A stretch of DNA of 59,526 nt from a virus: positions 1-59,526 of IMG/VR virus record IMGVR_UViG_3300025168_000093. One strand, 5' to 3'. Under the pieces are notes generated by a model. It saw only the letters and a program-made list of their open reading frames with translations. It did no database searches and had not been told where the DNA came from. The position numbers were made by a program, and so were the translations under genes. Below are positions 1 to 59,526 of this stretch, one piece after another; the first letter of the stretch is position 1; every line of letters starts with the position of its first letter.

Positions 1-1
1 G

Positions 2-265
2 TATTATCACTCGCAACAAGACAGGGAGAGGCACATAGAGGGCGCTTTGCAGAGATTGAGGGACAAGAAGGGAGACAGGTTGGACCTCACTGACTCGGAG
101 AAGAGGATTGGAAGTATCTCCACAGGTAGGCATGACGAGTTGGATGCGATGGATTTCGATGACATAACCAGCGGTTGGGACTTCTTGGAGGATTGGGAGC
201 AAGATTGGTTGTTGGATAATCGTTTTGACGAACTACCTATGTGGGTACAGGAGAATTACTCATGA
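2..265 (+). CDS. C-terminal part of an unknown acidic protein (5' cut by window)
   Basis: The reading frame is open from the first bases of the window, so the gene begins upstream and only its last 87 residues are visible. The visible part starts Arg/Lys-rich and ends in a strongly acidic, Trp-rich tail (DFDDITSGWDFLEDWEQDWL) before a TGA at 263-265. A TTG at 47 could be read as a start, but nothing supports it over the open upstream frame. No family is recognised. The gene ends just before the only sizeable non-coding gap in the window, so it probably closes the preceding transcription unit. Confidence 0.6.
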   Translation, partial: YYHSQQDRERHIEGALQRLRDKKGDRLDLTDSEKRIGSISTGRHDELDAMDFDDITSGWDFLEDWEQDWLLDNRFDELPMWVQENYS

Positions 266-453
266 ACTCCTTCAACCAAGCGATGTTTCTAATGAATCAT
301 TATTCTTTCTATACAATATATTAATAATAATATAATAATATAATATCTATATGAATAATAGAATAATTGTAATAATAGGTTATTTTTACCTAGAGCCGCT
401 AGGGTAAGGTTTAATGTGACCTCTATAGTGGCGTAGTGTGGGGAGACAGTAAG
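266..453 (+). promoter_or_regulatory. AT-rich intergenic gap, probable promoter region of the late operon
   Basis: This 188-base gap is the largest gene-free stretch here. Its first part (about 305-375) is a low-complexity run of TAATAA/ATAATA units offering several TATA-like boxes. An imperfect inverted repeat (TTACCTAG at 386-393 against CTAGGGTAA at 399-407, one bulged G) follows and could be an operator or a hairpin. All downstream genes are co-directional, so this is the natural place for a promoter driving the cluster. Function is inferred from composition and position only. Confidence 0.45.
386..407. repeat. Imperfect inverted repeat, possible operator
   Basis: Arms TTACCTAG and CTAGGGTAA flank a five-base centre AGCCG, with one extra G in the right arm. 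It lies about 50 bases before the first gene of the cluster, after the AT-rich promoter-like run. It could bind a dimeric regulator such as the AbrB-like protein encoded at 2152-2349, which is speculation. Confidence 0.35.
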
Positions 454-1107
454 ATGGATTACAATAGAGACGGACAAATTGACTCATCAGAATTGAGATT
501 GACAGGATTGATTTTAGCGCAATCAGCGTTAATAGGAACAGCAGTAGGAGTATTTGACTCAGGAATTTGGCTACCAGCAGGTAGTGGTAGTCATACAGTA
601 AACGGTATGACATATGCTATGGGTGCCTTGGCGGTACAAATCTTGGCTTATTATCTATTTAAGATGTTCTTTGAAAGAAGCATGAAAGATAGAGTAAGTA
701 CACAAAACCTTCAGAGAGATAAAGAAATAAGAATGAGAGATATTCAAAATTCTCACGAACAAAGAAGAATAGATATGGAACTTAGAGTACAAGAAATGCA
801 GTTAGAGCGCGAAATGATGATGTTTAGACAAAATCCTGAACTTTTTATGCATTCTGCTGAAACTATTACAGTGCCGGTGCCACCTAGACCAACAAATACC
901 CCGCCTAATAACGGGACTATGAGTTTAGGTTTAGACCAACTACATCAAAGTTCTATCCCTTATGTGGCACCTAGAGTAACTAATAACATAAATCACGTAC
1001 AGGCACAAGTAGATGCTATGGCGGATGATTTGGTACTTCAACAACAGAATGTTCGTCTTAAAAAAGACGGAACACCTGACATGCGATATTATAATGGAAA
1101 GAATTAA
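454..1107 (+). CDS. Membrane coiled-coil protein with N-terminal EF-hand-like loop
   Basis: A 217-residue protein of unknown family. Residues 2-13 read as a canonical 12-residue EF-hand/dockerin calcium loop: D2, N4, D6, G7, I9, D10 and E13 all sit at the expected positions. Two hydrophobic helices follow (about 17-34 and 52-72). Then comes a highly charged stretch with no proline, probably coiled coil (about 77-125), and a Pro/Asn-rich tail. ATG 454 is preferred over the upstream in-frame GTG 436 because GGGGAG at 439-444 is suitably spaced. It is followed by another membrane protein and a small GTPase, which suggests a shared membrane-linked role. The calcium binding is inferred from the loop pattern; a single isolated loop can be coincidental. 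Confidence 0.75.
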   Translation: MDYNRDGQIDSSELRLTGLILAQSALIGTAVGVFDSGIWLPAGSGSHTVNGMTYAMGALAVQILAYYLFKMFFERSMKDRVSTQNLQRDKEIRMRDIQNSHEQRRIDMELRVQEMQLEREMMMFRQNPELFMHSAETITVPVPPRPTNTPPNNGTMSLGLDQLHQSSIPYVAPRVTNNINHVQAQVDAMADDLVLQQQNVRLKKDGTPDMRYYNGKN

Positions 1108-1134
1108 TACAACTATGATATCAGAGGGTAATTA

Positions 1135-1392
1135 ATGGGCCGTATATTCAAGACCCCAAAAGATGACTCGGTTGAAGAAACTTTGAGGGCTATGCATCTC
1201 GCTAATACATTTGATAATCATTACGAATGGGGTATCGGTTGGATAAGAACCCTAATTGTGGGCGCTCTTATGGCTTTTTCAGTGAGTGCTATAGAAGCAA
1301 ACAGTACGTTGAGTCTTTGGGAACTGACGGTAGAATGGTTTTATGCAAAGGTAGAAAATTTTGCAAATTGGTTAATTAATTTAGTAAGTTGA
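1135..1392 (+). CDS. Small single-pass membrane protein
   Basis: An 85-residue protein with a polar N-terminus and one clear transmembrane helix at about residues 37-53 (WIRTLIVGALMAFSVSA). A second amphipathic, Trp/Phe-rich segment lies near the C-terminus. GAGGG precedes the ATG with normal spacing. It sits between the EF-hand membrane protein and the GTPase, with short gaps on both sides, so it is probably co-transcribed and could be a membrane anchor or partner for the GTPase. A holin-like role cannot be excluded from topology alone. No family recognised. Confidence 0.7.
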   Translation: MGRIFKTPKDDSVEETLRAMHLANTFDNHYEWGIGWIRTLIVGALMAFSVSAIEANSTLSLWELTVEWFYAKVENFANWLINLVS

Positions 1393-1402
1393 GGGATTTC
1401 TC

Positions 1403-2116
1403 ATGAGTATGACTGGTAGCGTATTAGTAGGTGCTGCCATTTGGGGACAAAATATATACAATTCTTGGAGACCTAGGAAAATTGGCATCTATGGTTCAAC
1501 CATGGTAGGTAAGACTACTCTTGATAGGTACATGACAACACCGGGAGAAATGGAAGATATACCTGATGAAGAGAGAACTCAACATTTCAAGTTATTAACT
1601 AAATATCTTTTACCAAAACCCACACGTAAAAGAATCACTTGGGAGGGTCAGAAGAGATTAGTCCATTCAGCAGATATAGGCGGTGAGCAAAAATATTGGA
1701 ATCTATGGGTCGAAGACATGGTGACAAGACAATGTGAAGCAGTTGTCTATATGTTTGATGACCGAGCCTTTAAAGGTGGAAAAGAAAGTTTAGACCAAAT
1801 AGCAGGTTTTACTTATCTAGTGGATGTTTTAACTACAAAAAATTGGAGATACCGTAATTTAAGGTCTAGGTGGAGAGGAAGAAAATATTCCCCTAAAATC
1901 ATTATGCTTGTGGCTAATAAGGCAGATAGGTACTTCGATAATGATGCAGCATTACTATGGCCGCAGGGTAGAATAGGCGAACATAAAATTTTCGACCCTT
2001 TCAGAGATGACCTAATAAGACTACAAAAAGCAGGGCTTAGAAGTAAGCGTTCTTTCATGGCTACAAGGATAGGTTGGAACGTAGAACCCACCTTCATAGA
2101 ACTATTGACCTCTTGA
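1403..2116 (+). CDS. Arf/Ras-like small GTPase
   Basis: A 237-residue P-loop GTPase. The motifs are in order and correctly spaced: G1 G31-STMVGK-T38, a switch I candidate Thr after Pro at 73-74, G3 D91-IGGE, G4 N172-KAD175 and a G5-like A220-T221. The G3 stretch DIGGEQKYWNLW closely resembles the Arf-family DVGGQ..I..LW pattern. Glu95 stands where Arf and Ras proteins have the catalytic Gln, so intrinsic GTP hydrolysis may be slow or altered. Residues 1-20 form a hydrophobic/amphipathic segment that could contact a membrane. GAGGGA at 1391-1396 precedes ATG 1403. Such GTPases are very unusual in viruses; they are common in eukaryotes and Asgard archaea, with MglA-type relatives in bacteria. 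Neighbouring membrane proteins suggest a membrane-associated task. The family call is strong; the role is unknown. Confidence 0.85.
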   Translation: MSMTGSVLVGAAIWGQNIYNSWRPRKIGIYGSTMVGKTTLDRYMTTPGEMEDIPDEERTQHFKLLTKYLLPKPTRKRITWEGQKRLVHSADIGGEQKYWNLWVEDMVTRQCEAVVYMFDDRAFKGGKESLDQIAGFTYLVDVLTTKNWRYRNLRSRWRGRKYSPKIIMLVANKADRYFDNDAALLWPQGRIGEHKIFDPFRDDLIRLQKAGLRSKRSFMATRIGWNVEPTFIELLTS

Positions 2117-2122
2117 GTGACC

Positions 2123-2133
2123 TTTTTTAATAA
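2123..2133 (+). promoter_or_regulatory. T-rich TATA-like box before the AbrB gene
   Basis: A TTTTTTAATAA run lies just after the GTPase stop and about 20-29 bases before ATG 2152, which has no good Shine-Dalgarno. This matches an archaeal TATA box driving a leaderless mRNA. A T-tract here could equally be an archaeal terminator for the GTPase transcript. Confidence 0.35.
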
Positions 2134-2151
2134 GCACCCATTGGGATAGAC

Positions 2152-2349
2152 ATGGCTAAGACAATAATGACAACCGCTTTGGTACACACAGGCGGAGGTT
2201 CTAGTAGTCTTAGAACGACTGTGCCGATGTGGATTGTAGAGCAATTTAATCTAAAATCAGGAGAAAAACTAGTATGGAAGGTCGCATCGGATGATTCTGG
2301 GGAGTTATTCATTAAGGTAAAGCCACGAGGTGTCTCCAATGGTACTTGA
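2152..2349 (+). CDS. AbrB/SpoVT-like swapped-hairpin DNA-binding protein
   Basis: A 65-residue protein whose core, SSLRTTVPMWIVEQFNLKSG followed by EKLVWKV and a short beta hairpin, matches the AbrB/MazE/SpoVT swapped-hairpin fold (pattern S-x-R-x-T-V-P ... L-x-x-G-x-x-L-x-W). The LRTTVP form is typical of archaeal members. These proteins bind DNA as dimers and act as transition-state or antitoxin-type regulators. No toxin gene is adjacent, so a transcriptional role in the virus is more likely. It overlaps the next gene by 11 bases. Confidence 0.8.
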   Translation: MAKTIMTTALVHTGGGSSSLRTTVPMWIVEQFNLKSGEKLVWKVASDDSGELFIKVKPRGVSNGT

Positions 2350-3325
2350 TATACCTGATAATATGTATCGGACTATGACCGGTCAACCTATACAACCAAC
2401 ACAATCATTAGGTCAATTAAGTGAATCAGCAATGGTTGCTTTATCCCATCAAGGTAATCCGCAATTCAATCAAGCGGCAATAATGGAACAAGCAATGGCT
2501 CAACAACAGATGATGATGATGGCTCAACAAAAAAATCTAGAAGTACCAAAAGTTAATTTTTATCCTTCAACTCATATAGACCCGCGTAAAGCCCGAAGAC
2601 AAGATATTAAGCAAGCATATAGATTATTGTCACCAGCGAAGAGATTTTGGTTAAGCCCTGCTAGATTATTTGGGCGCAAATATCGTTATAATAAAGAATC
2701 TTCACATTGTGTGATTGATGGTTGCGATTGTGCTGAATTGATTAAACATGATAATTTATATTCTAGAATAACTGATGATGAGTCAGGTAGAAGTCTTTGG
2801 GAAATGTATTGGAATAATCCTATCACTGGGCAAACCGAAGCATTCTTGGCACAAGACAAAGTTACATCCGGTCGAAGAATGAAAGGGACTTATTGCCCTG
2901 AACATCTTCATCTTTATCATCTCTTATGTAAATGGGAAGATGAACAAGAAAGAGAAGATGAATTGAGTCCTTCAAGGTTCAGAGATAAAATGAGAAAAGG
3001 CGTTAGTTTAGTTACCGTACCTGTTGCAGCCATAACTGGTAAACAAGAACCTTTACACCCTATGGTGACTAAATATGAACATTTTTTCACTGAAATAGAA
3101 AAAGATGCAATACAAAGTAAAGGCATTAATGTATGGCACATACCGAACCCTGACTCAGGAAATAATGATATCACTATGATTCAATTCGATATGAGAATGT
3201 TCCAAAAAGAAATTTTAGAAGCATCAATGCCAACACCAGCATTTCAGAGTTTCTTGAACCAACAACCGCCCCAACAAGTTCAAACTAATATACCCCCTCC
3301 GCTACAACAGGAGATTATACAATGA
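2339..3325 (+). CDS. Unknown protein with Cys/His cluster and Q/M-rich N-terminus
   Basis: A 328-residue protein. Residues 1-65 are Gln/Met-rich and probably disordered. A central region has C124, C129, C131 and then C186-PEH-LHLYHLLC197, a possible zinc site. The C-terminus is Pro/Gln-rich. ATG 2339 is chosen because GAGGTG at 2327-2332 is ideally spaced, whereas the in-frame GTG 2330 lies inside that site. It overlaps AbrB upstream and shares ATGA with the next gene, so translation is coupled. No family recognised; a virion or assembly role is only suggested by context. Confidence 0.75.
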   Translation: MVLDIPDNMYRTMTGQPIQPTQSLGQLSESAMVALSHQGNPQFNQAAIMEQAMAQQQMMMMAQQKNLEVPKVNFYPSTHIDPRKARRQDIKQAYRLLSPAKRFWLSPARLFGRKYRYNKESSHCVIDGCDCAELIKHDNLYSRITDDESGRSLWEMYWNNPITGQTEAFLAQDKVTSGRRMKGTYCPEHLHLYHLLCKWEDEQEREDELSPSRFRDKMRKGVSLVTVPVAAITGKQEPLHPMVTKYEHFFTEIEKDAIQSKGINVWHIPNPDSGNNDITMIQFDMRMFQKEILEASMPTPAFQSFLNQQPPQQVQTNIPPPLQQEIIQ

Positions 3326-3933
3326 CTCTAGGATTAAGTAACACAAATACAAATACATCAGGATTAAGTTTAGGTGCACAACAAGGATATGGTGCACAAC
3401 AAGGATATGGTGCACAACAAACACCTAACACATTTATGAATAATATGATGGGCAGCGCTGGTGCTAACCAATATTATCAACAACCTGTAGCACCACCTTC
3501 AGAAACTGAAATTTTATCTGCTATGTTAGGTACAATAAAACCTATAGAAAAATTTATGATATCACAAAATATGCCTGTATTCATAGAAATGATGTCTAAT
3601 ATATCTGCATTCTCTTTACTCAATGTGTTAAAAAACTGTAGTTTTAAAATAGATGACGAAGGAGTTATGAAATTAGATGTAATGTCGCTACCTTCAGACT
3701 TACAAACTCTAAGTGCTGAAAATATTATAGCACAATTGAACACATTACAAAACGTATCACAACAAGCAGTAACAAATGCCATGCAAGAACGAGACAGAAT
3801 TATCGGACTTTCACAACAATCTCTTCTACAAGGAGCACTAGGTGCAGCATTACAAGACCAAACTTTCTTAGAAAACGCTGGTAATGCCACCGGAGGATTT
3901 TTGAGAAGTGCATTCGGGCTACGCCCGCAATAA
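3322..3933 (+). CDS. Unknown protein with GAQQGY repeats
   Basis: A 203-residue protein. Residues 18-35 contain direct GAQQGY repeats encoded by an 18-base tandem repeat. The remainder is probably alpha-helical (about 55-175), ending in a Gly/Ala-rich segment and FGLRPQ. The ATG overlaps the previous stop (ATGA), indicating coupled translation. No catalytic motif or known domain is seen. The low-complexity leader followed by a helical body is common among virion-associated or scaffold-like proteins, but this is weak inference. Confidence 0.7.
   Translation: MTLGLSNTNTNTSGLSLGAQQGYGAQQGYGAQQTPNTFMNNMMGSAGANQYYQQPVAPPSETEILSAMLGTIKPIEKFMISQNMPVFIEMMSNISAFSLLNVLKNCSFKIDDEGVMKLDVMSLPSDLQTLSAENIIAQLNTLQNVSQQAVTNAMQERDRIIGLSQQSLLQGALGAALQDQTFLENAGNATGGFLRSAFGLRPQ
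3373..3420 (+). repeat. 18-bp tandem repeat, about 2.7 copies
   Basis: The 18-base unit GGTGCACAACAAGGATAT occurs twice in full and once in part, in frame, encoding GAQQGY units near the N-terminus of the 203-residue protein. Confidence 0.9.
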
Positions 3934-3949
3934 ATAGCGAGATGATATA

Positions 3950-4207
3950 ATGAATAATAGACCAAATACACCAATGGGTTTTGTCCCTAGACCAGTAGCC
4001 GAAATGACTATGCAAATGATGTCTCCAAAAAGAAGCGTTATTATTGATATGGTGATGATACAATTCATCAGTGCTATAATATTAGGATTAGGCGTTCTTA
4101 TGTTTAAAGGTGGAGATTTAACAGCCTCTGAAACTTCCACATATATGATTGGTGTCTTTGTTGCTTTTCTTTTATTAACTAGCATATATGCAAGAATTAC
4201 CCAATAG
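3950..4207 (+). CDS. Small two-helix membrane protein
   Basis: An 85-residue protein with a polar N-terminus and two transmembrane helices (about residues 30-51, VIIDMVMIQFISAIILGLGVL, and 64-81, TYMIGVFVAFLLLTSIYA) joined by a short loop. Size and topology would suit a holin or another small viral membrane protein, but no lysis enzyme is visible nearby, so the call stays general. It follows the preceding gene after a 16-base gap. Confidence 0.7.
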   Translation: MNNRPNTPMGFVPRPVAEMTMQMMSPKRSVIIDMVMIQFISAIILGLGVLMFKGGDLTASETSTYMIGVFVAFLLLTSIYARITQ

Positions 4208-4239
4208 CATTATGAAACGCACACCATATCGTTACTCGC

Positions 4240-4917
4240 GTGGGTGAGCAAGTTAGCAAACGTTCTTGCGCTTTTTGTCAGCACGAAGAGAGAGCAATTT
4301 ACGAAGAAGTAATGCTTTCCGGTGATATGACAGCAAAGCAATTGGATAAAGAAATGGGTTGGAGAACCAACACTTCTGATAGACACTTTAGGAATCATAT
4401 GGGAGACTATCATATGGCTGCTAATCCTAGTTGTATAATATGCTCTCATGTAGAGAGAAGTAATTTTGAAAATCGTTATTTTACTGATGGTAGCGAATCG
4501 GAAAAAATAGCAGAAGAATTAGAGATAGGAGAAAATACTGTCTTTCATCATATGAAATTTCATTTTCAACCTTTGGTTCAACGCTCGGCAGCAACTGAAG
4601 TAGCGATACAAGTCGGTGCTGAGATGAATGTTTTGCGTAGCAATGTGGAAAAACTAAACAATAGATTAAATGAGTTTTTAGATGAAACGACAATACACGA
4701 AGATGGATTTGTTAGAGATGCTGTTGGGCTACATAAAGAAGTCAGAGAATCAATCAAGGATTTAATGAAAATGGATGACCAATGGGGCACTAAGAATGAA
4801 ACACCTCATATTAATCAAACTATAAACGTCTTAAAGGTAGAACTTTCAAAAGAAAGTCCTGAAACTTGGAGAAGGATTCGTGAAACTTTATTGGCTCAGG
4901 AGGTTGAAGAATTATGA
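4240..4917 (+). CDS. Protein with two Zn-Cys/His HTH-like modules and coiled coil; possible small terminase
   Basis: A 225-residue protein. The N-terminal half is an internal duplication. Module 1 has C10-x2-C13 and H49/H53/H58; module 2 has C65-x2-C68 and H103/H104/H108. Each encloses an HTH-like stretch (TAKQLDKEMG; SEKIAEELEI). A coiled-coil-like region (about 125-175) and a charged C-terminus follow. DNA-binding domain plus oligomerising helix, encoded several genes upstream of TerL, fits a small terminase subunit. A transcription regulator is an equal alternative. The start is probably GTG 4240; no strong ribosome site decides it. The end shares ATGA with the next gene. Confidence 0.65.
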   Translation: MGEQVSKRSCAFCQHEERAIYEEVMLSGDMTAKQLDKEMGWRTNTSDRHFRNHMGDYHMAANPSCIICSHVERSNFENRYFTDGSESEKIAEELEIGENTVFHHMKFHFQPLVQRSAATEVAIQVGAEMNVLRSNVEKLNNRLNEFLDETTIHEDGFVRDAVGLHKEVRESIKDLMKMDDQWGTKNETPHINQTINVLKVELSKESPETWRRIRETLLAQEVEEL

Positions 4918-5318
4918 TTAATATAAGTGATTTAATGCAAATATCACATCCGGGCCATAGGCATTATTTTTCTAATAAAAATGTGCATGATAGCGACTTA
5001 CCTTTATTTTTGGACTATTGTGTGAACGTAGTCGAAAGATTCGACCATCATTCAGAAAAAAATTTTCAAATTGGTTTAGAAAACAAAGAATGTATAAACA
5101 ATATAGTCGTTTTGATGAAAAAATTAGATGAGACAGATGACTATGAAATAGTTCATGAATTAAGAAGAAATCTACATAAAGAGTTATCTAATTTTGATTA
5201 TTTATGTGAAGTTATGTCCAAGTGTTTTGTCTCTCCTAGTTTTGTAAAGGATTTCTACGAAAATCTTTCTGATAAACTAAATGATGAAATAACATCATAT
5301 GCGGGGATAGAGACATGA
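4914..5318 (+). CDS. Unknown helical protein
   Basis: A 134-residue protein, acidic and rich in predicted helix, with several His/Cys residues scattered but no clear metal motif. The ATG overlaps the stop of the Zn/HTH gene, and its own stop overlaps the start of the 666-residue gene, so three genes are translationally coupled. No family recognised. Confidence 0.65.
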   Translation: MINISDLMQISHPGHRHYFSNKNVHDSDLPLFLDYCVNVVERFDHHSEKNFQIGLENKECINNIVVLMKKLDETDDYEIVHELRRNLHKELSNFDYLCEVMSKCFVSPSFVKDFYENLSDKLNDEITSYAGIET

Positions 5319-7315
5319 CTGACCGAGCGGTAGACATTTCCAAATCGGGAATGACCGGTACAGGGTCAGACACGAGGATGTATGCTCCTCGTTCAGAATC
5401 TTCTCATATGTACCGTAATAATCATGAAGAAGACGATTATGGTACTGAAGACGGTGTTGCTCGTGATGAAAGATATCAAAAGAAGCAAAAAAAGAAAGAA
5501 GAAGAAAAAAGAAAACTTTCTCATATAAAACACATTAAAATAAAACCTAGAGATTTAGAAGGTTTAGAAGATGAAGTTGAAGATGAAAGAGAAGATGATA
5601 CCGAAAAAATAGATAATGATAGAGAATTATCTGCACTCACGGGTCCACCCGGTAATGGTGGTTTTGAAACAAGTATGGCCCAAGGAGCAAAAGGGCCGGG
5701 TGCAGCAGCAGGTGAATTATTTGCTATGAGCGAACCAATGCTAGATGCATGGTCAGAACTGATGAAAGCAAAAGCATACAAAGGTGTAGGTCGTAACAGA
5801 AATTTTTCCCCGATAACACGTGACTTAGAGCAAAATATTCAAAATTCAGTGAAAGATAAAGAAGCAAAAATAAGAGGTACTAGAAGTCACGCAATAAGAG
5901 GTACCGTGGGTGTACGAGACTCATTAACTTCTAATCAAAGAAGAGAAATGGATGGCATAAAAAGTCTACTTCAGAGGCATGGTAGTTTCAAAAACATGCC
6001 TGAACAATTAAGAAGAAAAGTTCTTCCAAACTTTCTTCGTTTAAACCAAACTAGAAGAATGAAAAGAAATGACGCAAAATATGACAAAGAATCACCCACG
6101 GATAGAAAATTTGTAAATAGTGTAGGAGTTAAAGGTGTAAATTTTTCTACAGGAGATTCTGAGTTTAGACCTCTAACCCCAAAGCAAAAACAAAGAACGG
6201 GTAGACTATCTGATTATACAAGAGATTTAGGTGAAGCGATAGAAGTAGAAAATTTCATGGATGATACAGCAAGTTATGCTCGATACAATAACGCTACAAC
6301 ACTACCACCTGTAGCAGTAACACCACCAACGCCAACGGAACGTGTAGCAGTGAAACCTGCTGTGGATGATAAAAAACTTTTTTCACAAGCGAAGCAACAA
6401 GGCATCGAGTTTGATGAAGATGGTAATATTATCAAAATGGTATTAGTGAAAAACGAATCAAGTAAAAAGAGGGCTAAAAGAAGAGATAAAGAAGCGAGAG
6501 CACATTGGCGACCTTCAACAGGACAATTCAAAACACCTCCCGGTGGTACTCTTGGTCCTAAAGGAGCAACTGGTAGAAGAGCCAAAGCACAAAGAAGAGC
6601 AGTTTCTAGAGGAAAATTAACCGGTATGATGGATGCTCCAAAAGCAGTAGAGATGGAACATAGAGGTGTTTCAGTAAAACAACCAATGTCTAAGTTCCCC
6701 GGTAAGTACAAGGAATACATGGGACAACAAGAAGCAAGGAATAGATTGGGTAATGTTAGAGTGCCGCATTCTTCACAAAGAAGATACGGACAGCGTAGTT
6801 ATTTTGCAGGAAAAACGGGCGGAGGTAGACTACCCGGAGTAAAAATACAAAAACCGAAAATACACTCTCCAAGAATGTCAGGTAAACCTGCACCTATGCG
6901 TCTCTCAAAACCAAAAATGCCTAGCGGCGGATTATCAGTAGGGAGAATGGGATTAACGGGAATGGGTCAACCACCGGTTGCAGTAGCACCTGCTGCGTTA
7001 CCACCGCCGCCACCAATGCCACCAATTGACCCAAATCAAATTCAAGCCAGTTCTGATAAAATAATTAACAGTGATTTGGTAAAGAGTAGCATATTAGGTG
7101 ATTTAGCAGAAATGAGAAGAATGTTATTCCAAATCAGAAGGGAAATCAAAGACAAAGATAAGAAAAGTAAAGGCGATGCTGGTGAAGATAAACCAAAAAC
7201 CAAAAACACTCCAATGAACCAAACATCTAGACCTGAAGGAGCGACTGAAGACGCTACCAATGATTCTCGCGCTTTTGGTATAGTTGCTGAAAATCGCGCG
7301 GGTGTAACACCATGA
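5315..7315 (+). CDS. Large basic, mostly disordered, probable virion protein
   Basis: A 666-residue protein dominated by charged and low-complexity sequence: a Lys/Glu-rich block near 50-105, many Arg/Lys-rich stretches in the middle, a Pro-rich segment (about 545-575) and a short helical segment near 585-620. The net basic character suggests contact with DNA or an acidic partner inside the capsid. A short motif (SQAKQQ followed by FDEDGNII, near 6380-6433) reappears at the C-terminus of the 372-residue protein at 26139-27257. The ATG overlaps the previous stop. No enzymatic domain is seen. The virion assignment is inference from composition and position. Confidence 0.65.
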   Translation: MTDRAVDISKSGMTGTGSDTRMYAPRSESSHMYRNNHEEDDYGTEDGVARDERYQKKQKKKEEEKRKLSHIKHIKIKPRDLEGLEDEVEDEREDDTEKIDNDRELSALTGPPGNGGFETSMAQGAKGPGAAAGELFAMSEPMLDAWSELMKAKAYKGVGRNRNFSPITRDLEQNIQNSVKDKEAKIRGTRSHAIRGTVGVRDSLTSNQRREMDGIKSLLQRHGSFKNMPEQLRRKVLPNFLRLNQTRRMKRNDAKYDKESPTDRKFVNSVGVKGVNFSTGDSEFRPLTPKQKQRTGRLSDYTRDLGEAIEVENFMDDTASYARYNNATTLPPVAVTPPTPTERVAVKPAVDDKKLFSQAKQQGIEFDEDGNIIKMVLVKNESSKKRAKRRDKEARAHWRPSTGQFKTPPGGTLGPKGATGRRAKAQRRAVSRGKLTGMMDAPKAVEMEHRGVSVKQPMSKFPGKYKEYMGQQEARNRLGNVRVPHSSQRRYGQRSYFAGKTGGGRLPGVKIQKPKIHSPRMSGKPAPMRLSKPKMPSGGLSVGRMGLTGMGQPPVAVAPAALPPPPPMPPIDPNQIQASSDKIINSDLVKSSILGDLAEMRRMLFQIRREIKDKDKKSKGDAGEDKPKTKNTPMNQTSRPEGATEDATNDSRAFGIVAENRAGVTP

Positions 7316-9645
7316 GTATTAGTTTCAATAATATCATTCGTAAAAGCGATGGTAATTACATCTTTTGGAATGGTCAACAGAGAACACAAAGACATCCTCC
7401 GAGTGAACACATAGAGTCAAATTCATTGGGTTGGGATTTTCCTCCTTTTGCACATACAGGAGAAGCACACGAACATGAAACTGGAGAACAAGGTGTTGGT
7501 CATCTAATCAAAGGTGAATACGAAGTAGGTCCTCATGGAGAAGTTATTTACAAAGATGAAATGGGTGGTTTACATTTTCATGGTATAGATGCTTTTATGC
7601 ATGGTCTTGGTAACTTTTTAGAGAAGTCAGGTTTCAAAAAATCCGGCGATAAAGAATTAGTACCATCTTTAATGCAAGAGGCCATAACAGCAACAAATGC
7701 TAAACATGGTAAAGATAATCAAATACCTGATGTTTTAGATAAGGCTCATAGAAGAGTCGTCATTAGTGATTATCAAGGACCCGGCCATGATACTGGTAGG
7801 GCTTCACCTAGAAAACATTATGTAGATATTAATGGTGTAAGGGAGTTTATTACTGGTTATACTAATTATCATAAAAATACATCACGACATGGAACTTTTC
7901 TAGATTCTGTATCTGCCCCATATCAATATGACATGTTAAAAATTCTAGGTCAACGATTTGGAATTAGTAACGCGAATAAAGAATTAGATACTCCTGCAAC
8001 AAATTTCTTGGTTAGACCGCATATTACTAGAAACCATATGTCTTTTGGATATGCGCCCCCATCAGAAAAAAACCCACAAGGTGCCTATTATAGGAATGGA
8101 AATAATTATCCAACGGGTCATTTTGAACAACGAGGAAAATCTATTGCTAGTCAATCCTTTATGGACGGGTTAGAAGATGCGGGTATGCCTGTTCAACAGA
8201 AATTAGGTAAGGTATCATCTTATGGAATAGCCCATTGGTTACACGATGATTTTTACAGAAATCTATCTACGCATGGTACTAGTACAACACCATACAAAGA
8301 TAAAGGTGCCACAAGATTAGCCAATCAAGCGATAATGGATGCTATGGGTGGTGAGGGTAACATGGAGGGTTTAGTTAATAGGAGAGTTAAACAAACTATG
8401 CTTCCATCACAACATCCTGCTTTAATGAATACCTTATTGCCGAGCGGTACGCCTTTAGGGATTTTATTACAAAATGAGGAAAGTAGAAAGTCTCTTTTGG
8501 CTTCATTAAGTAAGAATCCGGCTTTCATGAAAATATTTGGCAAAACGGATAAAAACTCTCCGGCGGGTAGAATGATGGCGGCATCTGTAAAACACCACAC
8601 AGGACAAGACGTAGACCCTGAAAACATAGTTGAAGAATTAGGTTTAGATGGTTATAGAAAACACATAGGTACAGAATATGATACAATCGGTGGTAAGACG
8701 GGAAGAAATCATAGAGCAGCAGATGCTTATGCATTAGCAATTGCAGCAGGTAAAGACGAAAATATGGGAGATTCACCCGGTAATTCTAAATTTAGAAGCA
8801 CTAGAATACCGGAAGAACTTTTACAACAACACGGCCTTAGTTTAGTAAATACTAGTGACGAAGAGTTACAAATGACAAGAAGTGTTATCGAAGCAATGAG
8901 TGAGTATTTGGCTGATGCACACGGACACGAATCAAGAATGAGTTTTCCTAATGAATTACCTACAGAACCTTTAGTAACTCATCATGTTGGTGGCTCGGAT
9001 GCTACAGGAGTGCCTTTATCTCCTTATGTTAGATATTCACCAATTTTACCAACTACTGTTGCAGATGAAACCACACAAGCAATGAATAGAGATGCACAAA
9101 CAACACAAATGGTACAACCTCCTGTGCAACCCCCTGTGCAAAACACAATTGCACAACCTGCACAAAACAGACAACTTACGCCGGAACAAATAACTGCTGC
9201 ACGCACATCCGCTGCTAATATGACGGATGAGCAATTGAGAAGAATTGCCGCCGCCGGTGGTGGTAATATGACTACTCAAGGTAATATAGACCGTTTTAGA
9301 AGTGCTTATGGTGACCCCGACCAAAGAATGATTACTGAGTATATGAAATCACTAGGTGATGGGATAGAAGCACAGGACAGACTCATCAAAACTATGGAAA
9401 GATTACAAATGAAAGATGCTATAGTAGATGATAATATTATGAAGCATATTCCTGAAAGAAATTTTTCTATGACATCTCCTAATGACGTTTCGTTAATGGC
9501 TAAGAAATTAGGCTTAACTGCACAAGATATCAGACTCATAAATAATTCAAAAGGAGATTGGTTGCGTTTAAGCAAAGCCTTTGGTTTTCAAGAAAGGGAT
9601 ATAAAAATCGTTAAAGTAACATTCAGGGGTAATCCAAATGAGTAG
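7312..9645 (+). CDS. Large His-rich unknown protein, probable virion component
   Basis: A 777-residue protein with an unusually high His content, especially at 20-120 (HTGEAHEHETGEQ and similar). The central region (about 120-520) looks globular. A Pro/Gln linker sits near 600-625, followed by a helical C-terminal region rich in Lys, Arg, Met and Gln. The start overlaps the preceding stop (ATGA) and the end overlaps the next gene by eight bases. No known domain could be assigned by eye. Its length and place before TerL suggest a virion or assembly protein, which is not proven. Confidence 0.65.
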   Translation: MSISFNNIIRKSDGNYIFWNGQQRTQRHPPSEHIESNSLGWDFPPFAHTGEAHEHETGEQGVGHLIKGEYEVGPHGEVIYKDEMGGLHFHGIDAFMHGLGNFLEKSGFKKSGDKELVPSLMQEAITATNAKHGKDNQIPDVLDKAHRRVVISDYQGPGHDTGRASPRKHYVDINGVREFITGYTNYHKNTSRHGTFLDSVSAPYQYDMLKILGQRFGISNANKELDTPATNFLVRPHITRNHMSFGYAPPSEKNPQGAYYRNGNNYPTGHFEQRGKSIASQSFMDGLEDAGMPVQQKLGKVSSYGIAHWLHDDFYRNLSTHGTSTTPYKDKGATRLANQAIMDAMGGEGNMEGLVNRRVKQTMLPSQHPALMNTLLPSGTPLGILLQNEESRKSLLASLSKNPAFMKIFGKTDKNSPAGRMMAASVKHHTGQDVDPENIVEELGLDGYRKHIGTEYDTIGGKTGRNHRAADAYALAIAAGKDENMGDSPGNSKFRSTRIPEELLQQHGLSLVNTSDEELQMTRSVIEAMSEYLADAHGHESRMSFPNELPTEPLVTHHVGGSDATGVPLSPYVRYSPILPTTVADETTQAMNRDAQTTQMVQPPVQPPVQNTIAQPAQNRQLTPEQITAARTSAANMTDEQLRRIAAAGGGNMTTQGNIDRFRSAYGDPDQRMITEYMKSLGDGIEAQDRLIKTMERLQMKDAIVDDNIMKHIPERNFSMTSPNDVSLMAKKLGLTAQDIRLINNSKGDWLRLSKAFGFQERDIKIVKVTFRGNPNE

Positions 9646-10327
9646 TGTTTACGTCCTTAAAAAAAATGCAAGTATGAACGTGACACCGAGTGGTGCGCCT
9701 AGTCTGCAAGTAAATCTTGGTGGAGAAGGTAAAAAAATCAATTATTCTGATATGAGTCCAGCGGCTGCAAATTGGGGTAGAGGGGCTAGATATGCTGCTG
9801 CTATTCCGGCTGCTTGGTCAGCGTTGTCTACTTTAGCAGGTGATGGTCGAGAAGATTTATTCACTACTTTAGGTCAAGCGGGGCTTTCTGCATCAGCAAC
9901 GCACAATATTGCTAGAAGTGCATTAGAACCCGCCGCTGCAAGATTTGGAGAGAGAAGAAATTTTAAAAATAATCCTAGCCATTACAAAGATGGAAAATAC
10001 GTTGGACCACCATCGCCGCTACCTACACCACCACCGCCGCAAAATAGTTCCGGCACAACTCCTATTGCTTTACCTCAAGGGAATAGCGAATTGACGAATT
10101 ACACAAGTCAACCAATAAAAATGATAGAAAAGCCTGATGGTTCTTTCGGATATCCTTCTACGGATAACATGAATCAAGAGGCTGTTAAACAAAGTAGTTT
10201 GTTGCAAAATAACCCTGTTTTACCTCCACCTAAAGGTGCTACTAATCAAAATAATGAGGACCCTTTTCAGACTTCTATGAACGTCATGGACCAATCTAGA
10301 AGGAATATGAACAATAGTAACGGGTAG
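9638..10327 (+). CDS. Unknown Pro/Asn-rich protein
   Basis: A 229-residue protein. Residues 40-100 are Ala-rich and helical (AARYAAAIPAAWSALSTLAG-like), possibly membrane- or capsid-interacting. The rest is Pro/Asn/Ser-rich and probably disordered, with a PLPTPPPPQ run. It starts inside the end of the 777-residue gene with AGGGGTAA-type purines upstream. Its TAG stop touches the GTG/ATG start region of TerL. Function unknown. Confidence 0.6.
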   Translation: MSSVYVLKKNASMNVTPSGAPSLQVNLGGEGKKINYSDMSPAAANWGRGARYAAAIPAAWSALSTLAGDGREDLFTTLGQAGLSASATHNIARSALEPAAARFGERRNFKNNPSHYKDGKYVGPPSPLPTPPPPQNSSGTTPIALPQGNSELTNYTSQPIKMIEKPDGSFGYPSTDNMNQEAVKQSSLLQNNPVLPPPKGATNQNNEDPFQTSMNVMDQSRRNMNNSNG

Positions 10328-10335
10328 TGACCATC

Positions 10336-11811
10336 ATGGCAACAGATGATATGAAAGATTTCGTCCTAGAAATGGACAGAAAAATGTCTGAAAAGTCTTT
10401 TCATTATTTTTTTACAGATGTTCTAGGTTTTTTATACAATCATCATCATGAATCTTGGAAAGAAGGTTTAGAAGAATCTCAATACTATTGTGTTAAGGCT
10501 TCACGTGACCATGGAAAATCTGTATTTTTTATGTCGTATGCTTTATGGTTAGCAGCATTTAATCCTAATACACACATCATGATTTTCTCTCACTCTTTGG
10601 AGCAAACACTAGAGCATATGAGATTTATTAAGGGTAATATAGAAAGTACAGAAATGTTAAGAGATTTAGTACCTAAAGGTAGACCATGGGCTAAATCGTA
10701 TTTTGAATTTTCTAATGGTTCTCGTATTATGGCTAAATCGGTTGGGGGTGCAACACGTGGTTTCCATCCTGACGTAGTTGTGTGTGATGATATTCTTTGG
10801 GGTACTAGCGGTACTGAACTATCAAAAACTGCTGATTGGTTCTATGGTGTTTTGTTGCCAGTTCTTCATCACACTTCAAGACTGATGATGGTGGGTACAC
10901 CATTTAGTTACAATGATTTATATGCTGATTTGGAAAAGAAAGAAACATTCAGAGTAGAAACATATCCAGCCATTGATAGAGAAGGGGTCGCTATGTGGCC
11001 TGAACGTTGGAACTTGGAAGCACTACAACAAAGAAGATTATCTATGCCTGCTATACAATTTTCACGTGAGTATTTATGTGAACCAATTCATGACGTTGCA
11101 AGTATGTTCCCTATGGATATTTTAGAATTAGCAAGAGACCCTGAATTAAAATTAATGGATAGAGCAGAAACTGGTTACAATGAAGATGGAGAGCCGGATG
11201 GCGTATGGGGTCAGCACTTCATAGGTCACGACCCTGCTATATCTTCTGATAAGAATGCAGACTTTACAGCGATGATTGTTATGAGAATGTTACCGAATGA
11301 ACCGATAAAGCAATTGATACACGTTGTGCACGAAAGAGGAATGTCTTCTTTGGCACAGAAGAGAATGATGGTTATGCTTAACAGTAGATTTCAGCCCGAT
11401 TTAATAGAACTTGAAGGGAACAATTTTCAGCGTATGTTAGAAGCAGAGATGCGTGAAATGTCAGCAGATATGCCTATTAGAATTTTTATGACCACACGGA
11501 CAAAAAAAGAATCACTTTTCATGTCTCTTCTATTAGCCTTTGAACAAGGATATATCAAAACTCCATATGGAGATAAGAAATCACAAGAATTCACACATCA
11601 GTTGGAAGAACAATTAAATCGTTTTGGTATGCAAAAGAATGGACGTTTGGAATCCGTTGGTGTACATGACGATTTAGCCATGGGGCTTGCTTTGGCTAAT
11701 TGGGCAACTAAAGAATTCAAAGGTTCGGTTATACTTTTAGACGATGTAATGGAGAACTTCGATGGGTGGTTTGATGGGAATGCTAAAAGCCGAGGTTGGA
11801 TGGTGCCATGA
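10336..11811 (+). CDS. terL: Terminase large subunit (ATPase and nuclease)
   Basis: A 491-residue DNA-packaging motor that translocates viral DNA through the portal and cuts it. The ATPase half has Walker A K54-ASRDHGKS62, Walker B VVVCDD at 147-152 and the coupling motif VGTP near 186-189. The RNase H-like nuclease half has D299 in GHDPAISSDKNAD, acidic residues near 358-360 (ELEGNN) and D445-D446 in VHDDLAMGLALA. All expected motifs are present and the length is normal, so it should be active; no intein interrupts it. ATG 10336 is chosen; GTG 10327, overlapping the previous TAG, is an alternative. The RDHGKS variant of Walker A is familiar from archaeal tailed viruses and related marine phages. 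The portal gene follows after the LAGLIDADG gene. Confidence 0.95.
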   Translation: MATDDMKDFVLEMDRKMSEKSFHYFFTDVLGFLYNHHHESWKEGLEESQYYCVKASRDHGKSVFFMSYALWLAAFNPNTHIMIFSHSLEQTLEHMRFIKGNIESTEMLRDLVPKGRPWAKSYFEFSNGSRIMAKSVGGATRGFHPDVVVCDDILWGTSGTELSKTADWFYGVLLPVLHHTSRLMMVGTPFSYNDLYADLEKKETFRVETYPAIDREGVAMWPERWNLEALQQRRLSMPAIQFSREYLCEPIHDVASMFPMDILELARDPELKLMDRAETGYNEDGEPDGVWGQHFIGHDPAISSDKNADFTAMIVMRMLPNEPIKQLIHVVHERGMSSLAQKRMMVMLNSRFQPDLIELEGNNFQRMLEAEMREMSADMPIRIFMTTRTKKESLFMSLLLAFEQGYIKTPYGDKKSQEFTHQLEEQLNRFGMQKNGRLESVGVHDDLAMGLALANWATKEFKGSVILLDDVMENFDGWFDGNAKSRGWMVP

Positions 11812-11814
11812 GGG

Positions 11815-11910
11815 ATGAAGATGAAAGAGAACGACGAAAAAGATAATTTTTATGATAACACCACTTATATTGCTAACGAATATAACCTAAATAGAACTAA
11901 GTGGAATTGA
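11815..11910 (+). CDS. Possible 31-residue ORF between TerL and the LAGLIDADG gene
   Basis: An ATG at 11815, just after the TerL stop, opens a 31-codon frame (MKMKENDEKDNFYDNTTYIA...) ending at TGA 11908-11910, immediately before the next start at 11916. Composition is Asn/Asp/Lys-rich without a recognisable motif. A GAGGGA upstream is too close to act as a normal ribosome site. It fills an otherwise empty 100-base gap, which is mild support only. Confidence 0.25.
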   Translation: MKMKENDEKDNFYDNTTYIANEYNLNRTKWN

Positions 11911-11915
11911 TATTA

Positions 11916-13067
11916 ATGAATGATTTATTCTCTTCAACTGGTGAAGGTTGGTTTGAATCTCATTTAGGTTGTAGTGCTAACGACATAGTAAAGAGATTAA
12001 GAAAATCTAGAAGAATAAATAAATTTCAAAAACATGACATAGATGATATCATAAATGATGTAAGGACTATAAAAGCCTTAGAATTTGATAAAACTTTAGA
12101 TATGCATGGATGGATAAACAAAGAAGATTTTGCTAAAACTATACGCTCTTTTGGTCCGAGTGCTAAAGACCTCAAAGCGCTTAGGAAATTTGGTGATTCA
12201 AGACAAGTGAATTTAATTCGCGCTTGTAATCAATGGGAGCAAGCCAATAACATAGTTAAGATGTTAGGGGAACACGAAGGGGTTTGGGGGCAAGAAGAAA
12301 AAGATTCATGGGTTAAAGCAATGGACGAAAAAAAAAGTGCAAAATTAATTTGGAAGAACACTTTGCATCAAATGGATAGACTTACAGAAAAAGAAACTAT
12401 AGCACTAAAAAAAAGTGCAGAAGTTTTAGAATTTAAAGGACCCATGAGTGGTAGAAGTTTGTTTGAAAATCTTTATGAGAAAAAGATTTTACACAAAAGT
12501 ATGACTCCTATGAAACTTTCAAAACTGATTAGTATGTATGGGGAAGAGGTAGATATTATCGACGGTGCTACAAGGTCTACTTTTGTAAAAATGAATTCAC
12601 ACGGTTTAATTTTGAAAGACCCTTATGCTTATGCTAGTGGTTTTTTGGACGCTGATGGATATATCAGCATCACAGGACGTGGAGAACCAAGATGTGGTTT
12701 CATCGCTACAGGTACTAGAGGTAGAGCCCATTGTGAACATTTACAAAAAACTCTTGATTGTGGTATATTACAACTCGACCAAAAAATATACAAAGACGGC
12801 CAAAGGTCCCAACATAGATTACAATTCTATTCCAAGAACGATATTAGAAAGTTACTAACTGCTTTATTACCTCATTTACAAATGAAGAAAACACAGGCCA
12901 AAGCAGTGCTTGCTTATATTGATGAAGGGGATTCAATGCGTAAAGAAGAACTTAAAAAATTAGTTAAATATAGCAATTGGTCGGACGATACATCAAAAGC
13001 CGATTCGCTTCTCGCCGAATGGGGAGTAGACAGAGACGCTGTGAATAAGTGGACGGAGGGATTGTAA
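11916..13067 (+). CDS. LAGLIDADG homing-endonuclease-like protein with unknown N-terminal domain
   Basis: A 383-residue protein. The C-terminal third contains one LAGLIDADG motif, ASGFLDADGYI at 240-250, with acidic D247 placed for metal binding. It is followed by the usual alpha-beta pattern (SQHRLQFYSKNDIRKLLTALLPHLQMKKTQA). One motif means it would act as a dimer. The first 230 residues are helical, unrelated to the endonuclease fold, and unrecognised. ATG 11916 is preferred to GTG 11901. The stop overlaps the portal start (TAATG), so it is embedded in the packaging operon as a free-standing gene rather than an intein. It may be mobile, or it may have been recruited for a packaging or regulatory role. 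Confidence 0.8.
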   Translation: MNDLFSSTGEGWFESHLGCSANDIVKRLRKSRRINKFQKHDIDDIINDVRTIKALEFDKTLDMHGWINKEDFAKTIRSFGPSAKDLKALRKFGDSRQVNLIRACNQWEQANNIVKMLGEHEGVWGQEEKDSWVKAMDEKKSAKLIWKNTLHQMDRLTEKETIALKKSAEVLEFKGPMSGRSLFENLYEKKILHKSMTPMKLSKLISMYGEEVDIIDGATRSTFVKMNSHGLILKDPYAYASGFLDADGYISITGRGEPRCGFIATGTRGRAHCEHLQKTLDCGILQLDQKIYKDGQRSQHRLQFYSKNDIRKLLTALLPHLQMKKTQAKAVLAYIDEGDSMRKEELKKLVKYSNWSDDTSKADSLLAEWGVDRDAVNKWTEGL

Positions 13068-14788
13068 TGGCAGATAATGATGATGGTGGTAGAATTGCGA
13101 ATTTCCTATATGGTTTAGGTGATAGATTTCGTAGAAGACAAACACCTGAACCTACTATGGCATTGAATGTCACAGGTATTCAAGAACCAGTGTTGGCACA
13201 AGGTATTACAATACCTGCTTTATATGCAGTTACAAATGAAAATCTTGTATTGCGTACCATTGTATCAAAATTAAAACAAGAGATATTTAGAAGAGGATAT
13301 TATTTTGAAAAGAAGTTTCATTTTAAGTGCGATAGTTGTCAAGAAGAATATAGTGATTCAGTAGAGCAGTGTAAATTATGTGGTGGTGAAGTTAGAAAAC
13401 CTGATGTTGAACAATTACTATATCCGAAAACAGTTATTGAAGGTACAAATTCTATGGAACAATCTTTCATACAAGTGCTATATGAAATAGAACACGATTT
13501 GAATGTGGTAGATGATGCATTTTTAGTTATAGTAAAAGAATATTATGTGGACCCTGAAACTGGCGACATGATGTTCTATAGAGTTAAAGAAGTTATTAGA
13601 GGTAATCCAATTTTTATGAGAATTGTATCTGATAAACGTGGTGTTCGTGGCGGTCGTTACAAAGTTTGTCCTTTACATAGAGACCAAATATCTTATCCGG
13701 GTCAAGAAGAAGTTTGTGAAGTTTGTAATAATAAAATGCAAGATGTGCATTATGTCAACATGGTTGGTAGCGGTAAGACTCAATATTATATCGAAGGTGA
13801 AGTTATTCACGTATCAAAATATAATCCATCAAGACTCTACGGTAAAAGCCCTGTAAACTCAATGTGGAGGCAAGCAATGTCTCTAACCGCTATGGATAAT
13901 TATATCTATACCTCATATCAGAAAAGAAGAATGCCTAAAGGCATAATCTCTGTAACTACTGATAATTTAGAATCAATGAAATCATTTTGGAAAGCAGTGG
14001 ATGAGAAGATGGAAAGGGACCCACATTACATACCAAAAGTTGGTATTGAAAGTCAGACCGGTAGAGGTGGTGTAAACTGGGTTAAATTTATGGACACACT
14101 GGATGAAATGCAATACTCAGCAGTACGTGATGAAATACGCGCACGTATGTCTGCATTCTATGGTGTGAGCAATGTCTTTATGATTGATAATGGAAAATCA
14201 GGTGGTCTTGGAAATAACGGATTAGAAATTCTAGTGACTAACAGGTCCGTAGAATTCGGTCAAAAAGTATACACACAAGTATTATTTCCTAGACTTTTAG
14301 AACAATTTGGTGTTACAGATTGGAAAATTACTCTTTATCCTAACGAAGAAGAAGATGAAATCACTAGACTGCGCCGCGATGAGATGGAAGTTAATTTGGC
14401 TCAACGTATGATGATGCTTGGATATAAACCTGAATTATTAGAAGAAGGCGGTAACAGAGATATCCGATTCGTATATAGCAAGTTACCTGATAACGGAGGC
14501 GGAGCACCGCCCGCAGGAGGCGGTATGCCACCCGGTATGCCACCCGGTATGCCACCCGGTATGCCACCAATGGCTGCACCACCACCGGGCGGAGCACCAA
14601 TGCCTTCACCTATGCCCGGAGGTCAAGGAGTAGGACTCAGGAACAGAGGACCAGCGAGCCCTGATACTAGAACTACAGCCGGTACAGGTTCACCTATGTC
14701 TAGTGTTCAACAGAGAGGACCTATGCCTACTCAACAACAGAAAAATCAGGACCAAATATCCAACGCAGGCCGTTTAAGGGGCGCATAA
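13067..14788 (+). CDS. Portal protein with two zinc-ribbon insertions
   Basis: A 573-residue portal, the ring at the capsid vertex through which DNA passes. The block EVIHVSKYNPSRLYGKSPV followed by a helical stem (SLTAMDNYIYTSYQKRR), and the later SAFYGVSNVFMIDNG segment, match HK97/SPP1-type portals. Two metal-binding insertions are clear: C88/C91/C102/C105, and C201/H204/C217/C220. The tail carries GMPP repeats and is otherwise disordered. ATG 13067 is chosen over GTG 13049 because GGAGGG at 13055-13060 is properly spaced. It lies directly downstream of TerL and the LAGLIDADG gene. Zinc ribbons are not standard in bacteriophage portals. Confidence 0.88.
   Translation: MADNDDGGRIANFLYGLGDRFRRRQTPEPTMALNVTGIQEPVLAQGITIPALYAVTNENLVLRTIVSKLKQEIFRRGYYFEKKFHFKCDSCQEEYSDSVEQCKLCGGEVRKPDVEQLLYPKTVIEGTNSMEQSFIQVLYEIEHDLNVVDDAFLVIVKEYYVDPETGDMMFYRVKEVIRGNPIFMRIVSDKRGVRGGRYKVCPLHRDQISYPGQEEVCEVCNNKMQDVHYVNMVGSGKTQYYIEGEVIHVSKYNPSRLYGKSPVNSMWRQAMSLTAMDNYIYTSYQKRRMPKGIISVTTDNLESMKSFWKAVDEKMERDPHYIPKVGIESQTGRGGVNWVKFMDTLDEMQYSAVRDEIRARMSAFYGVSNVFMIDNGKSGGLGNNGLEILVTNRSVEFGQKVYTQVLFPRLLEQFGVTDWKITLYPNEEEDEITRLRRDEMEVNLAQRMMMLGYKPELLEEGGNRDIRFVYSKLPDNGGGAPPAGGGMPPGMPPGMPPGMPPMAAPPPGGAPMPSPMPGGQGVGLRNRGPASPDTRTTAGTGSPMSSVQQRGPMPTQQQKNQDQISNAGRLRGA
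14522..14568 (+). repeat. 12-bp tandem repeat in the portal gene, about 4 copies
   Basis: GGTATGCCACCC is repeated in frame and encodes the GMPP repeats of the portal C-terminal tail. The unit is nearly perfect, suggesting recent slippage-type expansion. Confidence 0.9.
14585..14604 (+). repeat. 20-bp direct repeat, copy 1 (portal tail)
   Basis: A 20-base stretch encoding PGGAPMP in the portal tail recurs exactly at 15777-15796 inside the SEC-C gene. Both copies are in frame and give PPGGAPMP. Confidence 0.85.
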
Positions 14789-14801
14789 GTAATATACCAC
14801 T

Positions 14802-14824
14802 GTAGGAGTGGAACCTACGAGGTG
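14802..14824 (+). promoter_or_regulatory. Small hairpin followed by ribosome-binding site
   Basis: GTAGG at 14802-14806 can pair with CCTAC at 14813-14817 around a seven-base loop. GAGGTG at 14819-14824 then forms the ribosome site of the next gene. The hairpin lies in the 42-base gap after the portal stop and could modulate translation or protect an mRNA end. The stem is only five pairs, so chance is possible. Confidence 0.3.
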
Positions 14825-14830
14825 TTAGAC

Positions 14831-15190
14831 GTGGACTTGACAAAGATGGACCCAATGGCTCGCAAAATGAATGTGCATATGGATGAATTAAATAAAGCAT
14901 TAGAGGTAAATGACTCTTCTGCTACTAGATATCATTTGAATGAAATTACAAAATATGCTGACTTCTTACAATCCGATTTAACTAGAGAAATTCGTAAGTC
15001 AGAAGAAACACCTGTTCCTGAAGGAGTAGAACAATTTGCTGGCGGAGTTCCAGTAATGAAATTTAATGAAGATGGTACTAAATTTGATACTACACAAAGA
15101 AACCGTGTAATACCGGGGACTATCATATCAGCAAGAACTAGCCCTAACATGAGAAACAACACAGGAACTTTTGGTCGTTGGTCTAATTAA
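14831..15190 (+). CDS. Unknown small protein after the portal
   Basis: A protein of about 119 residues. The N-terminal 60 residues are helical (KMNVHMDELNKALEVNDSS...), and the C-terminal part is Gly/Asn-rich with PVMKFNEDGTKFD. GTG 14831 fits GAGGTG at 14819-14824; GTG 14822 overlaps that site, and ATG 14846 is a further alternative. It is followed ten bases later by the 110-residue gene. No family recognised; a head-assembly role is suggested only by position. Confidence 0.6.
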   Translation: MDLTKMDPMARKMNVHMDELNKALEVNDSSATRYHLNEITKYADFLQSDLTREIRKSEETPVPEGVEQFAGGVPVMKFNEDGTKFDTTQRNRVIPGTIISARTSPNMRNNTGTFGRWSN

Positions 15191-15199
15191 GGTGATTAG

Positions 15200-15532
15200 A
15201 TGACTACTGAAGAAGCAGAAATTAGTTCAACACAGAAACTAATGGAAACCCTCATCAATAAGATGGAGTCTATGGATTCTAAATTAACTAATATGGAACA
15301 ACAGTTAAATTCACCTAATCGTCTATTAAGAAAAGCAGGTTATGTTGCTATGAGAACACCAATAGCAGAAGATGTAGGACCTGATGGTTTTAGAGGAGAG
15401 TTACCTGATGATGTAGGTGTTTTCGCAAAGTCATCACAAAAAGATTTCTCAAATCAACAGATTCACGAAATGTCATGGGAAGAAATTCACGATATGGCAG
15501 AATCGGCTCAACCCACTACGGAGATGTATTAA
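15200..15532 (+). CDS. Small coiled-coil protein sharing a C-terminal motif with the scaffold
   Basis: A 110-residue protein. Residues 10-37 form a likely coiled coil (TLINKMESMDSKLTNMEQQL). The C-terminal IHEMSWEEIHDMAES (88-102) matches the last residues of the prohead protease/scaffold (MHKMSWDEVHQMADT) nearly position for position. In many tailed viruses a C-terminal scaffold helix docks onto the capsid protein, so this protein may bind the same site and act as an accessory scaffold, chaperone or portal-vertex adaptor. GGTGA precedes the ATG. The motif match is seen; the role is inferred. Confidence 0.7.
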   Translation: MTTEEAEISSTQKLMETLINKMESMDSKLTNMEQQLNSPNRLLRKAGYVAMRTPIAEDVGPDGFRGELPDDVGVFAKSSQKDFSNQQIHEMSWEEIHDMAESAQPTTEMY

Positions 15533-15533
15533 T

Positions 15534-16058
15534 ATGGCAGTTAGACCAATAAGAAGTGAAGCCTCTAACGAGGTTTTAGATTTACTAAAGAAAGCAAAAG
15601 CACTAGAAGAAAAAATAGTAAAAGCAAATATGTGTCCTTGCGGTAGTGGAAAACCTACAGCAAATTGTTGTCCTGATATGAAGAAAGAAAGAACCCATAA
15701 ACTCGGTAGTTTCACTCCGGGCGCAGGTGGTGTTAATGAAGGCTCATGTGCAGACGATTGTTGGTGTAAAAGTCCTCCGGGCGGAGCACCAATGCCCGAT
15801 GTATATGGAACAAATTCTTTAGAAAAAGCAAGCCCAGATTTCATTACAAGTTTTTCTACTGAACCTCAAGATGTTACTTTTGTATCGGAATCGGGCGGTC
15901 AAACAAGGAATGCTTACTATACAACCAACCAACATCTTTTAGATTCTACAGATATCGCTAATAAAGGAGCAAGAAGATTTAACGTAGATATAGCGGCCCT
16001 TTCAGATTCTGTAAATACACATGGACATCCTGTCAAGAGTCATTTGACGGAGGGATGA
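15534..16058 (+). CDS. SEC-C-type zinc-motif protein
   Basis: A 174-residue protein. Residues 34-46, CPCGSGKPTANCC, fit the SEC-C motif (C-x-C-G-S-G-x-x-x-x-x-C-C), a zinc-binding module best known at the end of SecA and in various small proteins, where it mediates protein contacts. A further Cys group C72/C76/C78 follows. The C-terminal half is Thr/Asn-rich. ATG 15534 (MAVRPIRSE) is preferred over upstream starts, which would overlap the preceding gene out of frame. A PPGGAPMP element (81-88) is shared, down to the nucleotide level, with the portal tail. Its stop overlaps the next start (ATGA). Confidence 0.72.
   Translation: MAVRPIRSEASNEVLDLLKKAKALEEKIVKANMCPCGSGKPTANCCPDMKKERTHKLGSFTPGAGGVNEGSCADDCWCKSPPGGAPMPDVYGTNSLEKASPDFITSFSTEPQDVTFVSESGGQTRNAYYTTNQHLLDSTDIANKGARRFNVDIAALSDSVNTHGHPVKSHLTEG
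15777..15796 (+). repeat. 20-bp direct repeat, copy 2 (SEC-C gene)
   Basis: Exact second copy of the 20-base stretch at 14585-14604. It encodes PPGGAPMP directly after the second Cys group of the SEC-C protein. Confidence 0.85.
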
Positions 16059-16231
16059 GGTTGCCCAAAGTGGCAGTTAAAAAAGGCATTGCACAAATTC
16101 AAAAGTGCGATGCTTGTGGGGGAAATTCTTCTACTGGGTGTTTAGGACCTAATAGTGGTTCACCTTTACAAAATTGTAATGTATATTTAGAATCAAGTAG
16201 TAGGGGTAACGCAGGTCAGTTTCCAGTTTAG
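16055..16231 (+). CDS. Small Cys-rich protein (58 residues)
   Basis: A 58-residue frame starting at ATG 16055 within the stop of the SEC-C gene (ATGA), with GGAGGG just upstream. It encodes MRLPKVAVKKGIAQIQ, then C18-x2-C21, C29 and C41, a plausible small zinc-binding unit (KCDACGG ... GCLGP ... NCNV). It ends at TAG 16229-16231, just before the strong GGGGGAGGTGAT ribosome site of the next gene, so it fills the gap exactly. Coupling, ribosome site and Cys pairs together support a real gene. Function unknown; perhaps a partner of the SEC-C protein. Confidence 0.6.
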   Translation: MRLPKVAVKKGIAQIQKCDACGGNSSTGCLGPNSGSPLQNCNVYLESSSRGNAGQFPV

Positions 16232-16252
16232 GTATCGGGGGAGGTGATATGG

Positions 16253-19200
16253 TTGATAGAAAAAGATTATTCCATACACTTGAGGGCTAGAGATGATTTC
16301 TTTAAGAGTCTATTACTAAGCAACGAGTTTGGCGATGAAGCAATTCATTATCTAGAAAGTTTGCAAAATTTAAAACATAAAGGTTTTATTTTACAAAAGA
16401 ATTTTTTTGATGATATATGTTATTCACAAGCATCTATTTTGAAAGAGGTAGAGGGCTACACAAGTAATTGGGAAGCAAAAAACCGTCTGACGGATAGAAG
16501 TCCCGGCTCTCAAGAACACAAAACTTTGTCAAGCAGGGCTTCTTTACTGGATAATGTGAATCATATATGGTCTGATAGTATGGTAGACCAAAATGATGAA
16601 ATTAGTGAATTTGCAGCAAGGTGGCCCGAATCACGTTTTGATGGAGGAAGTAGATATAAACATCATCCGCATCATAAAGATATACACTCTCTAAGAAGAA
16701 AAAATTCTAAAACCGGTAGAAGTAATATGATAGAAGAACTAAGAGGTTACTACCTTCCTTCCGATGGAGGATTGAGTCGTGCAGCACTAGATGATGAAAG
16801 AGACTCTAAAATAGAAGAATATTATAAAGAACATAAAACTATTAGAGGGGTCACAAAAGCCATAACAAAAGAAAAGTTTAGCCCTTTTTTAAATTCTTTG
16901 AAAACCACCGCTGCTGGTACTGGAACCAAAGAGCACGCAGGAACATTTCAAAACAGTCTTTATGAAAGAGCATATAATAGATGGAGACAGTCACCAAAAG
17001 CAGAAGAAGCAATAAAATCAGGTATAAGCGATAGACAACTGAGAGAGCAACACTTTGAAGATGCAGCAGATTTATGGGAAAGTGATGATTACCAAAAAAC
17101 ACAAAAAATGGTAGAGAAAGATATTGAAGGTTACAATGATTATAAAGAATCGTTAGAGGTCTCAACAAAACACCCACATCGTCTAGGTTGGTTAGGTCAT
17201 AAACTTGGTTTAGAGTGGTTGGAACCTAAAGAAAGAACCGAAGTTGTAGAACATTTAATGAAGAATGGAGCGCATAAAGTGGATGGTCAGATAAAATTAT
17301 CTACAGGTTTAACCATACCTTTAGGTAGAGTTATTAGAAATATGATGACAAGAGGAGACCAAGAATACAAACATTCCCAAGGAGAACATTCTAGGGGATT
17401 GCCAAATTTACCACATCATCAAAATATAGATGACATTCAGGAAGATGAAAAACCTTTTACTGATGGAAAAATGAGAACTGTTCTCTCCACTACAAGAGTG
17501 AACAACAAGAAAAAGCAGAAACTAACAGATTTCATGTTGGACTATTACAACGATTTAATTGATTGGAACCAAGGTGATACTTTTGAAAAAAGAAGTACAT
17601 CCAAAGGTATAAATCAAGTGCCTATATTTAATGAAGACGATACTAAGAAAATTAAAGATATGATGAATGAATTGATGTCGGATGAGCAGGGTGATAACAA
17701 AATGAATGAGAGAGAGGCATTGAAATATGCTTTGATGTATCATAAGAAGTACGATAGTGGTTCAACTAAAACTAATTTAAAACCCAATGTGACCCTTGAA
17801 GATATTAAAAAATATACCTCATTAACAGAAGAACACCCATTGAGTAATATACTTAGAGTAAGTAAAGAAAACCCTATCTTTGCTTTAGATGAAGATGATG
17901 ATAAAAGTCTTGAAGCGTCAACTGAAAATTTTTACAAAACTTTGGAAAATAAAGCAGTAGATTTACAAACTATTGCAGAGGATTCTAAAGATATAAATAA
18001 TGTTTTAAGTATCTATAGGAATACACACGGGCCTGATATAAATTCTTTAAACGATAAAGAAAGACAACTCTATGAATCCAAAGACGGAAGACTTCTCGGT
18101 AGAGGTTCATATTGGGGACATCATTTTCAAAATGGAAGCAGTCCTATGTCTAATGGAACATGGTGGGATAAAATAAGCAGCATGCTACCGGGTTTCTTTG
18201 GTGAAATGACAGATAGCGGTTTTATACCTAGGAGCGATATGCATTCTCTTATAGGTAATATGGTAAAAGATATCAAAGACCCTCATCAAGAGTCTCCTGC
18301 TTCATTGGGTCAGTTAATGGGACATCATGATGCATCTTCTCCTATTAGTAGAAAAACATCGAGGGAAAGAAAGACTCGTAGTCGTGCAAGAAATAAACAC
18401 AACGGTGAATCAGCAGCACATACTTTTGCTCCTGATATTAATAGAGCCCTAATTGATAATCCCGATGGAAATTTTAGTGGTAATCTTCATGTCGCTTCAG
18501 GTGAATTAGATGCTCACCTTTTACATCATAATTGGGGCTCAATGACCGGTGCAGAGGTTGGTAGTGTTGTGGACACACATCTTGCTCATAATTCTTCTAG
18601 TCTTTTTAGAGATTATATTTTTGGTGGTCATTTTATCAAACCGGGTGATAAAGACCCTGAAACAGGCAGAGTTTTAACGGGCTCTCCTAAAATGAGGTTT
18701 AGCATTAAAGACATATTAAGTGGAAAGTATGATGAATCAATACCTTCTTATCAATTACAAGAAGAATTTGATGATGTGTTCCAAGAAAATCAGGATAGAA
18801 ATAATAAAACAAGTGATTTGAATGACAATAAAGAATTTTTACTTACTGGTAATGTGAAACAAAAAGATAACCAAAATCTGCTTACCTCATTAAATAATAA
18901 GAATCTAGATAGTCTTCAACTTTTACAAGAAAATGCCTATGATATGATGAGCGCAATTAAAGACTTTGAAGAATCAAAATCGCCTGATGGTTCTTTTGGA
19001 GACTCTAGATATTGGAGTTTTAAACAAATAGAATCCTATGATGCTTTCATGGCTTCAGACGAAGGAAGGAAAATGTTAGAAGATTTCGGTAATAATAACA
19101 TTCATTTGAATGACTACAAAGGTGCTACTGAAAAAGATATAAAGAATCATTATATTACAATGATAAAAGATAATATGACAAAACAATTAGAACAAATGAA

Positions 19201-21691
19201 AGAGGACCATACAGATATTACTAATAAATTAAATGAAAATTTATCTTTTGAGAATCAAAGAAGTTTAGATAAAACAGGTATAAGAGGAGGAAATTCAAGA
19301 CTTCAAGATATGGAAGAGATGAAAATGGCAAATGAAAAAGCGAGAATGGAAATTGCGAAAACTAAGATAATGCCTGAAATGTTAAAAATAGACCCCGAAG
19401 CCTTTAATCCAAACGACCCTACCAAATGTGCGATAAATATGTCGCAAGCAATGCACGATGCTGAATTATATCTTATGCATGTGCCTCATTCAGAACACGG
19501 TATGACCACATCGAATTACATACTTGGAGAACCCGAAACAAAATCTCTTACAACGGTTGGGGATAACACTAATTCGGACCATTCTTTTGCTAACCAATCA
19601 AAACATCTTAGAGAAAATGGAGTAGCATTACATCCAAATCTTACAGCAGAAGAAGCGCTAATAAAACTTAATTTACCAAATGATGCTGAACATCAAAAAT
19701 ATATTAAAAATATATTAGATGATATGGGTGGTGAAAGGAGATTCATGACTATGGGACAAATTTCTTCATTACATCCTAACTCTCCTTTTAATTATGGTAA
19801 AATAGCAGAAGACCCTCATCACGCTCATGACGCTATAGATGATTTAGCATTGGAGTCTAAGAGATTAATTACAGAGGAAAGGCAACAAGGAAACGCTGTA
19901 AATAATAAAAAACACATAAGAGAATTTAATTCTACCAACCCCATTTATAAATTCTTAAATAGATTACAGCGTGAATATAAAGTAGGCGGAGAAGTAGAAT
20001 TAGGTAATCATGGATTAACTCATCATGCGCTAAAAAGAGGTTTTTATGGTGATGAAACAGGTAAAAATAAAAGCGGTAATAGAACATATAATGAAAATAT
20101 GGCAAAAAGATACGCTACTGAATTAATTTCTTTTGATGAAGGTAAATTTAACGAAGGAGATATTGAAACAATAGAACAGACCCCAATAGGAAGAGGTAGA
20201 AGTGAAATACATCCTAATATTGCTGGTAAGGGCACACCAATAAATGCATATTACACATCACCGGGTTTTAGATTGCATCATGGTGTAGAGATGGGTGCGC
20301 CTTCTGCTAGTATGAATATTAATTTTAATGGAGATATTACTTGGGGTGATAAGACTATTTCTTCACCTTCTGTTATGCCTTCGGAATTTGTTCAGCAAGG
20401 ACTTTTAGGTGCAGAAACATGGCAAAATTTTCAACAAAATGCCACAACAGAAGGTTTCAATTTTGGTAACACTGTGAGTAATTCTGAAAGAGTGACACAA
20501 GAAGAACCCATATCGGAACTAAATTCAAATCTACAAACAATCACTAAAGCCGACTTGCCCAAAGAAATGCCTTTGATAGAACCCTATCACAAAATATTTG
20601 AAGTTGAAGACTTAGAACAACTAAGAGGATTCACTGGAGAATGGGTAGCAAGTATCTTGGAAGAAGGAGAAAGAATAAAAATAACTAGAAAATCTAGTTT
20701 CTTGGATGTAAAGAATACTGAAAACGAAAAAGTGGGTCTTAGTGATGATGAAAAAATATCACTGAGAAAGTTAGGTAAAAAGAACTATGTTATGGACGCA
20801 ATTAAGAATGAAAGAGGTATACACATTTTTGATATAATGCATTATGATGATAATGATGTTACAGATATGGACACTAGGGAACGCATCAAATTACTTCGTG
20901 GACAATTCGATAGTCATGAAAGAGTCATGATACCCGGACCTTCAAATTTGAAAATAATTGATGAAGAAGGTTTAGAGGATGCTGTAAAAAACCTAAACCT
21001 AGAAAACAAAGAAGGTAAAATCTTACTTAGAGATGCTAAATCAACTTATATGAAAGGGGAAGAAAAGCATCCAAAATGGGTTTTGTTGACAAAATCCGAT
21101 GATGAATTCCATATTCCTTTTGGTATGGAATTAGAGGATAATAATTTCATTATACATTTTGACCACGATGTCATAAAATACGATATAGTTGAAAATCAAG
21201 CAGAAAACCCTCGTTCTGCTTTAGGCGAATTAAATCAAAGAGATTATACATTACTTTTGGCTAAATCTCTTGAATCATATTGGAAACCATCTTTAGATGT
21301 AATGTTGAAAGAACAGAAAAAGATGCACGAAAGTGAAAGTGAAGATGAAAGTGAAGATGAAAGTGAAGATGAACAAATAGAAGAAGAAAGCGCTGGAATA
21401 ATTAAACCGGATGACCCTAATAATATATCTAAACCGGATTATAAGAAAGCGATAGATGTTTTAGAGAGAGTTTTAGATGCTATTGAAAAAGGTCATTTTC
21501 CTATGACAGCGGGTAAAGGTTTAGGAATTGATGTAGGAAGCGATATAGCGAGCCCTAGAGGTCCTACTAAATTGACTCATGAGTCTACTCTTCCTGATTG
21601 GGATATGAAAGAACGCTCTACTCAAGACCCTGAGAAACCTGAAGATTACCCTAAAAAGAAGAAAATACCTTCGCAGTCTATCGAATCTTAG
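16253..21691 (+). CDS. Giant head-region protein with degenerate DNA-ligase-like domain
   Basis: A protein of about 1,812 residues, mostly hydrophilic and of unknown fold. Near the C-terminus (about 1455-1615) the order of motifs resembles the adenylation domain of ATP-dependent DNA ligases. FTGEW at 1460-1464 sits where motif I KxDGxR would be. IHIFDIMHYDDNDVTDMDTR at 1523-1542 followed by ERIKLL matches motif IIIa (F-D-x-x-x-x-D-x-x-D-x-x-x-R). EGKILLRDAKSTY at 1587-1599 matches motif IV, and W1609 matches motif V. The nucleotide-accepting Lys is Gly1459 in this alignment, and motif III DGE reads DAI, so catalysis is unlikely. An acidic SEDE repeat and a Pro/Lys-rich tail follow. TTG 16253 fits GGGGGAGGTGAT at 16237-16248; GTG 16244 lies inside it. 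Sited between portal and protease genes, it may be an internal head protein. Confidence 0.7.
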   Translation: MIEKDYSIHLRARDDFFKSLLLSNEFGDEAIHYLESLQNLKHKGFILQKNFFDDICYSQASILKEVEGYTSNWEAKNRLTDRSPGSQEHKTLSSRASLLDNVNHIWSDSMVDQNDEISEFAARWPESRFDGGSRYKHHPHHKDIHSLRRKNSKTGRSNMIEELRGYYLPSDGGLSRAALDDERDSKIEEYYKEHKTIRGVTKAITKEKFSPFLNSLKTTAAGTGTKEHAGTFQNSLYERAYNRWRQSPKAEEAIKSGISDRQLREQHFEDAADLWESDDYQKTQKMVEKDIEGYNDYKESLEVSTKHPHRLGWLGHKLGLEWLEPKERTEVVEHLMKNGAHKVDGQIKLSTGLTIPLGRVIRNMMTRGDQEYKHSQGEHSRGLPNLPHHQNIDDIQEDEKPFTDGKMRTVLSTTRVNNKKKQKLTDFMLDYYNDLIDWNQGDTFEKRSTSKGINQVPIFNEDDTKKIKDMMNELMSDEQGDNKMNEREALKYALMYHKKYDSGSTKTNLKPNVTLEDIKKYTSLTEEHPLSNILRVSKENPIFALDEDDDKSLEASTENFYKTLENKAVDLQTIAEDSKDINNVLSIYRNTHGPDINSLNDKERQLYESKDGRLLGRGSYWGHHFQNGSSPMSNGTWWDKISSMLPGFFGEMTDSGFIPRSDMHSLIGNMVKDIKDPHQESPASLGQLMGHHDASSPISRKTSRERKTRSRARNKHNGESAAHTFAPDINRALIDNPDGNFSGNLHVASGELDAHLLHHNWGSMTGAEVGSVVDTHLAHNSSSLFRDYIFGGHFIKPGDKDPETGRVLTGSPKMRFSIKDILSGKYDESIPSYQLQEEFDDVFQENQDRNNKTSDLNDNKEFLLTGNVKQKDNQNLLTSLNNKNLDSLQLLQENAYDMMSAIKDFEESKSPDGSFGDSRYWSFKQIESYDAFMASDEGRKMLEDFGNNNIHLNDYKGATEKDIKNHYITMIKDNMTKQLEQMKEDHTDITNKLNENLSFENQRSLDKTGIRGGNSRLQDMEEMKMANEKARMEIAKTKIMPEMLKIDPEAFNPNDPTKCAINMSQAMHDAELYLMHVPHSEHGMTTSNYILGEPETKSLTTVGDNTNSDHSFANQSKHLRENGVALHPNLTAEEALIKLNLPNDAEHQKYIKNILDDMGGERRFMTMGQISSLHPNSPFNYGKIAEDPHHAHDAIDDLALESKRLITEERQQGNAVNNKKHIREFNSTNPIYKFLNRLQREYKVGGEVELGNHGLTHHALKRGFYGDETGKNKSGNRTYNENMAKRYATELISFDEGKFNEGDIETIEQTPIGRGRSEIHPNIAGKGTPINAYYTSPGFRLHHGVEMGAPSASMNINFNGDITWGDKTISSPSVMPSEFVQQGLLGAETWQNFQQNATTEGFNFGNTVSNSERVTQEEPISELNSNLQTITKADLPKEMPLIEPYHKIFEVEDLEQLRGFTGEWVASILEEGERIKITRKSSFLDVKNTENEKVGLSDDEKISLRKLGKKNYVMDAIKNERGIHIFDIMHYDDNDVTDMDTRERIKLLRGQFDSHERVMIPGPSNLKIIDEEGLEDAVKNLNLENKEGKILLRDAKSTYMKGEEKHPKWVLLTKSDDEFHIPFGMELEDNNFIIHFDHDVIKYDIVENQAENPRSALGELNQRDYTLLLAKSLESYWKPSLDVMLKEQKKMHESESEDESEDESEDEQIEEESAGIIKPDDPNNISKPDYKKAIDVLERVLDAIEKGHFPMTAGKGLGIDVGSDIASPRGPTKLTHESTLPDWDMKERSTQDPEKPEDYPKKKKIPSQSIES
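21331..21395 (+). repeat. Acidic 12-bp repeat tract
   Basis: GAAAGTGAAGAT units repeat about three times in frame, encoding SEDE repeats and then a Glu-rich run near the end of the 1,812-residue protein. They mark the linker after the ligase-like domain. Confidence 0.8.
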
Positions 21692-21725
21692 TTTTCTAAA
21701 GATTATTACATTTCGCGCTTAGTTC

Positions 21726-21731
21726 ATATAT
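21726..21731 (+). promoter_or_regulatory. TATA-like box before the protease gene
   Basis: CATATATCA lies about 27-32 bases before GTG 21758, which lacks a recognisable Shine-Dalgarno, in a 66-base gap. The spacing is what an archaeal TATA box driving a leaderless mRNA would show. A dedicated promoter here would make sense for the highly expressed protease-scaffold-capsid block. Sequence-only inference. Confidence 0.35.
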
Positions 21732-21757
21732 CATTACATGACGTTCCTGTAAATAGT

Positions 21758-23131
21758 GTGCTTACCGCAGAGCGATTATACGGACATGATGAGTCCATCT
21801 CCATCCTTAAGGCAGGGAGCGACCTCATCATTGCTGGATATGCCAGTGTGGAACTAGTAGACAAACAAGGCGATTTAATAACAAGGGAGGCATTGAAGGA
21901 CGGATTTCGGAAATTTATGAGTGACCCGAAATATAGAAATGTCCAGTTAGCCCACAGTAATATTCAAGTTGGAGAAGTAGTACCTACATATACAGATACA
22001 GAAGGGAGGTTGTGGAAAAGCGAAGTTGATGATGTCGGAATGTTTGTTGTTATACAACTTAGAGACGACATCGAAAAATCACGAGAAGTAGCCGCCGAAA
22101 TTCGGAAAGGCAAATTACGAGGGTTTAGTATTGGAGGACAAGCATTCAAGCGAGTTAGAAAATCTGACCCAAAACATGGAGATTACCAAGAGATAAGTAA
22201 ATTGGAACTACATGAGATAACAATATGTGAAAAAGGTATCAACCCGGAAGCAACATTTAGAATTCTAAAACAGGAAACTGATTCAGAAAAAAATATAAAA
22301 AATAAGGTGACAAAAATGACAGAAACAGATGTAACAACGCAACTTGGCGATGTACTTGCACGCTTAGAAGGCCGATTAGACAGCATGGAGAAAGGAATGC
22401 CTCCTGCACTAAAAGAAGCCATCGAAGCAAAGAAAGACAAAGCCGATGATAAGAAAGACGACGAAAAGAAGTCGGAAGAAGTAGAAAAATCAGAATACTC
22501 TGATGTAATCACTTCTGAATATCTAGATTGGATGGAATCAACACTAAAATCATCAGGTGTTGATATAGACGGTGCTAGAGACCACTTCGATGACCTTAAC
22601 AAGGCGAACTTAGGTTCTTCGCCCGATAAACTAGACTTAGAATACGGTCAGACAAAGAACAGGGAGCAAGAAAATGGTAAACCATCAACTAATGCAATAT
22701 CCCGTACTACCGGTTCAGGTGGAAAAGCAAAGAAAGAAGTTAAGAAATCTGACTTCTTATCTCCAACAGGAGTTTCTGAATCTGATATAGAAGCAGCATA
22801 TGAAGTATACAAGGCTGCATCATTAGAACAAGAATTCCGAGGTTCATTAGAATCTAACTTTGCTTCACGTTACGCTTCAGAGCGTCAATCAGAAGTTGCT
22901 AAAGCAGAAGCAGCAGCATATGATGCACGTGGACCTTTAGATGACATAACAAAAGCAATCACTGCACTTTCAGAGCGCATTGATTCTATTACTACACCTA
23001 ACACAGAAGGTACTACTTTAGCAAAATCTGCTCCAGTACCTGCATTAGAAATTCCTTCAACTGCTGACATGCACAAAATGTCTTGGGACGAAGTACATCA
23101 AATGGCTGACACAGCGTTTAGAGGGGAGTGA
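21758..23131 (+). CDS. Prohead protease fused to scaffolding domain
   Basis: A 457-residue protein. Residues 1-170 are an HK97/XkdF-type prohead serine protease: GYASVELVDKQGDLI, catalytic His66 in AHSN, catalytic Ser124 in RGFSIGG, and the closing LHEITICEKGINPEA. Residues 187-457 are charged, helical and scaffold-like, ending in MHKMSWDEVHQMADTAFRGE. The protease would cleave scaffold and capsid-protein arms during maturation. Protease and scaffold are fused, and an internal ribosome site at 22304-22310 with in-frame ATG 22316 would give the scaffold alone. GTG 21758 has no evident ribosome site. It is followed directly by the capsid gene, as in HK97-like viruses. Confidence 0.9.
   Translation: MLTAERLYGHDESISILKAGSDLIIAGYASVELVDKQGDLITREALKDGFRKFMSDPKYRNVQLAHSNIQVGEVVPTYTDTEGRLWKSEVDDVGMFVVIQLRDDIEKSREVAAEIRKGKLRGFSIGGQAFKRVRKSDPKHGDYQEISKLELHEITICEKGINPEATFRILKQETDSEKNIKNKVTKMTETDVTTQLGDVLARLEGRLDSMEKGMPPALKEAIEAKKDKADDKKDDEKKSEEVEKSEYSDVITSEYLDWMESTLKSSGVDIDGARDHFDDLNKANLGSSPDKLDLEYGQTKNREQENGKPSTNAISRTTGSGGKAKKEVKKSDFLSPTGVSESDIEAAYEVYKAASLEQEFRGSLESNFASRYASERQSEVAKAEAAAYDARGPLDDITKAITALSERIDSITTPNTEGTTLAKSAPVPALEIPSTADMHKMSWDEVHQMADTAFRGE
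22304..22318 (+). promoter_or_regulatory. Internal ribosome-binding site and start for scaffold
   Basis: AAGGTGA at 22304-22310 lies five bases before an in-frame ATG (22316), exactly where the protease domain ends and the scaffold begins (Met187). It matches the GGTGA sites used by other genes in this window. It would give a free 271-residue scaffold, as nested scaffold genes do in lambda-like viruses. Confidence 0.6.
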
Positions 23132-23136
23132 ATAAT

Positions 23137-24270
23137 ATGGCAAGAGATTACGTACGAACAATAACAGATATGGAAAGATACTACTATGGTGCAGGTAACG
23201 CAATGGGTTACTCATACTCCGGTAGTGAACTACTGAAAGCAGACAGCCCTATGATGTCAACAACCGCTGGTACTTACCAAGCGATTTACGGCAGAAAGGT
23301 TTGGTCACAATTAAATCAAGAATTTAACGCTTTCTCAATACTACCTAAGAAACCTTGGGATAGAAGCGGATGGCGTGTTATTACTGGAAAGCCAAATGGT
23401 GGAGCACTTCATGGCGGAGTTGCAGAAAACGCAACACTACCTGAGACAGTAAAACCTACTTTCCAGCATGTTGCTGCTAAACCAAAGACTATCGCACACA
23501 CATTCGATATGTCTGAGACAGCAATTTTCCTAGCAGACCGTGACGATGGAATGGGCGATATACGCTCAGTTCTTAAAGAAGAAATGGGTAAGCACCACGC
23601 AGAAATGGTTAACAAAATGTTACTAACTGATGTGAGCACTGCTGCTGCAAACAACTTTGAGTCATTAGACCGAATTACTACAGGTAATACAAACATGGTA
23701 TCAGGTACTCACTACGATGCAGGCGATGAAGACATCTACTCAATCGACCGAAGTAGCAACACATGGTCCTTTGCTGAAGATAACGCAGATGGAAGCAGTG
23801 TTAACAGAACACTGTCACTAGACCACCTAGATACTCTTTTCCAACAAATTTGGGAACGTGGTGGAAATCCAAAAGTTATTCTAACAGGATATGACACTTT
23901 GATGAGACTACAACAACTATTGCAGTCACAACAAAGATTCATGGAAGAGAAGAGAGTTACCCCAACATACAATGGAGTAAAGGGTGTACCCGGCATAGAG
24001 GCTGGTTTCATCGTTGCTACATACAATGGAGTACCAATCATCCCTACCAAAGATATGCCCGATGACGGTGCTATTAGTAGAATGTATTTCTTAGATACTG
24101 ATTACATGCACTTCAGCACAGCAATTCCAACACAATACTTTGAGAGCGGTATCGAAACAGGAGACCCTTTCGCAATTAACAGATTAGGCCAAGAAGGACT
24201 ATACCGAACCATGGGTGAAGTATGGACTACTTTCTTTGGTGCTCAAGGTTCAGTGAGGGACCTAAAATAA
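23137..24270 (+). CDS. Major capsid protein, HK97 fold
   Basis: A 377-residue capsid protein placed directly after protease/scaffold. The N-terminal 40-60 residues are helical and could be the cleaved delta/N-arm. The rest shows HK97-type features: an E-loop-like segment (RVITGKPNGGALHGGVAENATLPET region), the spine helix with LKEEMGKHHAEMVNKMLL, and a C-terminal A-domain core with PKVILTGYDTLMRLQQLL and the GVPIIPTKDMP strand. ATG 23137 follows GGGGAGTGA; GTG 23128 overlaps the protease stop and is less likely. Codons ending in C (TAC, AAC, TTC) are more frequent than in neighbours, as expected for a very highly expressed protein. Confidence 0.88.
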   Translation: MARDYVRTITDMERYYYGAGNAMGYSYSGSELLKADSPMMSTTAGTYQAIYGRKVWSQLNQEFNAFSILPKKPWDRSGWRVITGKPNGGALHGGVAENATLPETVKPTFQHVAAKPKTIAHTFDMSETAIFLADRDDGMGDIRSVLKEEMGKHHAEMVNKMLLTDVSTAAANNFESLDRITTGNTNMVSGTHYDAGDEDIYSIDRSSNTWSFAEDNADGSSVNRTLSLDHLDTLFQQIWERGGNPKVILTGYDTLMRLQQLLQSQQRFMEEKRVTPTYNGVKGVPGIEAGFIVATYNGVPIIPTKDMPDDGAISRMYFLDTDYMHFSTAIPTQYFESGIETGDPFAINRLGQEGLYRTMGEVWTTFFGAQGSVRDLK

Positions 24271-24287
24271 ACAGGAGGCGATGAATT

Positions 24288-24731
24288 ATGGCAGATACAA
24301 ACATATACACAACAAGCGGAAGTGCGGTATTTACGGAGGATTTTTCTCTTGACTTATACGCAGGAACATCAGTAGACGACACAGCATGGTTAGATGGTGG
24401 AGCAGCAGCGGACGCATATCCGGGCTCTCTCACAGGCTTCCAAGCAAAGAATACCAACACAACAGATGCACCGGGTGGTGCAAAGTTGATATGTGGTAGA
24501 TTTACAACAGCATTGGTTAACGATGAAACACTTACAATCACATCAACAACAACAGCAAGTGGTGCTACAATTAGCACAGCACACAAAATTAAGGCAATAG
24601 TAATTGGAGACAATTCTACAGCGGCAGCAGGTGTAACACTTAAACAAGCAATCAGCGCTGCTGGTGTTGCTACATTCAAAGTAACTGGAACATCTGATGC
24701 TCTAGTTTCATGCTGGATGATTGTGGAATAA
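24288..24731 (+). CDS. Probable capsid decoration/stabilisation protein
   Basis: A 147-residue, Ala/Thr/Gly-rich, beta-type protein without Lys/Arg-rich low complexity. A strong AGGAGGCGAT ribosome site lies just after the capsid gene. Position immediately downstream of the major capsid protein, small size and predicted beta content are typical of head decoration (cement) proteins that bind the capsid surface. No specific family was recognised by eye. Like the capsid gene it uses many C-ending codons, hinting at high expression. A second capsid component is the main alternative. Confidence 0.55.
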   Translation: MADTNIYTTSGSAVFTEDFSLDLYAGTSVDDTAWLDGGAAADAYPGSLTGFQAKNTNTTDAPGGAKLICGRFTTALVNDETLTITSTTTASGATISTAHKIKAIVIGDNSTAAAGVTLKQAISAAGVATFKVTGTSDALVSCWMIVE

Positions 24732-24742
24732 GGTTTTTCTAT

Positions 24743-25138
24743 ATGCCTAGTCTAAAGTATAACGGTCCTTCCTTCTACCGAAGAAGCCCTGATGTATACA
24801 CCCCTGATTTCACTAGAGGTGAAGTTAGAGATGTATCTCAGGGTTGGGTTGATACTTATAGAAGATTTTTAGTAGAACCGGCATGGACTCTCATGGGTGA
24901 CGAAGCACTGCATAACGATGCAGGTAGTGACGGAATCCCTGATGGCGAATGGCGAAGAAGCGAAATTCTTTCTTGGCTTGCAGAACGTGGTATGGTACCT
25001 TCGGGTGCTTACAGTACAAAGAGTACACTTCTAAATATGGTTGAAGAACATACAACACCTTCACCAGTTTTAGAAATCCCTGCTCCTGTATTAGCGGATG
25101 TAGTTGAAGACGAAGCAGTAGAAACAATAACGGAGTGA
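24743..25138 (+). CDS. Small head protein with HeH/LEM-like domain
   Basis: A 131-residue protein. Residues 70-102, WRRSEILSWLAERG then a short loop and STKSTLLNMVEEH, match the helix-extended-loop-helix (HeH/LEM, SAP-like) module found in many small phage head or neck proteins. The C-terminal tail is Pro/Val/Glu-rich. ATG 24743 (MPSLKYNGPSF) is chosen with AAGG upstream; the earlier in-frame start would overlap the decoration gene. It lies in the cluster of small genes between capsid and adaptor. A packaging-accessory or neck role is plausible but not shown. Confidence 0.6.
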   Translation: MPSLKYNGPSFYRRSPDVYTPDFTRGEVRDVSQGWVDTYRRFLVEPAWTLMGDEALHNDAGSDGIPDGEWRRSEILSWLAERGMVPSGAYSTKSTLLNMVEEHTTPSPVLEIPAPVLADVVEDEAVETITE

Positions 25139-25144
25139 TAAATT

Positions 25145-25432
25145 ATGACACAGACACAAACAACAGATGCAAGACCCCACGTGATGGGTAACATGATGAT
25201 GGTAACAGGAACATTTACCAATACAGGTTCAGAAGTAGCGACTACCATAGACTTGTCAGGACTTTTAGCAAGCATAGCAGCAGGTGGCGCTAATGCACTT
25301 AGCACAACCGCTGGAACCGGTAGTGGACAAGATGGGGTGTTCGCATCTATCAACGCCGCTACGCCTTCGCTCGTGTTAAACCACGTTGCAGGTCAAGACG
25401 GAACTTGGTGGGCACTAGGAAACCGCTCTTGA
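25145..25432 (+). CDS. Unknown small Ala/Gly/Thr-rich protein
   Basis: A 95-residue protein with GGAGTGA before the ATG. Composition is Ala/Gly/Ser/Thr-rich and probably beta, ending in DGTWWALGNRS. It sits among small head genes after the capsid protein. It could be a minor capsid or decoration protein; no motif allows a firmer call. Confidence 0.6.
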   Translation: MTQTQTTDARPHVMGNMMMVTGTFTNTGSEVATTIDLSGLLASIAAGGANALSTTAGTGSGQDGVFASINAATPSLVLNHVAGQDGTWWALGNRS

Positions 25433-25445
25433 GGCGGTGACTTAA

Positions 25446-25646
25446 GTGGCTAACATAGCAACATCATACAAAATTATAGGACCCTTTTCACCAAGGGAAT
25501 TTGAAAACCTGAGTACCCTGACCACTGCAATTAATACAGCGGCAGGGACTCTAGGTGAAAGTAGCGATACTAACACGTTGATAGACTCGGTATCTATTAA
25601 AATTTTAGGAAACATTTTTATTAAACTAACATGGGTCGTGACTTAA
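25446..25646 (+). CDS. Small protein, first of a tandem paralogous pair
   Basis: A 66-residue protein starting at GTG 25446 after GGCGGTGA. It shares KIIGPFSP(R/K)EF followed by a Thr/Ala-rich helix and a hydrophobic C-terminal strand with the next gene, so the two are tandem duplicates. The compact size, beta ends and place in the head cluster suggest a small virion component present as two related subunits. Family unknown. Confidence 0.6.
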   Translation: MANIATSYKIIGPFSPREFENLSTLTTAINTAAGTLGESSDTNTLIDSVSIKILGNIFIKLTWVVT

Positions 25647-25647
25647 T

Positions 25648-25842
25648 ATGGCTGTTATAGACCCCAAGTTCAAAATTATTGGACCTTTTAGTCCAAAAGA
25701 GTTCTCTAATACAACTACTTTAGCAGCAGCAGTAGATGCAGCAGCAGGTAGTTTAACATCTGCTACATCAACTACGAGTTTAGTAGCCTCAGAACTTATA
25801 GAGGTTTTAGGTAACGTATACATTATAATAACATACACATGA
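25648..25842 (+). CDS. Small protein, second of a tandem paralogous pair
   Basis: A 64-residue protein beginning one base after the previous stop. It aligns with the first copy over its whole length: FKIIGPFSPKEF, a central Ala-rich helix and ILGN/VLGN near the end. It could form hetero-oligomers with its neighbour or have a divergent role. No known family recognised. Confidence 0.6.
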   Translation: MAVIDPKFKIIGPFSPKEFSNTTTLAAAVDAAAGSLTSATSTTSLVASELIEVLGNVYIIITYT

Positions 25843-25854
25843 GGGGGGATTAAA

Positions 25855-26142
25855 ATGAGCGGTTTTCAATTACAGTCTATGGATATAGAAGACATAGAGA
25901 GAGCACAGAAACAAAATGTCCTTAGTGATATTAAGTATCAAGCAAACATAGTTCATGATACAGAAAGCCCTCTAAAAGGTGCAATCAGTAAACAAAGAGC
26001 AAATGCTCGTAAAGCAGCAGATGTGCTAAACATCGGTAGCGGCACTAGATGCTCTAGTTGTGGTTTACTACATTTTATGTGGAGAGAAAATTGTGGTTCT
26101 TGTAGAAAACCTATGAATTTTAACATGGGGGTTAGAGAATGA
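25855..26142 (+). CDS. Small zinc-ribbon protein
   Basis: A 95-residue protein with a strong GAGGGGGG ribosome site. A helical N-terminus is followed by C66-SSC69 ... C80-GSC83, a classic zinc ribbon. It is the third or fourth Cys-cluster protein in this structural cluster, a feature more typical of archaeal viruses than of bacteriophages. It could bind nucleic acid or simply be a metal-stabilised virion or assembly protein. Its stop overlaps the next start (ATGA). Confidence 0.65.
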   Translation: MSGFQLQSMDIEDIERAQKQNVLSDIKYQANIVHDTESPLKGAISKQRANARKAADVLNIGSGTRCSSCGLLHFMWRENCGSCRKPMNFNMGVRE

Positions 26143-27257
26143 GTTTTGATATAGCATGGAGCAATCTTAAAAAATCAAGATATGTAGAAGAACAAGGTAA
26201 TCCCGGTCATCCTATACCTTTTAATACGATTTTAAATCGTATAATTACGGCTAATGGCGGTGACCCTAATGATGTTCCTAAAGAATTAAGAGCACAAATG
26301 AAAAATCACATTATGTCTAGTCCTCAAACCTATGGTTTGAATGCATTACATGGATTTAATCAAAAAGACTACAAAGACTATCGACAAAGACAAGAAGAAG
26401 TATTTCAAAGAATTTCAGGTGGAGAACTTGCTACCGGACCAGTTGAGCCACCAGTTGAGCCACCAGTTGAGCCACCAGTTGAAGACCTTGATTTTCTTGC
26501 TTTTGACCCTAAATTAAACAGGAGAAGACCACCGAGTGATGCTACTGGTCCTGCACAACCAAGAGACAACAAAAAATTCAAACAATCAAGAGGTCGTAAA
26601 ATGGATAGATTGGATAGACAAACCATTTGGCAACCTGAGCCTGAAGTAGCCAAAACTCCTTTGCCCGATAATATTAAATCTTTAAATAAATGGATTTTCG
26701 CTCAATTGAGCGATTTTAAAGGCACTTCCAAGCAAAAAAACGCGAAATGGAAGGAAATGAGAGATAATTTGGCTGGTCAGTTAGGTATACCTTTACCCGG
26801 TGAAAGAAAAAAAGTCGAAAAACCTATATCAAATTTAGTTGCAAATCCAATATTACCTAAAGAGGTTATACAACAAGATATTGATATGGCACGAAATAGA
26901 CATTCTGAACCAAGACAAATGACATTAGATGCATTTACTGCACAACCTAAAACAGCAGAAGTGAGAGGTGCTCAAAGCCTATTGAATAAACCAATATTAC
27001 CAACATCTACATCTAAGGTAGCACCACCACCGCCACCAGCAGCAGAAGAGGAAATTAGAAGAATTACACAACCCGGAATCAGCGAGTGGTCTAAAGACCG
27101 CAGAAGCGATGGTATTCAACCCATAACACAGGATAACCCCGGTATTTCACATGTAGACAAATTAAATCAATTATTGTCACAAGTAAAACAACAAGAGGAA
27201 GAAAGATTTCCCGGTCAAGCAAAAGTAAATTTTGATGAAAACGGTAATATGATATGA
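26139..27257 (+). CDS. Pro-rich, partly disordered protein, probable virion component
   Basis: A 372-residue protein. Residues 1-95 look globular and helical. A run of (VEPP)n follows, then long charged/Pro-rich stretches, with a short helical segment near 185-225 (LNKWIFAQLSDFKG). The last residues, LLSQVKQQ ... FDENGNMI, resemble a motif inside the 666-residue protein at 5315-7315 (FSQAKQQ ... FDEDGNII), hinting at a shared binding partner. The start is coupled to the zinc-ribbon gene. No family recognised. Confidence 0.6.
   Translation: MSFDIAWSNLKKSRYVEEQGNPGHPIPFNTILNRIITANGGDPNDVPKELRAQMKNHIMSSPQTYGLNALHGFNQKDYKDYRQRQEEVFQRISGGELATGPVEPPVEPPVEPPVEDLDFLAFDPKLNRRRPPSDATGPAQPRDNKKFKQSRGRKMDRLDRQTIWQPEPEVAKTPLPDNIKSLNKWIFAQLSDFKGTSKQKNAKWKEMRDNLAGQLGIPLPGERKKVEKPISNLVANPILPKEVIQQDIDMARNRHSEPRQMTLDAFTAQPKTAEVRGAQSLLNKPILPTSTSKVAPPPPPAAEEEIRRITQPGISEWSKDRRSDGIQPITQDNPGISHVDKLNQLLSQVKQQEEERFPGQAKVNFDENGNMI
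26439..26486 (+). repeat. 12-bp tandem repeat, about 3.5 copies
   Basis: CCAGTTGAGCCA repeats in frame and encodes the VEPP repeats of the Pro-rich 372-residue protein. Confidence 0.9.
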
Positions 27258-27277
27258 TACGAGTGGAGTGAAATGTC

Positions 27278-28933
27278 ATGCCACAAGTATTCAGCCCCGG
27301 AGAAGCGGAAACTAGACCTTTAGACCCCGATGCTATTGTTTACACAACTGCTCAAAAAATAGCAGACTTGCTTGAAATAGGACCTCAAGAAGCAGTATTA
27401 GTAAATGCTAACTCTATAGCAAATTCTGTCTATGTAACAGGAGCAGATTATAGAAACATAGGATTTACTGTAGGCGACACCTTGTTAATTTACTCAGATG
27501 CTGACCCTCTTGGTGTTGATAGAGTTATAACCTCTATAGGCACAGATACAGCAGGAGTTAAATTAAGTTTTACTGATGCGTTAAATCCCGTATCTCATTA
27601 CGAAGCGGGAGATAATACATATGTACAAAATCAAGCATCTTTCACTAACGGTAGAACTAGAGGTGTAAAGCGTTCTAAAGTAGAAGAACTCATTAAAAGA
27701 ACACAGGATAGAATAGATAATAAAACACATAATTCATGGAGACCAAACTTGGTTTCAGCAGAATATATTAATTTCGATACTTACAAACCATATAGAAGAA
27801 GGTATTACACTGATTATGTGGGTACGAGTCCACTGTTATTTAGAAATATACAGCAAATTCTAAGATTGGAACTATGGCAAGGTGACGATTATCGTGAAAT
27901 CGGTGCAGCGGAAGCACGTCTGAAAATAGCGAATTACGCAGGGCTATCGGGCGATTCAATATATTTGTCTCCGGGTAATGGTAGTGTAGGAACTCTAAGC
28001 ATCGGTACCAACACCACACAATGGAGGTCAGATTTCGATATGATAACAACAGCGCAAAATCTTGCAGACCTTATCAACAAAGAAGATAGAGTAGGTAAAA
28101 CAGCAGTAGATTTCTCACCCACGTTCTTACTTGAAGGTAGCACATCCAATGTTGCTGTACACAATGAATTCCTAGCAACCGCTAATTCTGATTACGGCAG
28201 TGGTATAGTAAAAATCAGTAGCATGAGGTCTACACAATCAGGAGAGACTTGTAGCATAGCAACTACTGATACTACTAATATTGAGATAACTCAGACAGCA
28301 TCTACTTCTACATATAGTGCATCTGTTAGTTCAACCACTGTTACTCTTGGGTATATCTATGAAGACGGTCAAGCCACTGCTGGACCATCTCATACTACCG
28401 GATTTGCAGAAAAGGGATTATTACAAGTAGGTAATGAAGTGTTATCTTATACCGGTAAGACTGCAACTACATTACACCCCGACACAGGCGCTGTGACCGC
28501 CTTTGGTACTTTTACCGGATGTGTAAACCTGAACGGAACACCTCTATCTACTCTTAACACAACAGGTACAAAGATAACTCAACACAGGTTATCTGTAGAC
28601 CTACAAGGAGGTAGCGCTAGTGGTGATAGAGGTAGACTGAGAGATTGGTGGTTAGACAGCGAAATGGGTATTATTTATTTCAATAATTCTTATCCTTTCT
28701 TTGAGTGGAATGCTATCAAGACATCATATATTTATGGAGAGAGATACCTTGAAAAAGCAATAGAAGATATATGCACCAAGATGGTTGCTATTGAGTTGTT
28801 AATGAGTGATGACAGAAGTGTATTGATACCTGAAGGCACTCAAAACGTCGATTTGGCTTCAAAAATAAATCTTTACAGACAAGATATTGATAGAATGCTC
28901 CCTAGATATGTGGAGGTCGTCGCTTTTGAGTGA
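27278..28933 (+). CDS. Head-tail adaptor (neck) protein
   Basis: A 551-residue protein. The C-terminus, AIEDICTKMVAIELLMSDDR then a helix ending RQDIDRMLPRY, resembles the helical head-tail connector (gp6/gp15-like) fold that docks under the portal. The middle carries inserted beta domains, including the recurrent viral module with a TAQNLADLIN helix and TSNVAVHNEF strand (about 205-330), and a VGNEVLSYTGKTATTL block common in marine phage virion proteins. It is followed by completion and terminator genes, which fits neck order. GGAGTGA precedes ATG 27278. Adaptor identity is likely; the large insertions are unusual. Confidence 0.65.
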   Translation: MPQVFSPGEAETRPLDPDAIVYTTAQKIADLLEIGPQEAVLVNANSIANSVYVTGADYRNIGFTVGDTLLIYSDADPLGVDRVITSIGTDTAGVKLSFTDALNPVSHYEAGDNTYVQNQASFTNGRTRGVKRSKVEELIKRTQDRIDNKTHNSWRPNLVSAEYINFDTYKPYRRRYYTDYVGTSPLLFRNIQQILRLELWQGDDYREIGAAEARLKIANYAGLSGDSIYLSPGNGSVGTLSIGTNTTQWRSDFDMITTAQNLADLINKEDRVGKTAVDFSPTFLLEGSTSNVAVHNEFLATANSDYGSGIVKISSMRSTQSGETCSIATTDTTNIEITQTASTSTYSASVSSTTVTLGYIYEDGQATAGPSHTTGFAEKGLLQVGNEVLSYTGKTATTLHPDTGAVTAFGTFTGCVNLNGTPLSTLNTTGTKITQHRLSVDLQGGSASGDRGRLRDWWLDSEMGIIYFNNSYPFFEWNAIKTSYIYGERYLEKAIEDICTKMVAIELLMSDDRSVLIPEGTQNVDLASKINLYRQDIDRMLPRYVEVVAFE

Positions 28934-29327
28934 TGTTGATTTTGAAAATAGAGTTTTTAAATCTTTTTTTAAAGTAGTAAACCAAAGTATGGCTATAACA
29001 AAAAAACAAAAAGAAATCAAAAGTGCTTTGGTTAATGACCCTGAAACAGAATCCTTCAAAGGGATAATAGAAAAACAAGAGTTATCCATGTATGGTTTTC
29101 AAAAAGATAAAGAAGATATCTATTTAAATGGAAACCAACAACCAATTTCTATAGAAGAAAAAGCAAAAATACAATCAAATATAGAACTTAGGATGATAAC
29201 AGAAAGCCCAAAACTAAATAATTTGAGTCTTATGAATATGCAAGGAAAAATTATTCTTGATAGTGAAAGTATAAAGAACGCCGTTAGAAGAGGCGACGAT
29301 AAAGAGAACGTAGGGAGAGGATATTGA
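28926..29327 (+). CDS. Unknown neck/head-completion candidate
   Basis: A protein of about 133 residues beginning at TTG 28926, placed by GGAGGT at 28912-28917 and overlapping the adaptor stop. It is Lys/Glu/Asn-rich and helical without a known motif. It lies between the adaptor and the putative tail terminator, where head-completion proteins are usually encoded. The stop and the next ATG overlap (TGATG). Confidence 0.6.
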   Translation: MSDVDFENRVFKSFFKVVNQSMAITKKQKEIKSALVNDPETESFKGIIEKQELSMYGFQKDKEDIYLNGNQQPISIEEKAKIQSNIELRMITESPKLNNLSLMNMQGKIILDSESIKNAVRRGDDKENVGRGY

Positions 29328-29776
29328 TGGTTGCTACATACACTGAAGGTATTGACACTGTTTTGAATTTATTCACTCAAAATTGGAATAGAGGCAACAC
29401 AGATAACATAAAACCTATAATCATAGATATAGCAGATGTAGGAGCAGAAAGAGGAAAGCGTTTAGATTTGACTAACTCAGATTACGTTATGGTGTTTGAA
29501 ACAGCGCACAACGAAGAAGTGCCTGAAATTCTATACGATTTCGTTACTACTAGAATCAACATAACCGTTGATATAAGAACTTCTAAAGGCAGAGATAGAA
29601 TGAAAAAAATGGAAAATGAGATTAGAAGATTAGTACATTTAAAACGCAAAGGGGATGGTGTAAATTTCGATAGGTTAGTATACAAAACACGCACAGACCT
29701 CTCTGATAGGAGCAAGCGGATTTTCAGAATGACATTCCAAGTAGAAGTTATAATCTTTGCAGAACTAATACCATGA
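29327..29776 (+). CDS. Tail terminator/completion protein candidate
   Basis: A 149-residue protein. The alternating pattern of strands around a helix (YVMVFETAHNEEVPEILYDF, ITVDIRTSKGRDRMKKMENE, then a FRMTFQVEVIIFAEL closing strand) and its position directly before the tail tube gene fit the lambda gpU/HK97 gp10-like tail terminator fold, which caps the tail and stops tube growth. ATG 29327 is supported by GGGAGAGG at 29313-29320. A head-completion protein is the alternative. Confidence 0.55.
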   Translation: MVATYTEGIDTVLNLFTQNWNRGNTDNIKPIIIDIADVGAERGKRLDLTNSDYVMVFETAHNEEVPEILYDFVTTRINITVDIRTSKGRDRMKKMENEIRRLVHLKRKGDGVNFDRLVYKTRTDLSDRSKRIFRMTFQVEVIIFAELIP

Positions 29777-29787
29777 GGTGAAAAATT

Positions 29788-31812
29788 ATGCCATCAACAG
29801 TCTATAAGGGTGATTTAACAGAGATATCTTTTGGTAGAGAAAGCGGTATAACTTTACCTTCTGATTATGACTATCCCGATGTCCCCGGTGCTGGCGACCG
29901 TTTTCATTTCACAGTGTCTGCTGAGAGTGAAAGTGACGACACTAGCACAATTAAGTTACTAAAAGGACATGACAACACTCCTGTTGAAGCCGGAATTTTA
30001 GCATATCCGTTGGGTATGTTGGTAGGTAGTGAGTTAATTTTTTCCGGTCTTAGCGCTTCTCAAAACTTCAGCACAGAAGACAATTTTAATAAATCAGGTA
30101 GAAGATATACTATAGTTTCCGATACTAGAGCGACAGGTTATACCGAATTAGTCATTACCCCAAAGATGATTTCAGCGCTTACAGATAGTCCTACTACAAT
30201 CAATAGCACAAATGGCACAATCCATATAATGCCTTTTTGCACACCATCTTTAGACATAGAATCCACATGGCATACTAACGCTAATGAATCTTCCGAGAGT
30301 GTTTTAACAGACCAATTTGCTGGTTTGATAAACACTTTATCTCTACCGGAAACCAAGGTAGACCTAAAGAGAATGCATGTAATTGGTTTAGGTAGAGATG
30401 TTGCCATACAAGTACCGGGTCGTTTCACTAACACAGGAGGTCAATTTGAAACTTCTATGCACAATGCAAGATGGTTATATTATGCGTTAGGTCTAGAATC
30501 GGTAAAAATAGTCACATCTTTACAAAATGCTTCTACTTATAAATTGAGAGCCGCTACTGCGGCTGGTGCTAACATGATAATTTACGACGGAAGTGATACA
30601 GCACCAACTCTAACGGGTGGTGTCACAGTAACTGCCGGTGATTATGTTTTTATCAAAGATGTAGATGTTATACCTCTTCATTTGCACAAAGACGTAGGTA
30701 GTTCTCCTGAAGTATTTGGGGTCGATGACGTGGGTCCTGAAGACATTGTAACACAAACTCAAAAGAACGAGATAAGAAGAATTGTGGCTATACATCATAA
30801 TACTGCTGCAACGAATTCATACATATGGTTAGATGGACCACTTGATTTTGCACATGCCGATAATACAAATATTGGTTTCTTAGCACATGATAGCACAAGT
30901 ACAGGCTCACCTGAAATGAGCACTGCCACAAGCACATATGGTACTTTGACAAACCCTGTGAATAGAGTATTATTTTCTCAAACACATATACCATCTTTTG
31001 CTTTTGAAGTCAGTATAAGAAGAAACGATAATCAAGATGATGATGGCACTACGTCGGAAGTAATCAGTGGTGGCTCTACGGACGCTAAACAACTAACAAG
31101 AGTATTTAGAGGTTGTAAAGTTAAAGATTTCTCGATGGTTGCTGACACTGATGCTGCTGTGAGATTGAATGTTGGATTCGATGCTGCACTTTGTTACACC
31201 GATACTGGTAGACTTGAGACGGGTGATAATAAGGGCGATAGATTTGATGTGCACAGAGTCTTTGAAGATGTTGCTAATAACGAAATTGCTAGAAAGAAAG
31301 CAGGAATAGCAAAACGCACACAAAAACCATTTATGTTTTACAACGGTACTATAGAAGTAGGTGGTGTAACATTGGGACAAGTGGTATCTTTTGACTTAAA
31401 AGGCAAAACTGGTGTAAAACAATTCTATACTATATCAGGCAACAAAATAGCAGATTTGCTTACAGACCAAGTGCCTTTCGGTGGTGCTAGGAATGCAAGT
31501 CTATCCGTAGAAGGTAAAACCGAATATGAATTAGATATGGAAATCATAATTGATGACCCCACTCTATATCATCAAATGCGTAGAGCAGTTGAAACTTTCG
31601 ATGATGTCAATAAATTAGTACGTCTTAGTTTCACTAAACAAGGTGCAGGTGTTGCATCAGGTAGAGAATCCATGGACATAGTAATGGATGATTACTACAT
31701 TATAGAAGCACCTATGCCTATACCTGAAGATAAAGGTCCTTTAAGGTCCAAATTAAAAATCATGCCTAAAACACTTAGGGTCTTTTCGCAAGATACGGTA
31801 TTCCATTATTGA
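29788..31812 (+). CDS. Major tail tube protein with large insertions
   Basis: A 674-residue protein preceded by GAGGTGA. The C-terminal half contains LTRVFRGCKVKDFSMVAD, then an NVGFDAALC strand and a MFYNGTIEVGG block, and DMEIIIDDPTLYHQMRRAVE, resembling the RGCKVxxxSI...G..L...D pattern of tail tube proteins. The position after the terminator and before chaperone and tape-measure candidates agrees. It is about twice the size of a usual tube protein. The extra sequence (roughly 1-190 and 240-390) probably forms surface domains on the tail. A tail sheath is a weaker alternative, as no separate tube gene follows. Confidence 0.65.
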   Translation: MPSTVYKGDLTEISFGRESGITLPSDYDYPDVPGAGDRFHFTVSAESESDDTSTIKLLKGHDNTPVEAGILAYPLGMLVGSELIFSGLSASQNFSTEDNFNKSGRRYTIVSDTRATGYTELVITPKMISALTDSPTTINSTNGTIHIMPFCTPSLDIESTWHTNANESSESVLTDQFAGLINTLSLPETKVDLKRMHVIGLGRDVAIQVPGRFTNTGGQFETSMHNARWLYYALGLESVKIVTSLQNASTYKLRAATAAGANMIIYDGSDTAPTLTGGVTVTAGDYVFIKDVDVIPLHLHKDVGSSPEVFGVDDVGPEDIVTQTQKNEIRRIVAIHHNTAATNSYIWLDGPLDFAHADNTNIGFLAHDSTSTGSPEMSTATSTYGTLTNPVNRVLFSQTHIPSFAFEVSIRRNDNQDDDGTTSEVISGGSTDAKQLTRVFRGCKVKDFSMVADTDAAVRLNVGFDAALCYTDTGRLETGDNKGDRFDVHRVFEDVANNEIARKKAGIAKRTQKPFMFYNGTIEVGGVTLGQVVSFDLKGKTGVKQFYTISGNKIADLLTDQVPFGGARNASLSVEGKTEYELDMEIIIDDPTLYHQMRRAVETFDDVNKLVRLSFTKQGAGVASGRESMDIVMDDYYIIEAPMPIPEDKGPLRSKLKIMPKTLRVFSQDTVFHY

Positions 31813-31819
31813 GGTAAAT

Positions 31820-32632
31820 ATGTTACCTTCACCGTACTCAAGAAAGAAAAAGTTTAGAAAACTAGGTCTGAAAAGATATCTTGCTTGGATATCCAATGAA
31901 TTAAACATAGACTTACTCTCATTAGTTGATGAAGATGTTAGAACAAGAAACGAATTAGATGCTATGATAGTCTCTAAGATAGATTCTGTGGAAGTAGAAG
32001 TAGAAGTAGAAAAACCCACAGTTATAGATTTGACAATTTTACCGGAACCCGATTTGGTACAATTAAAAGTTCCTGAACACATAGAGAAAATAGAAATAGA
32101 AACGCCTACGTGGGTAGAAGCAGTAGAAGACATAGAAGGCGTTAGTTATGATGAGAATTTTGAAGAAAATGACGAAGATACAATGGAGATTATTGATGAA
32201 GAGCATCTCAAAATTCTTCAGGAAGTAGACGATGAAAAACCCGCATGGGTAGATTTAGAGGGCGATGCATACGTTGCTCACATTAGGGAAATAGAAGAAC
32301 AAATAGAAGAAGAAATAGAAGAAATTGTTTTGAATAAAGAACAACCTTTCTTCATAGAGAAAATAAATTATTCCTCCATGACCGTACGTGAACTACAGAG
32401 TTACTGTAGAAAGCGCGGTGTCAAAATCAGTGGTACAAAAGCAGAAGTAGTTATGCGATTGAACCGTCATGATGATGGCATAATGGAAGACACCGCAAAT
32501 AGTGAACCCGAAGCCCCCTCTGAAGAGGCTGCTGAAGAAACACTGGATGCCCCCGTTGAAGAAACGGCTGTGACCGATGGTGAAATAAATGAATATAGCG
32601 AACAAAGAAGAATTATTGACGAAGAAGAATGA
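31820..32632 (+). CDS. Acidic protein with SAP-like domain
   Basis: A 270-residue, extremely Glu/Asp-rich protein. Residues about 184-218, YSSMTVRELQSYCRKRGVKI followed by SGTKAEVVMRLNRH, match the SAP helix-extension-helix module, often DNA- or protein-binding. The acidic flanks could mimic DNA or keep the protein soluble. It lies between the tail tube and the chaperone candidates, so it may act in tail assembly. GAGG precedes the ATG. It overlaps the next gene by 44 bases. Confidence 0.6.
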   Translation: MLPSPYSRKKKFRKLGLKRYLAWISNELNIDLLSLVDEDVRTRNELDAMIVSKIDSVEVEVEVEKPTVIDLTILPEPDLVQLKVPEHIEKIEIETPTWVEAVEDIEGVSYDENFEENDEDTMEIIDEEHLKILQEVDDEKPAWVDLEGDAYVAHIREIEEQIEEEIEEIVLNKEQPFFIEKINYSSMTVRELQSYCRKRGVKISGTKAEVVMRLNRHDDGIMEDTANSEPEAPSEEAAEETLDAPVEETAVTDGEINEYSEQRRIIDEEE

Positions 32633-32954
32633 ACGAAAACACGAACTAAGTATTAGTCGGGATGACCCTGACAAAATTATGGAGGTGTGGATTCGGGATA
32701 TTACTTTTTTCGATGTCCAAGTAGCCGCCCAAAAGATGTTTAATATTGGTTCCAATGGAGATGCAACACTCGACTTAGAAGGATATTGGAAACACGCATT
32801 CAAACATTGGGTAGTGAGAACTAATCCACATTTAGAACCTAGAGAACTATACCAACTCAACGCATACGTAGGCGAGCAATTGTCAGCCGTATTACCCAAG
32901 CCTAATGATTTAGCAAAGGCAATGCAAAGTGGTTTTACGAAAGCGAACAATTGA
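32589..32954 (+). CDS. Tail-assembly chaperone candidate (G-like)
   Basis: A 121-residue protein. ATG 32589 lies inside the preceding gene and has a well-placed GGTGA at 32579-32583. The fold looks helical (ELSISRDDPDKIMEVWIRDI, FDVQVAAQKMF). Size and location between tail tube and tape-measure candidate, followed by a small overlapping frame, fit the gpG/gpT chaperone arrangement of long-tailed phages. Assigned from position rather than sequence motif. Confidence 0.5.
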   Translation: MNIANKEELLTKKNERKHELSISRDDPDKIMEVWIRDITFFDVQVAAQKMFNIGSNGDATLDLEGYWKHAFKHWVVRTNPHLEPRELYQLNAYVGEQLSAVLPKPNDLAKAMQSGFTKANN

Positions 32955-33229
32955 GGATTCAAAAATTTTTGGAGAAGAAGAGGGTAGATGATGCAGATGA
33001 TATCACTCTTCAGAATCAGTTGTTCGCTTACACAGTCGCTAAACATTATGGTCTTTCCATTGGTGAGGTGTTAAATATGGGGATAGCCGAATTTAGACAA
33101 TCTTTGTCTTGGGCTATCGCAATGCAAGATAGAGAAAATAAACAAAAAGCCAAACAAAGCATGGAAAACGAGACTGGTAACGAAACCATTACACTAGACT
33201 ACGGCTTCCTAGACTCAGAGGTGGACTGA
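32951..33229 (+). CDS. Tail-assembly chaperone candidate (T-like), overlapping frame
   Basis: A 92-residue frame. The first start is TTG 32951, overlapping the previous TGA (ATTGA), with no ribosome site, so it is either reinitiated or made as a frameshift fusion with the upstream gene. The -1 frame is open from 32909, but no canonical slippery heptamer is visible before the stop. It encodes a helical protein (VAKHYGLSIGEVLNMGIAEF) of the size expected for a T-type chaperone extension. Its TGA overlaps the next ATG. Confidence 0.5.
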   Translation: MRIQKFLEKKRVDDADDITLQNQLFAYTVAKHYGLSIGEVLNMGIAEFRQSLSWAIAMQDRENKQKAKQSMENETGNETITLDYGFLDSEVD

Positions 33230-33900
33230 TGGCGGAAGAATTGAGACCTTTAGCGGAGGCTCTACAGTTAGTTGCAGAACTTGCAAAATTTGCTGCTGGT
33301 GTCGTTTCCGGTTTAACCGCTGTTGTAGTAACCATAGGTGTAAAAATCTTTCAGGTGCTTAGTGGAATAGCAAGTGCTGGTTTGGTTGCATGGGGAAAAA
33401 TTAAAGATGGATATAATGAACACATTAAACCTTTGGCCGAGAATTTTCGTGAAAATTGGAGAGTTATATTTCCAAAAATCTCTTTGGGTTTCGATATTCT
33501 AACAGCAGCAGGTAAAGCACTAGGGACTGCAATACAGGTTGCTTTAGATTTTTCTGCTGGACCCTTGACATTTATTTTGGAGAATGTATTAAAACCTCTT
33601 GTATCAGAAATACAAGATATTATTGATTATATTACAGATTCTACAGTGATGAAAATTTATGAAGGTGCCTCTAAAGGAAAAGAGTCTGTGATGGCCGGAG
33701 AAACAAATATTATAGGTAGGAAGGCGGGAGTCGACGGCATAAGTGATAGACAAATCATCAATCAAGTATTTAGAAATACATTCGAGGTTAGTGGTGTAAC
33801 CGATAGAACTGATAAAAAAGCATTGGTTAAAGAAATAAGTAAAATGTTACAAGATAACATAAGAACAAGTAATTTTTCATTGGGTGGAAAATTAGCATGA
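33229..33900 (+). CDS. Short tape-measure or membrane-interacting tail protein candidate
   Basis: A 223-residue helical protein with two long hydrophobic stretches (about 16-60, AGVVSGLTAVVVTIGVKIFQ and onward, and 85-125), a pattern typical of tape-measure proteins that cross the membrane during DNA ejection. It sits exactly where a tape measure is expected, after chaperones and before tail-tip genes. Yet it is several times shorter than usual tape measures, implying a short tail or a different length-control protein. A holin is unlikely in this position. It overlaps the next gene (ATGA). Confidence 0.45.
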   Translation: MAEELRPLAEALQLVAELAKFAAGVVSGLTAVVVTIGVKIFQVLSGIASAGLVAWGKIKDGYNEHIKPLAENFRENWRVIFPKISLGFDILTAAGKALGTAIQVALDFSAGPLTFILENVLKPLVSEIQDIIDYITDSTVMKIYEGASKGKESVMAGETNIIGRKAGVDGISDRQIINQVFRNTFEVSGVTDRTDKKALVKEISKMLQDNIRTSNFSLGGKLA

Positions 33901-35063
33901 GTACAGGTACGCCCATTCGTTTGGTTAGAGAAGACGGAAAATTAATTTCATTAAATGCAACTGAAATTGCTTTAACCACAGAAAGAAAGTTTGGTCCAAT
34001 GGCTCTACCCGGTTATGGTAGTCAAAGAGTTGCCATAGATTTGAATATAAACAAAGCAGAAATACGCATTGATGGATTTTTCACTGATGATACTGTACCA
34101 ATAGGGGGTGCTTTTGCATATGCTACAATTAATTTTTTAGAGGCAAAAACAACCGATTCAACACAAAGTTATGTTGTAATAGAAGGACACGGAGGTGCCT
34201 CTTTTTCTTCATCGTGGAATCTTAACAAAATGTTTACAGCAACTACTACTATCTTATTTAAATCTACCAATGGTACTTTAGATGCAATTTTATTATATGA
34301 AGTCTCAGGTAGCACCGCTACTGCATACGATAGTAGTAATACAAGAGTCAACATAAACCCTTCAACTGCTACTGCTACTCAAATAGCAACGGCTGTGAAA
34401 GATTATATCAATGCTCAATTATCTGCTAGATATGCTGCTTCTACTTATGATATAGGTTCTTTATCTAGTGGTGTTAATGCTGGTGTTTTAATTACGAATA
34501 CTGTTATGGGTGCAGGCGGTAATAATAAATCAACTCCTACATTTCAAGGAAACCAAGATAAAGGTTTTTTAATACCTATGATAGAGACTTTCAACGGTGG
34601 TTCTACTGCTGTACAACAATCTGCTGGCGATAAGGCTCAAGATTTGTATTCAATAGCAAATAATAGTAGTAAATCTTTATGGGCTGAATATGATAAGGCA
34701 AACCCCTTTAATAAAATAGCGGATGCTATTGTAAATTGGATTGGCAGTACGGCGCCCGTTAGGGCTGGTGGTCAATCGGACTATATCATAGGTATACAAA
34801 TACCATTTAATTCAAAAATCAACGCTGGTGGTAATGAATATGTTGCAAAAAATTTCTTCATGCCTACGGGTTTAGAGCATATGCTGAAAAGCCCTAACAA
34901 GAAAAATTCTTTTGTAGCCAAAAGTGCTGGTACCACCTTTAACGCATGGAATGATTTCACTGGTATACAAGGTGGTTTAAAAAGCCTAGATATAATTTAT
35001 AATGCTGGTGAAGCAATTTATAATTTTACAATGGTGTTCTTACCAGCAGATACTGTATTCTAA
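33897..35063 (+). CDS. Tail-tip (distal tail-like) protein with inserted beta domain
   Basis: A 388-residue protein. The N-terminal 65 residues and the C-terminal part (about 290-388) look like one beta-rich tail-tip domain: AEIRIDGFFTDDTVP, then QSDYIIGIQIPFNSKI and YVAKNFFMPTGLEHML. They are split by an insertion (about 95-240) with the recurrent viral module ILFKSTNGTLDAILLYEVSG ... TQIATAVKDYIN, also seen in the adaptor. Position directly before the giant tail gene suits a distal tail or hub adaptor. Exact family not recognised. Confidence 0.5.
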   Translation: MSTGTPIRLVREDGKLISLNATEIALTTERKFGPMALPGYGSQRVAIDLNINKAEIRIDGFFTDDTVPIGGAFAYATINFLEAKTTDSTQSYVVIEGHGGASFSSSWNLNKMFTATTTILFKSTNGTLDAILLYEVSGSTATAYDSSNTRVNINPSTATATQIATAVKDYINAQLSARYAASTYDIGSLSSGVNAGVLITNTVMGAGGNNKSTPTFQGNQDKGFLIPMIETFNGGSTAVQQSAGDKAQDLYSIANNSSKSLWAEYDKANPFNKIADAIVNWIGSTAPVRAGGQSDYIIGIQIPFNSKINAGGNEYVAKNFFMPTGLEHMLKSPNKKNSFVAKSAGTTFNAWNDFTGIQGGLKSLDIIYNAGEAIYNFTMVFLPADTVF

Positions 35064-35076
35064 ATTGGTGATTAAT

Positions 35077-38000
35077 GTGACAGTAATCGGTAATACCAAT
35101 AAGGCTTTTTTCTTTAATGGTGTTACTGATAGTATAATAATACCTCAAGGTAGTTTTAGTAGAGTTGGTAGAGCAACACCCGAAGGCCAATATGACGTAA
35201 GGGGTATTCTTAATCCATCAGGTAAAGGTGGCGACTCATCTATTACATCGGGTAAATTTGGAGCGGAAATTACAATAGAGGCTTGGGTTATGCCTGACCA
35301 AGGTGGAGTTGTTTTAGAAAAAGAAGGCTTGGTCCATCTAAAAGTTGGAGAAATACATGAAGCAGCACCTATAGAATTCAAAATATTCTTACATAACGGT
35401 GTATCTTTAGAACAACATACAATATCCACCGGGGACTATAATGGCACAAGATATGTTGGAAACATATACCCTTTAAGCACCTTGAATGGTATGCATGACA
35501 AAAATGATACCGATTTAAATAGAAATCATAGACCTTTGATGCAAGTAGTAGCATCATATAATTCCGGTAAAATTCAAATTTATGTTAATGGGGTTTTGAT
35601 GGCAGAAAAAACATTACCTAATGCTGAATACCGCATACCGGATAATCAAGATAATCTATATGTTGGTGGTAAGGGCGGGAAATTTCGTGGAATTATTGAA
35701 GCGTTACACATATCAAGAGGATTTGATGAATCTATATTTAATCGCATTGCTCCTATAAAAAACGATAATACTCTCTTGTTATATAGATTTGAAGAACCTA
35801 TCTCAACTTTTGATGATGTATATACAACGGACGCATCTGCGTCTTCAGGTGCAACAGAAGTAAGCACTAGCGTGGCTAATGCTACTGCTATAGCCACTAA
35901 ACTTCTAGGTACTAGTGTCACTAGTGGCACAGTAACTTTCACCGATTCTCCTTACAGTAGCGGCAATTACAAAGTTATCCAAAGCACATCAACAGGTACT
36001 ACATCTCACGATGTTCCACATGTGCCTTATAATCTTCTAATGAACCCTAGTGGTGTTGATAGATTAACAAAGAAACCATCGAATAAACCACCTGAAAGAC
36101 TGAGAATACAAAGTATCAATCTCACCAATGGAAATATTGAAGTCAAGAGTATACATTTAGATTTCAGTGTTGATAATAACGGACAAAGAGGTACATTACA
36201 TGCATACGACAGTGGCTCTGAGTTCATTTTGATTGGAGCAGATTTACTAATAGATTCGTTAGGTAATCCCTATCAACCCCCTCACTATTCTTCTAGAGTA
36301 ATAGATAGAACAGGTCAGATGGTAATAGATGAAGGACCATTAGAACAACACGGATTTGTATATTCTTCCAATATGGCCGATAGTGCTACAGATACTGATA
36401 ATCCTTATGCTGTAACATGGCCTACTGCTATAAATCAAGCAATGAAAATTGGACATTCGGGTAGACATACCTTAAACCACGTAGAAGGACATCCGTATTT
36501 GAGACAATTACCTCCCGCTGATAGAGAAATAGTTCAAATGAAATCAGATGGTGCTGCTGATATTGTTAATTTATTTTATGAAAATTCTTTCGATGGTATA
36601 GAAAATCAAATAAAAACTAATTCCGAAGTTGATTATTATAGAAAAACCGGCACTTATGGGATAAATAGAGTTGTTAATACCGCTAGTGCCAATGTGATTT
36701 TCAATAATTATAATGCGGTAGGCAGTTCAGCCAACACAAGTCGTAAAATGATAGCAATAGGGGGAGCAGGGTTTGATGTAACTCCTTTCTTTTTGAAAGC
36801 ACCAATTCTAGAAAAGGGTATGGATTGTGATGGTAAAATGCGTACTCATCACATTAGACCTAGTAAAGAAAGTAGAGTCGCTTTATTGAATATCCCTACT
36901 TTGGCTAGTAGTTATGCTATGGCGCCTTATGTAGAAGTACATTACAATGCTATAGATTTAACAGGGGAAAGTATGACTGCCGCCGTTGCAGCCGGCTCAT
37001 TTTCCACTGGTGTAAAATATATCATAGTGTCTTCAGGTAACACAGATTTCATTGCTATAGGTGCTGCTGAAGATAAGGTAGGAGTTTCCTTTACGGCCAC
37101 TGGCTCAGGTTCAGGCACTGGAACTGCTAGACCTTATCAACCAATGTTGATGGTAGAAAAAACAGTTCCTTCAGGAGATACTCAAATAACCCATAATGAC
37201 ACATCTACTACAATATATCAATTAATAGCATCCTCTATTAGTAGCGGTTTAACCTTATATGCGCCCGGAGGTTATATAGATATCAACAGCAGTGATGTAG
37301 CAGTAGCACAAGATTTCTTTAATCCTCATTCTTTATCAGGAGACAATAGCGAAGGTTATGATGCTGATTTAACTATTGATGATAGTCTTTCTGTTGCTAA
37401 TTATGCCGCTTATACTGTGGATTCTAACGAAAATAAAACACCTGTAATAATAGAAGATTCGACTCATACCACAACAAATCATAAATCCATATTTAGTAAA
37501 ATGATTATAGAAACAGTGGACTCAGAGAAAGATATGGTTGATTTTTCTGATTATAGTAGAAGAGATGTTGTCTCTACTGGGAGTGCTTCAGGGGAACCTG
37601 ATGTTTCTATAACATCTTCTTATTCACCAATATATGAAACATTTGACATTATAGATAATGTAGAAATAAATACGGTAGATAGCGACACAAGAATAATACT
37701 TCAACCTTCAGATAGAAAAAGAATAAATCAATTGTTTTATCTTCAAGATAATCTAAATACCAAAGAAGCGACTAATGTAGCATCTTTACATTATTTGTTG
37801 TCGCGTGCTAAAGTTAAATCTGTGGAAAAAAGCAATAACGATAACGGCGGTAATTATACCAAAATAGAATGTTGGGGTATACAAACCAATGTGTCAAGCA
37901 AAAATGCTAGTGTCATCGGGTCTGGTAGCCCTGATTCTCATGTGGTTAAAGAAATAGAGCCAAATGCTCCTGTGGTTAGTGTTACTCTAGGTGGACCGGG

Positions 38001-41000
38001 ACAAGGCGGAGTTGACACTAAACCTACATTCTCAAAGAGTCCTTTTAGCCATGCTCCTTTTTCTTCAAGAAGAGCCTATGCGGTGTCCACTACATCCATG
38101 GTTTACGATAATTTATCTAGTGATTTTAAATTAAATGTGCAACCCATAAACAACCAATCAACCGATATGAAAAGTTGGGGAACTTTTGGTTTTCCAAAGA
38201 TAGGTAGAGTGTATTTCTCCGATGGTAGTAGCGCAAAATATGATAGTAAGGGTGGTAATCAATTTACTTTTGGAGTAGCGACAGCCGGTGATGGAGATTA
38301 CCTTACTAGTGAAGGTGTAGAATTTTTACACATTTTACCCTTGTTGAAAGCAATAGGTGTAACAAATAATCAAGCAACGGGTGTAACAGGAACCTTTGCC
38401 CTGAATGTAACGCTATATAGCGAACCCGATATAGAGGGAGCGTCAATTGAAAACGGTACTAATGTCAATGATAGAATGTTCCAAGCAATGAGCGATGTTA
38501 CACATGATTACCAATTAAGCACACAATACGCTAGCACAAGGGCTTTGGTGGAAATTCCATTCTTTTCAAATCAATTCTTTGATAATAAAAACCAAGGAAC
38601 TTTTATTGGCCCCGATAATGCATTTAAAATTCATTTAGATGGAACCAATACAGCACACACATACAATCCTAGTCCTGTAGGCAGAAGACCAATAGATGTC
38701 ATTCCGGCAGATAGAGAAGCGCAATCGGCATATTCCATACCTATAGATGAGAAAAAATTCAAGAAATCTTCTAGAATAATTAAATGGGATTCTTCTAACA
38801 ATCGTTTGTATGTTAAGGATGCATCAGTATATCCTGTACCATCTGCTTCCGGTGCCTACAAAAATCTAACATCTGTACCTAGGTTTAGAAGGGTGTTTTT
38901 GTCTAGTGGGGAATGGGCTTTGTATAGTGCAGTCAATACATCTGATAATTATTTAACAGTGCCAACTGCTAGTTATCGTTTCTCTACTGGGTTCTTAGGA
39001 GAAGTCAGGCAATCCGACAATTTACCTTTGTATGTAGGTGGTCCTTTACCTAATGAAGTCATAGATGCAATATCCTCAGATGCCTATACACCCTCTTCTG
39101 ACTTTGAAGATAGGGGTGAATATTATTATGACCAAGCGAGTGCGCTGACTCAGGGTGGGAATGTTGACTACGGATTACGGCAGTATGTCAGCGCTGTTTC
39201 TTTCAGAGGTGGTCCCGAAACCAATCCGAATGCTCCTCGTATTCAGACCAAAAGAGCGAGTGGTACAATTCTGGGCATCACAGAAGAAGCGACTTCTAAC
39301 GGTGGGTATACAGTCTTGGTTTCATTATCTGAAGAAGACTTCAATCAGTTTCCTAATCTTGGTTGCCGCGATACTGATACTGCGAGTATAGGTGCAATAG
39401 GCGGCGTGCTTTACGAAGCAATTGTAAATTATATACACCCTTCTACGGGTGTTGGTACAGATTATGTTTTTCATTACTATGGACCCTTAGATACTATCAG
39501 CGCATCATCTGTTACTGTGCCTAATTCGGCTATAGTTTTGGCTCATTATCAAAACGCCGCTTATCCTGTAGATGGAAGCGGGGACAATACACTTTGGGGC
39601 ACTCTTGTTGGTTCTACTATTACTGTAACTAAAAAGACTAGAAGAGTCATGTTCGATGAATATTTATCGGGTTTGACTGCTGGTGCTACACCTAAATTAG
39701 CAGATGGTTCTACACTTCGCACTTTCGCAACAACCAATCCCCTCTATAGAGAATTGATAAATAACATACATTTTGGTGCTGTGTATGCTTCACACAGTAG
39801 CGGAGAAATAATAGTTTCAGGAACAAACTCTTTACAAGATTTATTTGATTTTAATTTAAGAATAGGGGATAAGGTATTTTACAAATATAACAATTCAGGC
39901 ACATACACAATAGGTTATTTGGGCGAAGTTACAAAATTCATAGCCCATGCCAATGGTTTGAAGTTTGTTGTGGCTGTTACACCTGCAAGCGATGTTAACA
40001 CACAACTTACTGCTGGAAGCAATGCTGAAATTGGGGTGTTGGTGAATGATTACACAGATGCTGACGCTATACTCAATTCAACATGGTTGAACCCATATGC
40101 ACCGGGTGGTTTCCGCAATGGAGATACTGTGTGGGCTAATATGTCTTACAATAACCCACACGCAGTTGAGGGATTATTTGCTAAGAGTAGAGGTGTGTAT
40201 AATGACGGAGAAGTGTGGACTGAGTTCAACGAAGGTGAAGGAAACTTAGCGGCTAGTAATCCTAGAGACAGTATACCTCTAGAAAACTTCTTGATAGGGG
40301 ATAATTGTCTTGAAACTGCTAGAAATTATGCACAACATGTGAATAAAACGATAGAAGAAAATTACAAGGCTTTGGGTTTAGCAGCAACCGATGCACCCAC
40401 TATTGCTTATGTTGACCCTTACATGGCTACAGAAGACGAAGCAAGAGTTCTGCTGTATGATGTTGCACACGATAGAGAGTTTATTGCATTTCAAGATATA
40501 CACATGCAAGTACAATCTTCAGCAGATACTACGCACATAGGTTGGAAGAGAGATATTGTAGAAGGTACTGCTACTACTATGACAGATTTAGCCACGAGGT
40601 TACCTGCGATTAATGGTGCTGCTCCACACGCATGGGCTACTCAAATAGATGTAGCAAATGGTTATCCTTCGCAAAATCCTTTGATTCGTGCTACACAACA
40701 ATCGAGATTTATGGAGTCTGCTTATGCACACGATTTGGCTAATAGACAAAGCGACGACTTAACAGGCACAACTGTGTATTCTAACACTGCACAGCAGAAT
40801 AATTACACCAAATTGTATGGAAAAGCACACGGACACTTTGTGCATACAGGCCATAGTATTGCAGGTAATGCTTCTAAGTTTGCACATTCAATGAGTAATC
40901 CTTGGAGAAACAACGAAAGTGTTGCTAACAGTAATGTTGCTGCTACATATCATAAGTTGTCTAGGAGGACTAATGGAAATTTCTTAGATAATTTGATGAA

Positions 41001-44000
41001 AATTAGAGAAACAAGCACTAGAAGTTTACGAGACCCTTCAACTTTCTTTGATACTCCTGATGGTACTAGAGTTATACCAGCGTTCTTGTGTCTAAAGGGC
41101 ATTAGAAGTTCATCTTTAGACTTAAGCAACCATACTGAGAGCAGGTTACAACACCTACCACAATGGAAAGACATGGACTTTGTAAGAAGATTAACAATAG
41201 ACATGGGTGAAATAGCACAAAGTCAAAACGTAACAAATGTAGAAAGCGCAGCATTAGAAATAGTTAGAAAGATTAACCAATATGGTGCACTAAACGCTAG
41301 AGTAATAGACAGCAAAACTCTAACAACTGTTTTCGATGTTGGTTTAGGAGTATCATCAACTGCTATATTAGGTGGCTCTGCTCATGACCCTGCTGTATGG
41401 TGGGATGAAGACAAAGCCTTTGCTAACGGTGACAGCGGTACACACATGGGTTATCTTAGAGCACACATAGGTAGAGAAGTAGAAGATTCTGAAGGTAATG
41501 CTGGTTTTACTGTAGTTATACACAGCACTGTGCCGGGTGCTAGTGGAAGAAATTTTTGTGTATGGTTGGATAATAGCAAATCACAAACTATCTATAATCC
41601 TGATTTCTTGGTTGGACACGGAGGTAGATGGCGTAACTTTTGGGCTTTACCTGAAGACATAGAAGGAGAAAACATGCATCCTGCACCTATGCCTTTAGAT
41701 AAAAACGGCAGACCTTTTGCGCCGATTACAACACTAAAACAATACATTCAAGATGTTGAAACCGCAGAAGATGTGTTGTCAGTATCTGACTTCGGCAATG
41801 AGCAGTACACCGATTTAATGTCTTTATCGGATGTTGTGGGCGGCAAGAACCACAATTCAGTTAATAGAGATTCTTTTGAATTAGAGGGCAGCACTTCAAC
41901 TATAATTGAAGGGTTGAGAGTTGGTAAAAACTCCATTGGAAGAATTAATTTCGGTGGTCTAGTTGCTTCGGGAATACCCGGTTGGAGTCCAAACGCAGGT
42001 ACATGGGGCATAGGTCAGATTGGCGATACTAATTTGAATAACAGATATGGTGAAGCATCTAGTAATTGGAATGTTGCCGAACTTGCACATTTGCCCACTA
42101 CATCTGATGTGGTACAAGAAACTGTAGGAAAATCTGATTTATACGCTATAAGAATACAAGACCATCGAGGAGACTATCATGGTATACGTTACATATACAA
42201 GAAAGTAGGAGATGCATTTTCTAACTCTAAAACAAAGGTACCTAATACACTAAATGAAGAAATGTGTATCTTTTTCGATGATAGCGATGTATCACAAGGC
42301 GGCTTTACTATAGGTAGTTCGGTAATTGGCAGCGGAGATGCCACTGGACGCATGGTCACTACCGCTAGTCATACTGCACAAAGTTGGAGAGGCGCTAGAT
42401 GGAATGCTGTACCTTCGCCTAGTGTAGGAATAAGAATGTCTTTGGTCATAGCAGATAATAGCATAACTGCAAATCCTAGTGCACCATACGATAGTTTGTC
42501 GCACCCCGATGTCTTAGGTTATCTAGGATTTCCTAAAACAAATGGTGTGTTGCAAATTACTCCTGCTGCTTCTAATGGGAGTGAAGAAGGAAGAGTTATT
42601 TCTTATGAAAGCAGAGCAGGAAATATTTTCTACGGTTTGAAAAATAAACCTAGTAATGGTACAGTTATACATATAGTATCACCCACTTTAAATTGGACAA
42701 CTTTGTTAACAGACGAATTGATGGCCGCTGTAACCGCTGCTGCAATTAATGTCGATGGTAGTACGTATTTCGATTGCACGGACATGTATGCATCAGATGG
42801 TAAGACTTTTGGAGAATGGGGAGTTTCTCCTAATGCTATACGGATAAAACCTTTTAATACCAAAAAATCCATCACACCTTTATCCAAATTATTTACTGCT
42901 GTTCTAGCACCTGATTTAGGTATTCAAGCCGCTCATTTAGAATTCGGTGAAATAGAAAAAGCAGATTTAACTAATACTTGGGCCTTTGGTAATAATAGAG
43001 CATATACAGATGCAGAAATAGACGCAAGTAAGAAAATAGATTGTGGATATATACCTAACACTTTATTACAAATCTCGACAAAATCAAAGGGACCTAATGG
43101 AAACACTGCTTCACCAGTAATGGTTGATAGTAGTAATAATCCTATCAGTACAGCGATATGGAAAAAGAATCTTACCGGTGAAAACTATACTGCTGTGTGC
43201 GGAGACCACATATTACCCAAGATAGAAAACCCTATCCTCCAAATTGATATCAGTACGTTTGGTGATAATGATTGGGCTTCAAATACAAAATTCAAGAGCG
43301 TAACTAGTGCTTATCATTTCTTGATACCCGCTAGTACATATGACCACTCCGAGCACGAAACCGAGGTTCGTTCATTTGGTGAAATTACAAGAGTTCACTT
43401 TGATGACGAAAAGAGCGTTGTATTAACTAGTGTAGCAGATGAAGAAAGTACGGGCTTTGCTTCGCACAATTCTATGGTTTGGAATGCCGATACTGAAATT
43501 AATTGGCCTTCCACTAGGTCTACTACAGATGACTTCTTACACAGACACTTAGAATCTAAATTCGCTGGCATACGTTCCATAGGTAGTGTTTTCTCCGAAC
43601 CTTTGGTGTATTTCAGAGGAGGTAAATCTAGTGTAGACCATAGCGTTCCTTTGTTCTTCGGAGGGGGTTTCAGCGGAGTAGTCATGGATGTAAACGATGG
43701 CACAAAGAACGACTACTCAAAGTTCTATACACATCCTTATGCAAATGGTCCTACTGGTACAGCAGGAATTCAAAATGCCAACGAGATATCAACTAGTTTC
43801 GCTATGTTGGATTGCAATGCTATATTATCATTTTTCCCCGGAACTGCTTTATTGAACCAACATAGAGCGAGTCCTCTTCCACCCTTCTTCAATAAAGACA
43901 ATGTGTTAAGTACAGATTTAAACAGAACAGGAACCACCACAACAGGAGATGTGGTCAAGGCCAAAGCAGTTCCTTTAGTTCTTAGATTTCCACACCCTAC

Positions 44001-47000
44001 AGCACGTTACGAAGACCATATCAATGGTAAAGAAAACAAAACTACCTACCTTGTATTTGGTCCGGGGCAGGCTTTTCCAATAAGAGAAGAAACGGAGGTT
44101 TCAAATCCAAAAGAGCCTCATCCGGGGCGTGTTATTACTACTGGTGCATCTATACTAGGAGACTCATTCACTAGAGTGCCTTTGATGACTAATACTTTCC
44201 ACAACCACATAAACAATGCTGACAGGAATTATTTACCTCCTGATAAATGGGAGTATCTTGCTAACGCATCATATCATTGGCGTAGCGTAGTTAACTGGGA
44301 AACACCAGCAGGTTATTCTTTAGGTAGAACATACAAACAAAGACCTTCACATGGTAGAATGTATGGTCAAATGTTGTGGACGGAATCTTCTTATGATGGT
44401 AGAACTCAACCTTTGAATCATACCCCGATGTTGGGATATGGTATTGCTACTGCTTCAGACACTGTGTTCCATATGGACGGTGGTTTCCACCCCGGCGGTA
44501 GTTGGCTTGACGACCAAATCACATTCAATCCTGCAAAGGGTAGCGCATCAAGAATGAGTGTTTCGGGTTACTCTAAGATTAATCCTACAGCATTCCGTGT
44601 TGCTGGTCCTATGTTAAAGACAATAATAACCGGTACTTCTGCAATAGACGAAGATGACACAGATATGGAATACATAGTAATTGATGGTACTAGATGCCAA
44701 AACGGTGAAGAATTAGCCACTGTTATTGGAGCAGCGATAAACACGTTCCCCGGCGCTGGTGCACTCAAAGCAATGGGTGGTACACACATGCCTAGTATGG
44801 GTAATGCCATGAGACAAGATAGATATGGATGGGTGGACATAGGTAATGCTAGTGGTACATATGAATCTAGTAGCCAACCTTACTATATCGAAAGTGCGCC
44901 TGTTGCTCCCGCTGATGTGGATTTATTAAAAAATCTCCCTGCTTCAGGTTGGCTAAGAGGCGATATAACTGGTACGGCTAGTAATGCATCATACGCATGT
45001 TACTTTATGAAACAAATATATTTCACTAATAGTAACTATGTCGCTAGATTCTATTTAGCGCCAAATAAAAAAGTTGGTGGCACAGCACCTGATAAAGGAT
45101 TCTTGCACAATAATAGCGGGGTTTCTCCGAATACAGGTAGAAAATTGTATGTGTGGTCGAAAAGCGGAATTATCAGATACAACAACGAAACTGATGCTGC
45201 ACGCGACCACATGACTCAAGCACACTTTTCAGGCATAGTAGATGCAGTAGATAGAACAAAACCTACGGGTGTGGTTGGATGGCATGGCGAAAGATATTCT
45301 AAACTTAACAGTTTAAAGATAACTAAAAGCATAATCGTTAACGGAAGTACATCGAACACAACCGGTTATGCTTCAGGTTTGGGTGCCTATCATTCATTGC
45401 TCAATTTCTCACCGTATGGTTCTGCCAGCACAGTAATGAATGTTTATGGACATTTACCGCAGATAGCACCTATATATGCTAGTCCTGAATCTACTAGTTT
45501 ATTGGATGGAGGTTTTAGTGCTTCAAATCAAAAAGCATACATAGACAATGTATATGCTTCTAACACTATAGGTGCCACATCTAGAGGCTACACATTCAAA
45601 GATGCTGAAGATGCTGCACCTTACAATCTATCGGCAGAACCCACTAATTATGAATTTAGCAACAAGTCGAGTAATACTAGTTTGTTGCCTGAAGGCATGG
45701 AACACCCACAAGGAGTTTATGCTTCGGCTTTCCTAGTAATATCTTATGAAAGCGAGTTGGCTTTGGTAGCCAAGAGAGATAGAGATGGCGTAGTAGCGGC
45801 AGGAGATTGGTTGTATCTAAAGCAAGCAGGCGGTAAAGCGAATGCTGGTACCACTGCTTGGGATGAGAGGATTCACGGTCAAGACCGCTTCACTGCTCCT
45901 GCCAACGCTGGTCCAAATGTAGAGGCTCTGATAGCAGATGGTACTGTGGTTCCTACAGGAAACATAGGAGCAAATTGGATTGATACACTCTTTAGTGAAG
46001 CAAATCACTACTCCTCCAACGTACAAATATACAAACTCATGCATGGTGCTGTTTCTACAGACTTATATCTTTCAAATGCTACGCCTGATAGAGCAAAAAC
46101 AGGCGATTTAATACATGACTTAGATTATTCTCCGGGTTCTTATAATCTCCAATCAACCGATACAGAAAGAAACGTAGTAGAGGATAAGTATAGCGGCACT
46201 GCATATACAGCAAAAACCGGATTTTCAAATCAATATTGGTTATCTGATGTTAATGGTTATCAAACATACTCAAACACAGCAGGTAGAAATTTCTCTGTAG
46301 AGAACATTGTATGGAAAAGAATGGACGGTGGAAATCTAAGTCTACCTACCTTAGATGCTAGAGGCATGGGTGCTGTGCCTTTCATCACTAGAGTAAATAG
46401 TGATACTGCTTATTTAACAGGTGAAAAGATATACGGCAACGTGAGGTTTACTTTTGAAACAACCAATTCTTCTATGATGCCGGTCTTACAAGCACAGGAA
46501 TTATCTCATCCTCAATTAGCATCTAGTAACCCCACTTTGGTTATGAATGCTTTACAAATTCCAAACGAAGAATTACAATTTGAAGAAATGTCAGTTATAG
46601 ATGATACAGGTCAGTTGCATGTAATAGAAGGCGGAAGTCCATTAGGGACTATCATCAGAGCATTTAATCTCAATGATTTTGCTACACAAAAAACAGGTAG
46701 TGTGTTTGATGTTGGTTTAGGAGTTTCTTCTGATACAGTAAATGTAAAAAAAGGTCCTGCATTGGCAAATTCAGGATTTACACCAACACTAGCAGTGCAA
46801 CTACCTGACCCAAATTCAATACCCGGCAACATAGTAGTTCGTTCAGGATTCGACCCAATACAAGCATATCAAAACGAAACTTTTGGTTCAGGTGGTATGC
46901 ACCATCCCGGCGATGCATCTACTAGATTGAGTAGATTCTTTGATAACACCTTTGGTGCTACACAAGGACACCCCACATATGAAGAAACAGGATGGGAAAA

Positions 47001-50000
47001 ATACGATGTGTTGACTAAAAGAAGTTCTGTTGGCGGCTTTAACAGTAATGGACTTAGAGGTGCTTATGAATTACATGATAGAGCATTATTCTTCCATGTT
47101 ACTAAGATGGGTCACACTAACACACACCGTTATCCCAATGTGTATGCTGGTGGTAATGTAGTTAGCCAAACTTTGCAATTCACCGAAATTTCAGGTACTG
47201 TCGTTACTGTAAATGCAGCACCAAATGCTTATGTGTGGAAAAGAGGTTCCGATGCTACCGATTTTGGTTCTAAGGAAGATAACGACCATAGAAGGTATAT
47301 GCGATTATACAACGATGCTGGTTCTAGCGGAATTGCTACTTATACAGGAGTTAGCGGTAGCACTTTTACAGGAGTAAAAGTAGATGCTGATTTCTCTAAT
47401 CTTGTGGCCGAAGGCGGCACACTTTACCTAGTGCCCTCATACTACATACCAGCAGGTAGTAATCGTTTCTTTGCTGCTAATAGATTAAGAGACCATGCTG
47501 AAGTTAGCGGTAATTCACCTGATATGGCACACACTGAATACATGACTAGTGTAACTAACGCACATACTAGATATTCTAAACCTGTAATGACTCCAATGCC
47601 TTATCCAAGAATGGGGCATCACTTTGTAAACGCTACAATGCCTATGTTACCGGGACATTGGGCACACCCTGTTTATCAATCTCTGTACAAGAAAAACAGA
47701 GCAGAGTATTCGTTGTTAAAACAAAGTATGGATAGCACTGCTTTGCAAGATAGAATCATAGCAGTTAATCAGTTCATACCAACTAAATCCGATTTAGGAA
47801 CAACGTATTCCGACTCATTAAACCCCATGGAAGCAGAAATAAACTTTAGCGCTATCAATGCTGCACCTAGTGGTCCTTCAGATTTACACGGTGGTGCATT
47901 TACATTGATGTTTGAGACAGCAGTTAAATGGGACGGTTATGGTATATTAGCAAGTGCTGGCGATGCTGGTCAAATAAACAAAGCAGGGGGGCATAGTATA
48001 GTTTTGCAAGCCGCTGCTTCATACACTTTAGCAAATCATTTCCCTGACCCTGCTGAAGTAGGGGCTTATCAGATAATAATACAACCTAATCTTTTCAATG
48101 ACCAAATAGGCGGTGCAGAACTTACTGCTTCGTATAAAATCACTTCACAACAGGTTAACACTGTTATTGGTATAAGACATAATGAGGTAGAGGTTGGTGG
48201 TATGACTCTAATTTTAGCACGTTCTACACAAGCAGATGTGAGAGGTTGTGAAGTCATGGTGAATGAATTAATGTTAGATTTAGATGCTGATTTCGCAAGC
48301 CAATTCACTAAAATACCCTCTTTATTATTATACAATCCTTATGGTGTCAATCTAAATGAAAGTCCTTCCTTTACTAGAAGAGGATTTCCTTATGCGCCTA
48401 TGTTTTCAGATTCTACACCCGGCGTAACTTTGAATGTACCATGGTGGAGTACACTCCATGGCGATGTATCTAGTGATGATATATCGAATGATGAAGGTTA
48501 CAGAGGGTTGGCTCAATCTTCGCCGCATGATTATTATTCATTCTCCAGAAGTACATATGGGAGCATAGGTAACACACTAACTATTCAGGGATATCCCACA
48601 GTGCATCCTGAAATTTATTCTCACACATTACAAAATGTATCTAAATTACCAACTTGTAAAGTAGTTTCTTTCAATGCAACGAATAAAACCATAGTAGTTG
48701 ATAACGCTAGTGCCTTCCCTTCAAAGCCTCGTTTTGGTGAGAAGTTACAATTTAGAGCAAGAAGTGGTTCTGCTGGTGGGACTTCTATCTATAGAGCATC
48801 ATATACCAAAAGACACGGTTATGCAGCCGGAGAAATCAACCTTCCTGTAACTTTTACCATAGGTGTTTCAAGTAACAGTGCATCATTCTTTACAAAACTA
48901 TATGATGGAGCAATATTATCTCTTGTTAATTCAAAGTCATACTTCGATAAATCAAAAAGCGTATTTAAAAATAATATATCTGAAATTGGAAAAGGAAGTA
49001 ACGATACTAATAATTTGCATCCTCCTGATGCTTTTATCTGCCTATGGCATGAAAACTTAGGTAGGCCATACACAGTGTATTCAGATGATGCTAACCGCGC
49101 TTGGAATGCCGAACCTGTCAATGCTGACAAATATAACTCGCTACCTGAACACTTTGAAACCATACATTACCATTCTGCTACATATGCTATGAGCATGGGT
49201 CCTTTTTCTCTTAAAGTGAAAGGACAAAAAACAACAGACCGCGCTGGTGCAGTGTACGATGCAAGTAATCTTAATGATACCGGAGCCTCAAGCACTAGCG
49301 AATTCGGTTCTATACTCTACAACAGATATTGGCCTTGTGGAAGTAGAGGTGGTCCACAAGCAAGCAGTTTGGAAACATATACTCTAGCATCTGCATCTTG
49401 GACTAAACCCGGCAACCATCAATCTATGGGACTTATTTGGACTGACGATGGAGACTTTTCAGGCGCTGCTACCAACGCTGGTTCTTTTGTTACCGGTGTA
49501 TTGTATAGGATAACAACCACAGGTAGCACACCGGAATTTACAAACGTGGGTTCTGCTAACAACACAGTCGGTACTTATTTCACTGCCACAGGAGCAGGTA
49601 GTGGTACCGGTACTGCTGATAAGATATACAGCGCAACTGTAGGCATAAGCACAGATACTAACGATGATGGTTCAGCCGATAGCACTGACCTAAGAAGAAG
49701 ATTTGGCTACAGAATTTCACTAAAACAAGCGCATAATAGACCTCGTTGGGGATTATTACCTGCTCGCGCTGTGTACGAAGGCGCTAAGAGCGGTAGTGCT
49801 TATAATACCACAAATTACGATGCTGGACCTATTGTGCAAATGGAAGCACACGGTAGTATACCATTGCTATACACAGGGGTATTAGAAAGAATGACTAACT
49901 TCACAGGGATGTTAAATTTAGATATAGCGGGTCAACAAGTAAGATATTCTCAAGGTAGGAGAATGACAAGGGCTTTTGGTGCTCCACTTAGAACACTGAG

Positions 50001-51615
50001 AAACAAAAACACAGTTCAAAGAGATTGGTGGGGCGATGGCGAAGGTAAAGATATCAAAGAATTGTCATTAGCATCACAATATTACATAGTGGATTGGTGG
50101 GGTAACGAAAGAGGCGAAGATGTTAGGCGTAGCCCTGTTAGAGGATTTGGTATCAGACCTGCTTGGGATTGTGGTAATGCTTACAAAATGGGTGCTAACA
50201 CACCTTATGACAGAATATGGAATAACGCAAAACCTTTGTTCAACGTAAAAAATGTAATAAATTCTAGCGGCAATGTATCATTACAAAGTAATTCTACTAT
50301 ACCTAGATTTGGCGGCACAGATAATGACGCTAATGTTGGCTCAAGCGATAGCGATTTAGTAGATGTGTTTTCCCCTGTGCATTCTTTAAGAATTGGTTGT
50401 ATGGGTAGCGGTAGAGGCATGAGATATCCAACATCTTTCAACGAGTGTATATTTACTGATGTTTCTGTAAATGACTCTAAAACAGGCATAGTAATAAGCG
50501 GAAATACAAACCAACCTTTGTTTGGTAAAGGATTCAAAAGACCTAAAAACGATGTATTAGAACCTAATGAGGTTAAGAGAGGTATAAGTCAAAAACTTTC
50601 TGTATCTGAAGACGGTTTGTTAAAACCATCAGCCAATGTAAGTGCTAGGACTGAGACTTTGGTTACATCTAGTAAACACGCAGACCCTATGAGCAGAAGT
50701 AGCCCTAGAATAGGTATAGATGCTCCAATATTTGGAAATGATGTAGAAGAAAGCAATGTTGCTATTAACTCAGAAGCACACAGTTTACACACTGATAGAA
50801 ACGTTGGACAAAGATTCTCACTTAGTGCTGCATTACAAAGAGACGTAAAAACAGCCAACGACTTTACATCGCCAAGTTCCTTCACTAGACAAAGTAATGG
50901 TTCTCCAGTGTCATCCATATTAAGATTTTCACATACAAACCCTGTGAGACCTTATGGTGGTTCTTACATATTAGATATGAGTGCTTATGCAGGTACAGTT
51001 AGTGATAAAAATTGGGGAAGAAATAGTTTAGCATCACCTTCTTACACAACTAATCCTTTCCAAAGCGAAACTAGAAACAGTAAAAACACAAAGAACAACC
51101 ATAAAGATAAATCAATAAGATTCCTTATGAGACCAATAAGATTGTTAGACAATAGACATGTGGAATTATATCGTTTTAATGATACTTTACATAGCAGTAG
51201 TCCACAATATATTTTGAATTATCTGAATTCTACATCGGGTGGAAAGTATGGACTCTTTACTTATGATATAGACACACCTGCTCCTTCTGCTAGGTTTTTA
51301 CCCAATGCATCTTCTACTCCAAATGCTGATGGACCTTATTATCCAATAGTTGGTTTTTCAAGCGACTATATTACTATGGATTCTAGCGGACCCACACTAA
51401 CCACAAGTGAATCTACTAGTTTCGATTTAGATGATTTAAAAACAGCGGTGGGTAGAGTTCTAATTTCAGAAAATACCTTGCAGCACCATAGAGCAGATAG
51501 CATAAGAAACAAAGATTACACAGTTAAACCTAGATTCACACAAACTTTGCATCCAAAAGGTCACAAAGGAGATGTTACTTTCAACACAGACGACCATAGC
51601 GGGGATTCAGCATGA
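35077..51615 (+). CDS. Giant tail-tip/host-recognition protein (5,512 residues)
   Basis: A single uninterrupted frame of 16.5 kb. GTG 35077 is set by GGTGA at 35067-35071; upstream codons overlap the preceding gene and are rejected. Residues 8-241 form a LamG/concanavalin-like jelly roll (ITIEAWVMPDQGGVVLEK, QIYVNGVLMAEK, FRGIIEALHISRGFDES). A second similar unit lies near 4270-4422 (GAFTLMFETAVKWDG ... VMVNELMLDLDADF). Two copies of a phage-fibre module (GVKYIIVSSGNTDFIAIGAA... / GVLYRITTTGSTPEFTNVGS..., both ending in FTATG(S/A)GSGTGTA) lie near 637-684 and 4797-4848, and FDVGLGVSS occurs twice. The rest is Asn/Ser/Thr/Gly-rich and beta-like. Lying between the tail-tip and hub genes, it probably forms the main receptor-binding tip. 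It overlaps the hub gene by four bases. Confidence 0.8.
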   Translation: MTVIGNTNKAFFFNGVTDSIIIPQGSFSRVGRATPEGQYDVRGILNPSGKGGDSSITSGKFGAEITIEAWVMPDQGGVVLEKEGLVHLKVGEIHEAAPIEFKIFLHNGVSLEQHTISTGDYNGTRYVGNIYPLSTLNGMHDKNDTDLNRNHRPLMQVVASYNSGKIQIYVNGVLMAEKTLPNAEYRIPDNQDNLYVGGKGGKFRGIIEALHISRGFDESIFNRIAPIKNDNTLLLYRFEEPISTFDDVYTTDASASSGATEVSTSVANATAIATKLLGTSVTSGTVTFTDSPYSSGNYKVIQSTSTGTTSHDVPHVPYNLLMNPSGVDRLTKKPSNKPPERLRIQSINLTNGNIEVKSIHLDFSVDNNGQRGTLHAYDSGSEFILIGADLLIDSLGNPYQPPHYSSRVIDRTGQMVIDEGPLEQHGFVYSSNMADSATDTDNPYAVTWPTAINQAMKIGHSGRHTLNHVEGHPYLRQLPPADREIVQMKSDGAADIVNLFYENSFDGIENQIKTNSEVDYYRKTGTYGINRVVNTASANVIFNNYNAVGSSANTSRKMIAIGGAGFDVTPFFLKAPILEKGMDCDGKMRTHHIRPSKESRVALLNIPTLASSYAMAPYVEVHYNAIDLTGESMTAAVAAGSFSTGVKYIIVSSGNTDFIAIGAAEDKVGVSFTATGSGSGTGTARPYQPMLMVEKTVPSGDTQITHNDTSTTIYQLIASSISSGLTLYAPGGYIDINSSDVAVAQDFFNPHSLSGDNSEGYDADLTIDDSLSVANYAAYTVDSNENKTPVIIEDSTHTTTNHKSIFSKMIIETVDSEKDMVDFSDYSRRDVVSTGSASGEPDVSITSSYSPIYETFDIIDNVEINTVDSDTRIILQPSDRKRINQLFYLQDNLNTKEATNVASLHYLLSRAKVKSVEKSNNDNGGNYTKIECWGIQTNVSSKNASVIGSGSPDSHVVKEIEPNAPVVSVTLGGPGQGGVDTKPTFSKSPFSHAPFSSRRAYAVSTTSMVYDNLSSDFKLNVQPINNQSTDMKSWGTFGFPKIGRVYFSDGSSAKYDSKGGNQFTFGVATAGDGDYLTSEGVEFLHILPLLKAIGVTNNQATGVTGTFALNVTLYSEPDIEGASIENGTNVNDRMFQAMSDVTHDYQLSTQYASTRALVEIPFFSNQFFDNKNQGTFIGPDNAFKIHLDGTNTAHTYNPSPVGRRPIDVIPADREAQSAYSIPIDEKKFKKSSRIIKWDSSNNRLYVKDASVYPVPSASGAYKNLTSVPRFRRVFLSSGEWALYSAVNTSDNYLTVPTASYRFSTGFLGEVRQSDNLPLYVGGPLPNEVIDAISSDAYTPSSDFEDRGEYYYDQASALTQGGNVDYGLRQYVSAVSFRGGPETNPNAPRIQTKRASGTILGITEEATSNGGYTVLVSLSEEDFNQFPNLGCRDTDTASIGAIGGVLYEAIVNYIHPSTGVGTDYVFHYYGPLDTISASSVTVPNSAIVLAHYQNAAYPVDGSGDNTLWGTLVGSTITVTKKTRRVMFDEYLSGLTAGATPKLADGSTLRTFATTNPLYRELINNIHFGAVYASHSSGEIIVSGTNSLQDLFDFNLRIGDKVFYKYNNSGTYTIGYLGEVTKFIAHANGLKFVVAVTPASDVNTQLTAGSNAEIGVLVNDYTDADAILNSTWLNPYAPGGFRNGDTVWANMSYNNPHAVEGLFAKSRGVYNDGEVWTEFNEGEGNLAASNPRDSIPLENFLIGDNCLETARNYAQHVNKTIEENYKALGLAATDAPTIAYVDPYMATEDEARVLLYDVAHDREFIAFQDIHMQVQSSADTTHIGWKRDIVEGTATTMTDLATRLPAINGAAPHAWATQIDVANGYPSQNPLIRATQQSRFMESAYAHDLANRQSDDLTGTTVYSNTAQQNNYTKLYGKAHGHFVHTGHSIAGNASKFAHSMSNPWRNNESVANSNVAATYHKLSRRTNGNFLDNLMKIRETSTRSLRDPSTFFDTPDGTRVIPAFLCLKGIRSSSLDLSNHTESRLQHLPQWKDMDFVRRLTIDMGEIAQSQNVTNVESAALEIVRKINQYGALNARVIDSKTLTTVFDVGLGVSSTAILGGSAHDPAVWWDEDKAFANGDSGTHMGYLRAHIGREVEDSEGNAGFTVVIHSTVPGASGRNFCVWLDNSKSQTIYNPDFLVGHGGRWRNFWALPEDIEGENMHPAPMPLDKNGRPFAPITTLKQYIQDVETAEDVLSVSDFGNEQYTDLMSLSDVVGGKNHNSVNRDSFELEGSTSTIIEGLRVGKNSIGRINFGGLVASGIPGWSPNAGTWGIGQIGDTNLNNRYGEASSNWNVAELAHLPTTSDVVQETVGKSDLYAIRIQDHRGDYHGIRYIYKKVGDAFSNSKTKVPNTLNEEMCIFFDDSDVSQGGFTIGSSVIGSGDATGRMVTTASHTAQSWRGARWNAVPSPSVGIRMSLVIADNSITANPSAPYDSLSHPDVLGYLGFPKTNGVLQITPAASNGSEEGRVISYESRAGNIFYGLKNKPSNGTVIHIVSPTLNWTTLLTDELMAAVTAAAINVDGSTYFDCTDMYASDGKTFGEWGVSPNAIRIKPFNTKKSITPLSKLFTAVLAPDLGIQAAHLEFGEIEKADLTNTWAFGNNRAYTDAEIDASKKIDCGYIPNTLLQISTKSKGPNGNTASPVMVDSSNNPISTAIWKKNLTGENYTAVCGDHILPKIENPILQIDISTFGDNDWASNTKFKSVTSAYHFLIPASTYDHSEHETEVRSFGEITRVHFDDEKSVVLTSVADEESTGFASHNSMVWNADTEINWPSTRSTTDDFLHRHLESKFAGIRSIGSVFSEPLVYFRGGKSSVDHSVPLFFGGGFSGVVMDVNDGTKNDYSKFYTHPYANGPTGTAGIQNANEISTSFAMLDCNAILSFFPGTALLNQHRASPLPPFFNKDNVLSTDLNRTGTTTTGDVVKAKAVPLVLRFPHPTARYEDHINGKENKTTYLVFGPGQAFPIREETEVSNPKEPHPGRVITTGASILGDSFTRVPLMTNTFHNHINNADRNYLPPDKWEYLANASYHWRSVVNWETPAGYSLGRTYKQRPSHGRMYGQMLWTESSYDGRTQPLNHTPMLGYGIATASDTVFHMDGGFHPGGSWLDDQITFNPAKGSASRMSVSGYSKINPTAFRVAGPMLKTIITGTSAIDEDDTDMEYIVIDGTRCQNGEELATVIGAAINTFPGAGALKAMGGTHMPSMGNAMRQDRYGWVDIGNASGTYESSSQPYYIESAPVAPADVDLLKNLPASGWLRGDITGTASNASYACYFMKQIYFTNSNYVARFYLAPNKKVGGTAPDKGFLHNNSGVSPNTGRKLYVWSKSGIIRYNNETDAARDHMTQAHFSGIVDAVDRTKPTGVVGWHGERYSKLNSLKITKSIIVNGSTSNTTGYASGLGAYHSLLNFSPYGSASTVMNVYGHLPQIAPIYASPESTSLLDGGFSASNQKAYIDNVYASNTIGATSRGYTFKDAEDAAPYNLSAEPTNYEFSNKSSNTSLLPEGMEHPQGVYASAFLVISYESELALVAKRDRDGVVAAGDWLYLKQAGGKANAGTTAWDERIHGQDRFTAPANAGPNVEALIADGTVVPTGNIGANWIDTLFSEANHYSSNVQIYKLMHGAVSTDLYLSNATPDRAKTGDLIHDLDYSPGSYNLQSTDTERNVVEDKYSGTAYTAKTGFSNQYWLSDVNGYQTYSNTAGRNFSVENIVWKRMDGGNLSLPTLDARGMGAVPFITRVNSDTAYLTGEKIYGNVRFTFETTNSSMMPVLQAQELSHPQLASSNPTLVMNALQIPNEELQFEEMSVIDDTGQLHVIEGGSPLGTIIRAFNLNDFATQKTGSVFDVGLGVSSDTVNVKKGPALANSGFTPTLAVQLPDPNSIPGNIVVRSGFDPIQAYQNETFGSGGMHHPGDASTRLSRFFDNTFGATQGHPTYEETGWEKYDVLTKRSSVGGFNSNGLRGAYELHDRALFFHVTKMGHTNTHRYPNVYAGGNVVSQTLQFTEISGTVVTVNAAPNAYVWKRGSDATDFGSKEDNDHRRYMRLYNDAGSSGIATYTGVSGSTFTGVKVDADFSNLVAEGGTLYLVPSYYIPAGSNRFFAANRLRDHAEVSGNSPDMAHTEYMTSVTNAHTRYSKPVMTPMPYPRMGHHFVNATMPMLPGHWAHPVYQSLYKKNRAEYSLLKQSMDSTALQDRIIAVNQFIPTKSDLGTTYSDSLNPMEAEINFSAINAAPSGPSDLHGGAFTLMFETAVKWDGYGILASAGDAGQINKAGGHSIVLQAAASYTLANHFPDPAEVGAYQIIIQPNLFNDQIGGAELTASYKITSQQVNTVIGIRHNEVEVGGMTLILARSTQADVRGCEVMVNELMLDLDADFASQFTKIPSLLLYNPYGVNLNESPSFTRRGFPYAPMFSDSTPGVTLNVPWWSTLHGDVSSDDISNDEGYRGLAQSSPHDYYSFSRSTYGSIGNTLTIQGYPTVHPEIYSHTLQNVSKLPTCKVVSFNATNKTIVVDNASAFPSKPRFGEKLQFRARSGSAGGTSIYRASYTKRHGYAAGEINLPVTFTIGVSSNSASFFTKLYDGAILSLVNSKSYFDKSKSVFKNNISEIGKGSNDTNNLHPPDAFICLWHENLGRPYTVYSDDANRAWNAEPVNADKYNSLPEHFETIHYHSATYAMSMGPFSLKVKGQKTTDRAGAVYDASNLNDTGASSTSEFGSILYNRYWPCGSRGGPQASSLETYTLASASWTKPGNHQSMGLIWTDDGDFSGAATNAGSFVTGVLYRITTTGSTPEFTNVGSANNTVGTYFTATGAGSGTGTADKIYSATVGISTDTNDDGSADSTDLRRRFGYRISLKQAHNRPRWGLLPARAVYEGAKSGSAYNTTNYDAGPIVQMEAHGSIPLLYTGVLERMTNFTGMLNLDIAGQQVRYSQGRRMTRAFGAPLRTLRNKNTVQRDWWGDGEGKDIKELSLASQYYIVDWWGNERGEDVRRSPVRGFGIRPAWDCGNAYKMGANTPYDRIWNNAKPLFNVKNVINSSGNVSLQSNSTIPRFGGTDNDANVGSSDSDLVDVFSPVHSLRIGCMGSGRGMRYPTSFNECIFTDVSVNDSKTGIVISGNTNQPLFGKGFKRPKNDVLEPNEVKRGISQKLSVSEDGLLKPSANVSARTETLVTSSKHADPMSRSSPRIGIDAPIFGNDVEESNVAINSEAHSLHTDRNVGQRFSLSAALQRDVKTANDFTSPSSFTRQSNGSPVSSILRFSHTNPVRPYGGSYILDMSAYAGTVSDKNWGRNSLASPSYTTNPFQSETRNSKNTKNNHKDKSIRFLMRPIRLLDNRHVELYRFNDTLHSSSPQYILNYLNSTSGGKYGLFTYDIDTPAPSARFLPNASSTPNADGPYYPIVGFSSDYITMDSSGPTLTTSESTSFDLDDLKTAVGRVLISENTLQHHRADSIRNKDYTVKPRFTQTLHPKGHKGDVTFNTDDHSGDSA

Positions 51616-53006
51616 GAATAAGTTCCACTAAAGCCGCTTTTACTGAATCTTTGACAGAAATTATGACGGATGTCAGAAAACCTGTGTTTGTTGATAATGC
51701 GATACACTATGGAAAATATGAATCACAAAATAAAGATATAGCAAAAGTGACTATGACTACTAGAGATTACTCTATTGCCACAGAAAAAACATACTTTATC
51801 GAAGAAGAAGAATCTAGTATATTATTGTCCCACACAAAAACTCCCGGTCATAGTTATGAAAGCAATCTTTGGGGCTCAGAAGGGATTGATAAATCAACAG
51901 ATTTGCTCTATGATTCAAACGATACTAATAAAAAGATATTTCAAGATAAAGTTGATATCTTAGATAAAAAATTAAGATTAAACCTCAATAATATGAAGAA
52001 TAAGACCTTAGACGACATGGAATTCTATGGAAGAAATGTTCACATGGGTCAACCTATGGATATAGGTCTAAGAACTACAGATTTAGCCATTCGTTTATCG
52101 AATTCAATTGATGGCGATTTAACATCTTTTTCTATAGGTGAACCTTTATCTATATCGAATTCTAGCACACAAAGATTAAAACACAGTAAAAATTTCTTTG
52201 CACATAATTTTAACAACATGAATCTAATTACAGCCTTAAAACTATTAGGTAAAAAAGACAATAGAATTTTAGATTTTGATGTATATGGAAATTTACTGTT
52301 TGTGCCTTTCAATCATAACAAATATGGTTATCGTCTGTCCGATAGTAGTAGAATTGGTTCAAGAACAGAAAATCCTAAAGACAATTTATTAAACAGAGTT
52401 ACCGTAACAGGTTCTCCTTTGGCTGTTAATGATGTAGTATCGGTTACATTAAATGATGGAGAGAGGCAACAAGGAGGAAATAACGTGACTGTAATCGAAA
52501 GCACACCTATATTTGACCCTACTATATCTTCTAGTTCCGAAGCATATAAAGTTGCAAGAAACGTATTAAAGGCTAATAATTTAATAAAAGGCAGCATAGA
52601 TAGTAATGGGCATGTTAATGCATGGATGATAAGACCGGGAGATTTAGTCATCACACCTTTAGGTAAGTTAGTTGTTAAAAAATTACAACACGATTCTGCT
52701 ACTTTATTATCAGATTTTGAGTTCCTAACAAGCGATTTAGGTATTGAAGATGCTTTACAAAGTATATTTGAAGATAATATTGCAGCGAATGAAATATCCA
52801 CTCATGATTTAGAAGAACAAACACAAAATTTAGATTTTTCTTTCTTTAATAGCATAGAGATTAAAAGTAGTGTATTTGTTTCTGTGAATGTAATTTCAAC
52901 TAATGGTTTATTAATCGGCCAGCATCATAATAGAGTTGCAATAGGTGGCAGTGCTGAAACAATCGGTTTGGGAAGAATAGAGAATTTTGAAATAAGGAGT
53001 AATTAA
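51612..53006 (+). CDS. Tail hub/baseplate protein
   Basis: A 464-residue protein. ALKLLGKKDNRILDFDVYGN followed by LLFVPFN, then NRVTVTGSPLAVNDVVSVTL, and EAYKVARNVLKANNLIKGSI ... IRPGDLVITPLGKLVVKK follow the two-barrel layout of gpD/gp27-type hubs, which form a trimeric ring at the tail tip. The ATG overlaps the end of the giant gene, indicating coordinated synthesis with its probable partner. It is followed by a small baseplate-type protein and fibres. Confidence 0.6.
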   Translation: MRISSTKAAFTESLTEIMTDVRKPVFVDNAIHYGKYESQNKDIAKVTMTTRDYSIATEKTYFIEEEESSILLSHTKTPGHSYESNLWGSEGIDKSTDLLYDSNDTNKKIFQDKVDILDKKLRLNLNNMKNKTLDDMEFYGRNVHMGQPMDIGLRTTDLAIRLSNSIDGDLTSFSIGEPLSISNSSTQRLKHSKNFFAHNFNNMNLITALKLLGKKDNRILDFDVYGNLLFVPFNHNKYGYRLSDSSRIGSRTENPKDNLLNRVTVTGSPLAVNDVVSVTLNDGERQQGGNNVTVIESTPIFDPTISSSSEAYKVARNVLKANNLIKGSIDSNGHVNAWMIRPGDLVITPLGKLVVKKLQHDSATLLSDFEFLTSDLGIEDALQSIFEDNIAANEISTHDLEEQTQNLDFSFFNSIEIKSSVFVSVNVISTNGLLIGQHHNRVAIGGSAETIGLGRIENFEIRSN

Positions 53007-53007
53007 G

Positions 53008-53352
53008 ATGGCAGTAAATGACTATTTAAAGAGGTTGATGATAGAAACAATATCAAATAATATTAATGAATTAACTTTAGGTTTTGATGGTACACCACCT
53101 ACTAGTAGCGATGGTTCTGCTGGTAGACCAATAATTACTTTGAAGCCCACTGTAAGAATTTTAGATAATTCAAGTTTATTAGTTGAAGCGACCCTACCTA
53201 GCACTATTGCTTATGATGAAACGATAAAAGAAGTATATATTCAAATGAAAGACTCTAGTGGGTTTACACCTATAGCGCGTCATGTGTTCGCACCAATAAT
53301 AAAAACAACAAGCAACGAAGTTAAAATTCAAGTATTAATAGAGGTGAAATAA
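53008..53352 (+). CDS. Small baseplate/fibre-attachment protein
   Basis: A 114-residue protein starting one base after the hub stop, with AAGGAGT upstream. The N-terminus is helical (DYLKRLMIETISNNINEL); the rest is a beta domain (VEATLPSTIAYDETIKEVYI ... VFAPIIKTTSNEVKIQVLIE). Similar small proteins between hub and fibre genes connect fibres to the tail tip in many phages. The assignment is by position and fold impression only. Its TAA overlaps the next ATG (TAATG). Confidence 0.5.
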   Translation: MAVNDYLKRLMIETISNNINELTLGFDGTPPTSSDGSAGRPIITLKPTVRILDNSSLLVEATLPSTIAYDETIKEVYIQMKDSSGFTPIARHVFAPIIKTTSNEVKIQVLIEVK

Positions 53353-55988
53353 TGTCCAATCCCTTAAAAACACACACCGACAATTTAGCAGATGGAGATT
53401 TCTTACTTTCGGCTTCTTTAACTAATATGTTAGAAGGCGTTCACGGCAACGGAATATTACTTTTGGAAGATACACACGCTGGTTCTTCGATACGCAACGC
53501 ACCCGCATCTTTATCCGGTGCAGTATCAAGAGTAGATGCAGAAACAATCAGAATCAAGGGCGGTCTTGCTGTGTTAGATGGTTTAGTGGTAGATTTTGCT
53601 GGTGGTTACACTTCTAATGCACCCGCAACATTTGATGTTGTATTTGACGTTTCAACATATTTTTCGGGACCGCTAAATAGTGGACAATCTTGTTTATTTG
53701 CAGTCTATGTTACAACTGATAATACCACAGGAGTAAAGAGAATAGGAGTGGAAAGAGGCAATATAGCAGATAGTGGGAATTTTCCTATAGCACCAAGTAA
53801 TTTTTTAAACGAAGGTGGGTCTTTAGATGTAGACCAAACAACGGTATTAGCGGTTGTAAAAGTCATTTTTACTAGTAATTCTACTACATATGACATAGAT
53901 GTGTCTACGATATATGACGTTAGAACTTTTGTCAAACCTTCACCAATATATCTTTCAAGGATGTCTTCAGGTGCATTAGGTGCGACAGTTTCAGACTCTA
54001 ACAGGATTGATAGTCACGGTGATTTAGATGGTATGCAAGGCGGCGGAACTGAAAATGGTGCTTTTACGGCATCAAATTTGGGCGCTTTGTGGATGAGCAA
54101 CGATGGTTCCGGCGACGATGTGTTATATTTTTCAGGCGGCCAAGATAGTGGTAGAGCAACACACAGATTAGGACCTAACAAATTAAGTACAACCAATACT
54201 GCACAAAATGTAAAATTTGATGATGCTAACTTTTTCTACGCAACACCTAGTGGCACTGTTAATTTAACACCCAGTGGCACATTTCCACCAAGTCACGTAG
54301 TAACTGTATTCAATGCGGCAACAGGAAGTAGCAACAAAATCGTGTTTGACCCTAGTGGTCTCAGCAATGGTGCTGCTACCGTAGGTGATGTAGCAGCGGG
54401 TTCAAGCGCTATGTTCGTTTATACGGGTTCTGCATGGAAAAAAATCCTTGCAGCATCTTCAGGTTCTGCTAGTGTTAGTGGTTCTGCGGGCGCTATACAA
54501 CTAAGCGATGGAAGCAATTTCTCCGATGATGCACAACTTACCTTTACTACAGCAAGTAACACGTTGAATGTGGGTGGTCCAATAATTATGGCTGCCTCGT
54601 TATTCAAAGCACCGACGGGAGTAGAATTGACTCCTGCTGGTAGCAATCCGGGTAGCACAGGTGGAAACACAATTTGGAAAGATACCGGCACAGGTACTCA
54701 TTTAAAAATAGGTAGCGATGTCATATTAACATCGAGTAATTTTGCATCACAATTTGGTACTAGCGGTGTAGGAATTCATTCTTTGGGGGAACAAGCAATT
54801 GCTTCAGGGGATTTCATATCTTTTTCAGATACAAATGCTTCTAATGTAACCAAAAAAGAGGCTATAGACGATGTAGCGACTCTATTTGCTGGTACGGGTT
54901 TAACTGCATCTAGTGCAGTAATTGGTGTTGATGCTAACCAAGCGGGCATAACAAGCATCGGACCTGCTGGAAATTTAACTGTTAATCAAGACTTGGTAGT
55001 AACAGGGAATTTAACCATAAATGGCACAACAACTACAATCAATTCTACAACTTTAACAGTAGATGATAAACTCATAGAATTAGCGCACACGCCTACTTTT
55101 ACTGATGCTACGTGTGATTATAATAACGACCCAACTATAACGATGGATAGTACAACAAAATTAGTAGCGGGGATGTCAGTCTCAGGCACAGGAATTCCAT
55201 CCAGTGCTACAGTTTCTAGTATTACTGATGCTACTACGTTTGAATTAAGTGCATCTACCACAGGTGGTGCTGTTACAAATGGCACTCTAACTTTCGTTGG
55301 CGAAGGTACCGATGTTGGTATAGATGGTGGCGGAATTATGCTAAGGTCTGCTGATAGCGATAAAAGCATTACTTGGAATAATACTTCAGATGGTTGGACA
55401 TTCAATCAACACATATTTCCTAGCACAGATAGCAATTTCAATTTAGGTTCTTCTTCTGTGCGGTTTGCTAATGGTTATTTCGATACTGTACACGGTGCTG
55501 GTAATTTTACAACAATCACAGGTAGTAGCACAGTAAATATTGATTCGGGTGTTCTGAAAGTAGATTCTTCTAAAGTAGGGATAAATCAAGCAACACCATT
55601 AGCCCCACTACAAGTAAATAATTTAGGATTTGGTGAAGTTAGCGGTCATATAGCCGATACAGGCACATCGGGCTCGGAAAATCTTGGTACTTTCACACTA
55701 TTCAATAAGACACAATTCCGTTCTGCTAAATTGCTAATAGAGATAGACGGGCGAGACATAAGCAACTCCAACGATGTGTTTGAATGTGCAGAAGCAGTCA
55801 TTACACACGATGGTAGTAGCGGAGCAAATATAACCACCTTCGGCGTGGTTCAATCTAATTCAAGTGAAACTTCACAAGCAGACTACAATGTGGTCATAGA
55901 TAGCAACAATGTTAATCTAGTGATTACTCCACGGGTATACAGTGTGCGTTTTGATGTGCGAGTAACTTGGCAAGCAATGGTGGCATAA
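53352..55988 (+). CDS. Tail fibre protein with marine-phage-type modules
   Basis: An 878-residue fibre. The N-terminal 220 residues form an attachment domain. The shaft is Gly/Ser/Thr-rich. A ladder module, GNLTVNQDLVVTGNLTINGT followed by TTTINSTTLTVDDKLIEL (nt about 54970-55098), and a NFNLGSSSVRFANGYFD motif are typical of cyanophage and pelagiphage fibres. The C-terminal 100 residues (FRSAKLLIEIDGRD ... AEAVITHDGSSG ... VNLVITPR) match the beta-sandwich cap of T4-like marine phage fibres. It shares this cap with the next gene. It recognises the host surface or carries tips that do. Confidence 0.75.
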   Translation: MSNPLKTHTDNLADGDFLLSASLTNMLEGVHGNGILLLEDTHAGSSIRNAPASLSGAVSRVDAETIRIKGGLAVLDGLVVDFAGGYTSNAPATFDVVFDVSTYFSGPLNSGQSCLFAVYVTTDNTTGVKRIGVERGNIADSGNFPIAPSNFLNEGGSLDVDQTTVLAVVKVIFTSNSTTYDIDVSTIYDVRTFVKPSPIYLSRMSSGALGATVSDSNRIDSHGDLDGMQGGGTENGAFTASNLGALWMSNDGSGDDVLYFSGGQDSGRATHRLGPNKLSTTNTAQNVKFDDANFFYATPSGTVNLTPSGTFPPSHVVTVFNAATGSSNKIVFDPSGLSNGAATVGDVAAGSSAMFVYTGSAWKKILAASSGSASVSGSAGAIQLSDGSNFSDDAQLTFTTASNTLNVGGPIIMAASLFKAPTGVELTPAGSNPGSTGGNTIWKDTGTGTHLKIGSDVILTSSNFASQFGTSGVGIHSLGEQAIASGDFISFSDTNASNVTKKEAIDDVATLFAGTGLTASSAVIGVDANQAGITSIGPAGNLTVNQDLVVTGNLTINGTTTTINSTTLTVDDKLIELAHTPTFTDATCDYNNDPTITMDSTTKLVAGMSVSGTGIPSSATVSSITDATTFELSASTTGGAVTNGTLTFVGEGTDVGIDGGGIMLRSADSDKSITWNNTSDGWTFNQHIFPSTDSNFNLGSSSVRFANGYFDTVHGAGNFTTITGSSTVNIDSGVLKVDSSKVGINQATPLAPLQVNNLGFGEVSGHIADTGTSGSENLGTFTLFNKTQFRSAKLLIEIDGRDISNSNDVFECAEAVITHDGSSGANITTFGVVQSNSSETSQADYNVVIDSNNVNLVITPRVYSVRFDVRVTWQAMVA

Positions 55989-55991
55989 TAG

Positions 55992-58900
55992 ATGACAGAA
56001 AGAGATTTTAAAGTAAAAGCAGGATTGAAGATAGAAGGCGGAAGCATAGACTTCTCTAACGCACAACATGCTACCATTGATATGGATGCAGTTACCACCA
56101 CCAACGGTGCAGGTAAAGATATCTCAATTAAGGGTGGTCTAGGAAATGGCACAGGCACAGGCGGAAAAATAGTCCTTCATACAGGAGGGGCTGCTACAGG
56201 TAGCGGCGGTGGGGCTACTAGCCACGTACAAGCACTTACAATTCAACCCGGTGGTGATGTACACATAGGTACAAACGGTCTTAACGCTACTGTAACTAGC
56301 ACAGGTTCATCAATTAACTCCACGATTATAGGCGACCATTCACAAGCGGCTGGTTACTTTACAACTCTTGATGCTACTGGTTCATTTGAAGCGCGAGCCA
56401 CAGGTTCTGCAATTAGAACAGCCGGAAAACTATGCGTAAATGAGCCGGATGTAGACACTTCAACCATACCCGCTAGAACCCAAGTCGCAATATATGGAAA
56501 GTCATTAGGGCAAGGAGGAACTATGTCTGATGGTTCAACCACAGTTGCGGCCACCGATATTAAAGATTATGTTGAGTTGTTACTCCAAACAGATGCACCG
56601 GAAGGCGATTTAGATGGTTATGTAGCCAATTATGTAGGAAACGCCGTTGTGTTAGACAATGTAGAAAACATACCAACAACCGGACAAGGCACAATTTACT
56701 CAGTCGGTGCTGGTAACTTAGGTGATTCTTGGGGAGTAGGAAGAGCAGGTGGTACTGGTGGAGGTAGTTTCCAAATAGGTTACAAAAACCAATCTTGGGT
56801 AAAAAGCCACGCAACTACAGGAAACGTTATGATGCCAGCGCAATCTATGTTAGACATAGATACATCAGGAAATATGACGTTGAATAGTAATGGCGCTTAT
56901 TTCGCATTTACAGGTGCGACTAGTGGTGCTGCTTCTAGAGAAATCAGATTCAAAGCATCAAGTAATGCCATTCATGCAGACAACACAGGTTCTCAAACGT
57001 ATACTCTACCGACAGATTTTCCCGATGGTAATAATTATATTTTGAACTCTTCAACCACAGGTACACTTACTTGGGCTGCATCTGCTTCAGGTGCAGACGG
57101 AATGGGAAGCGGGTTTACTGTATCAGCAACAACTGATTCAAACGCAACAACCATTACTCAAGGTGATGATTTATTCTTTGCCGCAACAGGTGGTCTTACT
57201 GCAACAACAACAGCAGATGGAACTGTAACTCATGCTTTGGACATTAAAGGACTCTCAACAACGGCATTAAGTAGTTCTGCATTTTTAGGTACAGATTCAA
57301 TCGCTTTTGTTGATGATAGTACGACCGGCAAACCGACTAGAAAAGGAACTATTACTGAGTTAAGCACTCTTCTTGCTGGTACAGGTCTTGACCAAAGTCA
57401 CGGCGTAATCAGTTTAGACTTAGACGGTTTAACCGACATAGGTGAGGCTTTAGTCGGTGCTGATTTAATCATTGTAGACGACGGTGCAGGTGGTACTACC
57501 AAGAAAGCAACATTAACTCGTTTAGGTGCATTACTCGCAGGTGGAAACATTTCAGCAGACACAGGTGTGTTATCGGTTGCAACAGCATCGGCAACGGTAG
57601 CAGGTATAGTAGAATTAGCGACAACGGCTGAGACAACAACAGGGACAGATGGCGCAAGAGCAGTAACGCCTGACGGTCTCAAAGACGGATATCAAGGTTC
57701 TACGAATGTAGTTACTCTAGGTGCAATAACATCCGGCACATGGACCGGAACTGCGATTGCTTCTGCTTATCTTGATGTAGACACAGCGCATTTGGGCGAA
57801 ACACAAACATTCTCAGGCGCTAAGACATTCTCAGCATCAGTAGACATGAATGCTGGTGCTACAATAGACGGTGCTACAATTTCTCTTGACGCTACTGCTT
57901 CTCTAAATATAGACAACTCCAACACTACAAATGGTATATCAATTGGTACTGCTACAAGCGGCGTACCTGTCTCAATAGGACACGGAACTTCAGAAGTTAC
58001 ATTCGGAGATAACGTGACTATCACAGGTAATTTGACCGTAAACGGCGACCAAACTGTAATTAACACTACGGCAATTGTTGCTGAAGATAAATCAATGGTT
58101 CTTGGAATTGCTGGTGGTATGGAAGATGCTACATATACAAGAAGCGGTACAACGGTTACTGTAACTTCTCTATCGCATGGTTTAAGTAATTCTGAATACG
58201 TTTACATTTCTAACGCCGGTAATAGTATTACAGACAATGTGTATGAACTCCAATCTGTTGCCGATGTAAACACATTCACTTTTACTTCGCCTGTCAGCGG
58301 CACTGTTGGTTCTGCTACTGATTTACAACATTCTTCTGCTGATGTCACGGAAGGTACTGCTGATGGTGCAGGAATATTTGCGCCCGGAACTTCTCTACAC
58401 AGCATAAAATATGATTCTAGTAACGGCTGGACTGTTGGCACAGCCGCTATTGGTGATGATTTAGATATAGCATCGGGTCATTTGAGTTTTGCTGGTACGA
58501 CTACTCTAACCGCAACAGCATTAGGAAGCAATGTAGCAAGTTCAAATTTAACTAGTGTAGGTACTCTAACCACATTAACAGTGGACAATGTAATTATCAA
58601 CGGTACTACAATCGGTCATACAAGCGACACAGATTTGATAACCCTTGGAAGCACAGCAGTTACTCTTGCTAACAATGTTAATTTTAATGTCGCTAAGGCT
58701 GGTGGTCTACAAATAGCAGGCACTCCTGTGACATCAACAGCGACTGAGTTAAATCTAGTAGATGGATGTAGCGCTGGTGCAATAGTAGATAGTAAGGCTG
58801 CTATTACAAGTAGCGCAGGTCAAGTTAATGGTACTACTCTAGGTGTCAATAGCGTATCAGTTTTGGCAGTCAATTCTAGTGACAGCGCTGCTTCTTCTAG

Positions 58901-59210
58901 TGGTGCGGCAATAACTGTTTTCAGTATGGATAAAACGCTATATCGTGCTGCTAAGATAGTTCTCTCAGTTGAGTTGCTAACAACAGGTGCTGCTGCTGCT
59001 TCAAAATACGAAATGATGGAAATATTAGTACATTATGACGGTAGTGCAGGGCATCATACAACATACGCTCACATGAGTACCAATGCAACAGACTTAGCAG
59101 CAATTACTACTTCTGTGAGTGGTGACAATGTATTGGTAAAATATGACCCGGTGGGTACAGATACAGATAATTTCAAATTCCGAGTAGCAGCAACGCAACT
59201 CGTATTATGA
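55992..59210 (+). CDS. Second tail fibre protein, paralogous modules
   Basis: A 1,072-residue fibre. It begins MTERDFKVKAGLKIEGG, an anchor sequence repeated at the start of the next gene. The shaft includes the tail-fibre repeat ATVAGIVELATTAETTTGTD followed by GARAVTPDGLK (nt about 57595-57675), a ladder module NLTVNGDQTVINTTAIVAED (about 58032-58110), TATELNLVDG and a C-terminal cap (YRAAKIVLSVELLTTG ... MEILVHYDGSAG) homologous to that of the preceding fibre. All are modules well known in marine T4-like phages. The start has no strong ribosome site and lies three bases after the previous stop, so translation is probably coupled. Confidence 0.75.
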   Translation: MTERDFKVKAGLKIEGGSIDFSNAQHATIDMDAVTTTNGAGKDISIKGGLGNGTGTGGKIVLHTGGAATGSGGGATSHVQALTIQPGGDVHIGTNGLNATVTSTGSSINSTIIGDHSQAAGYFTTLDATGSFEARATGSAIRTAGKLCVNEPDVDTSTIPARTQVAIYGKSLGQGGTMSDGSTTVAATDIKDYVELLLQTDAPEGDLDGYVANYVGNAVVLDNVENIPTTGQGTIYSVGAGNLGDSWGVGRAGGTGGGSFQIGYKNQSWVKSHATTGNVMMPAQSMLDIDTSGNMTLNSNGAYFAFTGATSGAASREIRFKASSNAIHADNTGSQTYTLPTDFPDGNNYILNSSTTGTLTWAASASGADGMGSGFTVSATTDSNATTITQGDDLFFAATGGLTATTTADGTVTHALDIKGLSTTALSSSAFLGTDSIAFVDDSTTGKPTRKGTITELSTLLAGTGLDQSHGVISLDLDGLTDIGEALVGADLIIVDDGAGGTTKKATLTRLGALLAGGNISADTGVLSVATASATVAGIVELATTAETTTGTDGARAVTPDGLKDGYQGSTNVVTLGAITSGTWTGTAIASAYLDVDTAHLGETQTFSGAKTFSASVDMNAGATIDGATISLDATASLNIDNSNTTNGISIGTATSGVPVSIGHGTSEVTFGDNVTITGNLTVNGDQTVINTTAIVAEDKSMVLGIAGGMEDATYTRSGTTVTVTSLSHGLSNSEYVYISNAGNSITDNVYELQSVADVNTFTFTSPVSGTVGSATDLQHSSADVTEGTADGAGIFAPGTSLHSIKYDSSNGWTVGTAAIGDDLDIASGHLSFAGTTTLTATALGSNVASSNLTSVGTLTTLTVDNVIINGTTIGHTSDTDLITLGSTAVTLANNVNFNVAKAGGLQIAGTPVTSTATELNLVDGCSAGAIVDSKAAITSSAGQVNGTTLGVNSVSVLAVNSSDSAASSSGAAITVFSMDKTLYRAAKIVLSVELLTTGAAAASKYEMMEILVHYDGSAGHHTTYAHMSTNATDLAAITTSVSGDNVLVKYDPVGTDTDNFKFRVAATQLVL

Positions 59211-59237
59211 TGGATAGTGAAATCATGGTGATTAATT

Positions 59238-59526
59238 TTGACAGAAAGAGATTTTAAAATAAAAAAGGGCTTAATAGTAACCGAAGATATTGAACTCGGT
59301 CACGCTTCTGACACCACAATTGCGAGAGCAAGTGCTGGACAAATAACAGTAGAAGGCACAGCAGTAGTTCTCGCAGGTGGCGCAAATCACGATGGCTTTT
59401 CTGATTATGTGGCTAATGAACACATAGATTGGACTGGTGACCGTGGAACCACTAACATTCATGTCAACAACGTACCTGCGGCTGGTTCGGCTACTAGTGC
59501 GGGTACGGTTGGTGTAACCCCAAATA
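59238..59526 (+). CDS. Third tail fibre gene, N-terminal part (cut by window end)
   Basis: A frame open to the last base, starting at TTG 59238 with GGTGA at 59227-59231. It begins MTERDFKIKKGLIVTEDIEL, nearly identical to the start of the second fibre, and continues with NHDGFSDYVANEHIDWTGD, a motif common in phage fibres and collars. At least 96 residues are visible. It is clearly a third member of the fibre family made by tandem duplication; the receptor-binding end lies beyond the window. Confidence 0.75.
   Translation, partial: MTERDFKIKKGLIVTEDIELGHASDTTIARASAGQITVEGTAVVLAGGANHDGFSDYVANEHIDWTGDRGTTNIHVNNVPAAGSATSAGTVGVTPN

Follow-up and report, generated by a model that had tools for sequence, protein, structure and literature searches.

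Eukaryotic cells are characterised by membrane-shaping small GTPases, and such proteins are now turning up in archaea as well. An open reading frame near one end of a 59,526-nucleotide stretch of viral DNA (IMG/VR record IMGVR_UViG_3300025168_000093; hereafter, the window) raises the question of whether a tailed virus of prokaryotes also encodes such a protein and, if so, where the gene came from and what the virus might use it for. The frame (positions 1403..2116, + strand) opens with an ATG and encodes 237 amino acids, which an initial annotation described as an Arf/Ras-like small GTPase. Along the protein, which we class as a small, Arf-leaning member of the Ras superfamily, an N-terminal helix (residues 3-22) is followed by a P-loop (GSTMVGKT, 31-38), a switch I with the triplet ERT (T59), a PT pair (73-74), a switch II (DIGGE, 91-95), an NKAD motif (172-175), and a G5-like MATR motif (219-222), the last of which was absent from the motifs listed in the initial annotation. 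When the window protein alone was compared with Pfam, however, its GTPase matches were sub-threshold (Roc, E=0.005; MMR_HSR1, E=0.26), and the claim therefore needed to be tested with relatives.

Relatives were gathered from IMG/VR with successively wider profiles, the set growing from 19 close contigs to 126, 203, and then 486, such that profile scans place a GTPase relative on at least 486 contigs. A second, distant clade (clade 2; L276, L277), about 30-32% identical to the window protein, was uncovered by running the profile on a MAG with one of the earlier contigs, and at least 188 IMG/VR contigs carry a GTPase of this clade; the window protein itself belongs to clade 1. No relative was found by tblastn in 50,697 phage records, and no PHROGs family matched the GTPase, in agreement with the expectation that such a protein is uncommon among tailed viruses in general. 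In an alignment of 183 distinct sequences from both clades (66 from clade 2), the G, G, K, and T of the G1 P-loop (GxxxxGKT, a form of GxxxxGK[ST]), D91 and G94 of G3 (DxxG), and N172, K173, and D175 of G4 (NKxD, guanine specificity) were unchanged in 183/183 sequences, and the G5-like motif takes the form MAT[RK] in clade-1 proteins, with VSAK at the corresponding position of clade-2 proteins. The dN/dS ratio of the GTPase was 0.025-0.09 in six pairs, indicating strong purifying selection, and its conservation was 60-79% as compared to 71-86% for the terminase. A chance match to GTPase motifs is ruled out by the conservation of the motifs in the 183 sequences together with the dN/dS values, and we are highly confident that the product is a small GTPase and that it is encoded by a core gene of its virus group.

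While all four motifs quoted in the initial annotation (GSTMVGKT, PT, DIGGE, and NKAD) are present in order in the translation, the PT pair is not the best candidate for G2. The threonine of an 'RT' pair ('ERT' in the window; T59) is invariant (183/183) and lies 24 residues ahead of the G3 Asp in 65/66 clade-2 members, a spacing that is also found in Asgard ArvA-like GTPases, while T74, at the 'PT' position, is T or S across the family; judged from these sequence patterns, T59 rather than T74 is therefore probably the switch-I threonine. Clade-1 members have an insert between T59 and beta-2. The suggestion that Glu95, which stands in place of the catalytic Gln, might lock or slow the switch did not survive comparison with relatives. 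Residue 95 is Q in 59, E in 43, D in 13, and H in 2 clade-1 sequences and is E in 66/66 clade-2 sequences, and a Fitch parsimony reconstruction infers Glu as the root state and 9 subsequent changes. Since all four residues occur and Glu is fixed in clade 2, Glu95 is a common state of the family, and this variation, the clade-2 fixation, and the ancestral Glu rule out a special locked switch.

Comparisons beyond the viral family placed the fold more firmly than the subfamily. Among 28 diverse clade-1 members, 24 matched Roc (best E=5.8e-4) and 23 matched NCBIfam small_GTP (best E=1.4e-4), with every match under the curated cut-offs, so that assignment to a named Pfam or NCBIfam subfamily was rejected; a PDB sequence search gave no useful match. 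An AlphaFold2 model from 48 sequences (pLDDT 77, pTM 0.77), which replaced an earlier, poor model from 16 close sequences (pLDDT 66), returned a small-GTPase fold and not some other fold, with the antiparallel beta-2/beta-3 arrangement found in the model and by Foldseek. A Foldseek search of the PDB with this model gave 420 matches at E<=1e-3, and the top 50 were small GTPases only, with a probability of 1.00. Target-normalised TM-scores were modest (~0.5-0.6), which we attribute to the long switch-I insert and to model error; the fold class is therefore clear and the detail of the model inaccurate. Motifs, predicted fold, and Foldseek matches thus jointly bear out the presence of a Ras-superfamily GTPase in a tailed virus.

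With regard to family, profile-profile comparison with cellular groups built from Asgard genomes only ranked an Arf-like group with an N-terminal domain at the top (99.2%, E=9e-20), followed by Asgard Arf (98.7%, 2e-16) and an unnamed DCPGD group (98.3%), and lower down by Rag (97.0%), Ras (96.2%), and ArvA-like proteins (95.1%, over 73 of 237 columns), where the E-values refer to a database of one and are usable for ranking only. The Arf family (PF00025), including the top-ranked Asgard group (L430-L436, L445), is also the family with which the viral protein shares a helix ahead of beta-1 and a nearly identical switch II of the form D-x-G-G-Q/E-x-x-[FYW]-W-x-L-W (Asgard DMGGQRNFWSLW vs. viral DIGGQERFWNLW); in clade 1, this stretch reads DxGG[QEDH], then [FY]W[NS]LW. 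On the other hand, the PF00025 cut-off is not reached (the window protein is unlisted, and the best clade-1 member has E=0.12), the viral GTPase lacks Gly2 for myristoylation and the Asgard N-terminal domain, it has a long switch-I insert, and its residue 95 is not fixed as Gln. As for an Arf-type N-terminal amphipathic helix, helix 3-22 is predicted, Gly2 is absent, and amphipathicity is moderate. With the Asgard Arf-like profiles outscoring those of Rag, Ras, and ArvA-like proteins, an Arf-leaning character, as proposed in the initial annotation, was upheld, and the affinity of the viral GTPases is likely Arf-like rather than Ras-like. The Asgard group that is the closest cellular profile match found (L430-L436, L445) itself has a conserved N-terminal domain of ~110 residues with a CxxC pair (IRTLECxxC...HxDHxRIxYFD..G.YLGD).

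Several other GTPase systems share individual features with the viral protein. In Haloferax, vesicle formation is driven by ArvA, an Arf-like GTPase whose N-terminal helix is amphipathic; its deletion leads to fewer and its overexpression to more extracellular vesicles, and a Zn-ribbon protein of its operon has been proposed as its GAP (PMC10927574). The viral P-loop resembles the G-[IL]-Y-G-x-x-x-x-GKTTL-type P-loop of ArvA/OapA, the T-to-Asp spacing of 24 recurs in viral clade 2, both proteins have an N-terminal helix, and ArvA, which is archaeal and membrane-related, likewise has a Zn protein encoded nearby. The ArvA switch II, however, is D-M-P-G as compared to the viral D-x-G-G; neither OapB (ArvB, PF09846) nor OapC (ArvC, PF09845, a Zn ribbon) was found among the scanned window genes or clade-2 neighbours, although an Asgard ArvA-like operon used as a control matches both; and ArvA-like proteins are the weakest profile match among the six groups. 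Switch II, neighbours, and profile thus exclude an ArvA orthologue. ArvA-like genes were found in 68/228 Asgard genomes at E<=1e-8 (L527-L530), one of them (L530) adjoining OapB and OapC homologues, and have been reported in 8/183 Asgard genomes under a different criterion (PMC10927574). Ras, Rab, and Rho proteins have the same fold, Rac, Rho, and Rab being the best Foldseek matches, and viral clade 2 has a Ras-like SAK G5; yet their profile similarity lies below that of Arf, the viral proteins have DxGG instead of DTAG, and the window protein, which ends in IELLTS, lacks a C-terminal Cys prenylation motif. SRPRB (PF09439), the beta subunit of the signal recognition particle receptor, is likewise a small GTPase with an N-terminal membrane segment and gave sub-threshold matches in 4/5 clade-2 proteins scanned (best E=0.0022), but its neighbours are not alike and the viral gene has a late-gene setting. 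Among viral proteins, the best fold matches are Ras/Rab-type GTPases of giant viruses (Solivirus, Homavirus, Catovirus, and others; BFVD); these infect eukaryotes, whereas the gene described here belongs to the core set of tailed viruses that infect prokaryotes, and no close relative of it was found in cells. No roadblock (MglB) match, as expected of an MglA-type partner, occurred in the scanned neighbours of the viral GTPase.

The viruses that carry the gene share a number of features. Large contigs with the GTPase are mostly 80-115 kb; PolB is present in 24/26 of them and in 15/15 clade-2 contigs, where it is split into two frames in 14/15, with a single part found in the other. A chaperonin (Cpn60) gene occurs in 30/30 contigs tested, and the capsid protein of the window is ~33% identical to those of haloviruses HVTV-1 and HCTV-1. 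Halovirus kinship, a split PolB, and GroEL are also given in the ICTV profile of Aoguangviridae (PMC10768690). By their features, namely size (90-115 kb), PolB, chaperonin, and halovirus-like HK97 capsid protein, the carriers look like magrovirus-like (Magrovirales) tailed viruses, with Poseidoniales (Marine Group II archaea) as their predicted hosts. One contig (G262, which holds L307; 184,733 bases) carries the chaperonin gene twice and likewise two sets of split PolB, ~90 kb apart, which suggests that a ~90-kb genome was assembled in doubled or concatemeric form. No homologous GTPase was found in the haloviruses with related capsids (the HVTV-1 55-95 kb stretch and vir519). Of the terminase loci with sufficient upstream DNA, 45/45 have the GTPase gene, as do 217/217 loci that combine the Zn-protein gene described below with enough flank. 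The gene is thus better seen as part of the core set of an entire virus group, with a Zn-protein gene conserved beside it, than as an isolated capture.

Capture from an archaeal host was among the possibilities raised in the initial annotation. Across 196 Asgard genomes, no close cellular relative was found except on one viral-looking contig, and the sole Asgard match of full-length similarity lies on a contig of 8 kb that has the gene order of these viruses; a recent Asgard origin was thus not borne out. The matches in MAGs labelled Maricaulis (L101, L276, L277; G027) and Asgard group archaeon (L102; G028) are on short contigs with a magrovirus-like gene order, which makes them likely mis-binned viral DNA. 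Recent capture from an Asgard host was rejected on the same grounds, as the Asgard MAG match (L102) is such a contig.

The genes around the GTPase form a conserved block. In 83 clade-1 loci, the order is an EF-hand/TM protein, a small TM protein, the GTPase, an AbrB-like protein, a Zn protein, a 203-aa protein, a 2-TM protein, an HTH protein, and then other genes as far as the terminase. In the window, where the genes given with coordinates below lie on the + strand, the block opens with a membrane protein (436..1107) with 1-2 hydrophobic segments, a charged helix, and an EF-hand-like loop near its N-terminus (EF-hand_5, E=2.7e-4, below cut-off), kept in 80/83 loci; the loop, DYNRDGQIDSSEL, stands ahead of a hydrophobic segment, and such a protein could be calcium-sensitive. 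It is followed directly upstream of the GTPase by an 85-aa protein (1135..1392; 82/83 loci) with one hydrophobic segment (34-52). Downstream, a 65-aa AbrB/MazE-like protein (2152..2349; MazE_antitoxin, E=9e-4, below cut-off), whose gene is missing from the corresponding place in clade 2, lies between the GTPase and the gene for a putative Zn-binding protein of 331 aa (2330..3325), which has a CCCH set (C127/C132/C189/H192) and matches no Pfam or NCBIfam entry and no known GAP family. Next come a 203-aa helical protein (3322..3933) and an 85-aa protein with two transmembrane segments (3950..4207), each conserved in 83/83 loci. The terminase large subunit (10327..11811; phrog_38, 5.9e-60), downstream of the block, starts the packaging and head genes, and the prohead protease and HK97-fold major capsid protein, the latter related to HVTV-1/HCTV-1, occupy 21758..24270.

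In clade 2, the block is located elsewhere, between the capsid gene, which lies ~3 kb upstream, and the head-completion and tail genes; a 2-TM and a 1-TM gene again precede the GTPase, and the Zn gene follows it. Both clades thus have two small membrane-protein genes before the GTPase and a Zn-protein gene after it. In cross-clade hhalign comparisons, the GTPases matched at 99.8% and the Zn proteins at 95.1%, the Zn protein being the only neighbour with detectable homology across both clades; the CCCH set is found in both (C74/C77/C109/H112 in L288). No homology between the membrane proteins of the two clades was detected by hhalign, and clade 2 has, at the place of the 203-aa protein, a protein of similar length, the likeness being one of position and length. 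The N-terminal helix of the GTPase is hydrophobic enough for a membrane segment in 56/66 clade-2 members; in clade 1, it is only moderately hydrophobic, with a max KD of 0.84 in the window protein, which is under the membrane-segment level.

The constant presence of the gene, its near-terminase conservation, and its location among late genes point to a part in virion production or release and speak against an optional host-takeover gene, while the membrane proteins encoded alongside and the helix at the N-terminus indicate a membrane site, which makes membrane action of the GTPase plausible. We thus propose, while giving the proposal about an even chance of being correct, that the protein acts late in infection as a membrane-docked GTP switch, together with a Zn-protein partner of its own, in virion assembly or release. 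It would be made at a late stage and be held at the host membrane by the hydrophobic helix at its N-terminus, by the membrane proteins encoded next to it, or by both. The Zn protein would control its switching between the GTP- and GDP-bound forms, and the GTP-bound form would recruit or reshape membrane-bound complexes that virion assembly or release requires. The replacement of the catalytic Gln by Glu would be an ordinary variant within this family, compatible with slow intrinsic hydrolysis and partner control. Gene linkage and the ArvA precedent suggest the Zn protein as a possible regulator; a GAP-like role for it is a guess.

Other readings account for part of the same evidence. The GTPase could be a capsid or neck assembly factor, packaged in or acting on procapsids, with the membrane proteins as unrelated late neighbours, e.g., lysis proteins. 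Its location amid structural genes in either clade (in clade 2, between those for capsid and tail) and its nearly terminase-like conservation fit such a factor, but two small membrane-protein genes directly precede it in both clades and its N-terminal helix is hydrophobic; moreover, we are aware of no small GTPase that assists the assembly of HK97-type capsids, and we regard this reading as unlikely. Host-takeover genes are mostly early and variable, whereas this gene is invariant in presence and located with late genes, and the lack of close cellular relatives in the 196 Asgard genomes, the viral-looking contig apart, also counts against a role in which the protein would imitate, or compete with, one of the host's own small GTPases for vesicles, polarity, or division and thereby redirect the membranes of the host. 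We consider such host manipulation rather improbable, even though the protein leans towards Arf, its P-loop and switch-I spacing resemble those of ArvA, and archaeal hosts make vesicles with small GTPases (PMC10927574). Finally, the Q/E/D/H variation at residue 95, with its 9 inferred changes, might mean that hydrolysis is dispensable and that the protein is a pseudo-GTPase, i.e., a nucleotide-binding structural switch. As the P-loop Lys and Thr, T59, D91, and NKxD are all invariant in the 183 sequences, and several active GTPases do without the Gln, this seems very unlikely.

A bolder form of the membrane-docked switch proposal, which we would offer as a doubtful extension only, is that viruses of the magrovirus-like group encode an Arf-like system of their own for remodelling membranes. 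Comprising a docked GTPase, a Zn regulator, and small membrane proteins, it would deform or open the envelope of the host cell so that virions can be assembled or released, and it would be the first in a prokaryotic tailed virus. A literature search that did not include the main papers (Philosof 2017, Prabhu 2025) found no report joining magroviruses and a GTPase, and a prior mention is possible. A fixed core GTPase in very abundant marine archaeal viruses would mean that a GTP switch has been kept in their basic machinery over long evolution; the gene block provides a concrete, testable set for how magroviruses assemble at or leave the host, and the viral GTPases may represent a deep, virus-borne Arf-like branch that bears on how the Arf family began. 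Elsewhere in the window, a candidate HNH/LAGLIDADG-like homing endonuclease (11901-13067; phrog_5046, E=2.8e-7) lies between the terminase and portal genes, and a single 5,537-aa open reading frame (35002-51615) that follows tail-like genes probably encodes a giant adhesin or tail protein.
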